Shown: positions 1 to 64,000 of the stretch, in pieces
Position numbering within the stretch: the first letter of the stretch is position 1
Layout: each line of letters begins with the position of its first letter
From: Actinomycetes bacterium
Lineage (GTDB): Bacteria > Actinomycetota > Actinomycetes > Nanopelagicales > Nanopelagicaceae
Length of the DNA: 64,000 nucleotides
Reading direction: 5' to 3'
Assembly: GCA_023252155.1 (NCBI GenBank)
Contig: JAHEXJ010000002.1
Location: forward strand, 1-64,000
Notes under the pieces: generated by a model
What the model was told of the DNA's origin: nothing
The model's database searches: none
The model's input: only the letters and a program-made list of their open reading frames with translations
Made by a program: the position numbers and the translations under genes

Positions 1-32
1 AAATTGGCACCCAAGCCGATTACCAGAACTAA

Positions 33-2685
<2,653 letters not shown>

Positions 2686-2689
2686 GGAA

Positions 2690-3736
2690 ATGACTAAGAA
2701 TACGTTCGATCTAGGAGTTATTGGCGGAGATGGCATCGGGCCAGAAGTCGTAGCCGAAGGGCTGAGGGTGCTCGATGCAGTTGCTGCAAAGTACGCAGTC
2801 ACCTTCAATAAGACTTCCTATGATCTCGGTGCAGGTTTCTGGCACCGAACTGGTGAAGTTCTTCCGCAGTCTGTCATTGATGATTTAGCAAAGCGCGATG
2901 TCATCTTGCTCGGCGCTGTTGGGGACCCAACAGTTCCAAGTGGTGTCCTCGAGCGGGGTCTGCTTCTCAAATTGCGTTTCACTTTTGACCACTATGTAAA
3001 CTTGCGTCCAGCTCGTTTGTACCCTGGAGTCACTTCGCCGCTTGCGAACGTGGAATCGATTGATTTCGTCGTCGTACGCGAGGGCACTGAAGGTCCCTAC
3101 ATCGGCGCGGGTGGCGTTCTGGCAGAAGGTACCGACGCTGAGATCGCAACAGAGGAAAGCATCAATACGCGTCGAGGTGCAGAGCGGGTAATCCGGGATG
3201 CTTTCGTGCGGGCAACGGGTCGAAAGCGCAAGCATCTAACGTTGGTGCATAAGAACAATGTTCTTACCCGTGCTGGCGGTATGTGGACAAGAACCTTTAA
3301 CGAAGTTGCCAAGGAATATCCAGATGTAACTACCGATTACCTCCACGTTGATGCGGCTTCGATGTTCTTTGTAACTAACCCGGGCCGTTTTGATGTCGTT
3401 GTGACGGACAATCTATTTGGTGACATCTTGACCGACATTGCGGCTGCAACTTGCGGAGGCATCGGATTGGCGGCCTCGGGCAACATCAACCCAACAGGAA
3501 AATATCCATCGATGTTTGAACCGGTTCATGGGTCTGCTCCCGATATCGCCGGTAAGGGTCTTGCAGATCCAACGGCAACGGTGTTGTCCGTGGCGATGAT
3601 GCTAAATCATCTTGGTTTGACTGAAGCTGCTGCCGAAGTCGAAGAAGTTGTTGCTAAAGATCTACTTGCGCGTGGCACGACGAAGAGAAGCACTAGCGAA
3701 ATCGGAAGTGCTCTAGTTGAGGCACTGAAGGGATAG
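2690..3736 (+). CDS. leuB: 3-isopropylmalate dehydrogenase
   Basis: Leucine pathway enzyme: NAD-dependent oxidative decarboxylation of 3-isopropylmalate. 348 residues, normal length. The N-terminal [10 protein letters not shown], the substrate-binding [12 protein letters not shown], the metal-binding aspartates in [14 protein letters not shown], and the C-terminal [15 protein letters not shown] all match the isocitrate/isopropylmalate dehydrogenase family. It starts 4 bp after serA with GAGGAA as ribosome-binding site inside the serA end. With CimA in the same operon the family can also act on methylmalate in isoleucine synthesis. Confidence 0.95.
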
Positions 3737-3740
3737 AAAC

Positions 3741-4826
3741 ATGAGCATCAAAATCAGCACATCTACCCGCAAAGTTTCGGATGCAGAGCGAGCAGAGAAG
3801 ATGAAGAAGCCCGGCTTCGGAAAGTATTACACCGACCACATGGTCGTTGCTGAATGGTCGGAAGCTGATGGATGGGGGCAAGCAGAGCTAAAGCCGTATG
3901 GGCCGATTGTTTTGGATCCTGCCGCTGCGGTCTTTCACTATGGCCAAGAAATTTTCGAGGGACTTAAGGCCTATCGCCAACCTGACGGCGGAATTTCTCT
4001 CTTTCGCCCAGAAGCAAATGCAGTGCGCTTCCAGCGAAGCGCTGATCGCTTAGCTCTTCCAGAGTTACCGACAGAAACTTTCCTCGAAAGCCTTGACGCT
4101 CTAGTGAAGGAAGATGCTGCCTGGGTCCCAGGAAATGTGGGCGAATCTCTTTACTTGCGTCCATTTATGTTCGCATCCGAAGTTGGCTTGGGTGTTCGCC
4201 CAACCAACCGCGCTCTATATATGTTAATTGCCACCCCTGCCGCGGCGTATTTCAATTCCGATAACGCCGTCGCTGTCTGGATCTCCACCGAGTATGTTCG
4301 CGCCGTTCAAGGTGGGACTGGTGAAGCGAAATGCGGCGGCAATTACGCGGCTTCTTTGGTTGCGCAGAAAGCGGCGGCGAAAGAAGGGTGCGATCAGGTT
4401 GTATGGATTGATGCCAAGGAACGCAAGTGGGTTGAAGAAATGGGCGGGATGAACCTTTACTTTGTTAAAGGCTCTGGTGCCAATGCAACCCTTGTCACTC
4501 CAAAACTCACAGGCACGTTGCTGCCAGGAATCACACGCGATTCAATCCTTACACTCGCCAAAGACCTTGGCTATAAATCTGAAGAGGTCATGATCAGCGT
4601 TGAGGACTGGCGAGATGGCGTTAAGAGCGGAGAAATTACAGAAATCTTTGCTTGCGGTACTGCTGCCGTGGTTACACCAGTTGGATCGGCAAAAAGTTCA
4701 ATGGGAACTTGGGTTACGGGAGATGGTACGCCAGGTCCAATCACCGGTCAGATTCGCAACGCTCTTCTTGGAATACAGCACGGAACGATCGCGGATAAGC
4801 ATCATTGGATGCGAAAAGTTCTGTAA
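3741..4826 (+). CDS. ilvE: Branched-chain amino acid aminotransferase
   Basis: PLP-dependent fold-type IV transaminase, the last step of valine, leucine and isoleucine synthesis. 361 residues. FHYGQEIFEGLKAYR is the conserved N-terminal block; the PLP lysine is in GEAKCGGNYAAS; EMGGMNLYFV and EIFACGTAAVVTPV are the typical C-terminal motifs. It starts 4 bp after leuB and its stop overlaps the cimA start (TAATG), so the operon is translationally coupled. Confidence 0.95.
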   Translation: MSIKISTSTRKVSDAERAEKMKKPGFGKYYTDHMVVAEWSEADGWGQAELKPYGPIVLDPAAAVFHYGQEIFEGLKAYRQPDGGISLFRPEANAVRFQRSADRLALPELPTETFLESLDALVKEDAAWVPGNVGESLYLRPFMFASEVGLGVRPTNRALYMLIATPAAAYFNSDNAVAVWISTEYVRAVQGGTGEAKCGGNYAASLVAQKAAAKEGCDQVVWIDAKERKWVEEMGGMNLYFVKGSGANATLVTPKLTGTLLPGITRDSILTLAKDLGYKSEEVMISVEDWRDGVKSGEITEIFACGTAAVVTPVGSAKSSMGTWVTGDGTPGPITGQIRNALLGIQHGTIADKHHWMRKVL

Positions 4827-6412
4827 TGGTCTCAGACGCTTTTCACATCTACGACACAACGTTGCGCGATGGCGCGCAACAAGAGGGGTTAAACCTTTCG
4901 GTTCATGACAAGTTGGCCATTGCGCGCCACTTAGATGACCTGGGTGTCGGTTTTATTGAAGGCGGCTGGCCGGGAGCAAATCCAAAGGACACCGAGTTCT
5001 TCGAACGCGCGAAGACTGAATTGCAGTTGAAGAATGCAACCTTTGTAGCCTTTGGTGCCACCAGGCGACCGAATGTGAACGCAGCCGATGATGTGTTGCT
5101 AAGCGCACTAAGAAATTCTGGAGCTCCTGCGGTGACACTCGTAGCTAAGGCTTATGACCGTCACGTTGACCTGGCACTTCGAACGACACTCGATGAAAAC
5201 CTTGCGATGATTGAAGACTCCATCAAGCATCTTCGAAGCGAAGGCCAACGTGTATTTCTAGACGCAGAACATTTCTTCGATGGTTACCGTTCAAATCGGG
5301 CATATGCGTTAGAAGTTGTTCGCGTCGCAGCCGAAGCCGGTGCCGACGTCGTTGCCTTGTGCGACACAAATGGCGGCATGCTTCCAGATGAACTCTCAGA
5401 TGTTGTTCACGATATTTTGAACAGCACTTCAGCACGTTTAGGAATTCACTGCCACAACGACACAGGATGCGCTGTTGCGAATTCGATGGCTGCTGTAGCG
5501 GCTGGTGCGACACATGTACAAGGGACTCTAAATGGGTACGGTGAACGAACAGGAAACGCCGACCTCGTGACGATTATCGCCAACCTCCAGTTGAAGAAAA
5601 AGCAACAGGTTTTGCCAACTGGCGCGTTGGAAGAAGCTTTTAGAATTTCGCACGCAGTAGCCGAAGTCACCAACGTGGCACCAAGTGCACGGCAACCCTA
5701 TGTTGGCTTTTCTGCTTTTGCCCATAAAGCAGGATTACATGCCAGCGCTATCAAGGTTGACCCGTCGCTCTATCAACATGAAGACCCTGCCTCGGTTGGC
5801 AACGACATGAGAATGCTCGTATCAGAGATGGCAGGGCGGGCATCAATTGAATTGAAATCTCAAGAACTCGGCATCGATCTAGGTGGCAACCGCGAAGTCA
5901 TCGGTCGCGTTGTCGAGCGAGTCAAAGAGATGGAAGCGCATGGATTCACCTTTGAGGCCGCAGATGCTTCCTTTGAATTGCTGCTTCGCGAGGAGGCAAC
6001 GGGGACTCGACCAAGTTTCTTCGCCATTGATCATTGGCTTACAACCGTCGAACGCGCTGCAGATCAGCGAATCGTCACGAAGGCAGAAATTTCTTTAACC
6101 GCGCATGGCGAGAAAATCGTTTGCAGCGGCGAAGGAAACGGTCCTGTTAACGCATTCGACAAAGCGCTGAGATCTGGACTCCTTCGCTTCTACCCAGAAT
6201 TGGCTCAACTTGAATTAACTGACTATAAGGTTCGTATTCTTGAGGGCCGCCTCGGTACTGGTGCTATTACCCGTGTTCTTGTCGAGACAAGTGATGGCAA
6301 AGCCGAATGGAACACAGTAGGTGTACACGAGAACGTCATCGCAGCCTCGGCAATGGCCCTCGAGGATGCAGTTACTTTCGGATTACTTAGGTTGGGGCGC
6401 ATTCCCGATTAA
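4826..6412 (+). CDS. cimA: (R)-citramalate synthase
   Basis: Condenses pyruvate and acetyl-CoA to citramalate, a threonine-independent entry to isoleucine. The HMGL-like TIM barrel opens with YDTTLRDGAQQEGLNL; EGGWPGANPKD and the metal-site HCHNDTGCAVAN follow; the C-terminal LeuA-type regulatory domain covers about residues 400-528. EGGWPG and DGAQQEG favour citramalate synthase over isopropylmalate synthase. ATG at 4826 overlaps the ilvE stop by one base; an upstream in-frame ATG at 4805 lies inside ilvE. It is the last gene of the operon and converges on the phosphatase gene 9 bp away; no terminator hairpin is seen between them. Confidence 0.92.
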   Translation: MVSDAFHIYDTTLRDGAQQEGLNLSVHDKLAIARHLDDLGVGFIEGGWPGANPKDTEFFERAKTELQLKNATFVAFGATRRPNVNAADDVLLSALRNSGAPAVTLVAKAYDRHVDLALRTTLDENLAMIEDSIKHLRSEGQRVFLDAEHFFDGYRSNRAYALEVVRVAAEAGADVVALCDTNGGMLPDELSDVVHDILNSTSARLGIHCHNDTGCAVANSMAAVAAGATHVQGTLNGYGERTGNADLVTIIANLQLKKKQQVLPTGALEEAFRISHAVAEVTNVAPSARQPYVGFSAFAHKAGLHASAIKVDPSLYQHEDPASVGNDMRMLVSEMAGRASIELKSQELGIDLGGNREVIGRVVERVKEMEAHGFTFEAADASFELLLREEATGTRPSFFAIDHWLTTVERAADQRIVTKAEISLTAHGEKIVCSGEGNGPVNAFDKALRSGLLRFYPELAQLELTDYKVRILEGRLGTGAITRVLVETSDGKAEWNTVGVHENVIAASAMALEDAVTFGLLRLGRIPD

Positions 6413-6421
6413 AGTTTGCTC

Positions 6422-7597
6422 TTATTCGCTCCTACGAATGATGAGAATCGTCGCGTCATCTGACGCCGAATGATCGGCTAGGGAGATAATCTCGTTAACC
6501 GCAAGCTGGACGGAATCTGAATAGCGAACGATGTTTTCCACTCGGTGGAGACCGCCGATGGTTCCATCAAATAAATCCAGAACACCGTCACTGATTGACA
6601 CGAGAGTGTCACCAGGTCCTAAATTCGTCTGGTGCTCTTCCCACGTTGTTTGGATTCCAGCCCCAAGTGGAAGATTGTCCGAGGTCAGTCGCACATTGGA
6701 TCCATCTGCTCTGTAAATAATTGACAAACCATGACCGGCATCGACGAAGCGAATACCGCCGCTTGCAATATCTAGACGTGCGTGAAAAAGGGTCACGAAA
6801 CTGCTCGTGCTATGGAGATCTCCTTCAAGAATGTCTGATGCAATTTCTACGGCCTTGATGATGCTGTGGTCGCGCGATCCGGCACGAAGGACGGCCCTGA
6901 CAGTTGCCGCAAGGATTGCGGCCGCCATGCCTTTGCCCATCACATCTGCGAGGGTGAATGCCTCGCCTTCGGAAATCGAATACCAATCGTAGAAATCTCC
7001 ACCGACTATTTGGACATGGGCGCACCCGCCGGCCACTTCGTATCCGTCGAGTACAAGGGGTTGTTTCGGAAGGAGGCTTCGTTGCACTCTCGCCGCCCGC
7101 GCAATTTCTTCTTCGGCGGTCATTTCGCTCTGAACCCAGAGTTTTAGTTCGTATAAGAGACTTTGTTCGTCTTCAGTGAGGATTCTCGGTTCGGTGTCGA
7201 AGACGCAGAGAGTCCCAATGAGTTGACCATCTTGCGCTTCGAGCGGGTACCCAGCGTAGAAACGAATGTGTGATTCGCCGGTCACAAGAGGGTTCTCCTT
7301 GAATCGCAGATCAAGCGAGGCATTGGGCACATCAAGCATCTCGGAAGTGCGAACTGCAAAATCGCTGAATGAGTCTTTGCGGGTCGGGTCGCTAATAGTC
7401 GTACCAAATCGAGATTTGATGAATACACGATCATCGAGGATGAGTGTGATGGCCGCTGATTTTGTTTTGAGCAGTTGTGCTGCAAGTCGAGTAATGCGAT
7501 CAAAGCGCTCTTCGGGTTCTTTGCTGAGTACGTTGAGCGCCTCAAGTGCGCGTCTCCTTGTTGCCTCAGTAAAGACGCCGTTTGCCGTATCGGTCAT
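6422..7597 (-). CDS. GAF-PP2C (SpoIIE/RsbU-type) phosphatase
   Basis: Probable RsbU-like serine phosphatase that would dephosphorylate a STAS antagonist in a partner-switching pathway. An N-terminal GAF-type sensor (about residues 20-155) is followed by a PP2C/SpoIIE domain with metal-binding aspartates in GGDFYDW, LADVMGKGMAAA, VDAGHG, ISDGVLD and SDDATILII. ATG at 7597 overlaps the stop of the upstream kinase gene (ATGA) with an AGAAG ribosome-binding sequence; a longer frame begins at a TTG at 7624. The signal sensed by the GAF domain is unknown. Last gene of a four-gene operon with a STAS protein, a kinase and a glycosyltransferase. Confidence 0.88.
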   Translation of the reverse strand: MTDTANGVFTEATRRRALEALNVLSKEPEERFDRITRLAAQLLKTKSAAITLILDDRVFIKSRFGTTISDPTRKDSFSDFAVRTSEMLDVPNASLDLRFKENPLVTGESHIRFYAGYPLEAQDGQLIGTLCVFDTEPRILTEDEQSLLYELKLWVQSEMTAEEEIARAARVQRSLLPKQPLVLDGYEVAGGCAHVQIVGGDFYDWYSISEGEAFTLADVMGKGMAAAILAATVRAVLRAGSRDHSIIKAVEIASDILEGDLHSTSSFVTLFHARLDIASGGIRFVDAGHGLSIIYRADGSNVRLTSDNLPLGAGIQTTWEEHQTNLGPGDTLVSISDGVLDLFDGTIGGLHRVENIVRYSDSVQLAVNEIISLADHSASDDATILIIRRSE

Positions 7598-8025
7598 GAG
7601 TGAATCTTCTTTGAAATTTTCCAAGTGTTTTTCCTGTCAGTATTTTCATAAGAGAAATGGTCAACGAGGGCGCGTACGAGAGGAATGCCGCGTCCGGATT
7701 CAGAAAATTCATCGGGCATCACGTGCTCGTCAAGCTCCAAGTCAGCTAAGTCTCCATTGTCTGTCATAGTCACCGACACTTTGTTGCTGTGAATTTCGAC
7801 GACGATTTCGCAGGAAATCCGACCAGTGACCTCCGAGTACAGGAATATGTTTGTGGCAAGCTCGATGATCGCCGTCTCGATGCTGTATCGATCGGCTGGG
7901 GCCAGTTGTGCATTTTCATCCCAGGTATTCTTCAAAAATTCGTGAACGTCAAAGATGTCGTCTGGAGGGACGATCAACGCTCTCTTATAAATTGTCATCT
8001 CAGTCACTAAACGCTGATTCTGCAT
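7594..8025 (-). CDS. Anti-sigma factor / serine kinase, RsbW-like (HATPase_c)
   Basis: Small GHKL ATPase of the RsbW/SpoIIAB group. In the family such proteins either bind a sigma factor or phosphorylate a STAS partner. The N-box is ETAIIELATN, and the ATP-lid boxes are TDNGD and SGRGIPLVRALVD near the C-terminus. Its 3' end overlaps the phosphatase start by 4 bp. ATG at 8025 overlaps the STAS gene by 26 bp; ATG at 7998 (MTIYKRAL), one base after the STAS stop, is an equally good start and gives 134 residues. No sigma factor gene is in the window, so its target is unknown. Confidence 0.85.
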   Translation of the reverse strand: MQNQRLVTEMTIYKRALIVPPDDIFDVHEFLKNTWDENAQLAPADRYSIETAIIELATNIFLYSEVTGRISCEIVVEIHSNKVSVTMTDNGDLADLELDEHVMPDEFSESGRGIPLVRALVDHFSYENTDRKNTWKISKKIHS

Positions 8026-8332
8026 TTTCGTACGCTTTAAGAACGCGGTCGATGTTTGTCAGCTCAAGAACCATTCTGACTTGCGCGGTGGGACATGCAA
8101 TTCTCAAGTCTCCGCCTGCCTGTCGTGCAGTTTTAAGACCATTGATGAGGGCGCCCAATCCCGAGGAATCGATAAAATCGACATCGGTCAAATCAATTGC
8201 CACTTTGTGGTTTCCGGCAGTCACCGTGGCATGAATCTCATCGCGAATTTTTGGGGCAGAGACCATATTGAGTTTGCCTTCAAGTTTGAGCACCGCGACA
8301 TGGTCTCCTACGATTTTCGTGTGGATCTTCAT
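8000..8332 (-). CDS. STAS-domain anti-sigma factor antagonist (RsbV-like)
   Basis: A 110-residue single-domain STAS protein. The phosphorylatable serine region is FIDSSGLGALINGL at about residues 54-68, and the size matches the SpoIIAA/RsbV family. In the family the unphosphorylated form captures the RsbW-type kinase. Its ATG overlaps the stop of the glycosyltransferase gene (ATGA), so all four proteins are translated from one message in the order enzyme, antagonist, kinase, phosphatase. Confidence 0.9.
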   Translation of the reverse strand: MKIHTKIVGDHVAVLKLEGKLNMVSAPKIRDEIHATVTAGNHKVAIDLTDVDFIDSSGLGALINGLKTARQAGGDLRIACPTAQVRMVLELTNIDRVLKAYENAESAFSD

Positions 8333-10275
8333 TTAACCAATTTCTCCTTTGATTGGTGACCACGGTAGCGAACTGCTGGAATAAGAATACTTAGGAGGCC
8401 AAGATCCCAAAGGACCCACGCGACATTTACGAGTGTCCCCACCGGTTCACTAAGACCCCTAGAAAGGCGCAAGATGCCGACTCCTGCGGCAAAGATGAGG
8501 ATTATCGCCACGGCAATTTGATGTTTTATTAATCCCCATTCATTTCGACCACTTTCACCTCTTTTCGGAGTGACAACGAAGGCAAGTGGATGATGGAAAT
8601 AGACATTTCTTACAGCACTTGTTACCGCTTTTAACCAGATAGGGAAGAGCGCGAGGCTGTACTGCTGGCCTCTCCAGGTGGAGATTCCCTTGCTGACAAC
8701 GAGGAAGAGAAGTTGGTTGGCGACCATGAACGGGATGAAGTGATAAAAGTATGTAGTTGAAAAAGACTTGACTGGGAGAATACCGAAACATAGATAAACG
8801 ACAGGCGCCACGAAATATACGACGGCGGCGAAACCGCTTAGATAACTCCACATCGTCGAGAAATACATAATCTTCTGTGCAAATGTAAGGCCCCGTTGCA
8901 GCAACGGGTTTTCACGGAGCATTACCTGCATGGTGCCTTGTGCCCAACGGAGGCGTTGCTTCAACATGCTGCTCAAATCTTCTGGAGCCAAGCCGATGGC
9001 AAGAACTTCGTGGTGGTAAACGCTCTTCCAGCCCATGCCGTGCAATCGCATCGATGTAGCCATATCTTCTGTAACCGAGATTGTTGCTAGAGGCATGAGC
9101 GGCTGCGCTTCTCCAGGGCGATCGACATCCAGGGACCTAAGAAGAGTCGCTACCGCCTGGCAGGCGCCTAATGGCGAAAATTCGCGCGAAGATAAAAGGT
9201 CTGTTGTCTTTTCGACGTCAAGAATCACATCCCACTCGTCGTTCGTGACAGTATGAATTTCACCGATTGCGGCAAGGTCTTCCTTCATAAGGCTGAGATG
9301 CGATGAGACCATGCTTTTGGATACGTCGGAAATGCGCTGTTGAAGTGCATATGTGGCATCGGCGATTGTTTTGCCACTTGCAATGTCGTGGCGCGCATTA
9401 GATATCGCTACTTCAACAGACTTAAGAGCTTCTTGAATTTCCGGGGCATCGGCAACGGTCGTGCGAAGGGTTCGAAGAAGAATTCGGTCAGCGCTGCGAA
9501 GTGCTTCCCGGACCGCGATCTCGAGTTCGACCACATAACGCTTGAGTCCCAACTGCATAAGGGCATCCCTGCGAAGGATTGCATTTGAACCACAGAAGAA
9601 CGCGGCATTCCACGCATTCTTGCCCTGTTGGATTGGTCCGTAGAAAAGCGGTGCCTGGCTGCCGAGTGGGTCATACGTTGTGACATTGCCAAACCACTGT
9701 GGGGTCTGAACGAGTGCAACTTTGGGATCCTCGAAATAACTAAGTGTGTGGTCGAGGATTTCAGGGTAGGGAACTTGATCGGCGTCGAGGATTAATAAAA
9801 ACTCACCGCTTGTTTGCATTAAAGCATTGTTGAGATTTCCGGCTTTGGCGTGAAGAGGCTGGTTTGCCCAATTCGCGCCTCTCGTTATGTAGCCAACGCC
9901 AATTTCTTCAGCGGCTGAGCGCATTTCTTTACGAGCACCGTCATCCAAGATCCATGTTGTGTGCGGGTACCGAATTGCCTTGGCTGCCTTTGCGGTGGCA
10001 ATCACAAGATCTATAGGTTCGTTGTATGTGGTTATGAAAACGTCAACTGAAATGCCGTCTCGCGGGGGATGAATCGTGATTTTTGGATCGGCTCTCCAGA
10101 TGGTGAATCCAAAGAAGAGAACATCAATAAAGTTGTAAGTCTCGGCGATTACGAGAGGGACTGCGATCCACCAATTTGTCCAATTGAGAGAAAAAGACCA
10201 ACGCCACAAAATGTAATTAAGGCCGAGAGCAAAGGTAATGACCACATATACCCGTATCGCCACATTCCGACTCAC
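8329..10275 (-). CDS. Membrane glycosyltransferase family 2 (cellulose-synthase-like) with an inserted domain
   Basis: Probable processive polysaccharide synthase in the cytoplasmic membrane. Residues from the GTG at 10275: two N-terminal membrane segments (about 5-60), GT2 core with WILDDG (111-112), DADQ (164-166), TED (402-404) and QRLRWAQGT (440-448), then about six membrane segments. These are the D,D,D,Q(R/Q)xRW signatures of BcsA-like enzymes. Residues about 244-397 are a helix-rich insert between the SNAILRR and TED motifs that ordinary BcsA lacks. No C-terminal PilZ domain is seen. The GTG at 10275 is preceded by GAGGAGG five bases upstream; an open frame runs on to 10446 but would overlap xerC. 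The product polymer is unknown. Confidence 0.85.
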   Translation of the reverse strand: MSRNVAIRVYVVITFALGLNYILWRWSFSLNWTNWWIAVPLVIAETYNFIDVLFFGFTIWRADPKITIHPPRDGISVDVFITTYNEPIDLVIATAKAAKAIRYPHTTWILDDGARKEMRSAAEEIGVGYITRGANWANQPLHAKAGNLNNALMQTSGEFLLILDADQVPYPEILDHTLSYFEDPKVALVQTPQWFGNVTTYDPLGSQAPLFYGPIQQGKNAWNAAFFCGSNAILRRDALMQLGLKRYVVELEIAVREALRSADRILLRTLRTTVADAPEIQEALKSVEVAISNARHDIASGKTIADATYALQQRISDVSKSMVSSHLSLMKEDLAAIGEIHTVTNDEWDVILDVEKTTDLLSSREFSPLGACQAVATLLRSLDVDRPGEAQPLMPLATISVTEDMATSMRLHGMGWKSVYHHEVLAIGLAPEDLSSMLKQRLRWAQGTMQVMLRENPLLQRGLTFAQKIMYFSTMWSYLSGFAAVVYFVAPVVYLCFGILPVKSFSTTYFYHFIPFMVANQLLFLVVSKGISTWRGQQYSLALFPIWLKAVTSAVRNVYFHHPLAFVVTPKRGESGRNEWGLIKHQIAVAIILIFAAGVGILRLSRGLSEPVGTLVNVAWVLWDLGLLSILIPAVRYRGHQSKEKLVK

Positions 10276-10280
10276 GCGGT

Positions 10281-10287
10281 CCTCCTC
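10281..10287 (-). promoter_or_regulatory. Ribosome-binding site that sets the glycosyltransferase start
   Basis: On the minus strand GAGGAGG lies five bases before the GTG at 10275. It is the best Shine-Dalgarno match upstream of the first membrane segment and supports the 648-residue product over longer in-frame versions. The gap between the two divergent starts (10276-10355) also holds a 10-bp palindrome, GTTGGCCAAC, at 10315-10324. Confidence 0.6.
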
Positions 10288-10355
10288 GTCCCTTTTGATT
10301 AGAAGTTTAAGTGCGTTGGCCAACAAAAGGGGAGTCTCCTCAGTAACCTTGTTAT

Positions 10356-11273
10356 GTGATGCCAGCCTTGTTTCCGGACGTTTCTGCGGCTTTTGAGCGC
10401 CATCTCTGCGTGGAGCGCAATCTCTCTCGTCACAGCGTTCGCGCATATCTTGGGGATTTGAACAGTTTGATTCATCATCTCGAAACCCTGGGTCTTTCCG
10501 AGATTACCAATCTGGAGCTTTCGCACATTCGATCATGGCTGGCGACGATGCAAATTAAGGGCGGAGCTCGCACATCTCTATCAAGGCGTGCTGTATCGAT
10601 CCGGTTATTTACTAAATGGGCTTACAAAACTGGTTTAACGGCAACAGATGTCGGATTTTCTCTGGCGATACCAAAAGCCCATCGGACGTTGCCGGACGTT
10701 TTAAATGTTCCTAATGCTTTATTGGCAATGCAAGCCCTTGCCACTCGTGTTGGGGAGGAAGAAACCCCGGTCGCTCTTCGTGACTGCGCGATGGTCGAAG
10801 TTCTCTATGCCAGTGGGGCACGAGTTGCTGAATTGTGTGGATTGGATTTCGACGACGTGGATTACGAAAGACAGACGATTCGAGTACTTGGCAAGGGCAA
10901 TAAAGAACGGACCATTCCTATTGGCAATCCCGCAATGAGTGCCTTGAAAGCCTGGCTGGGAGATGGACGTCCATCCCTCGCGTCGAAATCCTCTGAAAAC
11001 GCGGTCTTCATCGGGGTTCGGGGCCGGCGCATCGATCAACGTACTGTTCGGACCGTGGTCTACGAAGCTTTGTCAGCCCTTGAAGGAGTCGAGCGAATGG
11101 GACCTCATGGGCTTCGCCATTCGGCCGCCACTCATTTGCTCGAAGGCGGTGCTGACCTTCGAACTGTTCAAGAAATTCTGGGCCATGCCTCCCTTGCTAC
11201 GACGCAGATTTATACCCACGTATCGACCGAAAGGCTCCAAAAAGCCTTCAAGCAGGCTCATCCCAGGGCCTGA
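10356..11273 (+). CDS. xerC: Tyrosine recombinase XerC/XerD family
   Basis: Site-specific recombinase, 305 residues, expected to resolve chromosome dimers at dif. An N-terminal SAM-like core-binding domain (about 5-90) precedes the catalytic domain with Arg in SGARVAELCGLD, Lys in LGKGNKERTIPI, HGLRHSAATHLLEGG, GHASLATTQIY and the nucleophilic Tyr in IYTHVS. The start is GTG at 10356 or ATG at 10359; neither has a strong ribosome-binding site. Its place just before rpsB is common in actinobacteria and argues for the housekeeping enzyme rather than a mobile-element integrase. No dif-like site was recognised. Confidence 0.9.
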   Translation: MMPALFPDVSAAFERHLCVERNLSRHSVRAYLGDLNSLIHHLETLGLSEITNLELSHIRSWLATMQIKGGARTSLSRRAVSIRLFTKWAYKTGLTATDVGFSLAIPKAHRTLPDVLNVPNALLAMQALATRVGEEETPVALRDCAMVEVLYASGARVAELCGLDFDDVDYERQTIRVLGKGNKERTIPIGNPAMSALKAWLGDGRPSLASKSSENAVFIGVRGRRIDQRTVRTVVYEALSALEGVERMGPHGLRHSAATHLLEGGADLRTVQEILGHASLATTQIYTHVSTERLQKAFKQAHPRA

Positions 11274-11484
11274 TCGGCCGGATTAATGCGGAGTTTGCAT
11301 CCGGGCAGTTCAGGTAGGATTCACCCTGCATCACAAAGATTTGTGATGACTTCACGCACCTAGCTAGAACCACCTCGGTCCAGTTCGCTGGTCGGTGTTT
11401 TAGGTGCAGAGGGTCGGCAAATAGTTGGCCCAATAACCGAGAGCGAACTTCTACCAAGAAGTGCGCAAGAAGGAGTGTGCCGCC
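11274..11484 (+). promoter_or_regulatory. rpsB upstream region and structured leader
   Basis: A 211-bp gap with no gene. It holds three inverted repeats: CATCACAAA/TTTGTGATG at 11329-11348 (perfect 9-bp arms, 2-bp centre); CACC..CCAG-TTCG-CTGG..GGTG at 11371-11397; and ACTTCT-ACCA-AGAAGT at 11447-11462, extendable through one mismatch to 11443-11466, immediately before the AGGAG ribosome-binding site at 11471-11475. A weak promoter candidate is TTGTGA (11341) with TAGAAC (11365), spacing 18. Autoregulation by ribosomal protein S2 through the leader is known in other bacteria; here it is only a suggestion. Confidence 0.45.
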
Positions 11485-12339
11485 ATGGCGGTTGTAACAA
11501 TGCGAGAACTTCTCGACAGCGGAGTCCACTTCGGACACCAGACTCGTCGATGGAATCCGAAGATGAAGCGCTTTATTTTCACCGAGCGCAACGGTATCTA
11601 CATCATCGATATTCAACAGTCACTTGGCTTGATCGATAGTGCCTACGAATTCGTCAAGGATGTTGTTGCCAAGGGTGGCCACGTTCTATACGTCGGTACC
11701 AAGAAGCAGGCTCAAGAGCCAATCATCCAGCAATCTGCGCGAGTTGGAATGCCTTACGTAACCGAGCGTTGGCTTGGTGGAATGCTCACCAACTTCCCAA
11801 CGGTCTACAAGCGTATTCAGCGCCTCAAGGAACTCGAAGCCCTTGAAAGCGCCAACGACCAGTTGCTGACCAAGAAAGAATTGCTTGTACTTCGTCGCGA
11901 GCGCGAGAAGTTGAACAAGAACCTCAACGGTATTCGTAACATGACCAAGTTGCCTAGTGCAATCTGGGTAGTCGATACCAAGAAGGAGCACCTCGCAGTT
12001 GCAGAGGCCAAGAAACTTGGCATTCCTGTTATCGCGATCCTTGATACAAACTGCGATCCAGACGAAGTTGATTTCAAGATTCCTGGTAACGACGATGCAA
12101 TTCGTTCGATTGGTCTTCTTACTCGCGTCATCACCGACGCCATTGCAGCGGGGCTTCAAGCACGTGCCGCAAATGTGAAAGAAGAAGTCAAGCCAGATGC
12201 CGAATCTGTTGCGGCCGGAGAGCCTTTGGCCGATTGGGAGAAGGAAGTTCTCGGAACAACAGATGAGAGCGCAGTAGAAGTTCGCCCAGAAGTTGAATCA
12301 CCAGTAGTTGTCGAGACTGCTGCCGTTACGGAGGCTTAA
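11485..12339 (+). CDS. rpsB: 30S ribosomal protein S2
   Basis: Small-subunit ribosomal protein. [24 protein letters not shown] at the N-terminus, [11 protein letters not shown] and [14 protein letters not shown] are diagnostic. 284 residues, with an acidic, valine-rich C-terminal extension (about 235-284) as in other actinobacteria. The ATG at 11485 follows AGGAG by nine bases; an earlier in-frame start at 11461 is inside the leader hairpin and is rejected. First gene of rpsB-tsf. Confidence 0.97.
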
Positions 12340-12340
12340 A

Positions 12341-13165
12341 TTGAATTACTCAGCAGCAGACGTCAAGAAACTTCGCGAGGCGACAGCCGCGGGAATGCTT
12401 GATTGCAAGAAGGCACTAGATGAGGCTGATGGCGACTACGACAAAGCAGTCGAGATCATCCGCGTCAAAGGCCTAAAAGGTGTTACCAAGCGCGAAGGCC
12501 GTGCAACCTCAAACGGGCTTGTAGTGGCGAAGGTTCAGAACAATGTTGGAGTCATGCTCGAATTGGCATGCGAAACCGACTTCGTTTCCAAGGGCGAGCG
12601 CTTTCAGGCGCTGGCAGATGAACTTTTGGAGCACTTGATCGAGTCGAACATCTCAGACCTTGATGCATTCTTGGCCTCTGAAATTAAGCCTGGTCGAAAA
12701 GTCCAAGATGTCGTCGATGAAGCAAATGCGACGCTTGGCGAAAAGATTGAAGTTCGACGCATTGCAGTCATGGAAGGCCCCGTCGGTATTTATCTTCACC
12801 GCACCAGCCCTGACCTTCCACCGCAGCTTGGCGTACTCGTCCAGTTGACCAAGGAAGTTGTTGATATCGGCAAGGATGTCGCTCAGCACATTGCCGCGTT
12901 TGCTCCGTCATATGTAAGCCGTGAAGACGTGCCTGCAGATGTGATCGAAAACGAACGTCATGTTGCCGAGGAAACCGCTCGCAACGAAGGCAAGCCAGAG
13001 GCAGCTCTCTCGAAAATCATTGAAGGTCGCATTACTGGTTTTGTTAAGGAAGTTAGCTTGATCGAGCAGGCTTTCGCAAAGGATGCCAAGAAGACGGTCA
13101 AGCAGATCCTTGATGAGGCGGGAACTGCAGTCAAGGCTTTCAAGAGATTCCGAGTGGGTCAGTAA
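12341..13165 (+). CDS. tsf: Translation elongation factor Ts
   Basis: GDP/GTP exchange factor for EF-Tu. 274 residues. The N-terminal UBA-like region reads DVKKLREATAAGMLDCKKAL, followed by the signature ELACETDFVSKGERF. The start is TTG at 12341, one base after the rpsB stop, with GGAGG six bases upstream inside the rpsB end; no ATG fits the conserved N-terminus. Translation is therefore probably coupled to rpsB. Confidence 0.96.
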   Translation: MNYSAADVKKLREATAAGMLDCKKALDEADGDYDKAVEIIRVKGLKGVTKREGRATSNGLVVAKVQNNVGVMLELACETDFVSKGERFQALADELLEHLIESNISDLDAFLASEIKPGRKVQDVVDEANATLGEKIEVRRIAVMEGPVGIYLHRTSPDLPPQLGVLVQLTKEVVDIGKDVAQHIAAFAPSYVSREDVPADVIENERHVAEETARNEGKPEAALSKIIEGRITGFVKEVSLIEQAFAKDAKKTVKQILDEAGTAVKAFKRFRVGQ

Positions 13166-13218
13166 CGGAAGAAGGCTCAAAACCTTTACAATTTCGACTA
13201 TAAGCGAGAGGAGCACTC

Positions 13219-13941
13219 ATGCCCGGTACTAGAGGTAGTTACGGGCGGGTGCTCCTTAAACTTTCCGGCGAAGTTTTCGGAGGAGCCAAGGGCATCGGGG
13301 TAGATCCTGATGTTGTTCAGGATGTGGCAAAGCAAATTGCAGATGTAGTTAACACGGGTGTGCAAGTTGCCATAGTTGTCGGTGGCGGAAATTATTTCCG
13401 AGGCGCCGAACTTCAACAACGAGGCATGGACCGTGCGCGAGCCGACTACATGGGAATGCTCGGCACGGTAATGAATTGCCTTGCGCTTCAAGATTTTCTA
13501 GAGAAGCAAGGAATTGATACCCGCGTTCAAACGGCGATCACGATGGGTCAAGTTGCTGAGCCCTACATTCCAAGGCGTGCGATTAGGCATCTTGAAAAGG
13601 GTCGCGTTGTCATATTTGGCGCCGGAGCAGGAATGCCATTCTTCACAACCGACACGGTTTCGGCTCAACGCGCTCTCGAAATCGGCGCGGAGGCCCTTTT
13701 GCTCGCCAAGAGCGGCGTCGACGGTGTCTATTCGAGCGATCCCAAGAAGGACCCAAAAGCCACCAAGTTCGACAAGATTTCCTACGACGACGTCATTTCC
13801 AAGTCTTTAGCGGTCGCCGATGCGGCCGCTTTCAGTATCTGCCGAGAAAACGGTTTACCGATCATCGTCTTTGACCTTAAAGTTAATGGCAACATTGGCC
13901 GCGCGGTCCGGGGTGAAGTAATAGGTACTCTTGTTGCTTAA
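13219..13941 (+). CDS. pyrH: UMP kinase
   Basis: Converts UMP to UDP with ATP; amino-acid-kinase fold, hexameric in the family. 240 residues. [34 protein letters not shown] and [12 protein letters not shown] are the family blocks. ATG at 13219 with GAGAGGAGC upstream. A 53-bp gap separates it from tsf, so it may have its own promoter, though I see no convincing -35/-10 pair. Confidence 0.96.
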
Positions 13942-13984
13942 AGCGGTTCTCTACCCAAGATCGTAAATGTTATGAGGAGTAGTA

Positions 13985-14548
13985 ATGAATGATGTTGCAA
14001 GCACCCTCAAGGATGCCGACACCAAAATGGACAAGGCAGTCGAGGTCGCGAAAGAAGATTTCGCGAGCGTGCGCACCGGCCGTGCCAACCCATCGCTTTT
14101 CAGCAAGATCATGGTCGATTACTACGGAACCTTTACCTCCCTTTCACAACTTGCTTCTATTCAGGTGCCCGAAGCTCGGATGGCTCTGATATCTCCTTTC
14201 GATAAAGGCGCGATGGCTGCTATTGAGAAAGCGATTCGAGAGTCAGATCTGGGCGTCAATCCTGGCAACGACGGCGTTGTCATCCGCGTGGCTTTTCCGC
14301 AATTGACCGAAGATCGGCGCAAGGAATACATCAAGGTCGTCCGCACCAAAGCAGAGGACGCCAAAATTTCACTTCGCAATGTCCGCCGCGCCGCTAAAGA
14401 AACAATAGAAAAATTGGAGAAGGACGGACTGATCGGAAAAGATGACCTAACGCGCGGCGAGAAGGAACTTGAAAAAGTGACTTCAGAGCATGTCGGAAAG
14501 ATCGACGACCTTCTCAAGCACAAGGAGGTCGAACTTCTCGAAGTCTGA
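13985..14548 (+). CDS. frr: Ribosome recycling factor
   Basis: Splits post-termination ribosomes with EF-G. 187 residues, about the usual length. KVDYYG-like MVDYYGTFTSLSQLASI, NPGNDGVVIRVAFPQLTEDRRKEYIK and the C-terminal helix ending in KHKEVELLEV are diagnostic. The ATG at 13985 has AGGAGTAGTA upstream. It follows pyrH by 43 bp in the conserved actinobacterial order. Confidence 0.96.
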   Translation: MNDVASTLKDADTKMDKAVEVAKEDFASVRTGRANPSLFSKIMVDYYGTFTSLSQLASIQVPEARMALISPFDKGAMAAIEKAIRESDLGVNPGNDGVVIRVAFPQLTEDRRKEYIKVVRTKAEDAKISLRNVRRAAKETIEKLEKDGLIGKDDLTRGEKELEKVTSEHVGKIDDLLKHKEVELLEV

Positions 14549-14566
14549 GAGTTCACTCATCCGCTC

Positions 14567-15412
14567 ATGAATGACTTGCATTCGATCAATGAGGCGATTA
14601 ATAAGAGGACGGGACGCAAGTTCTTTCCCTCGATTGCCGTTGCCGTTTCGATCATCGCAATCGTTTGGTTTGCGTTGGCATATCACCGCGAATTATTTGC
14701 TGTCCTCGTTGGCATCGCAGTCATCTTTGGAATAAGAGAAATTACTCGAGCCTTTGAACTCTCCGAGACTTACATATCTCTACCGGCTCTGATTATCGCC
14801 ACGGTCGTTCTCACGTTTGCGACGTGGCAGGGCAGCCTTGCGGGTTTAGCAATAGCAACAGCGTTCTGCCTGCCAAATCTCCTGGTCTTCCTTCTTTGGA
14901 AAGGTCCATCTGGGTTTGTTAAGAGCGCAACGTCTACGACGTTGGTATTGATCTACTTGCCTTTCCTTGCAGGATTCATCATTTTGTTGGCTCGTCCTTA
15001 CGACGGGTTCGATCGGGTGATGACCTTTGTTGTGTTGATCGCCTGCAACGACACCTTTGGGTACCTTGTTGGAATGCTGATCGGTAAGCATCCTTTAATG
15101 CCGAAAATTAGCCCGAAGAAAACGTGGGAAGGCTTAGCGGGTTCTCTAGTTTTCACGGTAATCGGCGGGGCTATTAGTTTCCATTACATGATGCACGAAC
15201 ATTGGTGGATCGGCGTCTTGGTTGGGATTGTTGTCGTTTTTACAGCGACTAGCGGCGACCTTATTGAAAGCGGGTTGAAACGCGATTTATCTCTTAAAGA
15301 TATGGGCACGATTTTGCCAGGGCACGGGGGAGTACTCGATCGCATTGATTCTGCTTTACTTTCGGGCCCCGCAGTCTGGCTAGCCTTTGAAGTAGTTAAG
15401 CGTTACCTGTAA
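14567..15412 (+). CDS. cdsA: Phosphatidate cytidylyltransferase
   Basis: Integral membrane enzyme making CDP-diacylglycerol from phosphatidic acid and CTP. 281 residues with about eight hydrophobic segments. The CDP-signature region near the C-terminus includes [39 protein letters not shown] and [12 protein letters not shown]. Its stop overlaps the rlmN start by one base (TAATG). Confidence 0.94.
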
Positions 15413-16530
15413 TGGGAAACGACCTACCCGAGATTAAGCTTGTCTTTGATGAACCCAAACTAAAGAAGAAGACACCACGGCACATCGCTGACTTCTCACC
15501 CGAGCAGCGGAAAGACCTGGCTGTCGAACTTGGATTGCCGGCTTTCCGTGCAAATCAAGTCTCCAATCATTACTTCACACATCTTTCGTCGAATCCACAG
15601 ACGTGGTCGGACATCCCGGCGGATTTACGTGAAACTCTTGCCGAACTCTTCATTCCTAAATTAATCGAACTTGTTCGATCGGTAACCTGCGATAACGGAA
15701 TGACTCGTAAGGACTTGTGGCGTTTGCATGATGGCGTACTCGTCGAGAGTGTTCTAATGCGCTACACGGATCGCACCACGGTCTGCATTTCTTCTCAGGC
15801 TGGATGCGGAATGAACTGTCCGTTTTGCGCGACGGGGCAAGCGGGCCTTACGCGTAATCTGACTGCTGGCGAAATTACCGAACAAATAGTTGCTGCCGCG
15901 CGTTCATGTGCTAGCGGCGAATTACCTGGAGGCCCGACTCGACTTTCTAATATTGTTTTCATGGGTATGGGCGAACCGCTTGCAAATTACAACTCGGTAA
16001 TGCGCTCACTTCGAAACATCACGGATCCAAATCCTCACGGGCTTGGAATTAGCGCGCGTTCGGTTACTGTTTCCACCGTTGGATTGGTCAACGGAATCGA
16101 GAGGTTGATCAACGAAGGCTTGCCTGTAACTTTGGCAATTTCACTCCACACACCTGACGACGAACTTCGCAATTCTCTTGTTCCAATTAATTCTCGTTGG
16201 AAGGTTAAAGAAGTTCTTCAGGCTGCCGATGCCTATGCAGAAAAAACTGGACGACGCTATTCAATTGAATATGCCATGATCAAAGACATTAATGATCAGA
16301 CCTGGAGAGCGGACTTACTTGGCCGTTTGTTGAAAAACAGAAATGCACACGTGAATTTGATTCCCTTAAACCCAACGCCTGGTTCAAAGTGGACCGCATC
16401 CCGGCCCGAAGATGAGGCTGAGTTTGTTCGCATCCTCGAAAGCTACGGTGTTCCAACCACAGTTAGGGACACACGGGGTCGGGAGATCGAAGGGGCATGT
16501 GGCCAACTGGCTGCGGCGTTCATTAAATAG
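15412..16530 (+). CDS. rlmN: 23S rRNA (adenine2503-C2)-methyltransferase
   Basis: Radical-SAM methyltransferase acting on A2503 of 23S rRNA and on some tRNAs. 372 residues. The cluster motif is [34 protein letters not shown] and a C-terminal cysteine in [11 protein letters not shown] (the methyl-carrying Cys of the family) are present, so it looks active. Coupled to cdsA by a TAATG overlap; a terminator-like hairpin follows. Confidence 0.94.
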
Positions 16531-16578
16531 ATTCTGCAATTAGCTGGAGTGGAAAAAATGTATTCACAGGATATTCAC

Positions 16579-16598
16579 AGGGGATGTCCCCCTTTTTT
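16579..16598 (+). terminator. Intrinsic terminator after rlmN
   Basis: A short G/C stem AGGGG/CCCCT with loop ATGTC (16579-16593) runs directly into six T residues (16593-16598), 48 bp after the rlmN stop. The stem is short, so strength is uncertain. It separates the housekeeping cluster from the collagen-like gene. Confidence 0.6.
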
Positions 16599-16632
16599 GC
16601 GCTTATTTGTCCTCTAAAAAACAGACTGGTCG

Positions 16633-16661
16633 TTGTCTTTTACGACTTTTACGTCTAAAAT
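16633..16661 (+). promoter_or_regulatory. Candidate housekeeping promoter of the collagen-like gene
   Basis: TTGTCT (16633-16638) and TAAAAT (16656-16661) are separated by exactly 17 bp, close to the primary-sigma consensus. They lie about 60 bp before the ATG at 16720, which has GGAGAGG as ribosome-binding site. Confidence 0.5.
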
Positions 16662-16719
16662 CCCAGCAATATGTAAGTGTGATTCATTTTCCCCACGCTT
16701 ACCGGAGAGGCAAACTGTC

Positions 16720-18555
16720 ATGACCCGCAGGCATTGGACGCTACGTCTCTCGGTGACCTCGTTATTATCACTGAGTCTGGGGATGACCTTCCTTTTACCA
16801 TCTCTTGCCTCTGTCAGTGCGGCTGCAGGATTTAGAAATGACGCGCCCCTAGGGCCGCTTGTGCTCGGATCATCGACAACGACCACGACGACAGTAAAAA
16901 AGACGGTTAAGTTGAATGGTCCAATTGTCCTCACTGGATCGTCAAGTTCAACGCAAACTAGCCGTTCCGGATCGGCTGCCCAGCCTCTGGGGCCGATAAC
17001 GATTAGCCAAAATAATTCGACAGCCACACAGACGGCTCCCACGCAACAGCAGTCATCATCGTCGGCAACGACAACAACCGAAGTCGTTAATTTGAGTGGG
17101 CCAATCCAAATTAGTAACAGCGGATCTGTGGAAACGGCGGGTCTTGCAAAGACAATTGTCGGAGCGACGGGTGAGGCCGGCGCTGCAGGTGCTACCGGTG
17201 CTGCTGGTCCTGCCGGCGCTACTGGTGAGCAGGGCCCTATTGGATTTACTGGAGCGACTGGTGCTGCTGGTCCTGCCGGCGCTACTGGTGCCCAAGGCGC
17301 CAAGGGTGATACCGGCGCTACTGGTGCCCAAGGCCCTATTGGATTTACTGGAGCGACCGGTGCCCAAGGCGCCAAGGGTGATACCGGCGCTACTGGTGCC
17401 CAAGGCGCCAAGGGTGATACCGGCGCTCAAGGTGCCCAAGGCTCCCAAGGCGCCAAGGGTGATACCGGCGCTACTGGTGCCCAAGGCGCCAAGGGTGATA
17501 CCGGCGCTCAGGGTCTTCAGGGTCTTCAGGGGCCAAAGGGTGATACCGGCGCTACTGGTGCCCAAGGCGCCAAGGGTGATACCGGCGCTACTGGTGCCCA
17601 AGGCACCCAAGGAATTCAAGGCGCCAAGGGTGATACCGGCGCTACTGGTGCCCAAGGCGCCCAAGGAATTCAAGGAATACCAGGCGTCGAGGGTCCTGCA
17701 GGACCTGCTGGCCCTGCAGGCGCAAGAGGAACTTTAATATTAAGTGGGGCGGGTGCGCCTTCATCGACTCAGGGGTCAGTTGGAGATTTCTATATTGATC
17801 TGTCAACCACGACGTTATATGGGCCAAAAACTTCTGCTGGTTGGTCGGTTGATATCTCCTTAATTGGCAAAACGGGCGCCGCTGGCGCGCAAGGTCCACA
17901 AGGTTTGACAGGCGCGACAGGCGCGACAGGCGCGACGGGCGCGACAGGCGCGACAGGCGCGACGGGTGCCACTGGCTCTCAAGGTCCACAGGGAATTCAA
18001 GGCCCCGTTGGTCCCAAGGGCGATGTTGGCCCCATTGGGCCTGCGGGTAATCAAGGTCCACAGGGTTCCTCAGGTGCCCAAGGTATTCAAGGAAATACCG
18101 GTGCGACAGGTGCCACTGGTGCTCAAGGTATTCAAGGAAATACCGGTGCGACAGGTGCAACTGGAGCCACGGGTGATACCGGCGCTACCGGTGCTCAAGG
18201 TATTCAAGGAAATACCGGTGCCACGGGAGCCACCGGTGCTCAAGGTCTAAAGGGAGATACTGGTTTGCAGGGACCCATGGGTCCCCAAGGTCCTCAAGGT
18301 CTCCAGGGCGCTCAAGGTGCACAAGGTGCACAAGGTGCACAAGGTCCAAAGGGTGATACCGGTGCCGCGGGCCCAGCCGGCCCAGCAGGTCCAGCGGGAG
18401 CTAGTGGAACCGCTGTTCCAGTCTGCGTTACTCCTGGTGGCAATGTCACGTGGGGCGCATGCCATGCGGGCGGCGGAGACAACAACAGCGGCGGTTCCTC
18501 AGATAGTGGATCTTCGAATCAGGGGACCACTTACTACATGCTTATCAAGTCATAG
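16720..18555 (+). CDS. Secreted collagen-like repeat protein
   Basis: A 611-residue exported protein. The N-terminus (MTRRHW, then a hydrophobic stretch ending near SVSAAAG) is a Sec signal peptide. A Ser/Thr-rich region follows to about residue 147. Gly-X-Y triplets run from about 148 to 336 and from 386 to 561, rich in GATGAQ and GAKGDT. Between them lies a non-collagen spacer (about 337-385) with [16 protein letters not shown], a module seen between collagen repeats of phage-tail and surface proteins. The C-terminus is Gly/Ser-rich with two cysteines (VCVTP, WGACH). No cell-wall sorting motif is seen. Likely a surface or matrix fibre; partner unknown. ATG at 16720 chosen over 16633 because it directly precedes the signal peptide and has a ribosome-binding site. 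Confidence 0.85.
17296..17643 (+). repeat. Tandem DNA repeat in collagen-like gene, block 1
   Basis: The 24-bp unit starting GGCGCCAAGGGTGATACC (encoding GAKGDTGA) occurs about seven times, nearly identical at DNA level and separated by multiples of 9 bp. Conservation of synonymous positions points to recent duplication by recombination or slippage. Confidence 0.85.
17911..17964 (+). repeat. Tandem 9-bp repeat in collagen-like gene, block 2
   Basis: Six consecutive 9-bp units, GGCGCGACA or GGCGCGACG, encode (Gly-Ala-Thr)6. The units differ only in the last base. A typical slippage-prone array; copy-number change stays in frame. Confidence 0.85.
18079..18221 (+). repeat. Spaced repeat in collagen-like gene, block 3
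   Basis: A 26-bp unit beginning CAAGGTATTCAAGGAAATAC (encoding QGIQGNTGA) occurs three times with identical sequence, at about 18079, 18124 and 18196, separated by variable GAT triplets. Confidence 0.75.
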
Positions 18556-18570
18556 AGCTAGGACAGAGGA

Positions 18571-19275
18571 ATGACTAACAGAATGGGGGATACTGTGAAG
18601 GCAGATCCGCCTTTCAACCACCTCAACCCCGATGAGATCCACTTTGACGAACACGGGTTGTACATCCACCAAAGGCGCAAGAGATATTTTTCGATCCTCT
18701 TTGCCGTGGCGGCCTTTAGCGCTCTTGTTTCTTTTGCGCTCACGTGGGCGATAGTTTCATCGAGGCCGGTTAAAGTTACTTTTTCTCTCCCTTCAGCCAC
18801 AAGTAGCACGGCGGCGACTACGCCCGTGGCTACCAACCCTAATTCAACGGGTCAGACAGCATTGACTGAAAGCCAATTGAAGGCCGAGGTCAAGAATGTT
18901 GGCGGAGCAATCTTCTGGGCTGGTGCGCAATCTGGCGCGTTATATACCTACAATCACATAGCTGCTGGCGAGGACTACATCCGGTATCTACCAAACGGCC
19001 AAGGACTAACCGATAAGACTCAGAACTACCGAGTAATCGCCACTTATAAGGAAGCTACTGCGTACGACACGATCGTCGCGGCCGGCAAGAAAAAGACGGG
19101 TGTGAGCCTTACAAATCCGGATGGTTCTGTAATCTATTATTCAAATGCGACTCCCACCCATGTTTATATGGCGTTTAAGGGTTTTGGTTATCAGATAGAA
19201 ATTTTTGATCCCATCCCAGGAGCATCGCTGAAGTTGGCGACTACGCCGGGAGCCGTCGTAAATCTTCTCAAATGA
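18571..19275 (+). CDS. Single-pass membrane protein of unknown function
   Basis: Function not recognised. 234 residues: a charged cytoplasmic N-terminus (about 1-32, with HQRRKR before the membrane), one hydrophobic segment (about 35-57), a Ser/Thr/Ala linker, and an outside domain from about 95 to 234 containing GGAIFWAGAQSGALYTY and YIRYLPNGQGL. Similar outside domains occur in uncharacterised actinobacterial proteins as far as I recall. It lies 15 bp after the collagen-like gene and 24 bp before the SipW-like gene, so a joint surface role is likely but inferred. Confidence 0.7.
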   Translation: MTNRMGDTVKADPPFNHLNPDEIHFDEHGLYIHQRRKRYFSILFAVAAFSALVSFALTWAIVSSRPVKVTFSLPSATSSTAATTPVATNPNSTGQTALTESQLKAEVKNVGGAIFWAGAQSGALYTYNHIAAGEDYIRYLPNGQGLTDKTQNYRVIATYKEATAYDTIVAAGKKKTGVSLTNPDGSVIYYSNATPTHVYMAFKGFGYQIEIFDPIPGASLKLATTPGAVVNLLK

Positions 19276-19299
19276 TCTCCGACAAGAAAGGAGTGAAGA

Positions 19300-20322
19300 A
19301 TGATGACTGACGAAAACACCCCTAATTCAAAAGCGTTCCATCCTGATGAAACTCCGGGGTCGGATTCCAAAAAAGGGCAGATGCTTGTCATCTACCTGCC
19401 AGAAGGTTCGGTGATCGTTGATCGCACGGAAATGAGTAACCCGCCAGTATATGAACCTGTCGTGGAGCGCTCTGTCCCTGCGCCCGCCGTAGTTTCGGCC
19501 CCGGAAGTGGCTCCAACTGCAGCCGTTATTCCAACTCCCCATTTGGTCCAACCTCCGCACCAAGTCACTTTAGAAGAGATTGTCCACCTAGTCGTTGAAG
19601 AAATTTTGCGAACCAGTAAAGATTCAGGACTTTTGAATCAGCCGGCGGAAAACAAAGTTTCGCCGATTGCTGTGCAACAACCACCACGGAAATCCGAATT
19701 GGCCGAGGAAGTCACTTCGTTAAGTCGTCCCACATTGAATCCACGACGTGTTGCTACCCCTGTCGCACCCTCGCATCTTGGGCGAATGCATTTTCGAAAG
19801 CGTCGCCAACTAAATTGGGTGCACGGTGTAAATACACTTTTCGTCGCATTCGTGGTGGTTGTCTCACTGATACCAGCTATCTTGTCCTCGGTTTATGGAG
19901 TGGCGATATTTGCGTCCAAAACGCCACATCCAAGTGCAATGATTGCCACGGGCGATCTCATTGTTAGCCGCGCGCTCCCTGCCTCTGATCTTAAAGTCAA
20001 CGATGTCATTTTGGTGCGAGACGCAAATTCATGGCACCTAGACGTTCGTCAAGTCACTTCAAGTTCGAGTGCTTCTGGAACGACAACCCTTGCCACAACG
20101 ACAACTGGAGGGACGGCTACGGAAAAGACTTATGCGATGCCTATAGGCACGACGGCATATCGAGTTTCAACCATAATTCCGAAACTTGGGTATATCCCGA
20201 TGTTATTTGCGTCAACATTTGTCAAGGTTGTAGGCGGGTTCTTTATTCTGTTGCTCAATCTGGTTGTCCATTATCGTCGTTCTCGTCGGCGAGTCCGGCA
20301 GGCATTTGCTCAGCAGATTTAA
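19300..20322 (+). CDS. SipW-like signal-peptidase-fold membrane protein, probably inactive
   Basis: 340 residues. The N-terminal ~160 are proline- and charge-rich and probably disordered. A membrane segment (about 168-205) is followed by ATGDLIVSRALPASDLKVND, an outside Ser/Thr-rich stretch, IIPKLGYIPMLF, a second membrane segment and a basic tail (HYRRSRRRVR). The GDLIV...DLKVNDVILVR and IPKLGY blocks resemble SipW/archaeal-type signal peptidase I. The usual GSMEPT serine and HRV histidine are not visible at the matching places, so it may be a non-catalytic relative. ATG at 19300 has AAAGGAGTG upstream. Neighbours suggest a role in display of the collagen-like protein; alternative: unrelated two-pass membrane protein. 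Confidence 0.5.
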   Translation: MMTDENTPNSKAFHPDETPGSDSKKGQMLVIYLPEGSVIVDRTEMSNPPVYEPVVERSVPAPAVVSAPEVAPTAAVIPTPHLVQPPHQVTLEEIVHLVVEEILRTSKDSGLLNQPAENKVSPIAVQQPPRKSELAEEVTSLSRPTLNPRRVATPVAPSHLGRMHFRKRRQLNWVHGVNTLFVAFVVVVSLIPAILSSVYGVAIFASKTPHPSAMIATGDLIVSRALPASDLKVNDVILVRDANSWHLDVRQVTSSSSASGTTTLATTTTGGTATEKTYAMPIGTTAYRVSTIIPKLGYIPMLFASTFVKVVGGFFILLLNLVVHYRRSRRRVRQAFAQQI

Positions 20323-20946
20323 TTGCGTATGAGTTCCCCGGAGCCAGCGCCATTTAGTTCCCTTGCATACTGGCGAAATAGATATGCGAAAGGTCAGAAC
20401 TCCGGTAGCGGCTCCTATGGACTAGTGGCTGAGTTCAAAGCCAAAGCCCTCAATGCGTTCATTCATGATAATTCGATCTCGCGCTGCATAGAGTTTGGGT
20501 CCGGTGATGGAAATCAGCTGGGTCTAATGAATATTCCTACGTATTTGGGATTGGATGTTGCCCCAGATGCGGTGAAATTATGTATTAATAAATACCAGAA
20601 TGATGCTTCCAAAAGTTTTGCCCTTTATGATCCCAAGTACTTTGTCAACAATGCCTTTATTCAGGCGGACCTGACCCTTTCGATGGACGTGATACTCCAT
20701 CTCATCGAGGACGAGATTTATGAGGATTACATGAGCGTCCTTTTCGGTGCTTCGACGAAGCACGTGGCGATTTTCACGACGGCGACAGACAATCAACCAG
20801 CAAAAATGGCGCCACATAATAAGTTTCGCGATCATCGACCATGGGTGCGCGCATTTGCTCCAAATTTCAGGGAAGTAAGTTCAGTGTTAATACCTCATGA
20901 ATTGGGATACCCAGAAGGCACAGGATTCTATTTTTATTCGAATTAG
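20323..20946 (+). CDS. Class I SAM-dependent methyltransferase, substrate unknown
   Basis: 207 residues with a Rossmann methyltransferase core: CIEFGSGDGNQL (motif I, about residues 55-66), YLGLDVAPDAVKLC (motif II) and ADLTLSMDVILHLIEDEIYEDY (motif IV region). SIDs of this form occur in small-molecule and sugar methyltransferases. TTG at 20323 directly follows the preceding stop; ATG at 20329 is an alternative. Base composition looks more AT-rich than the neighbours, which could indicate acquisition. Whether it modifies a surface product is unknown. Confidence 0.65.
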   Translation: MRMSSPEPAPFSSLAYWRNRYAKGQNSGSGSYGLVAEFKAKALNAFIHDNSISRCIEFGSGDGNQLGLMNIPTYLGLDVAPDAVKLCINKYQNDASKSFALYDPKYFVNNAFIQADLTLSMDVILHLIEDEIYEDYMSVLFGASTKHVAIFTTATDNQPAKMAPHNKFRDHRPWVRAFAPNFREVSSVLIPHELGYPEGTGFYFYSN

Positions 20947-21065
20947 TATCGTAAATGGACAAAAAATCGCATATATAACGAAAGTTAATTTAAATTCTTC
21001 ACGCCATTTACCCTTTGGCCATAGACAGTTTGCCGACCATGCACGATGATTTGGGCAAGAATTAC

Positions 21066-21086
21066 GGAAGGACCCCCCGGCCTTCC
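21066..21086 (+). promoter_or_regulatory. Hairpin in the leader of the ABC transporter operon
   Basis: GGAAGG-A-CC / GG-CCTTCC with a CCCC loop and one bulged A, 30 bp before the GTG of the binding-protein gene. No T-tract follows, so a terminator is unlikely; it may be a leader structure. The rest of the 169-bp gap (20947-21115) is AT-rich and shows no gene. Confidence 0.4.
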
Positions 21087-21115
21087 CCAACTTTGACATA
21101 AAGAAAGGTACATAC

Positions 21116-22309
21116 GTGTCCAAAAAAGTAAGAGTTCTCTCTGGAGCGCTTGGCTTGATTCTGGCGACCACCGCCCTTGCCGCGATGCCAGCAAATGCCG
21201 CGGTTAATTCCGCGACAGCCCCTAATGCCTCAGCGTTTGGTGGAATAGCGAAGTTGATTAAGGCTGCCCAAAAAGAAGGCACCTTAAACCTCATCGCAAC
21301 CCCACGCGACTGGGCTGACTATGGCGACGCCATGGACATTATGACCAACGTTTTCGGAATCAAGATTGTTAGCGACAACCCAGACGGATCATCCGCCCAG
21401 GAAATTGAAGCAATTAAGACAACGAAGAACATGACAAAGATGCCAGACGTTGTCGACATTGGTCTTTCTCACGTTGCAGAAGCAACCGGTTTGTTCGCAA
21501 ACTACAAAGTACGCAACTGGATCGACATTCCTAAGGCTTGGAAAGATCCATCAGGTAACTGGTACGGCGCTTACACAGGCAGCATTGCACTGTGCTACGA
21601 CTCATCCGTAACTCCTGCGCCAACATCGATTGCCAGCCTTGATAACCCTGCTTACAAGAACATGTTCGCAATTCAAGGCGATCCAACTGCTGCTCAGCAA
21701 GCATTGATTTCAGTCTTTGCAGTTGCCGTTGCTAAGGGCGGAGGCCTAACCAACATTCAAAAGGGAGTCGACTTCTTCCACAAGTTGAAGTCAGAAGGCA
21801 TCTTCGTTCCTGTAGTTGCTAACGCAACATCGTTTGCATCGGGTTCATTCAAGATCAATCTCGGATGGGACTACAACGCTTCTGGCTTTATTGCCCAGGC
21901 AGCCACCATTGGAAAGACCGTCAAGTGCGTCTATCCAAAGGATGCAAACGTTGCTGGTACTCCATACGTGCTTGCGATCAACAAGACCGCTCCACACCCT
22001 GCAGCAGCTCGTCTCTGGGAAGAACTGATGTTCTCTGAAGTCAACGGCAAGTTGGCTAGCGAGTTCACCTCAGCAGACAAGGCTCTTCCATTGGATCAGC
22101 AGTTTGCATTGGCTATGGGCGGACAGAACACCTATGTAATGGGTGGGGCAACGCCAATCACCAACGTCCAGATGATTCGAAAGGGCACAAAGACAGCGCC
22201 TGCTAAGGCTGTTGGAGTTCCTTCGGGCCTGCCAAAGTCTGTTCTACCAACCTTGGCTCAACAGGCAACGGCTACGGATGTGCTAAAGACCGCCTGGCCA
22301 AAGATCTGA
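21116..22309 (+). CDS. ABC transporter substrate-binding protein (iron/polyamine/phosphonate-type family)
   Basis: 397 residues with a Sec signal peptide (SKKVRV, hydrophobic core, cleavage near ANAAVNS). The mature part has the type II periplasmic-binding fold of the Fe3+/spermidine/2-aminoethylphosphonate group: AAQKEGTLNLIATP, DVVDIGLSHV, WYGAYTGSIALCYDSS and PYVLAINKTAPHPAAARLWEELM. No lipobox cysteine is visible. GTG at 21116 with AAAGG upstream. First gene of a binding protein-permease-permease-ATPase operon. The ligand cannot be read from the sequence. Confidence 0.85.
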   Translation: MSKKVRVLSGALGLILATTALAAMPANAAVNSATAPNASAFGGIAKLIKAAQKEGTLNLIATPRDWADYGDAMDIMTNVFGIKIVSDNPDGSSAQEIEAIKTTKNMTKMPDVVDIGLSHVAEATGLFANYKVRNWIDIPKAWKDPSGNWYGAYTGSIALCYDSSVTPAPTSIASLDNPAYKNMFAIQGDPTAAQQALISVFAVAVAKGGGLTNIQKGVDFFHKLKSEGIFVPVVANATSFASGSFKINLGWDYNASGFIAQAATIGKTVKCVYPKDANVAGTPYVLAINKTAPHPAAARLWEELMFSEVNGKLASEFTSADKALPLDQQFALAMGGQNTYVMGGATPITNVQMIRKGTKTAPAKAVGVPSGLPKSVLPTLAQQATATDVLKTAWPKI

Positions 22310-22319
22310 GGTCAGCAAT

Positions 22320-23234
22320 TTGTCACAAGTAGTGACGGATCGGACCGGTTCCCGAAAGGGGGCCGGTCCGCTCCAATACAAAGCAGGCAAAGCACGTAAG
22401 GGCACTTTCAAGTCCCTTCTGCCCCTTCTTCCCTTTTTGGCCTTTGTCGCTTATTTCCTTGTCTTTCCGCTGACGTACATTGTTCGCGACGCGTTCTTAA
22501 GTAATGACGGTCATTTCACCTGGGATAACTTCGCAGAATGCTTCAAAGGCGTATATGGGCATTCCTTTTATGTGTCGATTCGCCTATCTGTGATTTCCGC
22601 TCTCATTGGAGCAGTTGCGGGTTCACTAATCGCCAGCGCAATCGTAAAGACCGGCTCTCGGACTCGAAGAGCAGTTGCGGCCACGGCCTCTGTTCTCGCG
22701 AATACTGGTGGCGTCCCTCTTGCATTCATGTTTATGGCGGCCTTCGGTGCTGAAGGTTTGGTGACTAAGTCGCTCAAGGCCATAGGTTGGAATATTTACG
22801 CAGGTTCATTCACTCTTTTCTCCGCTACTGGCATCATTCTTGTTTATTGTTTTTTTCAGATCCCCCTCATGGTTTTGATCTTCACTCCTGCGCTGGAGAA
22901 TGTGAAACCAGAGTGGCGAGAAGCAAATGACTCCCTAGGAGGCACACGTAGGTCGTACTTCACAAGAATTGCTGTGCCACTTCTTTTTCCGGCTTTTCTA
23001 TCCACTTCGCTGTTGCTATTCGCGAATTCCTTTTCGGCGTACGCAACCGCCCGTGCAATGACTGCCGGCACCCTTCCACTCATGCCGCTGTTAATCGGTA
23101 ACTTGGTCGATGGGAACGTTATTGCAAATCAAGAGCATTTGGGTCACGCCATGGCAGTATCTATGATTGGCGTTTCCATCATTGTCATGTCCATCTATTT
23201 GGCGGTCTTACGTTTTTCAAGGGTGAAGCGATGA
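22320..23234 (+). CDS. ABC transporter permease (PotB-like)
   Basis: 304 residues, about six membrane segments after a basic cytoplasmic N-terminus. The ATPase-docking EAA loop is at about EWREANDSLGGTRRSYFTRIAVP. TTG at 22320 has GAGGTC upstream; no ATG fits. Its stop overlaps the next permease start (ATGA). It forms the channel with the following gene. Confidence 0.87.
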   Translation: MSQVVTDRTGSRKGAGPLQYKAGKARKGTFKSLLPLLPFLAFVAYFLVFPLTYIVRDAFLSNDGHFTWDNFAECFKGVYGHSFYVSIRLSVISALIGAVAGSLIASAIVKTGSRTRRAVAATASVLANTGGVPLAFMFMAAFGAEGLVTKSLKAIGWNIYAGSFTLFSATGIILVYCFFQIPLMVLIFTPALENVKPEWREANDSLGGTRRSYFTRIAVPLLFPAFLSTSLLLFANSFSAYATARAMTAGTLPLMPLLIGNLVDGNVIANQEHLGHAMAVSMIGVSIIVMSIYLAVLRFSRVKR

Positions 23235-24010
23235 AGAAGAAACTCAATGCCCTCAACTATCTTGTGCTTCTTGGCGCAAGTGCTTTCTTCATTTTCCCGA
23301 TCATCGGCGCTACGGAATTTTCTCTCCGCGCAAACGGTGCGACAACTCATAATTTCTCGAACTTTCAATGGGCGATTCAGCAAGATGGTTTCAAGACCAA
23401 TCTTGGGGTGTCCTTAAGGCTAGCGATCTTGACGGCGATAGCAGTACTGGTTCTGATGGTTCCGACAATTGTCTATCTTCACTTAGGCGGAGCTCGATGG
23501 AAAAGGCTTATCGAGTTCATCTGCCTGGTACCTCTTGTCGTCCCTGTCATTTCATTTGCACTTGGCGTTTCGACAGCATTCCCAACCTTCCTTCAATCCA
23601 CAGTCTATGAGCTCTCATTCCTATACGTGATTATTTCCATGCCCTACACATATCGTGCACTAGATGTTGGACTGTCATCAATTCCTCTTGTGACTTTGGT
23701 GGAGGCCTCTCGCGCTTCAGGTGCTTCGATGAGGCAGACGTTGATGTTCGTCATAGTTCCCACGATCCGAAGTGCAGTTAATGGTGCGATATTTTTGGCG
23801 GTGGCACTTTCGTTGGGCGAATTCACTCTGGCTGTTATTCTGCACTGGGATACGTTCCCGACTTGGATTGCAAATATCTCCCAAGGGCATATTTTGGCGG
23901 CGATTGCGCTATCAGTGCTGTCCTTAGTCGGAGCCTGGTTAATCGTTCTAGTATTTGCAATTGCTCCCAAATCCTTTCGTTCCAATAAAGCTCAGGAGGC
24001 TGCAGCGTGA
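23231..24010 (+). CDS. ABC transporter permease (PotC-like)
   Basis: 259 residues, about six membrane segments; EAA loop VTLVEASRASGASMRQTLMFVIVP. Overlaps the upstream permease by 4 bp and the downstream ATPase by 4 bp (GTGA). Second half of the heteromeric channel. Confidence 0.87.
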   Translation: MKKKLNALNYLVLLGASAFFIFPIIGATEFSLRANGATTHNFSNFQWAIQQDGFKTNLGVSLRLAILTAIAVLVLMVPTIVYLHLGGARWKRLIEFICLVPLVVPVISFALGVSTAFPTFLQSTVYELSFLYVIISMPYTYRALDVGLSSIPLVTLVEASRASGASMRQTLMFVIVPTIRSAVNGAIFLAVALSLGEFTLAVILHWDTFPTWIANISQGHILAAIALSVLSLVGAWLIVLVFAIAPKSFRSNKAQEAAA

Positions 24011-25074
24011 CAACGGAGAATAGAGTTTCTGTTCAACTTAAAGGTCTTCGCAAGGTGTATGGAGACGCCGTCGCGCTCGAGAACTTCAGCCTCGAATTGG
24101 CACCTGGTGAGTTAGTCGCGTTGCTCGGTCCATCTGGTTGCGGAAAGACGACCGCTCTTCGTATTTTGGCCGGCTTGGACACAGATCACGAGGGTCAGAT
24201 CATTATTAATGGCAAGGACATCGCCAGTGTTCCCGCGAACAAGCGGAATATGGGAATGGTTTTTCAGGCTTACTCGCTCTTTCCAACAATGACGGTGGAG
24301 GAGAACGTCGCGTACGGATTGCGTGTACGTAAAGTCGATCGCGAAAAGCGTCGAGCAAAGGCACAAGAATTGCTTGAACTCGTCGGGCTCGGAAGCATGG
24401 GTAATCGTCTTGCCCACCAACTTTCCGGTGGCCAGCAACAGCGAGTGGCCCTGGCGCGCGCCTTGGCCATTGAGCCCAACGTTCTGCTCTTGGACGAGCC
24501 CCTTTCGGCTTTGGACGCGCAAGTTCGTACCCAGCTTCGTGATGAAATCAAAAGAATCCAGACGGAAGTTGGAACCACAACGCTATTCGTCACACACGAT
24601 CAGGAAGAGGCGATGGCCATCGCTGATCGCGTAGGAGTAATGCGCCACGGAGTCCTCGAGCAATGCGCACCACCGCAAGAGGTCTACCTCAATCCCACAA
24701 ACGTTAAAGTTGCAAAGTTCGTCGGCGCGATGAATCTACTTCCCGCGGAAATTGTTTCATCGACCGAGTTGCGAGTTTTCGGCCACACGGTCGCACTGAG
24801 GGCCTCCGACACAGGCGCGCCATCCGGCAAGACAGGAATGGCACTCGTCCGACCCGAGCAGTTGTCATTGAAACTGGGCGACGGTAAAGGACCGGCAAGT
24901 GCAACTGTTGTCAGTCGCACGTTCCTAGGTCCGCTAACGCGAATCTCCGCGAGGATGATTTCGGATTCGAGCACACTCTTTATTTCTATGCCAAGTGCGC
25001 AGGCGCTGCAGTTTGTCGAAGGCTCAACGGTCGACGTTGATATCCACGCGACTTCCGTTCTGCTAGATGCTTAG
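24007..25074 (+). CDS. ABC transporter ATP-binding protein (PotA/FbpC-type)
   Basis: 355 residues. Walker A GPSGCGKTT, Q-loop in GMVFQAYSLFPTMTVEENVAYGL, signature LSGGQQQRVALARAL, Walker B VLLLDEPLSALD, and a C-terminal TOBE domain (about 270-355) typical of iron/spermidine/phosphonate importers. GTG at 24007 overlaps the permease end. Its 3' end lies 3 bp from the convergent metallophosphoesterase gene. Confidence 0.92.
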   Translation: MTTENRVSVQLKGLRKVYGDAVALENFSLELAPGELVALLGPSGCGKTTALRILAGLDTDHEGQIIINGKDIASVPANKRNMGMVFQAYSLFPTMTVEENVAYGLRVRKVDREKRRAKAQELLELVGLGSMGNRLAHQLSGGQQQRVALARALAIEPNVLLLDEPLSALDAQVRTQLRDEIKRIQTEVGTTTLFVTHDQEEAMAIADRVGVMRHGVLEQCAPPQEVYLNPTNVKVAKFVGAMNLLPAEIVSSTELRVFGHTVALRASDTGAPSGKTGMALVRPEQLSLKLGDGKGPASATVVSRTFLGPLTRISARMISDSSTLFISMPSAQALQFVEGSTVDVDIHATSVLLDA

Positions 25075-25077
25075 TTT

Positions 25078-26634
25078 CTAGCGCTTACTAATTCGTAGGA
25101 CGGTATTCCTCGCTTCGGGGATCCCTTCGTACCATCGAAATCCGTGCTTCGCACCGAGTTCTTCACGTCTTTGCCAGACATTGGCGCTAAGAACTCGCGA
25201 TAACGCTGCGATCTCCACGGGAGTCTGCGCCCTCGCGTAATCGTTGCCTGCAAAGTGGTCGACAATCGTGAGACCGATATAGATATCTCCATCTTCTGCT
25301 CTGACGACTTCAACTGTGCGCGATTGCTGGGGCCAGTCAACATGTGAGGCAGTTTCAACCTGCCAGAACCCAGAAACTCCTTCTTCTGAACCTATCCACT
25401 CGACATGATGGCGATGCTCATGTCCTGCAAGCCAGAGGATTACCTGCGGGTACTTCAAGAGCATCTCTTTGATTTCATCGCGACAAACCCGACGCCCAAT
25501 CGGAGCGTAATCATTGAACATCAGCATCAGCGGGTGGTGCGACGAGAGAATAACCGGCTTAGTGGAATTAGATATTTCTCCTTCGAGCCAGACAAATTGA
25601 GTTTCATCAAGCGAGCCTTGCCACCCACCAAATTGGTTGACGCTATCGATAACAATCAACTTCACTGCCCCGAGATCGGTCGAGTAATACATTGTTCTTG
25701 TGTCGACGTTTTGTTGGTTAAACCCGTGACCAATTGGCGCACCGGGGGAGGTGAGATGCAGTGCGGCGAATTGCCCCCGATCGAGGGCACGGCGTTCGAC
25801 ATCGGCGGCTACTACGACATAGGCAGCATCACTGGAGGCCGGATAATCGGCTGGCCCTACCTCATTGAATGCGCCAAGCGTTTCTTCCAGAGTCATCGAC
25901 GAAGGTAAGGACTCATATCGTCGATCACCCATCATTTCGACGTTTGTGCCTTCATTTGGAGTTACGGTGCCTTGCAGCAACGCATCATGATTGCCATGCA
26001 CGGCAAACCATGGAACGTCTAATCCCGTTGCAACAAAAGGTGTTCGGCAAGAATCAAGCAAACCAGGCACGATCGGGAATCCGTACTTTGCACGAGCATC
26101 GTCATCATCTTTGCCATCGGGTGTTCCGTGGGGATGCCAGTACTTGGTGTCGTAGTGATCGGTGCCCTCGTCCATCACGCCTTCGTACTTCTCAAAGGTC
26201 CCCGAATCGGGACGTATTGGCTGACCATCAAGAAGAGCGAGGTACCAATTCACTTCGTTGAGTTGCGCGTTATCCGTCGTATCACCAGAAACGATGGCTG
26301 CTTGTACCTGCTGACCCGATAAGGGACCAACGTTGATGCGATTGAGTGACTGAACCATCGATTCCACGACGTGTGGAGTGAGCATGGAATGGGGGCGATA
26401 AGTTCCGATCGTCCCGACTTGTTCGCGAATCGGACTATCTGGATCGGCCCAGCGATCGAGGAATTCGGGACGTATTGGAGATTGTGCATCGCAAACATGT
26501 AAATCAGATAGATGGTGCATTACGAGAAGCACATCAAATTCTTTTGGAAATCTCTCTCCTAAATGTGGTGGGTTGGAAACTTCTTCGAGTTCACGCCAGC
26601 CTTTTTCATTTGGAACGCCACGTCTGAAAGCCAT
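25078..26634 (-). CDS. Metallophosphoesterase, PPA1498 (TIGR03767)-like family
   Basis: 518-residue calcineurin-like phosphoesterase with long inserts. Metal ligands are in HHLSDLHVCDAQ (about residue 40), VSGDTTDNA, VHGNHDAL, SSHHPL and AGHEHRHH, in the family order. Members are usually described as exported by Tat; this copy starts MAFRRGVPNEKG with no signal peptide, so it may be cytoplasmic. It faces the ABC importer operon with a 3-bp gap, which would fit hydrolysis of an imported phospho-compound, but the substrate is unknown. Confidence 0.8.
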   Translation of the reverse strand: MAFRRGVPNEKGWRELEEVSNPPHLGERFPKEFDVLLVMHHLSDLHVCDAQSPIRPEFLDRWADPDSPIREQVGTIGTYRPHSMLTPHVVESMVQSLNRINVGPLSGQQVQAAIVSGDTTDNAQLNEVNWYLALLDGQPIRPDSGTFEKYEGVMDEGTDHYDTKYWHPHGTPDGKDDDDARAKYGFPIVPGLLDSCRTPFVATGLDVPWFAVHGNHDALLQGTVTPNEGTNVEMMGDRRYESLPSSMTLEETLGAFNEVGPADYPASSDAAYVVVAADVERRALDRGQFAALHLTSPGAPIGHGFNQQNVDTRTMYYSTDLGAVKLIVIDSVNQFGGWQGSLDETQFVWLEGEISNSTKPVILSSHHPLMLMFNDYAPIGRRVCRDEIKEMLLKYPQVILWLAGHEHRHHVEWIGSEEGVSGFWQVETASHVDWPQQSRTVEVVRAEDGDIYIGLTIVDHFAGNDYARAQTPVEIAALSRVLSANVWQRREELGAKHGFRWYEGIPEARNTVLRISKR

Positions 26635-26763
26635 GAGGGGTAGCCTAAAGGATTATTTCCTCACTTACGCTTGGAAATCTGGGTTTTTGATTGGCGACAC
26701 GGTTGCTAAGGGATTACAGTGCAAATGACACATGAGATATGTGCCCCAACGAAAGGCACGAAA

Positions 26764-26931
26764 ATGACCGGAAAATTAGACCAAGCGAAGGGCCACGCGA
26801 AGCAAGCGATTGGCGACCTGACTGGAAGCAAGAAACTCACCGCCGAAGGAAAGATTGATGTCGCGGCTGGTAAGGCCAAGGAAGTAGTCGAAAAGGCCAG
26901 TAAGGCAGTAAAAGGCGCTACCAAAAAGTAA
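26764..26931 (+). CDS. CsbD-family stress protein
   Basis: 55 residues, lysine- and alanine-rich, with the CsbD pattern GKLDQAKGHAKQAIGDLTGS and AEGKIDVAAGKAKEVV. Family members are abundant general-stress proteins of unclear mechanism. ATG at 26764 chosen because it opens the conserved domain and has GAAAGG upstream; the frame starting at 26719 adds unrelated residues. The upstream gap 26635-26763 shows no other gene. Confidence 0.85.
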   Translation: MTGKLDQAKGHAKQAIGDLTGSKKLTAEGKIDVAAGKAKEVVEKASKAVKGATKK

Positions 26932-26956
26932 AGAATTCCTTCAATAAGATACCTGC

Positions 26957-27589
26957 GTGATTATCGATGTCTGGGCTGACGTTGTATGCCCTTGGTGTTT
27001 TATTGGCCGACGCCGTTTGCAGAAAGCGCTTGCAGAATTCGCCCATCGAGATCAAGTAGTGGTGCGTCATCGCGCATTTCAACTCCAGCCCGAAATCGAT
27101 GAGGTCGTGCCTACAACTCAGTACTTGGCCAGGAAATACGGCGCGCCAGAATCTCGAATTGCGGAAATGCAGGCCAACGTCTGTGCCATCGCCGACGGAG
27201 AGGGTCTTTGTTACAAACTTGATGAAACCCTGTCGGGAAATACGGTAGATGCGCATCGGCTTCTTCTGATGGCGGCAGACATCGGCAAGCAGGACGAACT
27301 TCTTGAAGCTATGTTTCACGGCTATTTCGAAGCCGGAAAATCACTCTTTACTCCTGGAGACTTGTTGGCCATTACCGACGAAGTCGGAATTAACCACCAA
27401 CTTGCCACGAGCCTTCTCGTTTCAGATCAATATCGCGAACAAGTAGCCGAAGATGCCCGAATGGCGCATTCACTCGGTGCGAGCGGTGTGCCCTTCTTCG
27501 TCTTCGACATGAAGTTCGGCATCTCCGGCGCACAGCCGTTGGAAACGTTCGCGCAAACCCTTGAGGCGGCTTGGAAAGAGTCCGCTTAA
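26957..27589 (+). CDS. DsbA-family oxidoreductase (FrnE-like)
   Basis: 210 residues, thioredoxin-fold protein with the CPWC redox motif at about residues 11-14 (VWADVVCPWCFIGRRRL) and the cis-proline region GVPFFVFDMKFGISGAQ. No signal peptide, so cytoplasmic like FrnE of Deinococcus and actinomycetes, where a role in oxidative stress or polyketide chemistry has been proposed. GTG start at 26957 with a weak AAGAT ribosome-binding site. Confidence 0.85.
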   Translation: MIIDVWADVVCPWCFIGRRRLQKALAEFAHRDQVVVRHRAFQLQPEIDEVVPTTQYLARKYGAPESRIAEMQANVCAIADGEGLCYKLDETLSGNTVDAHRLLLMAADIGKQDELLEAMFHGYFEAGKSLFTPGDLLAITDEVGINHQLATSLLVSDQYREQVAEDARMAHSLGASGVPFFVFDMKFGISGAQPLETFAQTLEAAWKESA

Positions 27590-27593
27590 GGTT

Positions 27594-28565
27594 TTAGGAT
27601 TTTCGTCCCGAAAAGGCCAGCAATCGTTCCGTGTTCTCAGCGGAATCTGCAACAGAAATTTCCGGACCGAATAATCCTGAAGCTCTGCCTTCTGGACTAA
27701 TCGTCTGACGCGATATACCAAGGACGTAGTCGGCCACAGCGGGGGAGACTTCGTAAGTTTGTCCCGTCGCCTTGGCAATATCGATTGCGTGGATGAGTAG
27801 TTCGATATTTAAGATGTTGGCAACAATCGTTGCGGGAAGCTCATTTGTCCCGAGAGTGAGCATTCCACCAAGGCCACGTTTGCTGAACGTTTCGATGATC
27901 TTTTGGGAAAGATCTGCCAGGCGCACTTCAAATGAGGCATCAACGTCCGTCGTCGCTGGAATTCCGAGACTCTTGGCAATGCTCACTATTGATCCGTATT
28001 GGTGGTCGATGAGTTGCTGAACGTTGAATTCGGTGCAAGGTGTCGGGTTGAGAAGGTCGGATGATTTCACGTTATAGAGCGTTACCTGCGCAAGCGCTAA
28101 GGCGACATCTGCGCTCTTCAACTCATTGAGATTGTCTGGGGATGCATTCCAGGGATCGTTGGTCGCCTTAGGCGTCGTCACGAATTGGACAAGTCGATCC
28201 AAGAAGTAATTCCAGCCCTCGGCGTGTTCTATTTCTTGATGCTCGGTCAAGCCTTCATGAACCAGGCGAAGGTTTGTTCCTTCCTTGTATGGTTCAAAGG
28301 TAACGGTGATTTTCGAGGCACCAGGTTGAAGGCTCGGGTCATTCACCCATCCAAATGTGAATGAGACATGTTTGCCGGGTTCGATTTCGGTGAAATTGCC
28401 CATCGCGTAGTTGCGCGGGGTGATCGTCCAGCAGAATTCCCCTCCTAGTTTTAAATCAACGCGTGCAGAAATCGCGCACCACCGGCGGAGGCGTTCGGGT
28501 TGTGTAACTAGATCAAATGCTGAATCAGGATCAATCGGTAGAAAAACGGTTCTGTCGTAAGCCAT
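27594..28565 (-). CDS. SRPBCC (AHSA1)-domain protein fused to a TIGR03086/DinB-like domain
   Basis: 323 residues. Residues 1-145 are an SRPBCC/AHSA1 domain (START-like lipid-pocket fold; FLPIDPDSAFDLVTQPERLRRWC, GWNYFLDRLVQFV). Residues 150-323 look like the actinobacterial TIGR03086/mycothiol-maleylpyruvate-isomerase group (CTEFNVQQLIDHQYGSI, ELLIHAIDIAKATG). ATG at 28565 is seven bases after AAGGAG and overlaps the ArsR stop; GTG at 28568 is an alternative. ArsR/AHSA1 pairs are common; substrate unknown. Confidence 0.75.
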   Translation of the reverse strand: MAYDRTVFLPIDPDSAFDLVTQPERLRRWCAISARVDLKLGGEFCWTITPRNYAMGNFTEIEPGKHVSFTFGWVNDPSLQPGASKITVTFEPYKEGTNLRLVHEGLTEHQEIEHAEGWNYFLDRLVQFVTTPKATNDPWNASPDNLNELKSADVALALAQVTLYNVKSSDLLNPTPCTEFNVQQLIDHQYGSIVSIAKSLGIPATTDVDASFEVRLADLSQKIIETFSKRGLGGMLTLGTNELPATIVANILNIELLIHAIDIAKATGQTYEVSPAVADYVLGISRQTISPEGRASGLFGPEISVADSAENTERLLAFSGRKS

Positions 28566-28879
28566 CACATCTCTCCTTTGTTGTGGTGTATTTCTTTAGC
28601 CTCTGTGACCAACAGATCGAGTTCATTGGTCCAGAATCTTTCGAACATCCCTTGGAGTTTGGAGACTCCTTCGGGCTTGAGGGAGTAGTACCTATTCCGA
28701 CCCTCTTTGCGTGCCCTAATCAGTCCGACCTCGACTAGAAAGAGCAGGTGCTGCGAGATGGCCGATCTGCTGACCGGGAAGTGGACGCTGAGCTCAGTTA
28801 CCGTCTTTTCGCCCTGGCCAAGTAGTTGGACCAATTGGCGCCTGTTCGGGTCGCTGATCACCTCCCATAAATCGGCCAT
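28565..28879 (-). CDS. ArsR-family transcriptional regulator
   Basis: 104-residue winged-helix regulator: MADLWEVISDPNRRQLVQLL, recognition helix VSRSAISQHLLFLVEVGLI, wing KEGRNRYYSL. No cysteine metal site is seen, so it belongs with the non-metal group that partners AHSA1 proteins. A perfect 16-bp palindrome nine bases upstream of its start is the likely operator, implying autoregulation of this two-gene operon. Confidence 0.9.
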   Translation of the reverse strand: MADLWEVISDPNRRQLVQLLGQGEKTVTELSVHFPVSRSAISQHLLFLVEVGLIRARKEGRNRYYSLKPEGVSKLQGMFERFWTNELDLLVTEAKEIHHNKGEM

Positions 28880-28887
28880 GTGGATAG

Positions 28888-28903
28888 GTTAGCGTACGCT
28901 AAC
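28888..28903. promoter_or_regulatory. Perfect 16-bp palindrome, likely ArsR operator
   Basis: GTTAGCGTACGCTAAC reads identically on both strands and sits 9-24 bp upstream of the arsR start. TTAGC...GCTAA half-sites resemble those bound by ArsR-type repressors paired with AHSA1 proteins. Confidence 0.7.
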
Positions 28904-28927
28904 GCATTTATCGACCAATGAAAAGGG

Positions 28928-28978
28928 TTGAAAAAAGATTTTCTCTTATGTATCTATCTTGCACACACTGATATATCA
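28928..28978 (+). promoter_or_regulatory. Promoter and palindromic operator of the GntR gene
   Basis: TTGAAA (28928-28933) and TATCTA (28951-28956) are 17 bp apart, a good primary-sigma promoter. Just downstream lies the perfect 10-bp palindrome TGATATATCA (28969-28978), nine bases before the ATG at 28987; its position over the transcription start region suits autorepression by a FadR-type GntR protein. Confidence 0.55.
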
Positions 28979-28986
28979 TCAATTTC

Positions 28987-29652
28987 ATGATTCTGGCCGC
29001 CCTGCCTTCCAGGGTAAAGAGCAATCTCTCGCAATCTGATGAGGCCTACAACCAGATTCGTTCAATGATTGTCTCGCTCGAACTTGAGCCCGGTTCTCTC
29101 ATTAACGAGAGCGAGCTCATGGATCGATTGGGGTTTGGCCGTACTCCGATTCGTGAAGCGCTTCGCACTCTTGCCGGCGAAAAACTCGTAGATGTTTATC
29201 CAAGGCGCGGAATGTTTGTAGCCAGCGTTGATGTGCAGAACTTGTCGTCGATCTCCGAAGTACGCGCAGTTCTTGAAATCAAAGCGGCCAGCCTTGCTGC
29301 TCAACGATCGACTCCTGAGGATCGTGAAACGACGATCGCTTTGATCGCCGAGATCGATGCGATCAAAGGCGCACCCAATATGAAGAAGCTCATTCAATTG
29401 GATCAACGGATACATCGTCACATTTACAAGAGCACGCACAATTCGTTTCTAGAGACTTCCCTCGAGCAGTATTACGGGCACGCACTTCGGATTTGGTTTT
29501 TAGCACTTGATCGAGTTGAAGATCTTTCCGAAGCCGTCATTGAGCATCGCGCTTTGCTTATTGCAATTCGCGATAGTGATTCAGACGGTGCAGCAAAGGC
29601 GATGCGGGATCACGTAGAAGGTTTTGAAGGCAGTATCAGAAAAAATCTCTAA
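28987..29652 (+). CDS. GntR-family regulator, FadR subfamily (FCD domain)
   Basis: 221 residues. N-terminal winged helix (about 15-80: AYNQIRSMIVSLELEPGSLINES, GRTPIREALRTLAGEKLV, YPRRGMFV) and C-terminal all-helical FCD domain (about 95-215) with the metal-binding pattern of D..H (LDQRIHRHIY) and later His (EHRALLIAI). It heads the dehydrogenase-etf-fhs-fds gene run 37 bp downstream, so it is the probable controller of that arm; the ligand may be a betaine catabolite. Confidence 0.88.
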   Translation: MILAALPSRVKSNLSQSDEAYNQIRSMIVSLELEPGSLINESELMDRLGFGRTPIREALRTLAGEKLVDVYPRRGMFVASVDVQNLSSISEVRAVLEIKAASLAAQRSTPEDRETTIALIAEIDAIKGAPNMKKLIQLDQRIHRHIYKSTHNSFLETSLEQYYGHALRIWFLALDRVEDLSEAVIEHRALLIAIRDSDSDGAAKAMRDHVEGFEGSIRKNL

Positions 29653-29689
29653 CACAACAAGTTCGCGACAAGAAGAAAAGGATCGAGCC

Positions 29690-32209
29690 ATGAGTACAGT
29701 TCCAAGCAAGGCCAAGGCGGTTGTCATCGGTGCAGGCATTGTCGGAAACAGCATTGCCTATCATCTGGCGCGGTTGGGATGGCGAGATCTCGTGCAGATC
29801 GACAAAGGTCCATTGCCTAACCCTGGAGGTTCGACCGGGCACGCATCCAACTTCATCTTCCCTGTCGATCACTCTAAAGAGATGACCGCTATCACTACAG
29901 AGAGCGTGCGCCAGTACACCGAGCTTGGCACATTCACGCAATGCGGTGGAATCGAAGTGGCCCGCACACCTGAGCGCATGCAAGAACTTCAACGTCGTAT
30001 ATCCTCCGGTAAATCATGGGGAATCGAAGGCTCTCGAATCGTCACGTCAGCCGAGGTGAAAGAGCTCGTTCCTTACATTGATGAGACCGTGATTCTTGGT
30101 GGTTTCTACACCCCAGGCGTCGGTGTTGTTGATTCTTTGCGTGCTGGAACATTGATGCGCGAGAAGGCAGTAGAGATGGGTGCCCTACAGACTTTCGCAA
30201 ATATCGAAGTATTGGGCATGGATGTCGAGAATGGACGTATCAAGAGAGTACGCACGGATCACGGTGATATAGAAGCCGAATACGTTGTAATTGCCACAGG
30301 CTGCTGGAGTCCACGGTTGGCCAAGATGGCTGGCGCATCGATTCCATTGACACCCGCTGTGCACCAGATGAAAGACATTGGACCAGTTCCATTCTTCGCC
30401 GATTCGCGTGGCGACATTGAATGGCCGATCGTTCGTGACATGGATACCAACATGTACGAGCGTCAGCATGGAACCGGACTTGAGGTCGGCTCCTACGCCC
30501 ACCGTCCAATTCTCTACACACCAGAAGACATTCCATCAAATGCAACAGCGGCCCTGTCGCCTACGGAATTTCCCTTCACGCAAGACGACTTCGATATCCA
30601 GGATGAGCATTCACTTGAATTGATGCCTTCGATCATCGGAGATGAAAACGTTCGTGAGAAATACGCGATCAACGGAATTCTTTCGCTAACACCAGACGGA
30701 ATGCCCATCCTCGGTGAGACTCCCGAAGTTAAGGGACTTTGGACAGCCTCAGCTGTATGGGTGAAGGAGGGACCGGGTACTGGTAAGAGCGTGGCAGAGT
30801 GGATGGTGCTCGGGCAATCCGAAATCGATCTGCATTCCTCAGACATCGCACGTTTCCACGAACACCAGAAGACGACTTACCATGTAAAGGCGCGGACAGC
30901 CGAAGGATTCAACAAGACATACGGAATCGTCCATCCTTCAGAGCAGTGGGAGAGCAATCGCAATGTTCGACTCTCTCCTTTCTACGATCAAGAGAAGGCA
31001 CTGGGTGCCGAATTCTTCGAGACCGTCGGATGGGAGCGCCCGTTCTGGTACTCCACTAACTCCCATCTACTAGAAAAATTCGGCGACAAGGTAATGCCTC
31101 GTACTGCCGAGTGGGATTCACGATGGTGGTCACCGATCATCAATGCCGAGCATCTTCAAATGCGCGAGACTGCTGGCGTTGTTGATTTGAGCGCCTTCGC
31201 ACTCTTTGACATCACAGGGCCTTCGGCACTCTCTGTTGTACAAAAATGTGCAGTGCGTCAGATGGACGTGGCAGTCGGACGAGTTGTCTACACACCAGTC
31301 TTGGGCGAAAACGGTGGATTCAAGTCGGACCTCACGATCATGCGTCTTGGCAAAGATCACTTCCGAGTTGTCACCGGTGGTGCACACGGCATGGCTGACA
31401 AGAAGTGGTTCTCCGACCAATGCCCCGAGGATGGCTCGGCTCAAGTCTTCGACTTAACTTCCTCGTATACGACGATCGGCGTATGGGGACCTAAGGCCCG
31501 CGAGATCTTGTCTTCGATTACCACCGATGACTTCTCAAATGCAGGATTCAAATTCAGCACATGCCGAGTTGTTGAATTCGGCCCACTGCGAGTTCTTGCC
31601 TCACGAATTTCCTATGTCGGCGATCTCGGTTGGGAGCTTTACGTTCCAATCGAGCAAGGCAGCAAATTGTGGGATTTGATTTGGGAAGCCGGCAAGGTTC
31701 ACGGAATGATTCCGGTTGGAATCGGCGTTTACGGCACGACAGGTCGTTTGGAGAAGAGTTACCGCGCCTATGGTGCCGAACTTGAGACTGAGTACAACGT
31801 CGTCGAAGCAGGAATGCAGACGCCGAAATTGAAGGAGCAGGATTTCATCGGCAAGGCGGCGCATCTTCGCCATCGCGAAAGTGCTCCAGTTACGACGCTA
31901 TGTTCGCTTACTGTTGATGATCACACGTCTTCAACTGGCGAAAAGAGATACATGCTGGGTCGCGAACCCATCCTGACTCTTGAAGGCGGACCTATCACTG
32001 ACTCCCACGGGCGCCGTTCGTATGTAACGAGCGCGGGCTCTGCGCCATCGCTTGGCAAGCACATTCTCATGACGTACCTGCCAACAGAACTTGCGGTCAT
32101 GGGTGCGAAGTTCCTCGTTGAATATCTGGGCGAGCAGTACCCCGTCACTGTTGCTGGAGTAGGCGCGGCACCATTGTTTGATCCATCGAACGAGAGGATT
32201 TTGGCGTAA
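29690..32209 (+). CDS. Dimethylglycine/sarcosine dehydrogenase with folate-binding GcvT domain
   Basis: 839 residues. N-terminal DAO-type FAD domain (VIGAGIVGNSIAYHLARLG; GGSTGHASNF, whose His matches the flavin-linking His of dimethylglycine oxidase), a middle FAO domain, then GcvT-like tetrahydrofolate domain (about 440-740) and its C-terminal barrel. Overall layout is that of dimethylglycine oxidase/dehydrogenase: N-demethylation of dimethylglycine or sarcosine with release of the C1 unit as 5,10-methylene-THF. The adjacent etfBA genes imply electrons go to ETF, not O2. ATG at 29690 has AAAAGGA upstream; an in-frame start at 29624 lies inside the GntR gene. Confidence 0.85.
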   Translation: MSTVPSKAKAVVIGAGIVGNSIAYHLARLGWRDLVQIDKGPLPNPGGSTGHASNFIFPVDHSKEMTAITTESVRQYTELGTFTQCGGIEVARTPERMQELQRRISSGKSWGIEGSRIVTSAEVKELVPYIDETVILGGFYTPGVGVVDSLRAGTLMREKAVEMGALQTFANIEVLGMDVENGRIKRVRTDHGDIEAEYVVIATGCWSPRLAKMAGASIPLTPAVHQMKDIGPVPFFADSRGDIEWPIVRDMDTNMYERQHGTGLEVGSYAHRPILYTPEDIPSNATAALSPTEFPFTQDDFDIQDEHSLELMPSIIGDENVREKYAINGILSLTPDGMPILGETPEVKGLWTASAVWVKEGPGTGKSVAEWMVLGQSEIDLHSSDIARFHEHQKTTYHVKARTAEGFNKTYGIVHPSEQWESNRNVRLSPFYDQEKALGAEFFETVGWERPFWYSTNSHLLEKFGDKVMPRTAEWDSRWWSPIINAEHLQMRETAGVVDLSAFALFDITGPSALSVVQKCAVRQMDVAVGRVVYTPVLGENGGFKSDLTIMRLGKDHFRVVTGGAHGMADKKWFSDQCPEDGSAQVFDLTSSYTTIGVWGPKAREILSSITTDDFSNAGFKFSTCRVVEFGPLRVLASRISYVGDLGWELYVPIEQGSKLWDLIWEAGKVHGMIPVGIGVYGTTGRLEKSYRAYGAELETEYNVVEAGMQTPKLKEQDFIGKAAHLRHRESAPVTTLCSLTVDDHTSSTGEKRYMLGREPILTLEGGPITDSHGRRSYVTSAGSAPSLGKHILMTYLPTELAVMGAKFLVEYLGEQYPVTVAGVGAAPLFDPSNERILA

Positions 32210-32967
32210 TGGATGTACTTGTCTGTCTAAAACGAGTCGTATTGGCGGGCAGCACTTTTGTGCTGACACCAGACTCGCGTGATATCGATACCAAGCATCT
32301 TGGTTTTGGCATCAGCCCGCACGAAGAAAATGCCGTTGAGGCGGGCGTGCAGTTGGTGGAGCAGATGGGTGGTTCCCTGACCCTTCTTACCCTTGGACCA
32401 ACTGACGCCGAAGAGCAACTGCGTTCGCAGTTGGCGATTGGCGCAACCCGCGGAATCCTTTTAGAGACTGAAGGAGAGGACTGGGATCCACAAGCTACGG
32501 CGGCAGCACTGGTTGAGGCGATCATGGCAGAAGAAACGAATTTTGACCTCCTGATCTTTGGCGCCGAATCAGCAGACAGCGCGGGTTACCAGATCCATAT
32601 TCGAGTAGCGCATGCACTCGGTCGTCCTATTGTCACAAATGTGAAGAGCATGAAGATCGAAAATGGAATCGCACAATGTGAGCGAGTAGTTGGAACGACC
32701 CGCGAACTCTATGAAGTTCCACTTCCTGCGGTAATCACCGTGCGAGATGGATTGAACATCCCTCGCTATCCATCGGTGCCAGGTCGGATTCAGGCACGAA
32801 AGAAACCAATCGACCATAAGAAGCCAACTCCACGAGTACCAAAATTGGAGAAGGTCTCCTTAAGCGTTGCGCCTTCTAACACCGCTGGCGCACAGATTCT
32901 TGGTAGCGGTCCGGAAGCGGTGCCTGCATTGGTCGAAGTTCTCAAGACGATTGGAATACTCGCATGA
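32209..32967 (+). CDS. etfB: Electron transfer flavoprotein beta subunit
   Basis: 252 residues of the EtfB/FixA family: MDVLVCLKRV start, EENAVEAGVQLVEQMGG, and the AMP/loop region SADSAGYQIHIRVAHALG. Accepts electrons from the upstream flavin dehydrogenase and passes them toward the quinone pool through ETF dehydrogenase (not in the window). TAATG overlap with the dehydrogenase and ATGA overlap with etfA. Confidence 0.9.
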   Translation: MDVLVCLKRVVLAGSTFVLTPDSRDIDTKHLGFGISPHEENAVEAGVQLVEQMGGSLTLLTLGPTDAEEQLRSQLAIGATRGILLETEGEDWDPQATAAALVEAIMAEETNFDLLIFGAESADSAGYQIHIRVAHALGRPIVTNVKSMKIENGIAQCERVVGTTRELYEVPLPAVITVRDGLNIPRYPSVPGRIQARKKPIDHKKPTPRVPKLEKVSLSVAPSNTAGAQILGSGPEAVPALVEVLKTIGILA

Positions 32968-33947
32968 TTTTGGTATTGGTTGATCACGATCTGGGCGAAC
33001 TAGATCCCCTGTCTTTACGAGCCATCACGGCAGCGCGGAAGCTTTCTGCAGATGTGCAAGGCGTGGTCATTGGGGCTACTAGTGAAGCTAGCTCGAAATT
33101 GGCGTACGTAGTGGGCGAACACGGCGCCAGTGTTCTTCATGTCGCCCAACACGAGGGGTTGACGGATTACACGCCGGCCGCATCTGGAAGGGCTTTGGCG
33201 CAATTGGTCGAGAAATTGAAGCCAGAGGCAGTCTTGGCGGCCGGTAGTCCTCGCGGCAACGAACAGTTGGCTCACCTCGCAACTCTGCTTGATCTTCCCA
33301 TGGCAGCCGAGTGCAGCGTGATATCGCTCAGTAAATCTCCTGGCGTTCCGCACTCAGTAACACGTGCAAGATGGGCAGCGAATCTATTGGAGGAAGCATT
33401 CGTTCACTCTGACCTGTTGATCGCAACAGTTTTGGCATTCTCTGTCGAGGCAGAGCCGGTACCCGGATCCTCCGCTGCAACAGTGGAAAATTTCCAACCG
33501 TCTCTCGAGCCATCTGATCTGATCGTTCGTGTCATGGGTCGGGGCGGGGAATCTTCTAAAGGGGGAGTGACTTTGGCCGATGCCAAGGTGATCGTCTCCG
33601 GTGGTCGTGGAGTCGGTGGCCCCGAAGGATTTGCTCAACTCGAAGAGTTGGCAGGATTACTCGGCGGTGCCGTTGGATGTTCACGAGTTGTTACGAGTGC
33701 TGGTTGGCGTCCGCACGCAGAACAAGTTGGACAGACAGGCACGAAAGTGGCACCTGATCTCTACATCGCTGCTGGCATAAGCGGTGCAATGCAACATATT
33801 GCAGGTTGCAAGAACAGCAAGACTATTGTGGTTATCAATACAGATCCTGAAGCACCAATCTTGGCGTATGCAGATTACGCAATCATCGGCGACCTTCACA
33901 AAGTAATCCCAGCTCTAACCTCAGCCATCAAAGAAATGAAGGGTTAA
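32964..33947 (+). CDS. etfA: Electron transfer flavoprotein alpha subunit
   Basis: 327 residues. The C-terminal FAD-binding domain is clear: SGGRGVGGPEGFAQLEELA, SAGWRPHAEQVGQTG, PDLYIAAGISGAMQH, and INTDPEAPI. The N-terminal half is less conserved, as usual. Overlaps etfB by 4 bp and lies 3 bp before fhs. Confidence 0.92.
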   Translation: MILVLVDHDLGELDPLSLRAITAARKLSADVQGVVIGATSEASSKLAYVVGEHGASVLHVAQHEGLTDYTPAASGRALAQLVEKLKPEAVLAAGSPRGNEQLAHLATLLDLPMAAECSVISLSKSPGVPHSVTRARWAANLLEEAFVHSDLLIATVLAFSVEAEPVPGSSAATVENFQPSLEPSDLIVRVMGRGGESSKGGVTLADAKVIVSGGRGVGGPEGFAQLEELAGLLGGAVGCSRVVTSAGWRPHAEQVGQTGTKVAPDLYIAAGISGAMQHIAGCKNSKTIVVINTDPEAPILAYADYAIIGDLHKVIPALTSAIKEMKG

Positions 33948-33950
33948 AAA

Positions 33951-35615
33951 GTGTCAGATATTGAAATAGCACAGGCTGCAACGATGAAGCCGATTAATGA
34001 AATCGGTGCTGTTCTTGGAATCGATCCATCAAACCTTGAGCCATATGGGCATTACAAGGCGAAGGTCAGTCTCAAATATCTGGATTCACTACCCAAGCGG
34101 GCCAACAGCAAACTCATTCTTGTAACTGCTATTAGCCCAACCCCCGCGGGCGAAGGAAAGACGACAACAACCGTCGGTCTTGGAGACGCACTTAGAGTGA
34201 TCGGCAAGGACGCGATGATTTGCCTTCGCGAGCCTTCTCTTGGTCCAGTCTTTGGTATGAAGGGCGGCGCGGCCGGAGGTGGATACGCCCAAGTAGTTCC
34301 TATGGAAGACATCAATCTTCACTTCACCGGAGACTTCGGTGCCATAGCCCTTGCAAACAATCTTCTCGCTGCGTTGCTGGATAATCACATTCATCACGGC
34401 AACGTCCTAAACATCGACGTACGACGTGTGACCTGGAAGCGCGTTGTAGACATGAACGATCGGGCGCTTCGGGACATTGTTGTATCTCTTGGCGGAGTCG
34501 GCAACGGTTTCCCGCGCGAGGATGGCTTCGATATCGTCGTAGCCTCCGAAATCATGGCAATTTTCTGCCTTGCAACCACTATCGAAGATCTAAAGACGCG
34601 CATAGGAAGAATTGTTGTTGCTTACACGAAAGACAAGAAACCCGTACTGGCCAGCGATCTTAATGCGCAAGGCGCAATGACGGTCATCTTGAAGGATGCT
34701 TTCCAGCCCAACCTTGTTCAAACCCTGGAGAACACTCCTGCGTTTGTACACGGTGGCCCATTTGCCAATATTGCGCATGGTTGCAACTCGGTAGTTGCGA
34801 CGACATCGGCTATGAAGCTGGCAGATTACGTTGTAACAGAGGCAGGATTCGGCGCCGACCTAGGTGCCGAAAAGTTCATCGACATCAAATGCCGAAAGTC
34901 CGGGCTTCGCCCATCTGCTTGCGTGCTCGTCGCGACAATCCGCGCTCTGAAGTATCACGGCGGTGCCGACCTTAAGACCATAACTGAAGAGAACTTGAAA
35001 GCACTTGAAGCGGGAATTGTTAACTTGGAGAAGCACGTTTCGAATATCCGCGACGTTTATGGCATGCCCGTTGTTGTCTCAATCAACCACTTCACTAGCG
35101 ATACTGATGCAGAGGTTGCTCTGCTTCGAAAGCGTGTGGAAGGGCTTGGCGTTCGCATTGTCCTCGCAACTCATTGGGCCGACGGAGGAAAGGGCGCAAC
35201 AGATCTTGCAAATGTCGTAGTCGAACTTTGCGAAGAACCCATGAAGGTCACATTTGTTTATCCAGACGAGGCACCACTGTGGGACAAGGTCAATGCAGTG
35301 GCCAAGCGCATTTACGGTGCACATGAAGTGACTGCTGATTCCAAGGTCCGTACAAAGATCAAGGAACTGCAGGAGAGCGGATACGGGCATTTCCCAATCT
35401 GCGTAGCGAAAACCCAATACTCATTCTCAACCGATGCCGCACTTCGAGGCGCTCCAACAGGGCACTCCATCAATATCCGCGAGGTGCGACTATCTGCTGG
35501 GGCAGAATTCATCGTGATGGTCTGCGGTGAGATCATGACAATGCCGGGCTTGCCTAAAGTTCCCTCGAGTGAACGTATTGACTATATCGATGGCAAAGTG
35601 GTGGGGTTGTTCTAA
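33951..35615 (+). CDS. fhs: Formate-tetrahydrofolate ligase
   Basis: 554 residues, full length. P-loop [18 protein letters not shown] (about residue 63), [25 protein letters not shown] and [13 protein letters not shown] are diagnostic. The enzyme interconverts formate plus ATP plus THF with 10-formyl-THF. Between the methylene-THF-producing dehydrogenase and the formate dehydrogenase it most likely runs toward formate and ATP. GTG start at 33951. The stop overlaps the fdsG start (TAATG). Confidence 0.96.
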
Positions 35616-36076
35616 TGTCATTTACTCCCTGGTCAAGCGAGGCGGCATCTGCTGTTCTAGATACGACGCGCGATAAACCAGGGCCAGTATTGATTTCTCT
35701 CCAGGCACTCCAAAATGCATTCGGGTACGTCCCAAAGGAAGCCGTCGAAATGGTTGCAAAGGCATGCAACGTTTCACGCGCCGACGTCCACGGGGTTCTG
35801 ACCTTTTATCATGATCTTCGGACGAGTCCGCCACCCCGAAATTCCGTGCGGATCTGCGTCGCAGAAGCCTGCCAATCAGTGGGGTCGCAGAGATTGGTCG
35901 ATGAGACGGAGAGAGTATTTGGCACCCGGATGGATGAATCCAATGAAGATGTCGAGCTCAAGTCGGTCTACTGCTTGGGCAATTGCGCACTCGGCCCATC
36001 GGCAATGGTCAATGGAGAACTAATCGGTCGTTCGACTGCCGATGCTTTGCATCATCTGGTGAAGGCGAAGTCATGA
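35615..36076 (+). CDS. fdsG: NAD-dependent formate dehydrogenase gamma subunit (NuoE-like)
   Basis: 153 residues, thioredoxin-like [2Fe-2S] protein of the NuoE/FdsG/HoxE family. Cluster cysteines are in RICVAEACQS and VYCLGNCALGP. It relays electrons within the soluble FDH. Overlaps fhs by one base and fdsB by 4 bp. Confidence 0.88.
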   Translation: MSFTPWSSEAASAVLDTTRDKPGPVLISLQALQNAFGYVPKEAVEMVAKACNVSRADVHGVLTFYHDLRTSPPPRNSVRICVAEACQSVGSQRLVDETERVFGTRMDESNEDVELKSVYCLGNCALGPSAMVNGELIGRSTADALHHLVKAKS

Positions 36077-37617
36077 GTATTCGAATATACGTTCCGAAAG
36101 ATGCTGCGGTTCGCTCGATCGGTGCAGATTACGTCGCTTTGGCGATAGAAGCAGAATCTGCCAAGCGTGGAATCAGCATCGACATTGTTCGCAACGGAAC
36201 TCGAGGCGCCCTCTGGCTCGAACCTATGGTGGAGGTCGAAACAAGAGAGGGAAGAGTGGCATACGGACCGGTCACAGTCTCCGATGTTGATTCGCTTTTT
36301 GACGCCTCTTTCCATATGGGTGGTCAACACAAATTATCACTTGGTTTAACCGAGGATATTCCTTGGTTAGCCAGACAAGATCGAGTGACTTTTGCGCGCG
36401 TCGGTGTCATCGACCCACTTTCACTGGCGGATTACCAAGAACATGGTGGCTTGGTGGGGCTACGTCGAGCTCTGACTTTGGAACAAGAGGAGATCGTTAC
36501 TGAGGTAACTCAATCCGGACTCCGTGGACGTGGTGGCGCGGGATTTCCTGCAGGCATCAAGTGGCGAACAGTCATGGCAACTCAGAGCGATCAAAAATTC
36601 ATTTGCTGTAATGCCGATGAGGGGGATAGCGGAACCTTCGCAGATCGTATGTTGATGGAAGGCGACCCCTTCACATTGCTCGAAGGAATGACTATCGCAG
36701 GACTTGCAGTGGGCGCGAGCGAGGGCGTTGTTTATATCCGCTCGGAATATCCGGCCGCTTACGCAACACTTAATCAGGCCATTGAATTCGCACGAGCCTT
36801 TGGTTGGTTGGGCGACAACGTATTGGGAAGCGGTAGAGCATTCGACATCCGGACGCGACTCGGAGGCGGCTCCTACGTTTGCGGTGAAGAGACCGCAATG
36901 CTTGAAAGCATTGAAGGAAAGCGCGGTGTCGTTCGCTCCAAGCCTCCGCTGCCTGCAATCTTTGGTCTCTTTGGCAAGCCAACCGTAATCAATAACGTTC
37001 TGACTTTAGCGACCGTGCCCGCAATTCTGGCGGATGGCGCCGATGCGTATATGGCCAGAGGCGTTGGTCGATCAGTTGGTACTCAGGTTTTTCAACTCGG
37101 AGGCAATATCGCACGTGGTGGAATCGTTGAAACTGCCTTCGGAGTGACACTAGAAGAACTCGTGAACGATTACGGCTCAGGTACTTTGAGTGGATTGCCC
37201 GTGCGTGCCGTTCAAGTAGGCGGTCCGCTTGGTGCCTACCTTCCTGTTAGTTCGCTGAATGTTTCTATGGACTATGAGTCACTCCTTGCGGCGGGGGGAA
37301 TGTTGGGACACGGCGGAGTTGTCGTCTTCGATGAGAGCGTGGATATGGCGCAGCAGGCAAAGTTCGCCATGGAGTTCTGCGCTGTTGAGTCGTGTGGCAA
37401 GTGCACCCCGTGCAGGTTAGGCTCAACACGAGGAGCAGAGACCATCCTAAAGATTATGAACGGCGAGGACGTCCAAGACAACAAGAAGCTCCTACTCGAC
37501 TTGTGCGAGGTTATGACAGACGGATCCTTGTGTGCGATGGGTGGCCTTACGCCACTCCCAGTGCGCAGTGCGATGCTACATTTTAGTGAAGACTTCGACC
37601 GGAGAGCGAGGGCCTAA
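36073..37617 (+). CDS. fdsB: NAD-dependent formate dehydrogenase beta subunit (NuoF-like)
   Basis: 514 residues. An N-terminal thioredoxin-like part (about 1-110), then the flavin/NAD domain (GLRGRGGAGFPAGIKW, CCNADEGDSGTFADR, GGGSYVCGEETAMLESIEG), SLBB region, and the C-terminal [4Fe-4S] site ESCGKCTPCRLGS. Site of NAD+ reduction. ATG at 36073 overlaps the fdsG stop (ATGA); an in-frame start at 35983 lies within fdsG. Confidence 0.92.
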   Translation: MSIRIYVPKDAAVRSIGADYVALAIEAESAKRGISIDIVRNGTRGALWLEPMVEVETREGRVAYGPVTVSDVDSLFDASFHMGGQHKLSLGLTEDIPWLARQDRVTFARVGVIDPLSLADYQEHGGLVGLRRALTLEQEEIVTEVTQSGLRGRGGAGFPAGIKWRTVMATQSDQKFICCNADEGDSGTFADRMLMEGDPFTLLEGMTIAGLAVGASEGVVYIRSEYPAAYATLNQAIEFARAFGWLGDNVLGSGRAFDIRTRLGGGSYVCGEETAMLESIEGKRGVVRSKPPLPAIFGLFGKPTVINNVLTLATVPAILADGADAYMARGVGRSVGTQVFQLGGNIARGGIVETAFGVTLEELVNDYGSGTLSGLPVRAVQVGGPLGAYLPVSSLNVSMDYESLLAAGGMLGHGGVVVFDESVDMAQQAKFAMEFCAVESCGKCTPCRLGSTRGAETILKIMNGEDVQDNKKLLLDLCEVMTDGSLCAMGGLTPLPVRSAMLHFSEDFDRRARA

Positions 37618-37620
37618 GCA

Positions 37621-40617
37621 ATGACGCTACTTATAGAGCCGGATTACGGCACCCCCGCGGGCAAGAGCCAAGATATTGTCGAGATCGAGATCGATGGTGT
37701 GAGCGTTTCAATACCATCCGATACATCAATCATGCGTGCCTCAGCACTTGCCGGCATTTCTATTCCGAAACTCTGCGCGACCGACAGTTTGAATGCCTTT
37801 GGTTCTTGCCGACTTTGCGTAGTCGAAATCGATGGCCGCAATGGAACACCTTCTTCTTGCACGACCCCTGTTTCAGACGGCATGAAGATTTCTACAAAGA
37901 GCGAACGTCTTGATCGCATTCGACAAGGTGTCATGGAACTGTACATGTCTGATCATCCTGAAAAATGCGCCGCGGGTGACGAATGCGAAATGCATGGCAT
38001 GGCAAAAACTGTCGGGCTGAAGGAAGTTCGCTATGAAGGTCAATCCCACCTAGATCTTCCAAAAGACGAAACCAATCCCTACTTCACCTTCGATTCGACC
38101 GAATGCATTGTCTGTAATCGCTGCGTGCGAGCATGTGATGAAGTTCAGGGGACCTTTGCCTTAACGATCGAGAATCGTGGCTTTGAATCCCGCGTATCGT
38201 CATCGGGAACATCGTTTATCGAAAGCGAATGCGTCTCTTGCGGTGCCTGCGTGCAAGCCTGTCCCACGGGCGCTTTGACCGAAAAGACGCTTTACACAAT
38301 TGGAACGCCAACTCGATCTGTCATTACGACATGCGCTTATTGCGGAGTCGGTTGCTCTTTCAAAGCAGAGATGCGCGGGGACGAACTTGTAAGAATGGTG
38401 CCATACAAGCAAGGTGGTGCAAACGAGGGCCACTCGTGTGTGAAGGGTCGATTCGCCTGGGGTTACGCAACGCACGCGGATCGAATTACAACTCCGATGA
38501 TTCGCGAGAAGGTCACTGATCCTTGGAAAGCGGTTAGTTGGGAACACGCGATCGAATATTCCTCCACCAAACTAAAGGCGATTCAGAGCCAGTACGGCAT
38601 CGATAGCATTGGTGGTATTACTTCTTCACGCTGTACCAATGAAGAAGTATTTGTTGTACAGAAGATGATTCGAGCGGCCTTCGGGAATAACAACGTGGAC
38701 ACCTGCGCCCGTGTTTGTCATTCGCCTACGGGATATGGACTAAGTCAAACCTTTGGAACCTCCGCCGGGACGCAGGACTTCGAATCGGTCGAACATTCCG
38801 ACGTTGTCTTGCTCATCGGCGCAAACCCAACGGCGGCCCATCCAGTTTTTGCTTCGCGGCTAAAGCAGGCTCTGCGCAAGGGGACCAAGCTCATAGTCGT
38901 CGACCCTCGCCAAATTGAATTGGTGCGTACGCCTCATATCGAGGCAACCTACCATCTCCAACTTCTGCCGGGCACTAACGTAGCCATTATCAATGCGATG
39001 GCCCACGTCATTGCAGAAGAGGGCCTGATAGACCGCGAATTCGTAAACGCCCGTTGCGACTTAGATTCCTTCGCCCGTTGGGAAGAATTCATCTCGCTTC
39101 CAGAAAATAGCCCCGAAGCCCTCGAGGCTTTGACTCGTGTTCCTGCTGAAGATGTTCGCAAAGCTGCTCGTTTATACGCCACTGTTCCGAACGCGGCCAT
39201 TTACTACGGCCTAGGCGTGACAGAACATAGTCAGGGCTCAACCATGGTGATGGGCATTGCAAACCTTGCGATGGCGACTGGAAATATCGGCCGCAAAGGC
39301 GTTGGCGTAAATCCGTTGCGTGGGCAGAACAACGTTCAGGGCTCGTGCGACATGGGTTCATTCCCCCATGAACTACCGGGATACCGACACATTTCGAATC
39401 CTAAGACTCGTGAAATTTTTGAAATTCAGTGGAAGACGGTGCTTAACGCAAAGCCCGGCATGCGCATTCCGAATATGTTCGACTCCGCCATTTCCAATGA
39501 GTTCAAAGGCATTTACATCCAAGGTGAAGATATCGCGCAATCTGATCCGAATATCTCCCATGTCCATGCCGCGCTCCGCTCGATGGAATTGGTGATTGTT
39601 CAGGACCTATTCCTTAATGAAACTTCCAAGTTTGCGCATGTCTTCTTGCCAGGCACATCCTTTCTTGAAAAGGACGGAACCTTCACCAATGCCGAGCGCA
39701 GGATAAACCGAGTCCGACCGGTCATGGCATCCAAGACAGGCAAATCAGAGTGGGAAGTCACCTGTGATCTGGCCACGGCTATGGGTTATGAAATGGGTTA
39801 CGAGAATTCATCTCAAATCATGGATGAGATTGCCGCGACAACTCCGACCTTTAGCGGAGTCTCCTTTGCGAAGTTGGACGAACTCGGGAGCATTCAATGG
39901 CCGTGTAACGCCGAGCATCCTGAGGGCACACCGGTCATGCACGTCGACCACTTCGTCCGCGGTGAAGGCCGCTTTATGGTCACGCCTTATGTTCCAACCG
40001 ATGAGAAGGCAACCCGAAAATTCCCGCTACTGCTTACTACTGGGCGCATCTTGAGCCAGTACAACGTGGGCGCGCAGACACGTAGGACAGCAAACGTCGT
40101 TTGGCACTCAGAAGACATATTGGATATTCATGAATCCGATGCCGAACTCCGTGGCATCGAAGATGGCTCCTGGGTTAAATTGTCGAGCCGTGTAGGCGAA
40201 ACAATTATGAAGGCGCGCATTACTGATCAGGTTCCGGCGGGCGTGGTTTATACGACCTTCCATTTCCCTGAAAGCGGCGCCAATGTCATTACTACCGACT
40301 TCTCAGACTGGGCCACGAATTGCCCCGAATACAAGGTCACGGCCGTCGACATAGCTCCGAGCATCAAAGGACCACAGGGTATTAGGGAACACGTTTCATT
40401 GGGCGATGTCGAACTCGAATCGATCATTCGCATGGCAAATCAAATCGCGGCAAATGTTCCTACAAATACTGCGCCCGAACATGCAGTTGCCCACCACATC
40501 GAGCAGTTCTGGACTCCTTACATGCAAGAACGACTTATGAAGGAAGTCGATCGGGCCGCACTTTCGCCCATCGTAATCAAAGCTTTGGAACTAGATCTCA
40601 ATCACGTACCAAGCTAA
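37621..40617 (+). CDS. fdsA: NAD-dependent formate dehydrogenase alpha subunit, Mo-bis-MGD, Cys type
   Basis: 998 residues. In order: N-terminal [2Fe-2S] ferredoxin domain (CATDSLNAFGSCRLCVVE), NuoG-type His/Cys cluster (DHPEKCAAGDEC), two ferredoxin clusters (CIVCNRCVRAC, CVSCGACVQACP), the Mo4Fe4S motif CAYCGVGCSF, catalytic region VCHSPTGYGL with Cys at residue 366, then molybdopterin domains and the C-terminal dinucleotide-binding barrel. There is no in-frame TGA, so the metal ligand is cysteine, not selenocysteine. Oxidises formate to CO2. Starts 3 bp after fdsB; its end overlaps the convergent DUF1638 gene by 20 bp. An fdsD gene is not seen. Confidence 0.94.
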   Translation: MTLLIEPDYGTPAGKSQDIVEIEIDGVSVSIPSDTSIMRASALAGISIPKLCATDSLNAFGSCRLCVVEIDGRNGTPSSCTTPVSDGMKISTKSERLDRIRQGVMELYMSDHPEKCAAGDECEMHGMAKTVGLKEVRYEGQSHLDLPKDETNPYFTFDSTECIVCNRCVRACDEVQGTFALTIENRGFESRVSSSGTSFIESECVSCGACVQACPTGALTEKTLYTIGTPTRSVITTCAYCGVGCSFKAEMRGDELVRMVPYKQGGANEGHSCVKGRFAWGYATHADRITTPMIREKVTDPWKAVSWEHAIEYSSTKLKAIQSQYGIDSIGGITSSRCTNEEVFVVQKMIRAAFGNNNVDTCARVCHSPTGYGLSQTFGTSAGTQDFESVEHSDVVLLIGANPTAAHPVFASRLKQALRKGTKLIVVDPRQIELVRTPHIEATYHLQLLPGTNVAIINAMAHVIAEEGLIDREFVNARCDLDSFARWEEFISLPENSPEALEALTRVPAEDVRKAARLYATVPNAAIYYGLGVTEHSQGSTMVMGIANLAMATGNIGRKGVGVNPLRGQNNVQGSCDMGSFPHELPGYRHISNPKTREIFEIQWKTVLNAKPGMRIPNMFDSAISNEFKGIYIQGEDIAQSDPNISHVHAALRSMELVIVQDLFLNETSKFAHVFLPGTSFLEKDGTFTNAERRINRVRPVMASKTGKSEWEVTCDLATAMGYEMGYENSSQIMDEIAATTPTFSGVSFAKLDELGSIQWPCNAEHPEGTPVMHVDHFVRGEGRFMVTPYVPTDEKATRKFPLLLTTGRILSQYNVGAQTRRTANVVWHSEDILDIHESDAELRGIEDGSWVKLSSRVGETIMKARITDQVPAGVVYTTFHFPESGANVITTDFSDWATNCPEYKVTAVDIAPSIKGPQGIREHVSLGDVELESIIRMANQIAANVPTNTAPEHAVAHHIEQFWTPYMQERLMKEVDRAALSPIVIKALELDLNHVPS

Positions 40618-41182
40618 GTATTTCCCTCGTTAGGCCGTCTTCACCGACGACTCTTATTTCCAGCGGTAGGCCAATCAAGGATGCCGCCGTGTGGGCCTCT
40701 TTTTCTAATTCAGGGGTCGGGTTCTGCGCCAGCCAAATGACTTGTTCATAATTTTTGAAGTAGTCATCTCTTAATTCAGGACGTTTATCCAACCCAAGTT
40801 CGACAATGACACTTCGGTGAAAGGATTTCACGAGAAAGTCGGTGAGGAAGTATGTGCCTGGAGTTGCCTCCATAATCGTATTGATCTCATTCTGACCGGC
40901 AAAAATGTCGTAGCAGTGATTGCCGCCCAATCGAGGGACGTGATGGGCCTCGATTACGGCATCGAGGGCGCCGTAAGTCCCACAATCTGCATATGCAACG
41001 ACGCATTTTTCATGGTCAGGCTTAATTTTGGACAGAAGTGCATCCACTTCCCCCGCGATTTTCTGGGGGGAATTATGGAGCAACGGCGGGAGGGGATAGA
41101 TAGTGAGATCCAATTCGTAACGCTCTTGAATGGAGGCGATGTGTGTTGCTATCGCACCACAGGCAACGACCCCGATACTCAT
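40598..41182 (-). CDS. DUF1638-family protein of corrinoid methyltransferase operons
   Basis: 194 residues, MSIGVVACGAIATHI start, with cysteines and glycines in YADCGTYGALD and HCYDIFAG that resemble the DUF1638 family, which is found beside MttB/corrinoid systems in methanogens and proteobacteria. Its biochemical role is not established. Last gene of the iclR-corrinoid-metV-metF-mtgA-RACo operon; its start overlaps the RACo stop (ATGA). Confidence 0.7.
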   Translation of the reverse strand: MSIGVVACGAIATHIASIQERYELDLTIYPLPPLLHNSPQKIAGEVDALLSKIKPDHEKCVVAYADCGTYGALDAVIEAHHVPRLGGNHCYDIFAGQNEINTIMEATPGTYFLTDFLVKSFHRSVIVELGLDKRPELRDDYFKNYEQVIWLAQNPTPELEKEAHTAASLIGLPLEIRVVGEDGLTREILSLVRD

Positions 41183-43053
41183 TGGGGAAAGGCTAGACGA
41201 TCCACGAATTTATCGTTGAAATCCGAACGGTCGGAAAGTTCGACGTAGTCGATTTCATCGAGAAGGGCGGTGGCACCGTGTCGCTCTTGAGCCGAAAGCA
41301 AAGTCATTTTTGCACCTTCGCCCGCGACGTTTCCGGCCGAGACAATGCGCAAGACTGAAAGTTTCGGAACCAGGCCGATCTTTATCGCTGAGGCAGGGGA
41401 TAGGTATGATCCAAAAGAGCCAGCAAGAAGAACCTGCTGAATTTCGCTTTCTTCCACTCCGAACTCCTCAAGAAGCAAGGCCCACCCGGTAGCAATAGCG
41501 GCTTTGGCGAACTGCAATTCTCGGACGTCTCGTTGAGTGAGGAATACGCAATCGTTAAGATCGCCGACTTCTCCGCCCCATGTCAGAACAAATACACGCT
41601 CGCCCTCGCGAGTGAGAAGTCGAGACGCCAAAATGGGGGCGACCTCAGAGGCAATTTCATCGGAAACGAATCTGCCTGAATGATCAAGAAGTCCGACTTG
41701 AACCAGACACGCACATGCGTCCACAAGTCCTGATCCGCAAATACCGATCGGGTTGGCATCCTCAATTGTTCCGATGACGAAATCCCCGTCGACAATTTTG
41801 ACCGTCTCTATCGCACCGGAAGCGGCACGAACGCCGCACTTAATGGAGGCTGCCTCAAATGCAGGCCCGGCGGGAGCCGCCGTTGCCAGAATCTTTTCAC
41901 CGTTGCCGAGGATAATTTCGCAGTTTGTGCCAACATCAATAAATAGTCGAAGTCGCTTATCTCGATCCATTCCTGAAGCGAGCGCTCCAGCAATGATGTC
42001 GCCACCAACATAGGCGCCAAGTGAGGGGAGGATTACAGCCTTCGCTCGAGGATGCACGACGATCCCGAGTTCTGAGGCATCGACATCGGTGTAATCAGCG
42101 CTTGCCATGATGAACGGAGCGACTCCGAGAGGTTCGGGATCGATTCCGAGCAGTAGCTGCGTCATCGTCGCATTTCCTGCCAGAGCAACCTCGTAAACGT
42201 GCGCAGGATCAATACCTGCCTCATCGCAGACTTCGTTGGTGAGCTCTGACAAAGTGGCCTGAGCAAGGGAACGCAGACGAGCCAGGGCGGTCGGGTCGAG
42301 CATGGTTGCGCTTATTCGTGTGATGACGTCGGCGCCAAATGGTTGTTGTTTATTAAGCATCGACTTTACTGCAAGTGGGGTACCTGTATTCAAATCAAGC
42401 AAGGTGGCGACCACCGTCGTGGTTCCTAAATCATAAGCAATTCCATATCGGATGGTTGTCGTGTCACCAGGTTCAACGTCAATGAGAGCCTGATCGATAA
42501 ATACGGCTGTCACTTTGAAATGGGATGCTCGTAACACTGTTGGCAAAGTCCGAATGGATGCCAATGAAACTGTGGCTTCAATATCGTCGATTGCATCGAG
42601 AAGTCGCTTAATATCGGTGCGCTGATCTTGCAAAGTAGGTTCGGACAGTTCGACATATCTCTTCTGTACGGCTGGGCGCAAAATGACTTGGCGGCCAACT
42701 CCGACTGTTGCCGCTTTTGGCCTAGTTGTTAGTGGGGGAACGTCAAGGGATATATCGGTGGTGGTGCGTACAAGACATGCCAGTCGCCAACCTTGTGCGA
42801 TCTCACTGGCTGTGAAGGCGCGATTATCCAGCGGAGTAGTCGCAACGTCCCCTTTAGTAATTTTGATCTTGCATTTTTTGCAGGTGCCGTATCCGCCACA
42901 GGTTGAATCGATGGCGATTCCGTTCCAGGAGGCAGCGTCAAATGCGCTGACTCCCGTAGGAACCGTGATCGTGCGCTCGTTTGCAACGGTTCCGTCTTTT
43001 TCGAGCGAGCGAATAGCAAGTTTGACTCTGCCAGTGCCATCGTGTTCTGGCAT
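41179..43053 (-). CDS. RACo/RamA-like reductive activator of corrinoid protein (2Fe-2S, ASKHA)
   Basis: 624 residues. The N-terminal [2Fe-2S] ferredoxin domain has the Cys set DSTCGGYGTCKKCKI plus LACLVRT (about residues 50-95). The large C-terminal ASKHA ATPase region carries YDLGTTTVVATLLDL, FIDVGTNCEI and GICGSGLVDACA, as in DUF4445/RACo proteins, which use ATP to reduce inactive Co(II) corrinoid to Co(I). ATG at 43053; the 31-bp gap after the methyltransferase is the longest within this operon. Confidence 0.87.
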   Translation of the reverse strand: MPEHDGTGRVKLAIRSLEKDGTVANERTITVPTGVSAFDAASWNGIAIDSTCGGYGTCKKCKIKITKGDVATTPLDNRAFTASEIAQGWRLACLVRTTTDISLDVPPLTTRPKAATVGVGRQVILRPAVQKRYVELSEPTLQDQRTDIKRLLDAIDDIEATVSLASIRTLPTVLRASHFKVTAVFIDQALIDVEPGDTTTIRYGIAYDLGTTTVVATLLDLNTGTPLAVKSMLNKQQPFGADVITRISATMLDPTALARLRSLAQATLSELTNEVCDEAGIDPAHVYEVALAGNATMTQLLLGIDPEPLGVAPFIMASADYTDVDASELGIVVHPRAKAVILPSLGAYVGGDIIAGALASGMDRDKRLRLFIDVGTNCEIILGNGEKILATAAPAGPAFEAASIKCGVRAASGAIETVKIVDGDFVIGTIEDANPIGICGSGLVDACACLVQVGLLDHSGRFVSDEIASEVAPILASRLLTREGERVFVLTWGGEVGDLNDCVFLTQRDVRELQFAKAAIATGWALLLEEFGVEESEIQQVLLAGSFGSYLSPASAIKIGLVPKLSVLRIVSAGNVAGEGAKMTLLSAQERHGATALLDEIDYVELSDRSDFNDKFVDRLAFPQ

Positions 43054-43084
43054 TGATGACAGGTCAAATTCTTTTTTTGCGATG

Positions 43085-43960
43085 TTATGCCCCTGTAGTT
43101 AGTGCTGCTTTGGATGCCTCTAGTGCGCGGAATCGGGTGATCCAATTTGAACCCCATGGATCTAGACCAAGGAGCAAATCTGCCGCCCGAACGGCCTCAA
43201 CAATAAGGGGTGTGCGCGCATCCATGACTGCACTTGTAAGGCCATGGGACATCGCGGCGGGAAGAAATGCTGCATTGATCGCGTGACGGTATGGAAGACC
43301 GAAGGAGACGTTGGACGCGCCGAGAGTCATATTCAGGCCCCATTTTTCACGGATTGAGTGGATCGTTTCCAGAGTGACCTTGAGAGAGTCGGGGTCGGCC
43401 CCAACAGGCATCGCCAAAGGATCGATAACAAGATCCTCAAGTGGGATGCCGTATTTCTCAACTGTTCGCACAATCTTTTCAGTGATCGTCATGCGCTCTG
43501 CGACGGTCATTGGAATGCCTGTTGCGTCGTTCGGCAGGGCAATGATGACGGCCCCGTGCCTCTTAATGAGCGGCAGAATCTGATCCATTCGATCTTCCTC
43601 GCCGGTCATGCTGTTCACTAAAGCTTTGCCTTGATATGTCTCAAGGCCCACCTGAAGAGCTTCGATGATTGATGAGTCGATGCAGATTGGAAGATCGGTC
43701 AGCGATTGAATCATTGTGATGGCTCGACCAAGGAGTGCAGGTTCATCGGTCAGGGGAACGCCCATATTCACGTCAAGTACATCGGCGCCGCCACTGACTT
43801 GTTGCTCCACATCAATAGCTAGACGCGAAAGATCGTTGGCTCGCAACTGCAATTGGAATTGCTTTCGCCCTGTCGGGTTGATTCGCTCGCCGATGATGCA
43901 AAATGGCTGGTCGTGCCCGATTGTCACGGTCTTGGTCGCTGATCTAAGTACTGTGTGCAT
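43085..43960 (-). CDS. Methyltetrahydrofolate:corrinoid methyltransferase (MtgA/AcsE-like)
   Basis: 291 residues, pterin-binding TIM barrel: IIGERINPTGRK at the N-terminus, SGGADVLDVNMGVP, PICIDSSIIEALQ, NSMTGEEDRMDQI, DPLAMPVG and LGASNVSFGLP. These match MtgA of betaine degraders, AcsE and the pterin domain of MetH. Expected to move the methyl from methylcobamide to THF. No B12 domain is fused; the corrinoid carrier is encoded separately in the same operon. Confidence 0.87.
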   Translation of the reverse strand: MHTVLRSATKTVTIGHDQPFCIIGERINPTGRKQFQLQLRANDLSRLAIDVEQQVSGGADVLDVNMGVPLTDEPALLGRAITMIQSLTDLPICIDSSIIEALQVGLETYQGKALVNSMTGEEDRMDQILPLIKRHGAVIIALPNDATGIPMTVAERMTITEKIVRTVEKYGIPLEDLVIDPLAMPVGADPDSLKVTLETIHSIREKWGLNMTLGASNVSFGLPYRHAINAAFLPAAMSHGLTSAVMDARTPLIVEAVRAADLLLGLDPWGSNWITRFRALEASKAALTTGA

Positions 43961-43969
43961 TCCGGGCTC

Positions 43970-44896
43970 CTAGAGTGAGTTTGTTTGGACTTGCAAAGTG
44001 GATATGCGAGCAGTTCGCCCGAGGTCTTTCATCAGCCTGACCAATGTGTCGTCGTGCCTGAAATCTGCGATGTGCAGTCCACGGACCCCTGGCTGAGATA
44101 GGGCATGAACTGATTGGTCCAGCGCCAGTTGGTAGGCAGATTCCAACTGATCGCTTCCATGCTCGACTCGCTCAATGATGTGGGAGGGCACGTCTATTCC
44201 TGGAACTTTGTCGTTCATGAAATGAAGTTGCTTCGCGCCTTTGAGTAGAACAATCGTGGGGATGAGATGAAGGGCAGGGGCAATCTTGGCGACTCCTTGG
44301 CAGAATCCCTCCAGCCGATCGGCGTGATAGCAGATCTGAAGTTGCAGGTAACGAGCACCGGCTCGGTGTTTCTTCAATGCTCTCTGAATTCGATATTCAA
44401 CGGGGGGAGCCGCGGCATTTTCAACAGCACCTATATAGAAATTTGTCGGAGGCTTAATTGCGCGGCCAGACAAATAAACCCCGCTATTGAGCGAATTGGC
44501 AACACTTATCGCCTGAGAGGAGTCCATGTCAAAAACGCGCCTTGTTTCGGGTTCATCGCCTGCAGTCACATCATCACCAGTCATAAGTGAGATATTTTCA
44601 ATTCCATGCAGTGCGGCACCCACCATGTCCGCCTGAATCGCAAGTCGGTTCTTATCTCGGCATGCAATCTGCATTATCGGTTCGAGCCCGTGCGATTTCA
44701 CGGCGATGGCAACTGCCATATTGGAAGCATGTGCATGCGCCGCCGGATTATCCGTTGCATTGACTGCGTCGAACCAGGGAGCCATCCGCTCGACATGACT
44801 GATCACACGGGCCATACCCGCTCCGTCAATCGTGGGGAATTCAGCCGTGTAGACGTTCTCGCCAGAATCTTCAAGAATTGTTCGCAAGCGCGACAT
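43970..44896 (-). CDS. metF: Methylenetetrahydrofolate reductase
   Basis: 308 residues, FAD-binding barrel of the MTHFR family: TAEFPTIDGAG, MQIACRDKNRLAIQADM, ISLMTGDD and LQICYH. ATG at 44896 overlaps the stop of the MetV-like gene (ATGA); a longer frame to 44932 lies within metV. In this operon it would oxidise methyl-THF to methylene-THF, the reverse of its biosynthetic direction. An ordinary biosynthetic copy may exist elsewhere. Confidence 0.85.
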   Translation of the reverse strand: MSRLRTILEDSGENVYTAEFPTIDGAGMARVISHVERMAPWFDAVNATDNPAAHAHASNMAVAIAVKSHGLEPIMQIACRDKNRLAIQADMVGAALHGIENISLMTGDDVTAGDEPETRRVFDMDSSQAISVANSLNSGVYLSGRAIKPPTNFYIGAVENAAAPPVEYRIQRALKKHRAGARYLQLQICYHADRLEGFCQGVAKIAPALHLIPTIVLLKGAKQLHFMNDKVPGIDVPSHIIERVEHGSDQLESAYQLALDQSVHALSQPGVRGLHIADFRHDDTLVRLMKDLGRTARISTLQVQTNSL

Positions 44897-45285
44897 CAAT
44901 GTACCTCGCTGGGCGCAGTGCCCTTTTCCCAACCTTTGGGAACTTGCTTATCTTTTTTGCTAAGCAAGTTGATCCAAGACGAAGTTCCCCTTAATTGCAT
45001 ATCGACAGGTGGGCGAAGCTCATTGAAATGATCTCGCCATGCCTGGGGCAGCGGCATCCTCTCTTTTCGCTCGAAAGCTTTTGCCCAGACGCATTGCATG
45101 TCCGGATTTACTTCGCAGTTTCCGTTTTCTCTGACTCCTCCGCAGGGGCCATTTCGCAATGTTTTCGGGCAAGTCATCGGGCATGTCATGCCAGTTGAAT
45201 GCAAGACGCATTGGCCACACATTCGGCAATCCCAAATTGGCTTCTTGATCGCGTGCTCGATTAAGGGGAGGAGTTTTGGAGTCAT
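44896..45285 (-). CDS. metV: MetV-like zinc protein (MTHFR C-terminal domain)
   Basis: 129 residues with a dense cysteine cluster: WDCRMCGQCVLHSTGMTCP, TCPKTLRNGPCGGV, GNCEV and QCVW. This is the MTHFR_C domain, which in acetogens is the zinc subunit MetV partnering MetF. Here it is a free-standing gene directly upstream of, and overlapping, metF. Stop of the corrinoid protein gene is 6 bp upstream. Confidence 0.83.
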   Translation of the reverse strand: MTPKLLPLIEHAIKKPIWDCRMCGQCVLHSTGMTCPMTCPKTLRNGPCGGVRENGNCEVNPDMQCVWAKAFERKERMPLPQAWRDHFNELRPPVDMQLRGTSSWINLLSKKDKQVPKGWEKGTAPSEVH

Positions 45286-45291
45286 TTTATG

Positions 45292-45957
45292 TTATACCGA
45301 TACTAGGTTTCGACGCTTCTTGATTAGATCTTTTGCAAGACGAACTGCTGTGGATGCATCGGCGGCATAACCGTCTGCACCAACAGCATCTGCGTATTCC
45401 TGAGTTACGGGTGCTCCGCCAACCATGATGATGACCTCGTCACGCAGCCCTGCTTTAGTAATTTCATGAATGTTCACTTTGAACATCGGCATAGTCGTTG
45501 TGAGGAAGGCAGACATGCCAACGATGTCCGGCTTATGTTCGCGAATAGCAGCGATGAATTTCTCAGGAGCCGCTTGAACGCCGATGTCGATGACCGTGAA
45601 ACCTGCGCCTTCGAGCATGATGTTGACGAGGTTCTTGCCGATGTCGTGAACATCGCCCTTTACTGTTCCCATTACATATGTACCGATTGATTCAGCGCCC
45701 GTTTCAGCAAGCAATGGTCGAAGGATGTTGAGGGCGCCAGACATGGCCTTACCAGCGATCAGCATTTCTGGGACAAAGTAATCACCGCGTTCGAACCTCG
45801 CTCCCACCTCTTCAAGTGATGGTATGAGGGCATCGAAGAGGATTGTGTCTGGTCCCATCCCCGATTCAATGGCCGTGTTGGTGAGCTCGAGAACTCGGGG
45901 AGCATTTCCCAAAAGGGTCTCGTCATAGAGTGCCTTGATTAATTCGTCGTGGTTCAT
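45292..45957 (-). CDS. Corrinoid (B12-binding) methyl carrier protein, MtgC/MtbC-like
   Basis: 221 residues. N-terminal helical cap (about 1-90; LIAGKAMSGALNILRPLL) and B12-binding Rossmann domain (about 95-215) with the cobalt-ligand motif GDVHDIGKNLV (DxHxxG), VIDIGVQ and GGAPVT. Carries the methyl between the MttB-family enzyme and the pterin methyltransferase. ATG overlaps the iclR stop by 4 bp. Confidence 0.92.
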   Translation of the reverse strand: MNHDELIKALYDETLLGNAPRVLELTNTAIESGMGPDTILFDALIPSLEEVGARFERGDYFVPEMLIAGKAMSGALNILRPLLAETGAESIGTYVMGTVKGDVHDIGKNLVNIMLEGAGFTVIDIGVQAAPEKFIAAIREHKPDIVGMSAFLTTTMPMFKVNIHEITKAGLRDEVIIMVGGAPVTQEYADAVGADGYAADASTAVRLAKDLIKKRRNLVSV

Positions 45958-46727
45958 GCTGCTCCCACTTTCCTTTTATCGGTTTTATCATTTTGTTGGT
46001 TAAGGATCTCGGAGATGATCAGTTCTCCGAGCGTTGCAATCTGCCTATCTGAGATTCTCGGCGTTGGGCCGGAAACGGATATTGCGGCGATGACATTTCC
46101 ATCGGCATCACGGACAGGCGCCGCGACGGCTACTAGTCCCTCTTCCAGTTCGTCTTTAATCGATGCGTAACCTTGTCGGCGGACGAGCTCCAATTCGGCA
46201 AGCAATGCTGGACGGGTTGTAATGCTTTTAGGCGCACGTTTTTCAAGCCGCCCGATTGGAATTTTTACGACGTTATAAGCGAGTAGAACTTTTCCTAATG
46301 CAGAGCAGTGATAGGGCACCTTTGTGCCAACCCAATTCGTCGCACCGAGCAAATATCGACCATCAACTTGGTCAATGAGTTCGACATAACCATTTCCGGG
46401 AATTGCGAGGTTGGCTGTCTCACCGGTTTTCTCGGCAAGGATGTCCAGAACAGGTCGTATTTTCGTAGACAAATCGAGTTCGTGATTTCGCTGTCTGGCG
46501 AAACGAGTGAGAACATTTCCTGGCAAATAAGCCCCGGCACGATCTCTTTGGATTAGACCTTGCTTCTCAAGTGCTCCAAGCAATCGAGACGTAGTGCTTT
46601 TTGGAAGTTCATGCGAAAGTGCTAATTGGCTTAGCAGGGGTGGGTTTATTGCCTCGATGACGTGAATTAGTAGCGCGCTGGCTCTGTCAATCGCCTGCGT
46701 GCCGGTGATCTCGGGTTTGGCCACCAT
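45954..46727 (-). CDS. IclR-family transcriptional regulator
   Basis: 257 residues. N-terminal winged helix (about 12-75: ALLIHVIEAINPP, SHELPKSTTSRLLGALEKQGLI) and C-terminal effector-binding domain (about 90-245: KTGETANLAI, GKVLLAY, GYASIKDELEEGLVAVAAPVRD, ISVSGPTPRI). It heads the corrinoid operon and is divergent from the MttB-family gene across 132 bp that hold a double palindrome. Probably controls both directions in response to betaine or a related compound. Confidence 0.92.
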   Translation of the reverse strand: MVAKPEITGTQAIDRASALLIHVIEAINPPLLSQLALSHELPKSTTSRLLGALEKQGLIQRDRAGAYLPGNVLTRFARQRNHELDLSTKIRPVLDILAEKTGETANLAIPGNGYVELIDQVDGRYLLGATNWVGTKVPYHCSALGKVLLAYNVVKIPIGRLEKRAPKSITTRPALLAELELVRRQGYASIKDELEEGLVAVAAPVRDADGNVIAAISVSGPTPRISDRQIATLGELIISEILNQQNDKTDKRKVGAA

Positions 46728-46763
46728 CTCCTCCAGTCACCACGAGAATAGTTCCGCTAGATA

Positions 46764-46790
46764 GTTCCACAATATGGAACACCTGTTCCA
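46764..46790. promoter_or_regulatory. Overlapping palindromes, likely IclR operator
   Basis: Three alternating half-sites form two overlapping inverted repeats: GTTCCA-CAATA-TGGAAC (46764-46780) and TGGAACA-CC-TGTTCCA (46775-46790). A fourth partial half-site, GTTCC, is at 46751. The block lies 36 bp from the iclR start and 69 bp from the methyltransferase GTG, suited to control of both divergent units. No clear -35/-10 was identified. Confidence 0.7.
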
Positions 46791-46859
46791 CATTCATAGC
46801 GTATTGTCGTTCCCGTTCTAGGTCAACCCACCGCGCGAAGTATTTACATGGAGGCGTAA

Positions 46860-48299
46860 GTGTTTGAAAATCGAATGCCGCGTTACGACATCCTCAGCGA
46901 AGAATCTATGTCCGTCCTCGACTTGGGATGGCGACGAATAGTTTCTGAAATCGGTGTGGAGTTCATGAGTCCTTGGGCTGTTGAACTTCTTCGCGAAGCC
47001 GGCCAGACAGTTGAAGATGTCAACGTTAAATTCGATCCGGAATGGATACTTGCCCAAGTCGCGAAAGTTCCGAGTGAATTCAATCTTCGTGCGCGCAATC
47101 CGAAGAACAACGTACATATAGGTGGCAACTCGATGGTCTTTGGTGGCGTTTATGGTCCGCCATTCGTCCGAGAGGGAAGCGTCCGTCGCGACGCGACATT
47201 TAATGATTTTCAAAACTTCTGCAAGCTCGCTCAGTCCTTTGACGCACTTGATAGTGTCGGTGGAGTTGTCTGCGAGCCCAATGATCTCTCGCTCGACTCA
47301 CGCCACTTGGATATGGCTTTTGCCGCGGCTACGCTCACGGACAAATTCTTTATGGGCAATGTCGTTACTGCCGAGAACGCTCGAGATGTAATTCATATCG
47401 CCGAGATTCTTCATGGAGGTCGGGCGGCTATCGAGGAGACCCCTGCGCTTATCTCCCTCATAAATTGCAATTCGCCGCTTCGCTGGGATGATCGCATGCT
47501 CGATTCCCTGCGTGAGTATGTACTTGCCGGACAACCGGTTGTAGTTACACCGTTCCTTCTAATGGGAGCAATGAGTCCGGTAACTATTCCTGCAACCCTC
47601 GCACAACAAATTGCTGAGGCTCTCACAGGACTTGCTCTTGCGCAGCTGGTCCGACCAGGCGCGCCGGTCGTCTTCGGATCGTTCCTATCGAATATCGATA
47701 TGCAATCGGGATCACCACAATTTGGAACTCCTGAATCAGGAATTGGACTTCTCTGTACTGGACAGATTGCCCGCCACTTCAAATTACCTTTCCGTGGCGG
47801 TGGGGGGTTGAACTCATCTCAGACAGTCGATGCCCAATCGGCTTATCAGACGATGATGACGATGATGCCGACGTTCTTATCTGGGACCAACTGGGTGATG
47901 CACACCGCTGGATGGCTAGAAGGAGGCTTGGTCTCCTCGTATGACAAATTCATCCTGGATGTGGAAATTCTCCAATCTCTAATGGCCGAATTCACTCCAC
48001 TTGAATTCAACGAGTCATCTTTGGCATTTGACGCTCACGTAGAGGTGGGCCATGGAGGTCACTTCCTCGGTGCGGCACACACCATGGATCGCTTTCGTGA
48101 CTGTTTCTACAGACCTTTTCTGACAAACAGCGACAACTATGAGCGTTGGAATCGCTTGGGCGCGCGTGATACGCGAGCTCGTGCTGAGGAAATTTGGAAG
48201 AAGAAGCTCGAAGATTACGTAATGCCAGACATGGATCCTTCTACATTATTAGAGTTGTCGGAATTCGTGGCTCAACGAAAAAGCCAGCTAGACAGTTGA
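46860..48299 (+). CDS. MttB-family methyltransferase without pyrrolysine (probable glycine betaine:corrinoid methyltransferase)
   Basis: 479 residues of the trimethylamine methyltransferase family: LDLGWRRIVSEIGVEFMSP, FGGVYGPPFVREG, FAAATLTDKFFMGNV, NCNSPLRWDDRML, VVVTPFLLMGAMSPVTIP and a C-terminal HVEVGHGGHFLGAAHT. The frame is uninterrupted, so there is no amber-encoded pyrrolysine; such MttB homologues include the glycine betaine enzyme MtgB. GTG at 46860 has GGAGG 7-8 bases upstream. Followed after 14 bp by an aldehyde dehydrogenase and then the betaine transporter, supporting betaine as substrate; carnitine, proline betaine or another quaternary amine remain possible. Confidence 0.82.
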   Translation: MFENRMPRYDILSEESMSVLDLGWRRIVSEIGVEFMSPWAVELLREAGQTVEDVNVKFDPEWILAQVAKVPSEFNLRARNPKNNVHIGGNSMVFGGVYGPPFVREGSVRRDATFNDFQNFCKLAQSFDALDSVGGVVCEPNDLSLDSRHLDMAFAAATLTDKFFMGNVVTAENARDVIHIAEILHGGRAAIEETPALISLINCNSPLRWDDRMLDSLREYVLAGQPVVVTPFLLMGAMSPVTIPATLAQQIAEALTGLALAQLVRPGAPVVFGSFLSNIDMQSGSPQFGTPESGIGLLCTGQIARHFKLPFRGGGGLNSSQTVDAQSAYQTMMTMMPTFLSGTNWVMHTAGWLEGGLVSSYDKFILDVEILQSLMAEFTPLEFNESSLAFDAHVEVGHGGHFLGAAHTMDRFRDCFYRPFLTNSDNYERWNRLGARDTRARAEEIWKKKLEDYVMPDMDPSTLLELSEFVAQRKSQLDS

Positions 48300-48313
48300 T
48301 CCTGGGAGGCTCT

Positions 48314-49828
48314 GTGTCTGATCAATCCGCGAAGACTTTGTTCTTCGGCGGAGAATGGCGCAGTGCCTCCGATGGCGCTACGCGTGAAATTCGAAGCCCA
48401 GATGACGGATCTTTGGTTGCCGTCGTCTCCGAAGCAACAGAACTCGATGTAGCTTCAGCGATTGCTTCGGCTCGTGCCTCTTTCGACGCTGGAGAATTTC
48501 CATCCTGGGGTTGGGCGAAGAGAAGTGCGCTTGTTGCTCGTATTGCCGATCTGCTTGAACGCGATGCCGAAAAGTTCGCTTTACTCGAAAGCGGCGATAC
48601 TGGTAAACGTCTAATTGAAGCTCGATATGACATCGCCGATGTTGTTTCGGTATTTCGCTATTACGCAGGGTTGGGTCTGACTGAGCATGAACGCGTAGTG
48701 CAAATTGGAGACGATCACATTGATAGCCGAATAATTTCTGAGCCAGTTGGCGTTTGCGCCCTAATCGGGCCCTGGAACTACCCACTGCTCCAAGCTTCGT
48801 GGAAAGTGGCTCCTGCATTAATTGCCGGGTGCTCCTTCATTCTCAAGCCAAGCGAATTAACTCCCTCGACGGCCATTGCCTTGGTACATCTATTTGAAGA
48901 GGCAGGCGTCCCTAAGGGAGTTGCAAATCTAATTCTGGGAGCAGGCGCGGTCGTAGGCACGCCTTTGACTAGCGATAGTCGAGTCGATCTTGTTTCATTT
49001 ACTGGTGGGCTTGAAACGGGTAAACGCATCATGGGTGTCTGCGCCCAGACCGTGAAGAAAGTGGCGCTAGAACTTGGTGGCAAGAATCCAAACATCATCT
49101 TCGCCGACGCCGACCTGGACGCTGCCATTGACAACGCTGTCACCGCCGTGTTTTTGCATTCCGGACAAGTCTGCTCCGCGGGAACCCGTTTACTTGTTGA
49201 GCGTTCTATCCACGATCGAGTCGTCAACCAAATTGTCGCGAGGGCCAAGATGATTCGACTCGGCGGGCCTGATGATCTCGAAGCTGAGACAGGTCCATTA
49301 ATCAGCAAGGCGCATCTGGAAAAGGTCGCCACATACGTCGAGAAGGCTGTAGCCGAAGGTGCCACTTTGTTGACAGGCGGGAAACGGAGCACGTTGGATG
49401 GCCTGCGTGATGGCTGGTACTTCGAGCCGACGGTGCTAGATAACTGCAACACGAAAATGTCTTGTGTGCAGGACGAATCTTTCGGGCCAGTGTTGACGAT
49501 CGAAGTCTTCGACACTGAATCTGAAGCAATTTCACTTGGGAATGACACGATTTATGGTCTGGCTGGCGCGGTTTGGACCAAAGACGTGGCAAAAGCGAAA
49601 CGAGTGGCTGGCGCTCTCCGCCACGGCACCATCTGGATAAATGACTTCGGTCCATACAAAGCTCAGGCTGAATGGGGTGGTTTTAAGGCATCAGGAATTG
49701 GTCGCGAGTTGGGACCAAGTGGTTTACATGAATACCTTGAAATAAAACACGTTTGGACGAACACTTCTCCTGCACGTTCGGGCTGGTTTGCAGATTCGCT
49801 AAATAGCCAAGTGGAGGAAAAAGGATGA
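48314..49828 (+). CDS. Aldehyde dehydrogenase, probably betaine-aldehyde dehydrogenase
   Basis: 504 residues. NAD(P) site [15 protein letters not shown] and [11 protein letters not shown], catalytic Glu in [10 protein letters not shown], catalytic Cys in [15 protein letters not shown], and [10 protein letters not shown]. The close match of these blocks to BetB, with the choline dehydrogenase downstream, suggests oxidation of betaine aldehyde to glycine betaine. GTG at 48314 with GGGAGG upstream; the frame beginning at 48194 overlaps the methyltransferase gene. Stop overlaps the ATPase gene (ATGA). Confidence 0.85.
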
Positions 49829-50856
49829 GTTCGAGTTCGCAGATGATTTCTGTGCGACATCTATGGAAGGTGTTTGGACCAAATTCGGAAAAGATTATTG
49901 GTACTCCGACGGCCGACTTGTCTCGCTCCGAATTGCGCGCGCAGACTGGCAACACGATTGCCGTGCGAGATGTCTCCTTTGATGTGGCACCGGGCGAAGT
50001 GTTCGTCGTTATGGGTCTGTCGGGCTCTGGAAAGTCAACGTTGGTCCGGTGCATGACTAGGTTGATCGAACCCACACAAGGCGAACTTGAACTGCAGGGC
50101 GAAGACATTCTCAAGGTTGACCTGAAACGATTGCGTGAATTGCGACGTTCGAGTTTTTCGATGGTCTTTCAGCACTTCGGACTTCTCCCACATCGCAAAG
50201 TTATCGACAACATCGCATATAGCCTCGAAATTAACGGTGTCAAGAAAGATGCTCGGCACGCACGTGCCAATGAGGTAATTGAACTTGTCGGATTACAGGG
50301 ATATGCAAATGCTTATCCAGAGCAGCTTTCTGGCGGCATGCAGCAGAGAGTTGGACTAGCCCGCGCGCTCGCGGTAGACCCGAAGGTTCTATTTCTTGAC
50401 GAACCTTTCAGTGCGCTTGACCCGCTAATTCGAAGAGATATGCAGGCCGAAGTAATTCGTCTGCACCACGAACTTGGCAAGACCATGGTCTTTATTACTC
50501 ACGATCTTGCAGAAGCCGTCAAACTCGGAGATCGAATCGCGATCATGCGAGACGGCGCCATCGTCCAGATCGGCACTCCAGAAGAACTCGTCGCCTCGCC
50601 AACTGATGAGTATGTTGCCAATTTCGTTCGTGACTTCCCTAAGTCCCATATTCTGACTTTGCGTTGGATAGCCAGAGCACCCGAAGCAGATGATGATCTT
50701 TCAGGTCCAATTCTTTCGCCCACTATTTCTGTTCGCGATGCCGCCCGCCAAGTTCTTGAAGCGGGCTGTTCGGTTCGGGTGATGGAGGAAGGTCGCTTGA
50801 TCGGGGTCGTGACTTCAAGGGACATTTTGGAAGTAATTGCAGGGGTGCAAGTTTAG
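49825..50856 (+). CDS. Glycine betaine/proline ABC transporter ATP-binding protein
   Basis: 343 residues, ProV/OpuAA type. Walker [37 protein letters not shown], signature [15 protein letters not shown], Walker [14 protein letters not shown], and a C-terminal part with one clear CBS motif ([20 protein letters not shown] to [10 protein letters not shown]) which in OpuA senses ionic strength. Overlaps its neighbours on both sides. Confidence 0.92.
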
Positions 50857-52856
50857 TGTCGACCCAATTGTTGACCCCTCCTAGACCCGGTAAACCGCAT
50901 GCCAAAAAGGTTTCCAAGCTGAACGTGTACTTGGGTTCTCTCACGGTCGGGTTCTTGGTCTTTGCCCTTGGATTGCGAGGACATGCGACCCTACCTCTCG
51001 ATCGCTCAAGTCTGACGTCTTTCCAAGAGTGGCTCAATAACGTAAGTGCTTGGATAGATACAAACCGAGATTCAAATCCAATATTCACTACTTTCGTAAA
51101 TGTCATCCGGAACTTCATGGATGGATTTGTGACTTTCCTGCAGAACATGATCAGTCAGACGGGGGATACAAGAACGATTCCTCAGATCGGTTGGTTCGGC
51201 ATTGTCGCCATCATCGGGTTTGTCGTCTACGCGATTTCTAATCTCAAAGTTGCGGTTTTCTCGATGGCAGGCTTCATAACACTTGGGCTCTTTGGACTTT
51301 GGCAAGAATCCATGGATACGTTGGCTTTGACGCTTGCGGCTGTGACGCTCTCTCTTATCATCGGCATTCCACTTGGGGTGTGTGCGGGACTGTATCCGAG
51401 GTTTGAGAAAATGATTACGCCGGCCCTTGATTTTGCTCAAGTCATGCCGACCTTCGTTTACCTAACTCCCGTCACTCTTTTCTTTTTGATTGGCCCAGCC
51501 TCGGCGACGATCGTCACCCTTATTTATGCAGTGCCTCCAGCGCTTCGCATAACGTCTGTGGCGATTAAGCAAGTTCCTTGGTCAAGCGTCGAAGCGGCTG
51601 TATCGATGGGGTCAACGCGCTGGCAGGCCTTACGAAAAGTACAGCTGCCTCAAGCAAAGCGCACCATTGTCGTTGGAGTTAATCAAACCATTATGGCAGC
51701 GCTTTCGATGGTGACGATTGCCGCCCTTATTGATGCTCCGGGGCTTGGACAAGTTGTCATTCGTGCACTTGAATCACTTGATGTTGGTAGGGCATTTCAA
51801 GCAGGACTTGCAATAGTTATTTTGGCTGTCGTACTTGATCGTTCGACCACGGCAGCCGCATCGAAAGTGGATAGTGGAAACACCAAAGCCGAAGTCCAGC
51901 GAAATCACAGGATGGTTCTGGCTGGTCTCGCGGTGTTGACTTTTGTCGCATGTCTTGTCTCGCGATCCATTAACTGGGCTGGTGCATTTCCTGGTTCGGG
52001 GTCCCTTGGGTCCAACACTGCAAAGTATGTTGATATTTATGTGAACTGGTTCCAGATGCACTTTGTAACGTTAACTAATGACATTACTGATGTAGTTTCG
52101 TACGGGCTTATAAATCCGATGCAAACATTGCTGACTGAGAGTCCTTGGTTCGTCACGGGACTTGCATTTGTCGGGCTTGGTGCAATCTTCGGCGGAAAGA
52201 AATTGGCCGCGATTTCTGCATTTTGTGTTTTGGCTATCGTCGGTACTGGCTTGTGGTCTGACACGATGGCAACTCTCGCATCGACCTTAGTGGCGTCGGT
52301 AATTACTGTCGCATTGGGAATCGTTGTTGGTGTCTGGATCGGACGTAGTCGTCGAGCGGAGCGTTGGATCAGGCCCGCGCTGGACGCGGGGCAGGTATTG
52401 CCCGCATTCGTTTACCTCGTTCCATTCTTAGGCTTATTCGGCGCCACCAGATTCACAGCGATCATGGCTGCAGTTGTCTACGCTGCGCCGGCATCAATAA
52501 AGTTGATGGCCGATGGAATTCGGGGAGTGCCCGACTCGATTATCGAAGCTGCAACAGCGGCGGGATCATCTTCCCGGCAGATGATTACCAAAGTTCAGAT
52601 ACCAAGTGCTAGACGAGCACTTGCGTTGGCCACGAATCAGGGCATTATTTATGTTTTGGCCATGATCGTCGTGGGCGGTCTGGTCGGAGCCGGTGGACTC
52701 GGTTATCTCGTCGTCGCGGGATTTGCTCAGGAGAATCTCAAAGGCAAGGGCCTAGCCGCAGGTTTGGCAATTGTGCTGCTGGGAATCATGCTTGACCGTA
52801 TTACGCAGGCGATAGCCCACCGCAATTCTAAGGAATATGCGGCAACATCACACTAG
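50856..52856 (+). CDS. Glycine betaine ABC transporter permease, two permease domains fused
   Basis: 666 residues containing two ProW-like permease domains: about 95-330 (QVMPTFVYLTPV, EAAVSMGSTRWQALRKVQLP) and about 430-655 (QVLPAFVYLVPF, EAATAAGSSSRQMITKVQIP). Each has its own EAA loop, so one chain can supply both halves of the channel. GTG at 50856 overlaps the ATPase stop by one base. Confidence 0.9.
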   Translation: MSTQLLTPPRPGKPHAKKVSKLNVYLGSLTVGFLVFALGLRGHATLPLDRSSLTSFQEWLNNVSAWIDTNRDSNPIFTTFVNVIRNFMDGFVTFLQNMISQTGDTRTIPQIGWFGIVAIIGFVVYAISNLKVAVFSMAGFITLGLFGLWQESMDTLALTLAAVTLSLIIGIPLGVCAGLYPRFEKMITPALDFAQVMPTFVYLTPVTLFFLIGPASATIVTLIYAVPPALRITSVAIKQVPWSSVEAAVSMGSTRWQALRKVQLPQAKRTIVVGVNQTIMAALSMVTIAALIDAPGLGQVVIRALESLDVGRAFQAGLAIVILAVVLDRSTTAAASKVDSGNTKAEVQRNHRMVLAGLAVLTFVACLVSRSINWAGAFPGSGSLGSNTAKYVDIYVNWFQMHFVTLTNDITDVVSYGLINPMQTLLTESPWFVTGLAFVGLGAIFGGKKLAAISAFCVLAIVGTGLWSDTMATLASTLVASVITVALGIVVGVWIGRSRRAERWIRPALDAGQVLPAFVYLVPFLGLFGATRFTAIMAAVVYAAPASIKLMADGIRGVPDSIIEAATAAGSSSRQMITKVQIPSARRALALATNQGIIYVLAMIVVGGLVGAGGLGYLVVAGFAQENLKGKGLAAGLAIVLLGIMLDRITQAIAHRNSKEYAATSH

Positions 52857-52859
52857 GTT

Positions 52860-52901
52860 CCGTTGCTCGCCCGAGCAACGGTTAAGGACGACTTCGGTCG
52901 T
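52860..52901 (+). promoter_or_regulatory. Tandem hairpins between permease and binding-protein genes
   Basis: Hairpin 1: CCGTTGCTC/GAGCAACGG with loop GCCC (52860-52881). Hairpin 2: ACGAC/GTCGT closed by a TTCG tetraloop within C-TTCG-G (52888-52901). They sit just after the permease stop and end 19 bp before the ATG of the binding protein, with GGAGCAGGAGG between. No T-tract, so probably an RNA processing/stability or attenuating element rather than a terminator. Confidence 0.6.
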
Positions 52902-52920
52902 TGGAGCAGGAGGACGCACA

Positions 52921-53886
52921 ATGTTTAAAAATCATCGTGCTCGGCGAGTAACAACTTTCGTGCTACTAGCAGGTGCGGTGACATTTGCGTCATCGGCCGC
53001 TGGATACGCTCAAGTTGGTTTCTCAAAGGCGAGCACCGCAAAATGCGGCACGGTGACCTTGGCGGATAACGCCTGGGTCGGATATGAGGCAAACCTTGCC
53101 GTTGTCCAATACGTGCTGAAGCACAATCTGGGTTGCAAAGTTGTTGTGAAGAACATCAGCGAAGAGATTTCCTGGCAGGGCTTTGCTTCCGGTCAAGTAG
53201 ATGCAATCTTGGAGAACTGGGGACACCAGGATCTAGCCAAGAAGTACATCACCACTCAGAAGGTGGCGGTTGACCTTGGGCTAACTGGCAATAAGGGCAT
53301 CATCGGTTGGTATGTAGTTCCTTGGATGGCCAAGAAGTATCCAGACATCCTGAACTACAAGAACTTGAACAAGTACGCATCCATGTTCAAGACCTCTGAG
53401 TCCGGTTCCAAGGGCGCTTTCCTTGATGGAGACCCTTCATACGTGACCAATGACGAGGCAATCATCAAGAACCTCAAACTCAATTTCAAGGTTATCTATA
53501 CCGGCAGCGAAGCGGCACTGATCACCTCATTCCGCAACGCTGAGGCCCAGAAGAAGCCAATGATTGGTTACTTCTACGAGCCACAGTGGTTCCTGGCTCA
53601 GGTGCCTTTGAAGCACGTCACCTTGCCTCCATACACGACCGGTTGCGATGCAGTTGCAGCAAAGGTTGCTTGCGACTATCCACCGTACCCACTGAACAAG
53701 GTGGCCTCCGCTAAGTTCATGAAGTCAGGATCACCTGCAGCAAAGATGATCAAGAACTTCAAGTGGACAAACGCGGACCAGAACTCCGTTGCAAAGTCAT
53801 TGGCCGTTGATAAGTTGACCGATGATGCCGCTGCGAAGATCTGGGTTACGGCTCACCCAGCACAAGTAAAGGCTTGGCTCGCATAA
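52921..53886 (+). CDS. Glycine betaine-binding protein of ABC transporter (ProX/OpuAC-like)
   Basis: 321 residues with a signal peptide (KNHRARRVTTFVLLAGAV, cleavage near AGYAQV). The mature domain matches quaternary-amine binding proteins: LADNAWVGYEANLAVVQYVL, EEISWQGFASGQVDAILENWG and IGYFYEPQWFLAQVPL, including tryptophans typical of a betaine cage. No lipobox cysteine. ATG at 52921 follows AGGAGG; the frame from 52837 is rejected as it crosses the permease end and the hairpins. Confidence 0.9.
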   Translation: MFKNHRARRVTTFVLLAGAVTFASSAAGYAQVGFSKASTAKCGTVTLADNAWVGYEANLAVVQYVLKHNLGCKVVVKNISEEISWQGFASGQVDAILENWGHQDLAKKYITTQKVAVDLGLTGNKGIIGWYVVPWMAKKYPDILNYKNLNKYASMFKTSESGSKGAFLDGDPSYVTNDEAIIKNLKLNFKVIYTGSEAALITSFRNAEAQKKPMIGYFYEPQWFLAQVPLKHVTLPPYTTGCDAVAAKVACDYPPYPLNKVASAKFMKSGSPAAKMIKNFKWTNADQNSVAKSLAVDKLTDDAAAKIWVTAHPAQVKAWLA

Positions 53887-53910
53887 GTAGAGGCATGGCT
53901 TAAATGCGCG

Positions 53911-53950
53911 GGCGTGTTTGCTTGGCAGCTGATCGTCAAGTAAACACGCC
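53911..53950 (+). terminator. Long hairpin after the betaine-binding-protein gene
   Basis: A 14-bp stem, GGCGTGTTTGCTTG / CAAGTAAACACGCC, with one G-T pair and a 12-base loop, 24 bp after the stop. No T-run follows, so it may be a rho-independent-like terminator without a tail or a 3' mRNA stabiliser that lets the downstream choline dehydrogenase be transcribed less. Confidence 0.55.
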
Positions 53951-54003
53951 TAAGCACGAAGGATGGAAAGTAAGTCTTTAATTTCTAGAAGGGTGGAAAT
54001 CTC

Positions 54004-55653
54004 GTGGTTGCGCAATACGACTACATCATTGTTGGTGGAGGATCGGCTGGAAGCGCATTAGGTAACCGGTTAAGTGCCGACCCAAATCACGAAGTTCTCA
54101 TTCTTGAAGCAGGTCGACGAGACTACAAGTGGGATGTTTTCATTCACATGCCTGCTGGCCTCGCATTTCCTATCGGCAATAAGCACTACGACTGGATGTA
54201 TGAGTCCGAGCCTGAACCTTTTATGAACAACCGGCGCATCTATCATGCCCGTGGGAAAGTGCTTGGGGGCTCGAGCAGCATCAACGGAATGATTTGGCAG
54301 CGCGGAAATCCGATGGATTATGAGCGTTGGTCGCAAGATCAAGGGATGGAGAATTGGGACTACGCGCACTGCCTCCCGTATTTCAAGCGTATGGAGACAT
54401 GCCTAGCCGATCCGAACAATCCTTTCAGAGGCAACGGCGGGCCACTACAACTTGAGCGCGGCCCAGTGAAAGGTCCTCTATTTAAGGCGTTTTTTGACGC
54501 AACAGTTCAGGCAGGTTATTCGCGCACCGATGATGTCAATGGTTTTCGGCAGGAAGGTTTTGCGGCTTTCGATCGTAATGTGCGCAGAGGGCGCCGCCTC
54601 AGCGCAGCCAGGGCTTACCTATACCCCGTAAAGAGCCGTAAGAATTTGCACATCAAGACTAAAGCGATGGTCACCAAAGTTCTATTTGATGGCAATCGAG
54701 CAATCGGCGTCGAAGCGATTGTCAAAGGCAAGAAGCAGAATTTCTTGTCAAAGGACGTTGTACTTTGCGGGGGAGCGATCAACACCCCACAGATTCTTCA
54801 GCTTTCAGGAATTGGAAATGCTCAGGACCTAGCCAAACTCGGAATAAAAGTTGTTAAGGATCTGCCTGGAGTCGGCGCAAACCTCCAAGACCACTTAGAA
54901 GTCTACGTTCAGTATTCATGCAAGCAACCGGTATCTATGCAACCCATGCTGAAATTCTGGCGCAGGCCCTTCATCGGCGCAGAATGGCTTTTCCTTAGAA
55001 AAGGACCTGGTGCCACAAATCATTTCGAAGCCGGCGGTTTCGCTCGTAGCAACGACAAGGTGGCCTACCCAAACCTGATGTTCCATTTCCTTCCTCTTGC
55101 TATTCGCTATGACGGCACGGCTCCTTCATCTGGACATGGCTATCAAGTCCATGTAGGACCTATGTATTCGGATGCGAGGGGCTCAGTGATGATAAGCAGT
55201 ACAAATCCAATGGACAAACCCAAGCTTAAATTCAACTATCTTTCGACGGAGCAGGACAAGGAAGAATGGGTGGAAGCGATCCACGTTGCCCGAAAAATCC
55301 TGACTCAGAAAGCGATGGAACCATTCAATGCTGGGGAGACCTCCCCTGGCTCATCGGTTGATACCGACGAGGAAATCTTGAATTGGGTTCGAAAGGATGG
55401 GGAAACCGCATTGCACCCATCGTGCACGGCGAAAATGGGTACCGATGAGATGTCAGTGGTCGATCCAAACACCATGAAAGTTCATGGCGTCGAGGGGCTT
55501 CGAGTCGCGGATGCTTCAGTCTTCCCATACGTGACAAACGGGAATATCTATGCGCCGGTCATGATGGTGGCAGAAAAGGCTGCCGACTTAATTCTTGGCA
55601 AGCAACCGCTGCCTCCTGAGAACATTGAGTTCTACCGTCACCAGAAGGTTTAA
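54004..55653 (+). CDS. betA: Choline dehydrogenase / GMC oxidoreductase
   Basis: 549 residues. N-terminal FAD motif [20 protein letters not shown] signature 1 [18 protein letters not shown], signature 2 [16 protein letters not shown], and catalytic His in [10 protein letters not shown] with a C-terminal [12 protein letters not shown]. Length and motifs match BetA, which oxidises choline to betaine aldehyde. GTG at 54004 with GAAGGGTGG upstream. Placement after the betaine transporter and BetB-like genes supports choline as substrate. Confidence 0.85.
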
Positions 55654-55655
55654 CA

Positions 55656-56489
55656 ATGAAAGATGAAGAATCTGCTCCGTCCTCGATCGCGAAAGTAAAA
55701 GTTCAAGATACTGGGGCGGATTCTTCGAGCACGGATAGCGTTGTCGTGGAGGAACCTCTCGAGATTCGAATTAAACGAGCTGGAATTGAGGAGCAACTCG
55801 GAATCACAATGCGCACGCCTGGCGCTGATTTGGAGCTAGCTACTGGATTTTTATGGGGAGAGGGATTTCTTTCGTCTCCCGATGAATTAATTGGCGTGAA
55901 AGTCTGTGGGGATCGAAGTCTGACTCCGCGACAACGTGCCAACATCGTGATTGCTCAAGTCAGAGATGACGCACCCGTGCATCCCCGCGCACTTGAGCGC
56001 CGATTTACGATGACATCGGCATGCGGTGTTTGCGGCTCAACGAGCATTTCGGATTTGCACAAACGCGGGGTTAAGTCCGTGGCAACGACTTCGCATTCCA
56101 TCCAAGAATTGGCCCAGATGCCAGAGCTCCTAGAGGGTCGACAAAGCGTCTTCGATAAGACGGGAGGACTGCATGCGGCTTTACTTGTAGATCCGTCCGG
56201 AAAGGGACGTTGGATCAGAGAAGATGTAGGTCGACACAACGCCGTCGATAAAGTCATTGGCGCTGCGCTTATCGCCCATGAACTCCCCTTGAGCGATTGG
56301 ACACTTGTTGTCTCCGGTCGCGTCGGCTACGAAATCGTTCAGAAGGCGATAGTTGCGGGGATATCGGCTCTAGTTGGCGTCTCGGCACCCACTTCGTTGG
56401 CGGTTGATTTGGCGAAGGATTTCGAACTCACCTTGCTTGCCTTCGCTCGCAACGGCAAGGCAAAGGTCTATTTGCCGCTGTTAGGATAA
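55656..56489 (+). CDS. fdhD: Formate dehydrogenase accessory sulfurtransferase
   Basis: 277 residues of the FdhD family: CxxC sulfur carrier motif in TSACGVCGSTS (about residue 125), GGLHAALLV, REDVGRHNAVDKVIG and SGRVGYEIVQKA. Sulfurates the Mo-bis-MGD cofactor needed by formate dehydrogenase. It starts 2 bp after betA and is followed by molybdate transport genes, tying this operon to the FDH encoded 15 kb away. Confidence 0.94.
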   Translation: MKDEESAPSSIAKVKVQDTGADSSSTDSVVVEEPLEIRIKRAGIEEQLGITMRTPGADLELATGFLWGEGFLSSPDELIGVKVCGDRSLTPRQRANIVIAQVRDDAPVHPRALERRFTMTSACGVCGSTSISDLHKRGVKSVATTSHSIQELAQMPELLEGRQSVFDKTGGLHAALLVDPSGKGRWIREDVGRHNAVDKVIGAALIAHELPLSDWTLVVSGRVGYEIVQKAIVAGISALVGVSAPTSLAVDLAKDFELTLLAFARNGKAKVYLPLLG

Positions 56490-56493
56490 TTTA

Positions 56494-57255
56494 ATGAGAC
56501 GCCGTGGGAGAGTTCTTCTTATTTTCATCGCTTTATTAGGCCTTGTCGCCACTCCTTCTTACGGATCCTATAAACGAAATGAAAATGTCACTCTCACGGT
56601 CTTCGCCGCCGCCAGCCTAGGTCAAACATTCACTACGATAGGCAAACAATTTGAGGCTAAGCACCCGGGCGTCAAAGTTCAGTTCTCATTCCTGGCATCC
56701 TCAACTCTTGCGACACAGCTACTGGCCGGAGCCCCAGCGGATGTATTTGCGTCGGCTTCTATTTATGACATGGCGATGGCTAAATCGCTTGTTCCAGTGT
56801 CGAAGGTCTTTACCGCAAATCGAGTGATTGTCGCCACGCCATTAGGAAATAGATTTAATATTAATAAGGTGGTAGATCTAAACAAGCGTGGCCTGAAATG
56901 GATTCAATGTGCCCACAATGTTCCATGTGGCGCGGCGGCAGATGCGGCTCTCGCTTATGAGGGACGCATTACATCCAAGCCAGTTTCTTTAGAGCCGAAG
57001 GTATCAAGTGTTGTTGCCAAGGTTGTTGAGGGTGAAGTAGATGCCGCGATTATCTATCACTCAGATTACATCGCGAATAGGTCTGTACTTAAGGAAATCC
57101 GATTCAAAGGGATAGCGGCCGCAACGACTGAGTACCCAATAGGCGTGGTGAAAACCAGCCCACGTCAACAATTGGCTCAGAGTTTTGTTGAAAGTGTTCT
57201 TTCCGCGTATGGGCGGAAGATTCTGGCTGAGGCCGGATTTATCCGAGTTAATTGA
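56494..57255 (+). CDS. modA: Molybdate-binding protein of ABC transporter
   Basis: 253 residues with an N-terminal signal peptide (RRRGRVLLIFIALLGLVATPSYG). TVFAAASLGQTFTTIGKQFEAKHPG, FSFLASSTLATQLLAGAPADVFASA and YPIGVVKTS match ModA. 4 bp after fdhD. Confidence 0.92.
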   Translation: MRRRGRVLLIFIALLGLVATPSYGSYKRNENVTLTVFAAASLGQTFTTIGKQFEAKHPGVKVQFSFLASSTLATQLLAGAPADVFASASIYDMAMAKSLVPVSKVFTANRVIVATPLGNRFNINKVVDLNKRGLKWIQCAHNVPCGAAADAALAYEGRITSKPVSLEPKVSSVVAKVVEGEVDAAIIYHSDYIANRSVLKEIRFKGIAAATTEYPIGVVKTSPRQQLAQSFVESVLSAYGRKILAEAGFIRVN

Positions 57256-57256
57256 A

Positions 57257-58048
57257 ATGACGCGAAAGAAATTAGACCCATTAACCCTTGGATTGGCCTT
57301 AGTTGGTGGGCTGGTATTAATCCTGCCGCTACTTGCACTCTTCACCAAAGTGCCCTGGGGTTCCCTTTTCAGTAAATTGGGTGAGCCAAATTCGCTCAGC
57401 GCCATCCGTCTGTCCATTTGGAGTTCCCTGCTTGCAACACTCCTGTGCGTGGTGTTCGGAGTTCCACTGGCTTGGGTTTTAGCCAAGGGAAATCGTCGCT
57501 TCGTCAACGTACTGCGCCCATTTGTTCTGGCGCCGATCGTGTTGCCACCCACTGTGGCGGGCATGTCGTTGTTAGCTCTGCTCGGGCGAAATGGACTACT
57601 TGGCCGCTACATCTACCAAGCCACGGGGTGGTCGATGCCATTCACTGCCTCAGCTGTCGTCTTCACTGGGGTCTTTGTTGGAATGCCTTTCCTTGCCTTA
57701 GTGGTCGAGTCAACTTTTCGACATCTTCCGACAGATCAGCAGGACGCAGCGGAAATCGATCGAGCTACTCCATTCACAATGTTCAGGCTCATCGCATTGC
57801 CACAAGCGCGCAATGGAATCGCAACTGGCGCCCTTCTTGCATGGGCACGTGCATTAGGCGAATTTGGAGCGACAATGATGTTTGCTGGCTCCTTGCCGGG
57901 GCTGACTCAAACATGGCCAATGCAGGTTTACTTTGAGACTGATCAGGACATGAGCACGGCTTATGCGCTCAGCGCAGTCATGGCGATCGTGGCAGTTGCT
58001 GTCGTTTTTGCCCTCCGTAAACAGTTACGAAGGGCGTTCACGAGTTGA
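57257..58048 (+). CDS. modB: Molybdate ABC transporter permease
   Basis: 263 residues, about five to six membrane segments; LAPIVLPPTVAGMSLLALLGRNG and the ALGEFGATMMFAGSLPG signature are typical of ModB. ATG at 57257 lies one base after the modA stop; the frame from 57185 overlaps modA. No modC ATPase gene follows. Confidence 0.92.
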   Translation: MTRKKLDPLTLGLALVGGLVLILPLLALFTKVPWGSLFSKLGEPNSLSAIRLSIWSSLLATLLCVVFGVPLAWVLAKGNRRFVNVLRPFVLAPIVLPPTVAGMSLLALLGRNGLLGRYIYQATGWSMPFTASAVVFTGVFVGMPFLALVVESTFRHLPTDQQDAAEIDRATPFTMFRLIALPQARNGIATGALLAWARALGEFGATMMFAGSLPGLTQTWPMQVYFETDQDMSTAYALSAVMAIVAVAVVFALRKQLRRAFTS

Positions 58049-58058
58049 GGCTGGCCAA

Positions 58059-58304
58059 ATGAATCTCCCAGTCACGGTGCGCCTATATGCGGCAGCGCGG
58101 TCGGCCGCGGGTGTTAGCGAGGTTGAAGTTACTCCTGACAATCTCGGACACATACTTCTGTCACTTGCTTTTGGCAATCCACGTTTGTCACAAGTATTTG
58201 CCCAATGCTCGTTTCTTATCGATGGTGTTGCAGTTCACGACAAGCAAGTAGAAGTTGCTGCCGGAAGTACGGTCGATATTTTGCCGCCCTTTGCCGGAGG
58301 CTAG
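58059..58304 (+). CDS. moaD: Molybdopterin synthase small subunit (MoaD/ThiS-like)
   Basis: 81 residues, beta-grasp fold, TVRLYAAARSAAG at the start and the C-terminal PPFAGG tail whose terminal Gly-Gly is thiocarboxylated. Start ATG at 58059, 10 bp after modB. Its 3' end overlaps the convergent moaA stop by 4 bp. Confidence 0.88.
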   Translation: MNLPVTVRLYAAARSAAGVSEVEVTPDNLGHILLSLAFGNPRLSQVFAQCSFLIDGVAVHDKQVEVAAGSTVDILPPFAGG

Positions 58305-59302
58305 CCGCCGATCGCGGACATCGGTCTAGTAGGTTGCACAAAGTCCGGATTGTTGATGCCATGTCCGGCCAGTTTTCCGAGAACTGTTTTCTGGAGTCGC
58401 GCGGAAATCTCACTGCGAATCTCATCCATGGAAAGTTCGGTATTGCGCAAAACTTTTCGCAGATCCATTTCATCTCGTGAGAACAAGCAAGAGCGCAATT
58501 GACCGTCGGAAGTAAGTCGAATTCGGTCGCAAGAGCCGCAGAAAGGCTGACTCACACTTGCGATAATTCCAACCGTGGCAGGACCGCCATTTACGTAGAA
58601 CTCTTCGGCAGGGGCTGATCCACGGACCGGAACGGGATTGAGTTGGAAGTGAGGGGAGAGTGATTCGAAGATCGAAGCCGCGGTGACCATCGTGCTTCTA
58701 TTCCAGATGCCTCCAGCATCTAGGGGCATCTGTTCAATAAAGCGCAGATAGAAGCCTTCTTCTAGGGCCCATTTCAACAAAGTCGGTGCCTCGTCGTCGT
58801 TTATTCCTTGCATCAGGACGCTATTGATCTTTATGGGCTCCAGCCCGGCGTCGCGAGCAGCATTTAGTCCTGCGATAACGTCATCGAACCTGTCGCGATG
58901 CGTCATGGCGGTGAACCGCTCACGATCTAAAGTGTCGAGACTGACATTTACTCTCGAAAGACCCGCATCCACTAATTGGCTTGCGAGTTTTGCGAGTCGA
59001 AGACCGTTAGTGGTGATGGAAAGTTCCGGAGCATTTGGTAGGGCCTTGATTCGAGCGACAATGTCGACGATATCGGGACGAAGAAGTGGCTCGCCACCGG
59101 TGAGTCTGACCTGATCGATTCCATGCTCTGTTGCTACACCTATCACCGTCATGAGTTCATCGGTTGTCAGAAGTTCATCCGACGGCAACCATTTGTCGAA
59201 ATCCAGAGGCATGCAGTAGTTGCATCGCAGCGAACAACGATCGGTTAGGGAGACTCGTAGATCGCGATGAGTGCGATTGAATGTGTCGATCAAATCGGTC
59301 AT
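58301..59302 (-). CDS. moaA: GTP 3',8-cyclase
   Basis: 333 residues, radical-SAM enzyme of the first molybdopterin step. N-terminal cluster LTDRCSLRCNYCMP, GGEPLLR, and C-terminal second cluster CGSCDRIRLTSDGQLRSCLF; the chain ends in Gly-Gly, needed for catalysis in the family. ATG at 59302 overlaps the moaE stop (ATGA); ATG/other starts up to 59317 are possible but lie in moaE. Confidence 0.94.
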   Translation of the reverse strand: MTDLIDTFNRTHRDLRVSLTDRCSLRCNYCMPLDFDKWLPSDELLTTDELMTVIGVATEHGIDQVRLTGGEPLLRPDIVDIVARIKALPNAPELSITTNGLRLAKLASQLVDAGLSRVNVSLDTLDRERFTAMTHRDRFDDVIAGLNAARDAGLEPIKINSVLMQGINDDEAPTLLKWALEEGFYLRFIEQMPLDAGGIWNRSTMVTAASIFESLSPHFQLNPVPVRGSAPAEEFYVNGGPATVGIIASVSQPFCGSCDRIRLTSDGQLRSCLFSRDEMDLRKVLRNTELSMDEIRSEISARLQKTVLGKLAGHGINNPDFVQPTRPMSAIGG

Positions 59303-59712
59303 GCGCAGTTTACCCATTCATCGGTTCCGTCAGCGAAGATTTGGTGTTTCCAGATGGGAATTTTTGCTTTTATCTCGTCTACCATTTCGGCGCACGTGGC
59401 GAATGCCTCGCCGCGGTGTTCTGCGGAAACTGCCACTATCAAAGCTGACTGTCCTAGTTCGATATCCCCAAATCTATGCGCCACAGAAACGGAAATAATC
59501 TGATGACGTTGGGCAACATCCTTTACGACTTCTTTCAGAACTTGCTCAGTCGAAGGATGAATTTCGTAGGAGAGGGAGGACACCTCCTTGCCGAGATCGT
59601 GAGTCCGAACGTTGCCGCTAAAGGTGGCAACCGCCCCAGCTGAAGTCGATTCAACCTGAGCTACGAAATCGGGCAAGTTTATGATTTGATCTGTGAGGAG
59701 GACAGAGATCAC
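59299..59712 (-). CDS. moaE: Molybdopterin synthase large subunit
   Basis: 137 residues. GAVATFSGNVRTHD, LSYEIHP, VSVAHRFGDIELGQSALIVAVSAEHRGEAF and KAKIPIWKHQIFADG with the active-site lysines are typical of MoaE. GTG start at 59712 overlaps the upstream stop (GTGA). Confidence 0.93.
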   Translation of the reverse strand: MISVLLTDQIINLPDFVAQVESTSAGAVATFSGNVRTHDLGKEVSSLSYEIHPSTEQVLKEVVKDVAQRHQIISVSVAHRFGDIELGQSALIVAVSAEHRGEAFATCAEMVDEIKAKIPIWKHQIFADGTDEWVNCA

Positions 59713-60191
59713 GGTTGATCGTGGTCCTCTCCTGCCAATTGGCCAATCGCGTGCATTGCCAAGCGTTCGATTATTACGAGTCCATCCCTGACGCCGCCAG
59801 GTGAACCTGGCAAATTGATAATCAGAGATTGGTCGGCAGTGCCGGCTAATCCGCGACTTAAATCAGATGTCGGAACCCGTTCACGCGAATATGCGCGAAG
59901 CGCCTCATTTATTCCGGGCAACGCCTTTTGAATTAATGGTTCTGTCGCTTCCGGTGTGACATCTGTCGGCGAGACGCCGGTGCCGCCAGTGGTGACAATG
60001 AGATCGATTTTCAAGTCAATGGCCCTTGAGATTTCATCGCTTATGTCGCCAACCGCATCTGGCACAATCACTTTGGATGAGATAGTGAAGCCCAAGTTCG
60101 TCAAACCTTCAGCGAGAATATCCCCACTGAGATCTTCGTAGATCCCCTGAGATGCTCGATTGCTCGCGGTAATGATTGCAGCGGTTGGCAA
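59709..60191 (-). CDS. mogA: Molybdopterin adenylyltransferase (MogA/MoaB family)
   Basis: 160 residues: IITASNRASQGIYEDLSGDIL, VTTGGTGVSPTDVTPEAT and INLPGSPGGVRDGL are the MPT-binding family motifs. TTG start at 60191 with AAGAGAAG immediately upstream; no in-frame ATG precedes the conserved start. Six bp after moaC. Confidence 0.9.
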   Translation of the reverse strand: MPTAAIITASNRASQGIYEDLSGDILAEGLTNLGFTISSKVIVPDAVGDISDEISRAIDLKIDLIVTTGGTGVSPTDVTPEATEPLIQKALPGINEALRAYSRERVPTSDLSRGLAGTADQSLIINLPGSPGGVRDGLVIIERLAMHAIGQLAGEDHDQP

Positions 60192-60197
60192 CTTCTC

Positions 60198-60674
60198 TTA
60201 CCGCTTCCAGGCGCCGTTGCGCCCACCGTCTTTTGCATCAACATGGATATCGGTGATGGTCGCACGAGGATCCAAAGACTTCACCATGTCGATGATTGTC
60301 AAAGCCGAAATCGAAACCGCGGTCAGTGCTTCCATTTCGACCCCTGTGCGATCGGCCGTGCGAACATTTGATGAGATGGTCACGCCATCGTCGACTATTT
60401 GCAGGTCGACACTCACGCTATGCAACGAGATTGGGTGGGCTAACGGAATCAAATCGGGAGTGCGTTTGGCTCCCATAATTCCAGCTAATCGAGCCGTGGA
60501 AAGCACATCACCTTTTGGAACGGTTCCGTCACGTAACATCGCAACAACGACGTTGGAAAGCAGAACCTTGCCAGATGCAATTGCAGTACGTGTCGAAATT
60601 TCGCGATCGCTGACGTCAACCATGTGCGCCTGGCCCTGATCATCGAGGTGCGTGAATGCGTTCTCAGTGCTCAT
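60198..60674 (-). CDS. moaC: Cyclic pyranopterin monophosphate synthase
   Basis: 158 residues: MVDVSDREISTRTAIASGKVLL, AGIMGAKRTPDLIPLAHPI and GVEMEALTAVSISALTIIDM are diagnostic. Acts after MoaA. 24 bp after moeA. Confidence 0.95.
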   Translation of the reverse strand: MSTENAFTHLDDQGQAHMVDVSDREISTRTAIASGKVLLSNVVVAMLRDGTVPKGDVLSTARLAGIMGAKRTPDLIPLAHPISLHSVSVDLQIVDDGVTISSNVRTADRTGVEMEALTAVSISALTIIDMVKSLDPRATITDIHVDAKDGGRNGAWKR

Positions 60675-60698
60675 AACGGCTAATGGTAGCCGCGAAGG

Positions 60699-61868
60699 CT
60701 ACGGTAGAGGCAGCCACCTGACTTGCCCACCGACTGAAGTGACCCCCGCCTCGGCAACGGCAAAACCAGTAGATGAAGCCAATCCTCGAAGCATCGCTGA
60801 GCCGAGGTGATCGCCCATTGCAAATTCACCGTTTATGAGATTTCCAAGGATTAGGCGCGTGAAATTCGCAGGTGCCGCCAGTTCATCTTTCGTGATCACT
60901 TCATCAAGTTCTTTCTCGGGACGCGAAAGAAGAGAGCCAATAAGCGGGGCACACAGTGTCATCATTCCCACGATTGCCGACTGAGGGTTGCCCGGAAGCC
61001 CGACCAAAGGGATTGAGTTTCCACGATGTGGAATTGTTGCGAGAAGCATCGGGTGTCCGGGCCTTGAACGAACACGGTCAACTACAAACGTTGCCTTAAG
61101 CGAATCGAGCGCGCCGTGAATGTGATCGCGTGGTCCGTCGGCCGTTCCACCCGTTGTGACAATGACATCGCAATTAGATGAATTTTTGAGCGTTTCAATT
61201 ACGGTAGGGAGTTCATCGGTCACATAGTTAATCGAGATTACCTGGGCGCCAAGGCGTTCAAGCCACCCGGGTAATTGCGGTCCCAGAGAATCGCGAACGC
61301 GTCCATCTTTAGGGAGGCCATCGGTCAGCAACTCATCACCCAGTAGCAAAAGTCTTACTCGTGGTCTTTGTACGACAGTTATGGCGTCGTAACCGGATGC
61401 GGCTAATAATCCGATTGCAGAGGGAGTTATTGTTGCGCCTGCTTCGAGAAGTATTTCGCCCTTGCGACATTCTTCACCCGCAGGGCGAATGTCTTTTCCC
61501 TTCGACGCTTCCCCATGAACATTGTCACCTTCAACGGTTGCGTCTTCCCAACGAACCACGCCAAATGTTCCTTGAGGTATTACAGCCCCCGTGGCAATGC
61601 GTAAAGCGAAACCTTCGCTAAGTTCCTTGTCGTATGGAGCTCCGGCTTTCACGTCGCCGATAATTTTCCATGGGCCATTTCCTGCGACGGCCCATCCGTC
61701 CATTGAAGAGGTCGTGTATGTCGGTAGATCGCAAAGCGCTAATGCGTCATTGCCCAGGGTTCGGCCTAATGAATCTTTGAGTGGGATGTTCTCCAAACCA
61801 AGGCGTTTAACAACCTTGCTTGCAGCACTCCTTGCCAAATCCCAACTTACTTCTTGCCAAACGGTCAT
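60699..61868 (-). CDS. moeA: Molybdopterin molybdenumtransferase
   Basis: 389 residues. Domain order of MoeA: N-terminal LPTYTTSSMDGWAV, middle domain with VRWEDATVEGDNV, GLLAASGYDAITVVQRPRV, MogA-like core VTTGGTADGPRDHI, GLPGNPQSAIVG, and the short C-terminal beta domain. Inserts molybdate into adenylated molybdopterin. ATG overlaps the mobA stop (ATGA). Confidence 0.93.
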   Translation of the reverse strand: MTVWQEVSWDLARSAASKVVKRLGLENIPLKDSLGRTLGNDALALCDLPTYTTSSMDGWAVAGNGPWKIIGDVKAGAPYDKELSEGFALRIATGAVIPQGTFGVVRWEDATVEGDNVHGEASKGKDIRPAGEECRKGEILLEAGATITPSAIGLLAASGYDAITVVQRPRVRLLLLGDELLTDGLPKDGRVRDSLGPQLPGWLERLGAQVISINYVTDELPTVIETLKNSSNCDVIVTTGGTADGPRDHIHGALDSLKATFVVDRVRSRPGHPMLLATIPHRGNSIPLVGLPGNPQSAIVGMMTLCAPLIGSLLSRPEKELDEVITKDELAAPANFTRLILGNLINGEFAMGDHLGSAMLRGLASSTGFAVAEAGVTSVGGQVRWLPLP

Positions 61869-62686
61869 TTATCGATGGGATCTACGGGCCAGTTCCCGGC
61901 TAGAAGTTCAATTTGCCTTGCTGCCTCTTTTGGATCGGCGCCACCTGCGACGGCAATTCCCAATAAGAAAGTAGTAATGGGGGCCGCTTTACGTTCAATA
62001 GTGTGCGCCGCATCGCGAGCCAAATTCAAGATGGATTCTTGATCCACATCGACCTTGATTCCCAATTCTTTCTGAACTGCATCGATCCATTTATCCATGG
62101 CGTTCACCCCTCTTTGATTGCCCGCCTTAAGACTAATCGCCCGCTCAAGATCTGAGGGGGTGTCAATGTCGATAAGAATACGCTCTAGAGCAGGAGATAA
62201 CCGAAGTTCCCTGACGTCCAAGAGTTTGGTCAGATTGCGCATTGATTGACCTGATACCTCGCCGAGTTTGGTGATCGCAGACCGAAGGGAAATAGTGCGG
62301 TACAAAGCGCAGAGCGGTTGCAGTACACCTTCGGAGTCCAGAGGGATCAAAGCATCTTCGCTAATCGGAAGTGCTCCAATCAGACCATCGAAAATCTGGC
62401 TTGCAAAAGGCATGTCCGTCGCGATGATGGCCACGAACTCGGTATCAATCAATTCCAACCCGGCACAGATCGCTGCGACTGGACCGCCGCCTGGTGGATC
62501 TTCTCGCGTAAATCTCACGTAATTGGACGTTTTTTCTATCGCTGGCCCAACGACAATGATGTCCATATCTTGCGGGAGCGAATTTAGGAGCACGTCGATG
62601 AGGGAGTTTTCTCCGAGCATCGCTCGCGACTTATCTGATCCGAATCGAGTGCTCATTCCACCAGCTAAAACGATTGCGCTCAACAT
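61865..62686 (-). CDS. mobA: Molybdenum cofactor guanylyltransferase fused to a DUF6457-type tail
   Basis: 273 residues. Residues 1-185 are a MobA-type nucleotidyltransferase (LAGGMSTRFGSDKSRAMLGE, REDPPGGGPVAAICAGL, ATDMPFASQ). Residues about 195-273 form a small helical domain (MDKWIDAVQKELGIKVD, AAPITTFLLGIAVAGG) found alone or fused in actinobacterial molybdenum genes. Makes bis-MGD precursor MGD, the form needed by the FDH. First of six MoCo genes on this strand, 7 bp after the oxidoreductase gene. Confidence 0.85.
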   Translation of the reverse strand: MLSAIVLAGGMSTRFGSDKSRAMLGENSLIDVLLNSLPQDMDIIVVGPAIEKTSNYVRFTREDPPGGGPVAAICAGLELIDTEFVAIIATDMPFASQIFDGLIGALPISEDALIPLDSEGVLQPLCALYRTISLRSAITKLGEVSGQSMRNLTKLLDVRELRLSPALERILIDIDTPSDLERAISLKAGNQRGVNAMDKWIDAVQKELGIKVDVDQESILNLARDAAHTIERKAAPITTFLLGIAVAGGADPKEAARQIELLAGNWPVDPIDK

Positions 62687-62693
62687 GGTCGTC

Positions 62694-64000
62694 CTACTGT
62701 CCAGTGATTTTTGAAAGGATCTTCATAATTCGACTTGGACGGTTCCTGCGCTTTTCTTCCTTGTCGGCCATGCCAGATAGTCGAATCGCGCTGTTGATAC
62801 CGATCCAACGGAAGGGTTCTGGTTCCCAACGGGGACCCCTCCATTGAACGAAGGGAAGATGCGTGCGAGCCGAATCCTTCTGAAGTATGAGGTCGGCCAT
62901 CACCCCGCCTGCCAGATAAGAAAAGGCAACGCCATCACCGGCATATCCGCCCATCTCCCCGTAATTCTCGCCTGTTCTTACGTATGGCGCCCAATCTCGA
63001 GTAACTCCGACTGCTCCGCCCCACGAATGATTGAATTCGAATTTCTCCAACACGGGGAACCATTCCCGTGCCATTTTTCGCAATCGATCGTGATCTCGAC
63101 GATGATGTTCGCTTGCATCGTTTCTGCGCGATCTCCAGGTATACGGCGCACCACGTCCACCGATTGCCAGTCGGCCGTCTGCTGTGCGTTGCGCGTATGT
63201 CACCAGGTGAGAGGCTTCGGCAAAAGTCTCGCGATTTTCAACACCAATTTCTTGAAGAACCTCAGATGGAAGGGGTTCAGAGGCAATCATTAACGAATAA
63301 ATGGGCACCTGATCACGTGTGTTTTCGAGGTAAGCCTCAATAGCACGAACCACGAAGGTTGCGCGCACTTGCATGGTATCGACTAGTACCGCTCCTTCAG
63401 GTTGAATAAAAGCCGGGGTGTTTTCGAAGATGCTGACGCCACGGCACTGTAATGAATTCGCTAGGCCGACGACAAGGGCCGCAGGATTTAAGGATGCACA
63501 GTTCGGCGTGTACACAGAGCCAAGTGCACCACGCATTCGGATTCGGGCATTGGTTTCGCGAACATCAAGTCGAACGTAGCCCTCTTCGATATGTGTACCC
63601 AACCGTTGGAATTGACCCTGATTTCGGGCAATGATGAGAGAGCCAGCCTTTTGAAATCCGCAATCGATATTTTCTTTAGAGATGAAATCAGCAACATCGT
63701 CAATTGTTTGACGTAGATGCATGTGCAATTCGTGAACTACTTCTGGAGAAAATGTCTTTCTGAGTTCTTTGTCGTCGACGGGATAGAGCGCCGAAGCCCA
63801 TCCACCGTTGCGGCCGCTTGCACCTGAGCCAACTTGATTCTTTTCCAGGATCGCAATTTTGAGTGCAGGGTTCTGCTCGATCAGATGGTGAGCGGTCCAA
63901 AGTCCCGAAAAGCCGCCACCGACGATGACGACATCCCACGGGTGTTGAAGTTCACCCGGTTCAAAAACAGGGTGATCGACAAGCGTCCACCACAAACTCA
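62694..64000 (-). CDS. FAD-dependent oxidoreductase (DAO family), 5' end at window edge
   Basis: About 434 residues of the DAO family: VVIVGGGFSGLWTAHHLIEQ, NQVGSGASGRNGGWASALYP, GGRGAPYTW and GGYAGDGVAFSYLAGG. It resembles actinobacterial amine oxidoreductases of the gamma-glutamylputrescine/sarcosine oxidase type. The sequence reads .TG-AGT-TTG-TGG-TGG at the edge, so the probable start codon (NTG, giving SLWWTL after Met) is cut by one base at position 64000; a TTG at 63995 is the only start inside. It is the first visible gene of the MoCo operon on this strand; its substrate is unknown, but an N-methyl amine would fit the locus. Confidence 0.75.
   Translation of the reverse strand, partial: SLWWTLVDHPVFEPGELQHPWDVVIVGGGFSGLWTAHHLIEQNPALKIAILEKNQVGSGASGRNGGWASALYPVDDKELRKTFSPEVVHELHMHLRQTIDDVADFISKENIDCGFQKAGSLIIARNQGQFQRLGTHIEEGYVRLDVRETNARIRMRGALGSVYTPNCASLNPAALVVGLANSLQCRGVSIFENTPAFIQPEGAVLVDTMQVRATFVVRAIEAYLENTRDQVPIYSLMIASEPLPSEVLQEIGVENRETFAEASHLVTYAQRTADGRLAIGGRGAPYTWRSRRNDASEHHRRDHDRLRKMAREWFPVLEKFEFNHSWGGAVGVTRDWAPYVRTGENYGEMGGYAGDGVAFSYLAGGVMADLILQKDSARTHLPFVQWRGPRWEPEPFRWIGINSAIRLSGMADKEEKRRNRPSRIMKILSKITGQ

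Follow-up and report, generated by a model that had tools for sequence, protein, structure and literature searches.

A helical insert at the catalytic core of actinobacterial cellulose-synthase-like enzymes is a candidate docking domain for a co-encoded partner-switching module

Introduction

The bacterial cellulose synthase BcsA carries a C-terminal PilZ domain with a regulatory role, and the acceptor motif of its catalytic domain is closely followed by the catalytic TED motif, with about five residues between the matched ends (chain 332 and chain 338) in the R. sphaeroides enzyme (4hg6). Large inserts at this point are already known, however, since the class-specific region of plant CesA proteins is located there; for soybean CesA, a protein–protein role is reported for this region (PMC12077881).

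Phosphorylation-dependent partner switching by STAS proteins has also been connected to the control of exopolysaccharides. Several non-classical STAS proteins, such as SypA and HmpV, are reported to control biofilm formation or polysaccharide production through a direct target still to be identified, and for V. fischeri, R. capsulatus and N. punctiforme it is likewise proposed that unphosphorylated STAS proteins have targets of this kind (PMC8256260). In the open-licence literature we found, judging by the entries listed, no paper that combines STAS proteins or partner switching with a glycosyltransferase or cellulose synthase. All parts of the system described here are of known kinds, but their combination, a BcsA-like synthase that lacks PilZ and is tied by its helical insert and gene order to a complete partner switch, did not turn up there.

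Here we analyse such a synthase from an actinobacterium of the family Nanopelagicaceae, encoded in a stretch of 64,000 nucleotides (assembly GCA_023252155.1, contig JAHEXJ010000002.1, positions 1 to 64,000), referred to as the window. From this DNA alone, the original prediction had proposed that a long insert between acceptor motif and TED, in an enzyme without visible PilZ domain, would lie close to the active site and gating loop and may be a regulatory docking domain.

Results

The synthase gene is located on the minus strand (8332..10275, followed by its stop codon at 8329-8331), with the plus-strand frame of 8329-10275 being broken by many stops. The longer minus-strand open reading frame (8329..10446), which would overlap xerC (10356-11273, plus strand), yields a translation of 705 residues, P0001. 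A start at the GTG at 10275, i.e. residue 58 of P0001, agrees with the starts of homologues and gives a protein of 648 residues, as originally assumed. This protein is a cellulose-synthase-like family 2 glycosyltransferase (GT2) matching PF03552, PF00535 and PF13632, and it scores 340 bits with the CelA model TIGR03030, i.e. under the equivalog cut-off of 699.1. The AlphaFold model of the whole enzyme (mean pLDDT 79, pTM 0.75) matches BcsA of E. coli and Rhodobacter, with E. coli BcsA being the best hit (Foldseek E 1.1e-25). In the acceptor motif FFCGSNAILRR (9568..9600, minus strand; P0001 283-293), the F, C, G, S, N, A, R and R columns are invariant among 42 homologues, and so are TED (9064..9072, minus strand; P0001 459-461), QRLRW, which represents QxxRW (8944..8958, minus strand), and the F, V, T and K of FVVTPK (8563..8580, minus strand), which matches the FxVTxK motif of the gating loop. 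Altogether, the DDG, DxD, FCGS, TED, QxxRW and FxVTxK residues show no variation across these 42 sequences. The protein is a membrane enzyme whose probable function is to make and export a sugar polymer. Genes for family 26 glycoside hydrolases and, in L141, also for a family 16 glycoside hydrolase with a ricin-type lectin domain occur near several of the synthases (L141:1285-2592 and 5228-6487, L074:2502-4625 and, with a match under the cut-off, L099:4107-5225); these neighbours could point to a product of the mannan or mixed-linkage glucan type. Elsewhere in the window, a 640-residue protein with long collagen-like Gly-x-y repeats is encoded on the plus strand (16633-18555), in what is a small actinobacterial genome.

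The absence of PilZ is borne out more widely: none of the 42 insert-bearing synthases matches it, and the host genome (84% complete) contains neither a PilZ nor a BcsB match and a single GGDEF protein. Among ten insert-less synthases, PilZ is found in four at E<=0.01, with two of these over the cut-off (L100, L101). By eye, the insert-less synthases L100, L102, L103 and L104, all from the same genus, seem to have two PilZ-like C-terminal stretches, for which the Pfam score is weak or nil.

The insert itself comprises 154 residues (9085..9546, minus strand) located at P0001 301-454, which corresponds to residues 244-397 in the numbering from the GTG start. D, E, K and R contribute 27% of its residues as compared with 15% in the remainder of the protein, and AlphaFold places helices at 236-272, 278-299, 304-341, 354-362 and 368-380 (GTG numbering) in the whole enzyme. 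When folded alone, the insert forms similar helices, three long and two short (pLDDT 76). The originally described stretch of about 150 charged and helix-rich residues between FFCGSxxxLRR and TED is thus confirmed, and so is its contrast to the short gap of BcsA-like enzymes: RR and TED are 14 residues apart in those related synthases without insert whose motif could be parsed (L005, L007, L008, L009), whereas this RR-to-TED spacing is 162-169 in 81 of 84 insert-bearing rows, a set that counts the window copy (L001) as well as two duplicates (L017=L002, L033=L003). The remaining three rows (L035, L041, L059) feature a chance earlier TED with an unchanged distance to QxxRW (203). Because its length is near constant across these rows and a helical bundle is predicted, the insert is to be regarded as a genuine, modelled folded domain. 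It is hardly conceivable that we are dealing with a misread motif, as had originally been allowed for, or with an assembly error, a frameshift or a chance feature, because the same insert with near-constant length recurs in over 80 loci that were assembled independently of each other and acceptor motif and TED flank it in every aligned row.

Within the insert, two blocks stand out, P0001 383-410 with a conserved DL..I (9217..9300, minus strand) and P0001 419-432 (REFSPLGACQAV; family consensus REWSPLGALESV; 9151..9192, minus strand), with R421, S424, P425, L426 and A428 being conserved in 93-100% of 42 inserts. In Pfam these inserts obtained scattered weak matches only, and comparisons with the PDB by sequence and by Foldseek likewise produced no relative, with nothing at E<=0.001 in Foldseek (best E 0.24); this does not make the fold a new one. 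TraB_PrgY_gumN (12 of 42 inserts at E<=1, best 1.1e-4) and RRF (weak matches for seven of 42) were taken as helical noise, the best PDB sequence match (E 0.052) was an unrelated protein, and the VIA rows were generic helical bundles with Z at most 9.1.

By its position, the insert could be an assembly arm through which copies of the synthase are linked to each other or positioned at the membrane, with the switch described below acting elsewhere on the enzyme or on its expression. Helical bundles often self-associate, and the insertion point is the same as in plant CesA, where the corresponding gap spans about 117 residues in cotton CesA7 (7d5k, 620 and 738). The plant region is reported to form a hook required for the interaction of isoforms (PMC12077881). 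However, 27 PDB sequence matches of the insert at E<=10 include no plant CesA, and neither the association with a four-gene regulatory module nor the shrinkage of the insert at loci without kinase, both reported below, would be expected for a pure assembly arm, which we therefore consider a rather improbable explanation.

The insert is not a peculiarity of a single enzyme. A species-genome scan returned 327 relatives, and the best 80 of these 327, which were kept and read, come from Arthrobacter, Cryobacterium, Kocuria, Nocardioides, Cellulomonas, Rhodococcus, Geodermatophilus and other genera. Judged by sequence, the insert marks a large and widespread PilZ-less subfamily of actinobacterial cellulose-synthase-like synthases. 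In the host genus (21 genomes including the host), the insert-bearing type is found in three genomes, the insert-less type in four and both together in none (E<=1e-20). The insert profile hits 46 of 245 genomes of the family to which the L025 genome belongs and at least two of 396 genomes sampled across the phylum (the host and G085), with at most eight first-look candidates scored in the genomes listed. It has no match on viral contigs, and the plasmid matches among those listed are BcsA-like enzymes and a single Nostoc case (see below). A variant with a spacing of 171-172 residues (L144, L145, L148, L153) is encoded by a solitary synthase gene, with a phosphatase–STAS–kinase trio elsewhere in all four genomes.

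Directly 3' of the synthase in the window, three further minus-strand genes encode a complete partner switch. In two of the loci analysed, the synthase and STAS genes share one reading frame. In the window, the first of the three, with an ATG overlapping the synthase stop codon, specifies a STAS protein of the anti-anti-sigma type (8000..8332; PF01740, 4.8e-21; TIGR00377, 76.7 bits over a cut-off of 53.45) with a DSSG motif whose Ser56 is encoded at 8165-8167. It is followed by the gene for an RsbW/SpoIIAB-like ATPase, presumed to be a serine kinase (7594..8025; PF13581 HATPase_c_2, 2.3e-12, over cut-off), and by that for a GAF-SpoIIE phosphatase of the PP2C type (6422..7624; PF07228, 5.1e-30; PF01590, 8.2e-13). 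Phosphatase, STAS and kinase genes occur at the same locus in 81 of 84 insert-bearing rows, with the phosphatase gene being mostly upstream in Arthrobacter-like loci; two further rows have STAS and kinase without phosphatase, and in the last one (L025) the STAS gene is found unlinked in the genome, beside phosphatase and kinase (L193). A second draw of 49 long-insert loci from one family, with taxa overlapping the first set, contained all four genes together in 39 cases, with the phosphatase alone missing in three, one locus cut by a contig end (L190) and six with the glycosyltransferase only; STAS adjoins the synthase in 43 of the 49. Of those six, four have an unlinked phosphatase–STAS–kinase trio in the genome, L169 has STAS and kinase just beyond the fetched stretch and L154 is an additional, frameshifted copy whose genome also contains an intact module. 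By contrast, no STAS, kinase or SpoIIE gene neighbours any of ten insert-less synthases for which wider flanks were inspected, some of these flanks being truncated at contig ends.

The aspartates of GGDFYD and of ADVMGKG are present in 78 of 79 phosphatases, and DSSG (once DSSA) in all aligned STAS rows except for three short-insert loci. In the kinase homologues, Glu and Asn of the N-box as well as both glycines of GRG are found in 79 of 79. The aspartate of the G1-box, which the window kinase possesses, occurs in 31 of 79 loci, with alanine in 37, and the D.G pattern is likewise found in 31 of 79. Loci without this aspartate may have weak ATP binding or a protein that works without phosphorylation, and phosphorylation may be impaired in loci of the Arthrobacter type. 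Orthologues such as L027-L032 and L034, which have lost the G1-box aspartate and kept N-box and GRG, are possible pseudokinases with a retained docking role.

In most cases, it is sigma factors that are controlled by STAS, HATPase and SpoIIE proteins (PMC8256260), and the module could thus be an ordinary sigma-factor switch beside the synthase by chance, with the insert being a lineage-specific ornament. Around the module, however, no other gene family is present in more than 10 of 42 loci, with the largest such cluster resembling spurious frames, and no sigma factor was recognized in the conserved cluster, as judged from shared gene families. Moreover, a STAS protein beside a short-insert synthase without kinase (see below) would have no evident function, and the near-constant length of the insert speaks against an ornament. 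We regard this explanation as improbable.

The strongest evidence is provided by a natural deletion within the insert, found when short-insert paralogues were sought in 198 genomes of one genus. The resulting 20 loci are 91-100% identical and form a single clade. Their RR-to-TED spacing is 121 or 122 in all 20 cases, i.e. about 42 insert residues are lost, which, in an alignment of four short rows with uncertain gap borders, correspond to both blocks described above (P0001 383-410 and 419-432) and thus include D390, L391, I394, R421, S424, P425, L426 and A428, which belong to its most strongly conserved inner positions. Kinase and phosphatase genes are missing from all 20 loci, yet each of the 20 has a STAS gene just downstream of the synthase. 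These STAS proteins obtain only 23-31 bits with the module profile, and Pfam confirms the assignment for the one tested. In all 18 that could be parsed (L215 and L222 were not), DSSG is altered to GASG or AASG, i.e. its first serine, which is aligned with the serine that is phosphorylated in RsbV and SpoIIAA, is replaced by alanine. With a dN/dS of 0.23 for STAS (152 pairs) and 0.06 for the short-insert synthase (153 pairs), this STAS protein is, on codon evidence, under purifying selection. As the usual phosphorylatable serine is absent and no kinase is encoded next to it, while selection keeps STAS behind the synthase, the kinase is probably not the only client of STAS, the simplest further candidate being the synthase. 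As part of the insert has disappeared along with the kinase, the motifs missing from the short form may be used by the kinase or by the phospho-dependent step. The three genomes in which the short-insert paralogue was first found also have a normal module elsewhere and hence a kinase in trans.

Covariation beyond the shared core was assessed by a partial Mantel test with 52 dereplicated of 79 loci. Partial correlation with the insert was 0.42 for the kinase, 0.18 for STAS and 0.02 for the phosphatase, with the STAS–kinase pair giving 0.40 as a positive control; STAS correlated with the N-terminal catalytic and C-terminal parts of the synthase at 0.157 and 0.38, respectively. An explanation in line with these numbers is that it is the kinase rather than STAS that docks on the insert: the RsbW-like protein would keep the synthase inactive until unphosphorylated STAS removes it, with the synthase being a stand-in for a sigma factor. 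The insert–kinase value is the highest obtained with the insert and on a par with the control, the DL..I and REWSPLGALESV motifs are absent where the locus has no kinase, and N-box and GRG are intact even in kinases without the G1-box aspartate. However, insert and kinase both evolve fast, and fast-evolving parts alone can become correlated once the slow core is saturated, so that we give the covariation result little weight beyond keeping this explanation alive. Since it also gives no reason for the selective maintenance of STAS in all 20 loci that lack a nearby kinase, we consider it possible but unlikely.

Discussion

An important question is how a synthase without PilZ domain may be controlled. 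A conserved helical domain next to the active site, with a complete phosphorylation switch encoded alongside, suggests that this switch acts directly on the enzyme rather than on genes. With the synthase as the output of the switch, the insert would be the obvious docking place. Our preferred explanation, to which we give slightly better than even chances, is that the insert is a docking domain through which partner switching controls the synthase post-translationally. It is favoured because the insert goes along with the STAS, kinase and phosphatase genes, because its bearers are free of PilZ and because it is shortened where kinase and phosphatase are absent. The docking function originally proposed is thus the one that fits best, even though the insert turned out to be neither a one-off, being shared by a large subfamily, nor the first large insert at this site.

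In such a mechanism, the insert would take over the regulatory role held by PilZ in BcsA and would be worked by the RsbU/V/W-type switch encoded with the synthase. The GAF-SpoIIE phosphatase would sense a signal, upon which STAS would become dephosphorylated; unphosphorylated STAS would then bind to the insert of the synthase, or close to it, and thereby allow synthesis, until the RsbW-like kinase rephosphorylates STAS. Via the insert face with DL..I and the second conserved block, the kinase might compete for the place of STAS or hold the synthase off. We infer physical binding, its direction, i.e. activation, and the assignment of partners to helices, and the insert could be contacted by STAS, the kinase or both.

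Several observations stand against this explanation. The subfamily is one clade, as are the short paralogues, and each association may therefore rest on a single event. The insert–STAS correlation is barely above that of STAS with the N-terminal part and below that with the C-terminal part of the synthase. About half of the loci have a kinase without G1-box aspartate. In a Nostoc locus (L099), STAS, SpoIIE and HATPase genes neighbour a synthase without the actinobacterial insert, so that a link to STAS does not require this insert. Finally, those genomes with short paralogues that were examined still have a kinase in trans, encoded in a normal module.

More generally, there might be a class of polysaccharide synthases in Actinomycetes that are switched post-translationally by stress-type partner switching, with the synthase replacing a sigma factor as the client, the insert being the client domain and the short-insert paralogue being locked to a permanently unphosphorylated STAS subunit, a proposal about which we are evenly divided. 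If true, a protein-phosphorylation switch can replace c-di-GMP/PilZ control of a BcsA-like synthase, and an insertion point that serves protein contacts in plant cellulose synthases serves regulation in bacteria. With a STAS gene tied to one enzyme over many genera, and with a natural deletion at hand, a direct target of STAS becomes testable in culturable Arthrobacter, Kocuria and Cryobacterium.

Among known systems, BcsA (TIGR03030) shares with the window synthase its catalytic domain, membrane helices, fold and the full set of DDG, DxD, FFCGS, TED, QxxRW and FxVTxK motifs, but differs by its PilZ domain, its short acceptor-to-TED gap and the BcsB partner missing from the 84% complete host genome, and the window synthase stays under the TIGR03030 cut-off. 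The plant class-specific region is likewise a large insert at this insertion point, but has no detectable sequence relation to the bacterial insert; it is described as largely disordered and is mostly unresolved, whereas the bacterial insert is predicted to be folded. RsbU/RsbV/RsbW-type switches (SpoIIAA/SpoIIAB, SypA/SypE, HmpU/V/W) have the same SpoIIE phosphatase, DSSG-containing STAS protein and HATPase_c_2 kinase, but in the module described here the constant partner gene encodes a membrane glycosyltransferase. A further related system, a single case, is the synthase on a plasmid of Nostoc sp. UHCC 0926 (NZ_CP117772; L099:6908-8917), which is 43% identical over the matched pieces, contains the motif LFYGPLQQGK and has STAS, SpoIIE and HATPase genes no more than about 6 kb away. 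It differs by a short spacing to TED and by an insert of its own, about 110 residues between DDG and HAKAGN, the place of the plant conserved region, and is possibly a parallel solution in cyanobacteria. In Anabaena, all4160 is cited as a glycosyltransferase with an N-terminal STAS domain (PMC8256260) and thus, by this description, resembles the system reported here in joining STAS to a glycosyltransferase.

Follow-up and report, generated by a model that had tools for sequence, protein, structure and literature searches.

A predicted non-pyrrolysine glycine betaine:corrinoid methyltransferase in a putative methyl-oxidation gene cluster of an actinobacterium

The window analysed here, a stretch of 64,000 nucleotides from an actinobacterial contig (JAHEXJ010000002.1, family Nanopelagicaceae), harbours at positions 46860-48299 (+) a gene for a 479-aa MttB-family protein that, judged by sequence, is probably a glycine betaine (GB):Co(I)-corrinoid methyltransferase feeding C1 oxidation; we put the probability of this reading at roughly 0.83. 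That GB is the best-supported substrate is well supported, mainly by gene context, as three gene blocks ranging from choline and GB import to methyl oxidation are located within one 35-kb stretch. With the parts of these blocks and a FolD gene elsewhere in the genome, a route would be encoded that leads from choline to GB, from GB to dimethylglycine (DMG) and a methyl group, and from the latter via formate to CO2. The families of the parts, their order, their conservation and an operator-like palindrome can be read from the sequences; from these we infer the substrate, the direction of the individual steps, the ATP yield, aerobic operation and the reliance on imported B12.

An MttB-family enzyme without pyrrolysine

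The reading frame starts with GTG, is preceded by GGAGG at 46850-46854 and comprises 480 codons, the only stop being the terminal TGA. The Pfam model MTTB matches residues 3-477 of the product (E 7.9e-183; 608 bits, cut-off 25), and both hallmarks of the MttB superfamily, i.e. a full-length model match and a TIM-barrel fold, are present. The gene, hereafter mtgB, is a single copy in its genome (1.81 Mb, 114 contigs, 84% complete). The initial annotation had described an MttB-family frame without amber codon that is distinct from trimethylamine (TMA) methyltransferases, and both statements are borne out. TIGR02369, the model for pyrrolysine TMA methyltransferases, yields 251 bits, far under the cut-off of 525, and Leu317 occupies the alignment column of the M. 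barkeri MttB pyrrolysine (printed X). In conjunction with the lack of an in-frame amber codon, these results rule out a pyrrolysine TMA methyltransferase. The designation as an MtgB-type enzyme, predicted to use GB, draws on the MTTB match, a structural model, its similarity to 9YCE and the pocket residues.

The AlphaFold (AF2) model (pLDDT 94, pTM 0.91) superimposes on MtgB of D. hafniense (DhMtgB; 9YCE and 2QNE) with a TM score of 0.97 and an rmsd of 1.2-1.4, on S. meliloti 4YYC with a TM score of 0.95 and on MttB with 0.92. For DhMtgB, Y94, N199, R309 and H345 have been proposed as GB contacts, on the basis of docking and not of a ligand-bound structure (PMC6855144). They correspond to Y98, N202, R312 and H348 in the actinobacterial protein and are invariant or nearly so in its clade (see below). 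Altogether, Y98, F102, M165, G166, N202, R312 and H348 are common to the actinobacterial clade, the 4YYC clade and DhMtgB. In 29 sequences of the clade, 77 4YYC-type sequences and DhMtgB, Tyr98, Phe102, Met165 and Gly166 are near-uniform, whereas 18 other MttB-family sequences of unassigned substrate mostly differ at these positions. The only departure is the aromatic F353 of DhMtgB, which is replaced by Gly356 here and likewise by Gly in almost all non-Dh sequences compared. A check of structure and pocket, as advised in the initial annotation, thus speaks for the MtgB type, F353 excepted, and the model supports, but does not prove, a GB-type pocket.

From a phylogenetic perspective, the enzyme stands apart. 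It shares 41% identity with DhMtgB, 43% with 4YYC and 25% with M. barkeri MttB. In an IQ-TREE phylogeny of 63 rows, from which the MtpB, MtcB, MtyB and R. pomeroyi MtgB1/2 sequences were left out, the actinobacterial sequences including the mtgB product form their own clade (support 100/100), which is set off by a long stem and lies apart from DhMtgB. Within it, the protein is placed beside a 'Candidatus Nanopelagicales' locus (95/91), which, along with a genome size of 1.8 Mb and a moderate GC content, points to an aquatic actinobacterium of Nanopelagicales type. Another clade (100/99) comprises S. meliloti 4YYC together with sequences of Rhodobacterales and further groups. According to this topology, the enzyme belongs neither to the DhMtgB clade nor to the rhizobial clade. 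The comparison with characterised MtgB that had been recommended at the outset therefore gave no grouping with DhMtgB in this tree without MtpB and MtcB, and a plain assignment to the MtgB clade is ruled out. Among solved structures, 4YYC has the highest sequence score (412 bits) and shares the fold, the HxAGWLEGG motif and the pocket signature, but differs in its clade and is 43% identical. A plasmid search with DhMtgB for relatives in Firmicutes retrieved only distant homologues, which were mostly alphaproteobacterial.

Three linked gene blocks from choline import to formate oxidation

On the plus strand, mtgB is followed after 14 nt by a gene for a betaine-aldehyde dehydrogenase (BADH, 48314-49828), whose best match, TIGR01804, reaches 572 bits and remains below the cut-off of 668.6. 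Next come genes for ProV, a betaine/choline ABC transporter ATPase (49825-50856; TIGR01186, 351 bits, cut-off 327), the permease ProW (50856-52856; TIGR03416, 386 bits, cut-off 363) and a ProX/OpuAC-type substrate-binding protein (52837-53886; PF04069, E 1.1e-33; matches to betaine-binding structures). The block continues with choline dehydrogenase (BetA, 54004-55653; TIGR01810, 850 bits, cut-off 732), the formate dehydrogenase accessory sulfurtransferase FdhD (55656-56489; TIGR00129, over cut-off) and ModAB-like molybdate transporter genes (56494-58048), the last of which we assigned by our own reading of the translations. Since the largest gap, which precedes the choline dehydrogenase gene, measures only 117 nt, a single operon from mtgB to the ModAB-like genes is likely. 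The initial annotation had stated that mtgB is transcribed with BADH, an OpuA-type transporter and choline dehydrogenase. These neighbours are real and lie on the same strand, whereas co-transcription is a likely deduction from the spacing. Two stretches of ProW match the permease model, which suggests a duplicated permease within one chain. The cluster is adjoined at 58301-62686 (-) by molybdenum cofactor genes (MoaA, MoaE, MoaB, MoaC, MoeA and MobA, again by our own reading), consistent with a molybdenum formate dehydrogenase.

Divergent from mtgB, the minus strand carries a corrinoid block, the genes of which overlap or are separated by short gaps. It encodes an IclR-family regulator (45954-46727; Pfam IclR_C, E 3.6e-34; best NCBIfam match BhcR, below cut-off), an MtgC-like corrinoid protein with the cobalt-ligand motif D102-x-H104-x-x-G (45292-45957; Pfam B12-binding and B12-binding_2; best NCBIfam match MtgC_2, 205 bits, below the cut-off of 370), a MetV-like protein (DUF5981, 44896-45285; PF12225, E 1.3e-26) and methylenetetrahydrofolate reductase (MetF, 43970-44896; PF02219, E 8.7e-27), the start of which is likely the ATG at 44896. 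The adjacent gene specifies a pterin-binding methylcorrinoid:tetrahydrofolate methyltransferase of the MtgD/AcsE type (43085-43960; NF005719, 295 bits, cut-off 259), whose closest solved structures are 5-methyl-tetrahydrofolate:corrinoid/Fe-S protein methyltransferases; the D. hafniense MtgA structures are absent among its solved relatives. Further along are RACo, an ATP-dependent reductive activase of corrinoid proteins with an N-terminal 2Fe-2S domain (41179-43053; PF14574, PF17651, PF17650 and Fer2, all over cut-off; nearest structure 3ZYY), and, overlapping it by 4 nt, a DUF1638 protein (40598-41182; PF07796), the predicted partner in corrinoid reactivation. The linked corrinoid protein, pterin-binding methyltransferase and RamA/RACo-type activase that mark an MtgBCD system are thus all in place, and the linkage is also found in relatives.

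The third block, on the plus strand at a distance of 6-18 kb from mtgB, was missing from the gene list of the initial annotation and is the strongest clue to the substrate. Its first gene codes for a GntR-type regulator (28987-29652; own reading of the translation, position conserved in relatives), followed by a DMG dehydrogenase with FAD and GcvT domains (29624-32209), the best solved relatives of which are DMG oxidase 1PJ5 (537 bits) and DMG dehydrogenase 5L46/4PAB. EtfB and EtfA (32209-33947), the presumed electron acceptor of this dehydrogenase, were assigned from EtfA family matches below the cut-offs and, for EtfB, from position and our own reading, their order being conserved. Formate-tetrahydrofolate ligase (Fhs, 33951-35615; NF010030, 899 bits, cut-off 652) precedes an NAD-type formate dehydrogenase (35615-40617), which consists of FdsG (35615-36076), FdsB (36073-37617) and FdsA with an FdsD-like C-terminus (37621-40617); matches to TIGR01591 (893 bits, cut-off 666) and PF11390 FdsD back this assignment.

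Conservation among relatives and in other Actinomycetota

The MttB gene occurs in 12 of 37 genomes of the family, the source genome included, and within the family DUF1638 is found in exactly the same 12; a thirteenth genome with DUF1638 lies outside the family. As the cluster is absent from most family members, it fits an accessory catabolic trait. In ten MttB-bearing relatives, which belong to the same genus or to three other genera of the family, MtgB identity is 81-98% and the gene order is largely kept as far as the contigs reach, some of the ten being covered by partial contigs only. The conserved order runs GntR-DMGDH-EtfBA-Fhs-Fds / DUF1638-RACo-methyltransferase-MetF-MetV-corrinoid-IclR / MtgB-BADH-ProVWX-choline dehydrogenase-FdhD. 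In an eleventh relative, the contig ends in an MttB fragment, and the downstream genes are present. The coupling to a close DMG dehydrogenase is not strict, for three family genomes have the dehydrogenase without MttB, and one relative (G024) has MttB but lacks a close DMG dehydrogenase.

Scanning named genomes revealed 17 actinobacterial loci with 62-87% identity to the mtgB product, originating from Nanopelagicales, Phycicoccus, Nocardioides, Pseudonocardia, Actinophytocola, Acidimicrobiaceae and others. Below this group there is a gap to sequences of 46% identity and lower, mostly from Pseudomonadota. A corrinoid protein is encoded near the gene in 14 of the 17 loci, and DMG dehydrogenase and/or choline, BADH or ProVWX genes in 12; short contigs explain some of the loci without linked genes. 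Seven loci without MetF/MetV of the window type (L066-L070, L075 and L079) have, towards the DUF1638 end of the block, a MetF of another kind. The clade gene is present in the cultured strains Phycicoccus jejuensis NRRL B-24460 and Nocardioides iriomotensis NBRC 105384, which makes the proposed function testable. One genome from another family of the same phylum (G264, locus L037) has three MttB-family genes, one of which is 67% identical to the protein studied here.

Proposed pathway and alternative explanations

In the proposed pathway, MtgB would convert GB into DMG and hand over one methyl group to the corrinoid protein of the divergent block, from which the pterin-binding methyltransferase would transfer it to tetrahydrofolate. 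MetF/MetV, FolD, Fhs and formate dehydrogenase could then oxidise the methyl group to CO2, whereby the reversed Fhs reaction would likely yield ATP and formate dehydrogenase NADH. RACo, probably together with DUF1638, would return Co(II) to Co(I) after oxidation of the cofactor, and DMG dehydrogenase with ETF would turn DMG into sarcosine.

The earlier view that the operon points to GB gains support from these data, with the substrate being deduced from context. The enzymes that lead to GB (choline dehydrogenase and BADH), a betaine/choline-type importer and a DMG dehydrogenase with ETF that would consume the product are clustered, this linkage is seen again in the ten relatives and across most of the wider clade, and the proposed pocket residues, apart from F353, are kept. 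Points that weigh against GB are the identities of only 41% and 43% to DhMtgB and 4YYC, the separate clade, the exchange of F353 for Gly356 and the lack of a close DMG dehydrogenase in G024.

It is conceivable that the main substrate is another quaternary amine, such as proline betaine, carnitine, gamma-butyrobetaine or choline, and that the choline and GB genes serve osmolyte uptake and are merely nearby. ProX-type binding proteins can accept several betaines, the clade is distinct from DhMtgB, and F353 of DhMtgB is replaced. Moreover, MtyB and MtcB are 53% identical and differ in substrate (PMC8604678). However, proline betaine, carnitine and gamma-butyrobetaine would give no DMG, whereas most relatives and many members of the clade have a linked DMG dehydrogenase operon; direct demethylation of choline would have no need of choline and betaine-aldehyde dehydrogenases, and the proposed GB-pocket residues are retained. 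We therefore regard another main substrate as unlikely. MtpB, MtcB and MtyB of Eubacterium limosum are, like the mtgB product, non-pyrrolysine MttB-family quaternary amine methyltransferases (PMC8604678), but their substrates would give no DMG; it is by substrate, not by placement in the tree, that they are set apart here.

A further possibility, compatible with GB demethylation, is that the corrinoid and pterin-binding proteins also serve methionine synthesis as in R. pomeroyi, so that the system would be partly anabolic. The module types match that dual-function roseobacter system, and a homocysteine-binding-domain protein is present in the genome. Yet a normal multidomain MetH is encoded separately (1035.7 bits, cut-off 1010.85, despite being cut at the locus end), and the cluster is linked to genes of C1 oxidation, which renders an anabolic role improbable.

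The genome also encodes a BHMT-like protein of 296 aa on contig C93 (L144:1465-2352; 283 bits, cut-off 338), which could provide a second GB route or is perhaps a homocysteine module. That GB is demethylated by such an enzyme while the MttB protein channels a different compound into the same C1 oxidation route is highly improbable, as this protein, its presence notwithstanding, scores below the BHMT cut-off and lies outside the cluster, S. meliloti Bmt has been interpreted as the homocysteine module MtgE and not as a GB enzyme (PMC12478193), and BHMT would render the clustered corrinoid module superfluous. A GB route via Rieske monooxygenase was rejected, as PF00848 had no match in the source genome, which is only 84% complete, or in the ten relatives, seven of which show a completeness of 90% or more and little contamination.

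Relation to known systems

Corrinoid-dependent betaine demethylation has long been linked to anaerobes. This applies to D. hafniense, the anaerobic host of DhMtgB, with which the actinobacterial enzyme shares the family, the fold, the absence of pyrrolysine and the proposed GB contacts, but not the clade. An aerobic counterpart is known from R. pomeroyi, in which MtgBCD is used for both GB and methionine synthesis and growth on GB requires MtgC and MtgD (PMC12478193). This system of marine Pseudomonadota has the same set of parts (pfam06253, a corrinoid protein, a pfam00809 methyltransferase, a RamA-like activase, DUF1638 and a metF-type gene) and, as we propose for the actinobacterium, an aerobic host (PMC12478193). 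We liken R. pomeroyi MtgB1/2 to the mtgB product by this module set, not by direct sequence comparison. In R. pomeroyi, however, methionine synthesis uses the module as well and the genes are scattered, whereas here MetH is separate and one locus covers choline uptake through formate oxidation.

With regard to physiology, the source genome encodes haem-copper oxidase subunit I, and the cobalamin synthase CobS was found neither there nor in eight relatives (each at least 94% complete, some 98-100%), while the search was positive in 10 of 14 control genomes. This gene content suggests an aerobic organism in which methionine synthesis runs separately and B12 is taken up from outside. As a single family was tested, the B12 dependence is tentative; if the absence of CobS is real, the cells need the B12 of others to use an abundant osmolyte.

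The chemistry as such is already known from the aerobic MtgBCD of roseobacters (2025), and it is the actinobacterial enzyme branch, a clade of its own, that is uncharacterised. In the literature searched, neither this clade nor the cluster is described; 5% of marine mtgC reads have been assigned to Actinomycetota (PMC12478193) and peat Actinobacteriota MAGs express demethylation genes for methylated amines (PMC10805028). The cluster would bring corrinoid-dependent betaine demethylation, in the form of a self-contained catabolic unit, to aerobic Actinomycetota, among them lineages that appear to be planktonic, and it offers a clear test of whether MtgB clades that are about 40% identical share a GB pocket. 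A broader proposal, to which we give even odds, is that free-living Actinomycetota from aquatic plankton to Phycicoccus and Nocardioides isolates have a dedicated, oxygen-compatible, B12-dependent methyl-oxidising pathway with an independently diverged MtgB. It would convert choline and GB methyl groups to CO2 and gain substrate-level ATP from the reversed formate-tetrahydrofolate ligase, with the aquatic lineage drawing on its neighbours' B12.

The DUF1638 protein and a candidate operator

In R. pomeroyi, the abundance of RamA and DUF1638 is higher on N-osmolytes (PMC12478193), and in Phaeobacter inhibens, methionine synthase genes are co-fit with DUF1638 and a RamA-like protein (PMC5764234). 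The DUF1638 model has a pLDDT of 96, and Cys7, Cys66, Cys89 and His35 are invariant across 38 sequences. A fold search against solved structures gave no match at E<=0.001, the best TM score being about 0.4 or less. Possibly, the protein has a fold not described so far, with a site for a metal or a cofactor.

The IclR/mtgB intergenic region contains the palindrome TGGAACACCTGTTCCA (46775-46790), a predicted IclR-family operator, and the IclR-family protein probably controls both divergent promoters. The pattern TGGAAC-N4-GTTCCA occurs upstream of mtgB in 18 of 28 loci of the clade, with 14 different spacers, and was found 0 times in shuffled upstream sequences. Because the pattern was picked after being seen and a second exact copy exists in the window at 18405-18420, the case for an operator rests on the conserved position and the variable spacer, not on rarity. 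The second copy is located within the gene for a collagen-like protein (16633-18555 (+)), which comprises 641 codons and contains two Gly-X-Y runs of 64 and 61 triplets.
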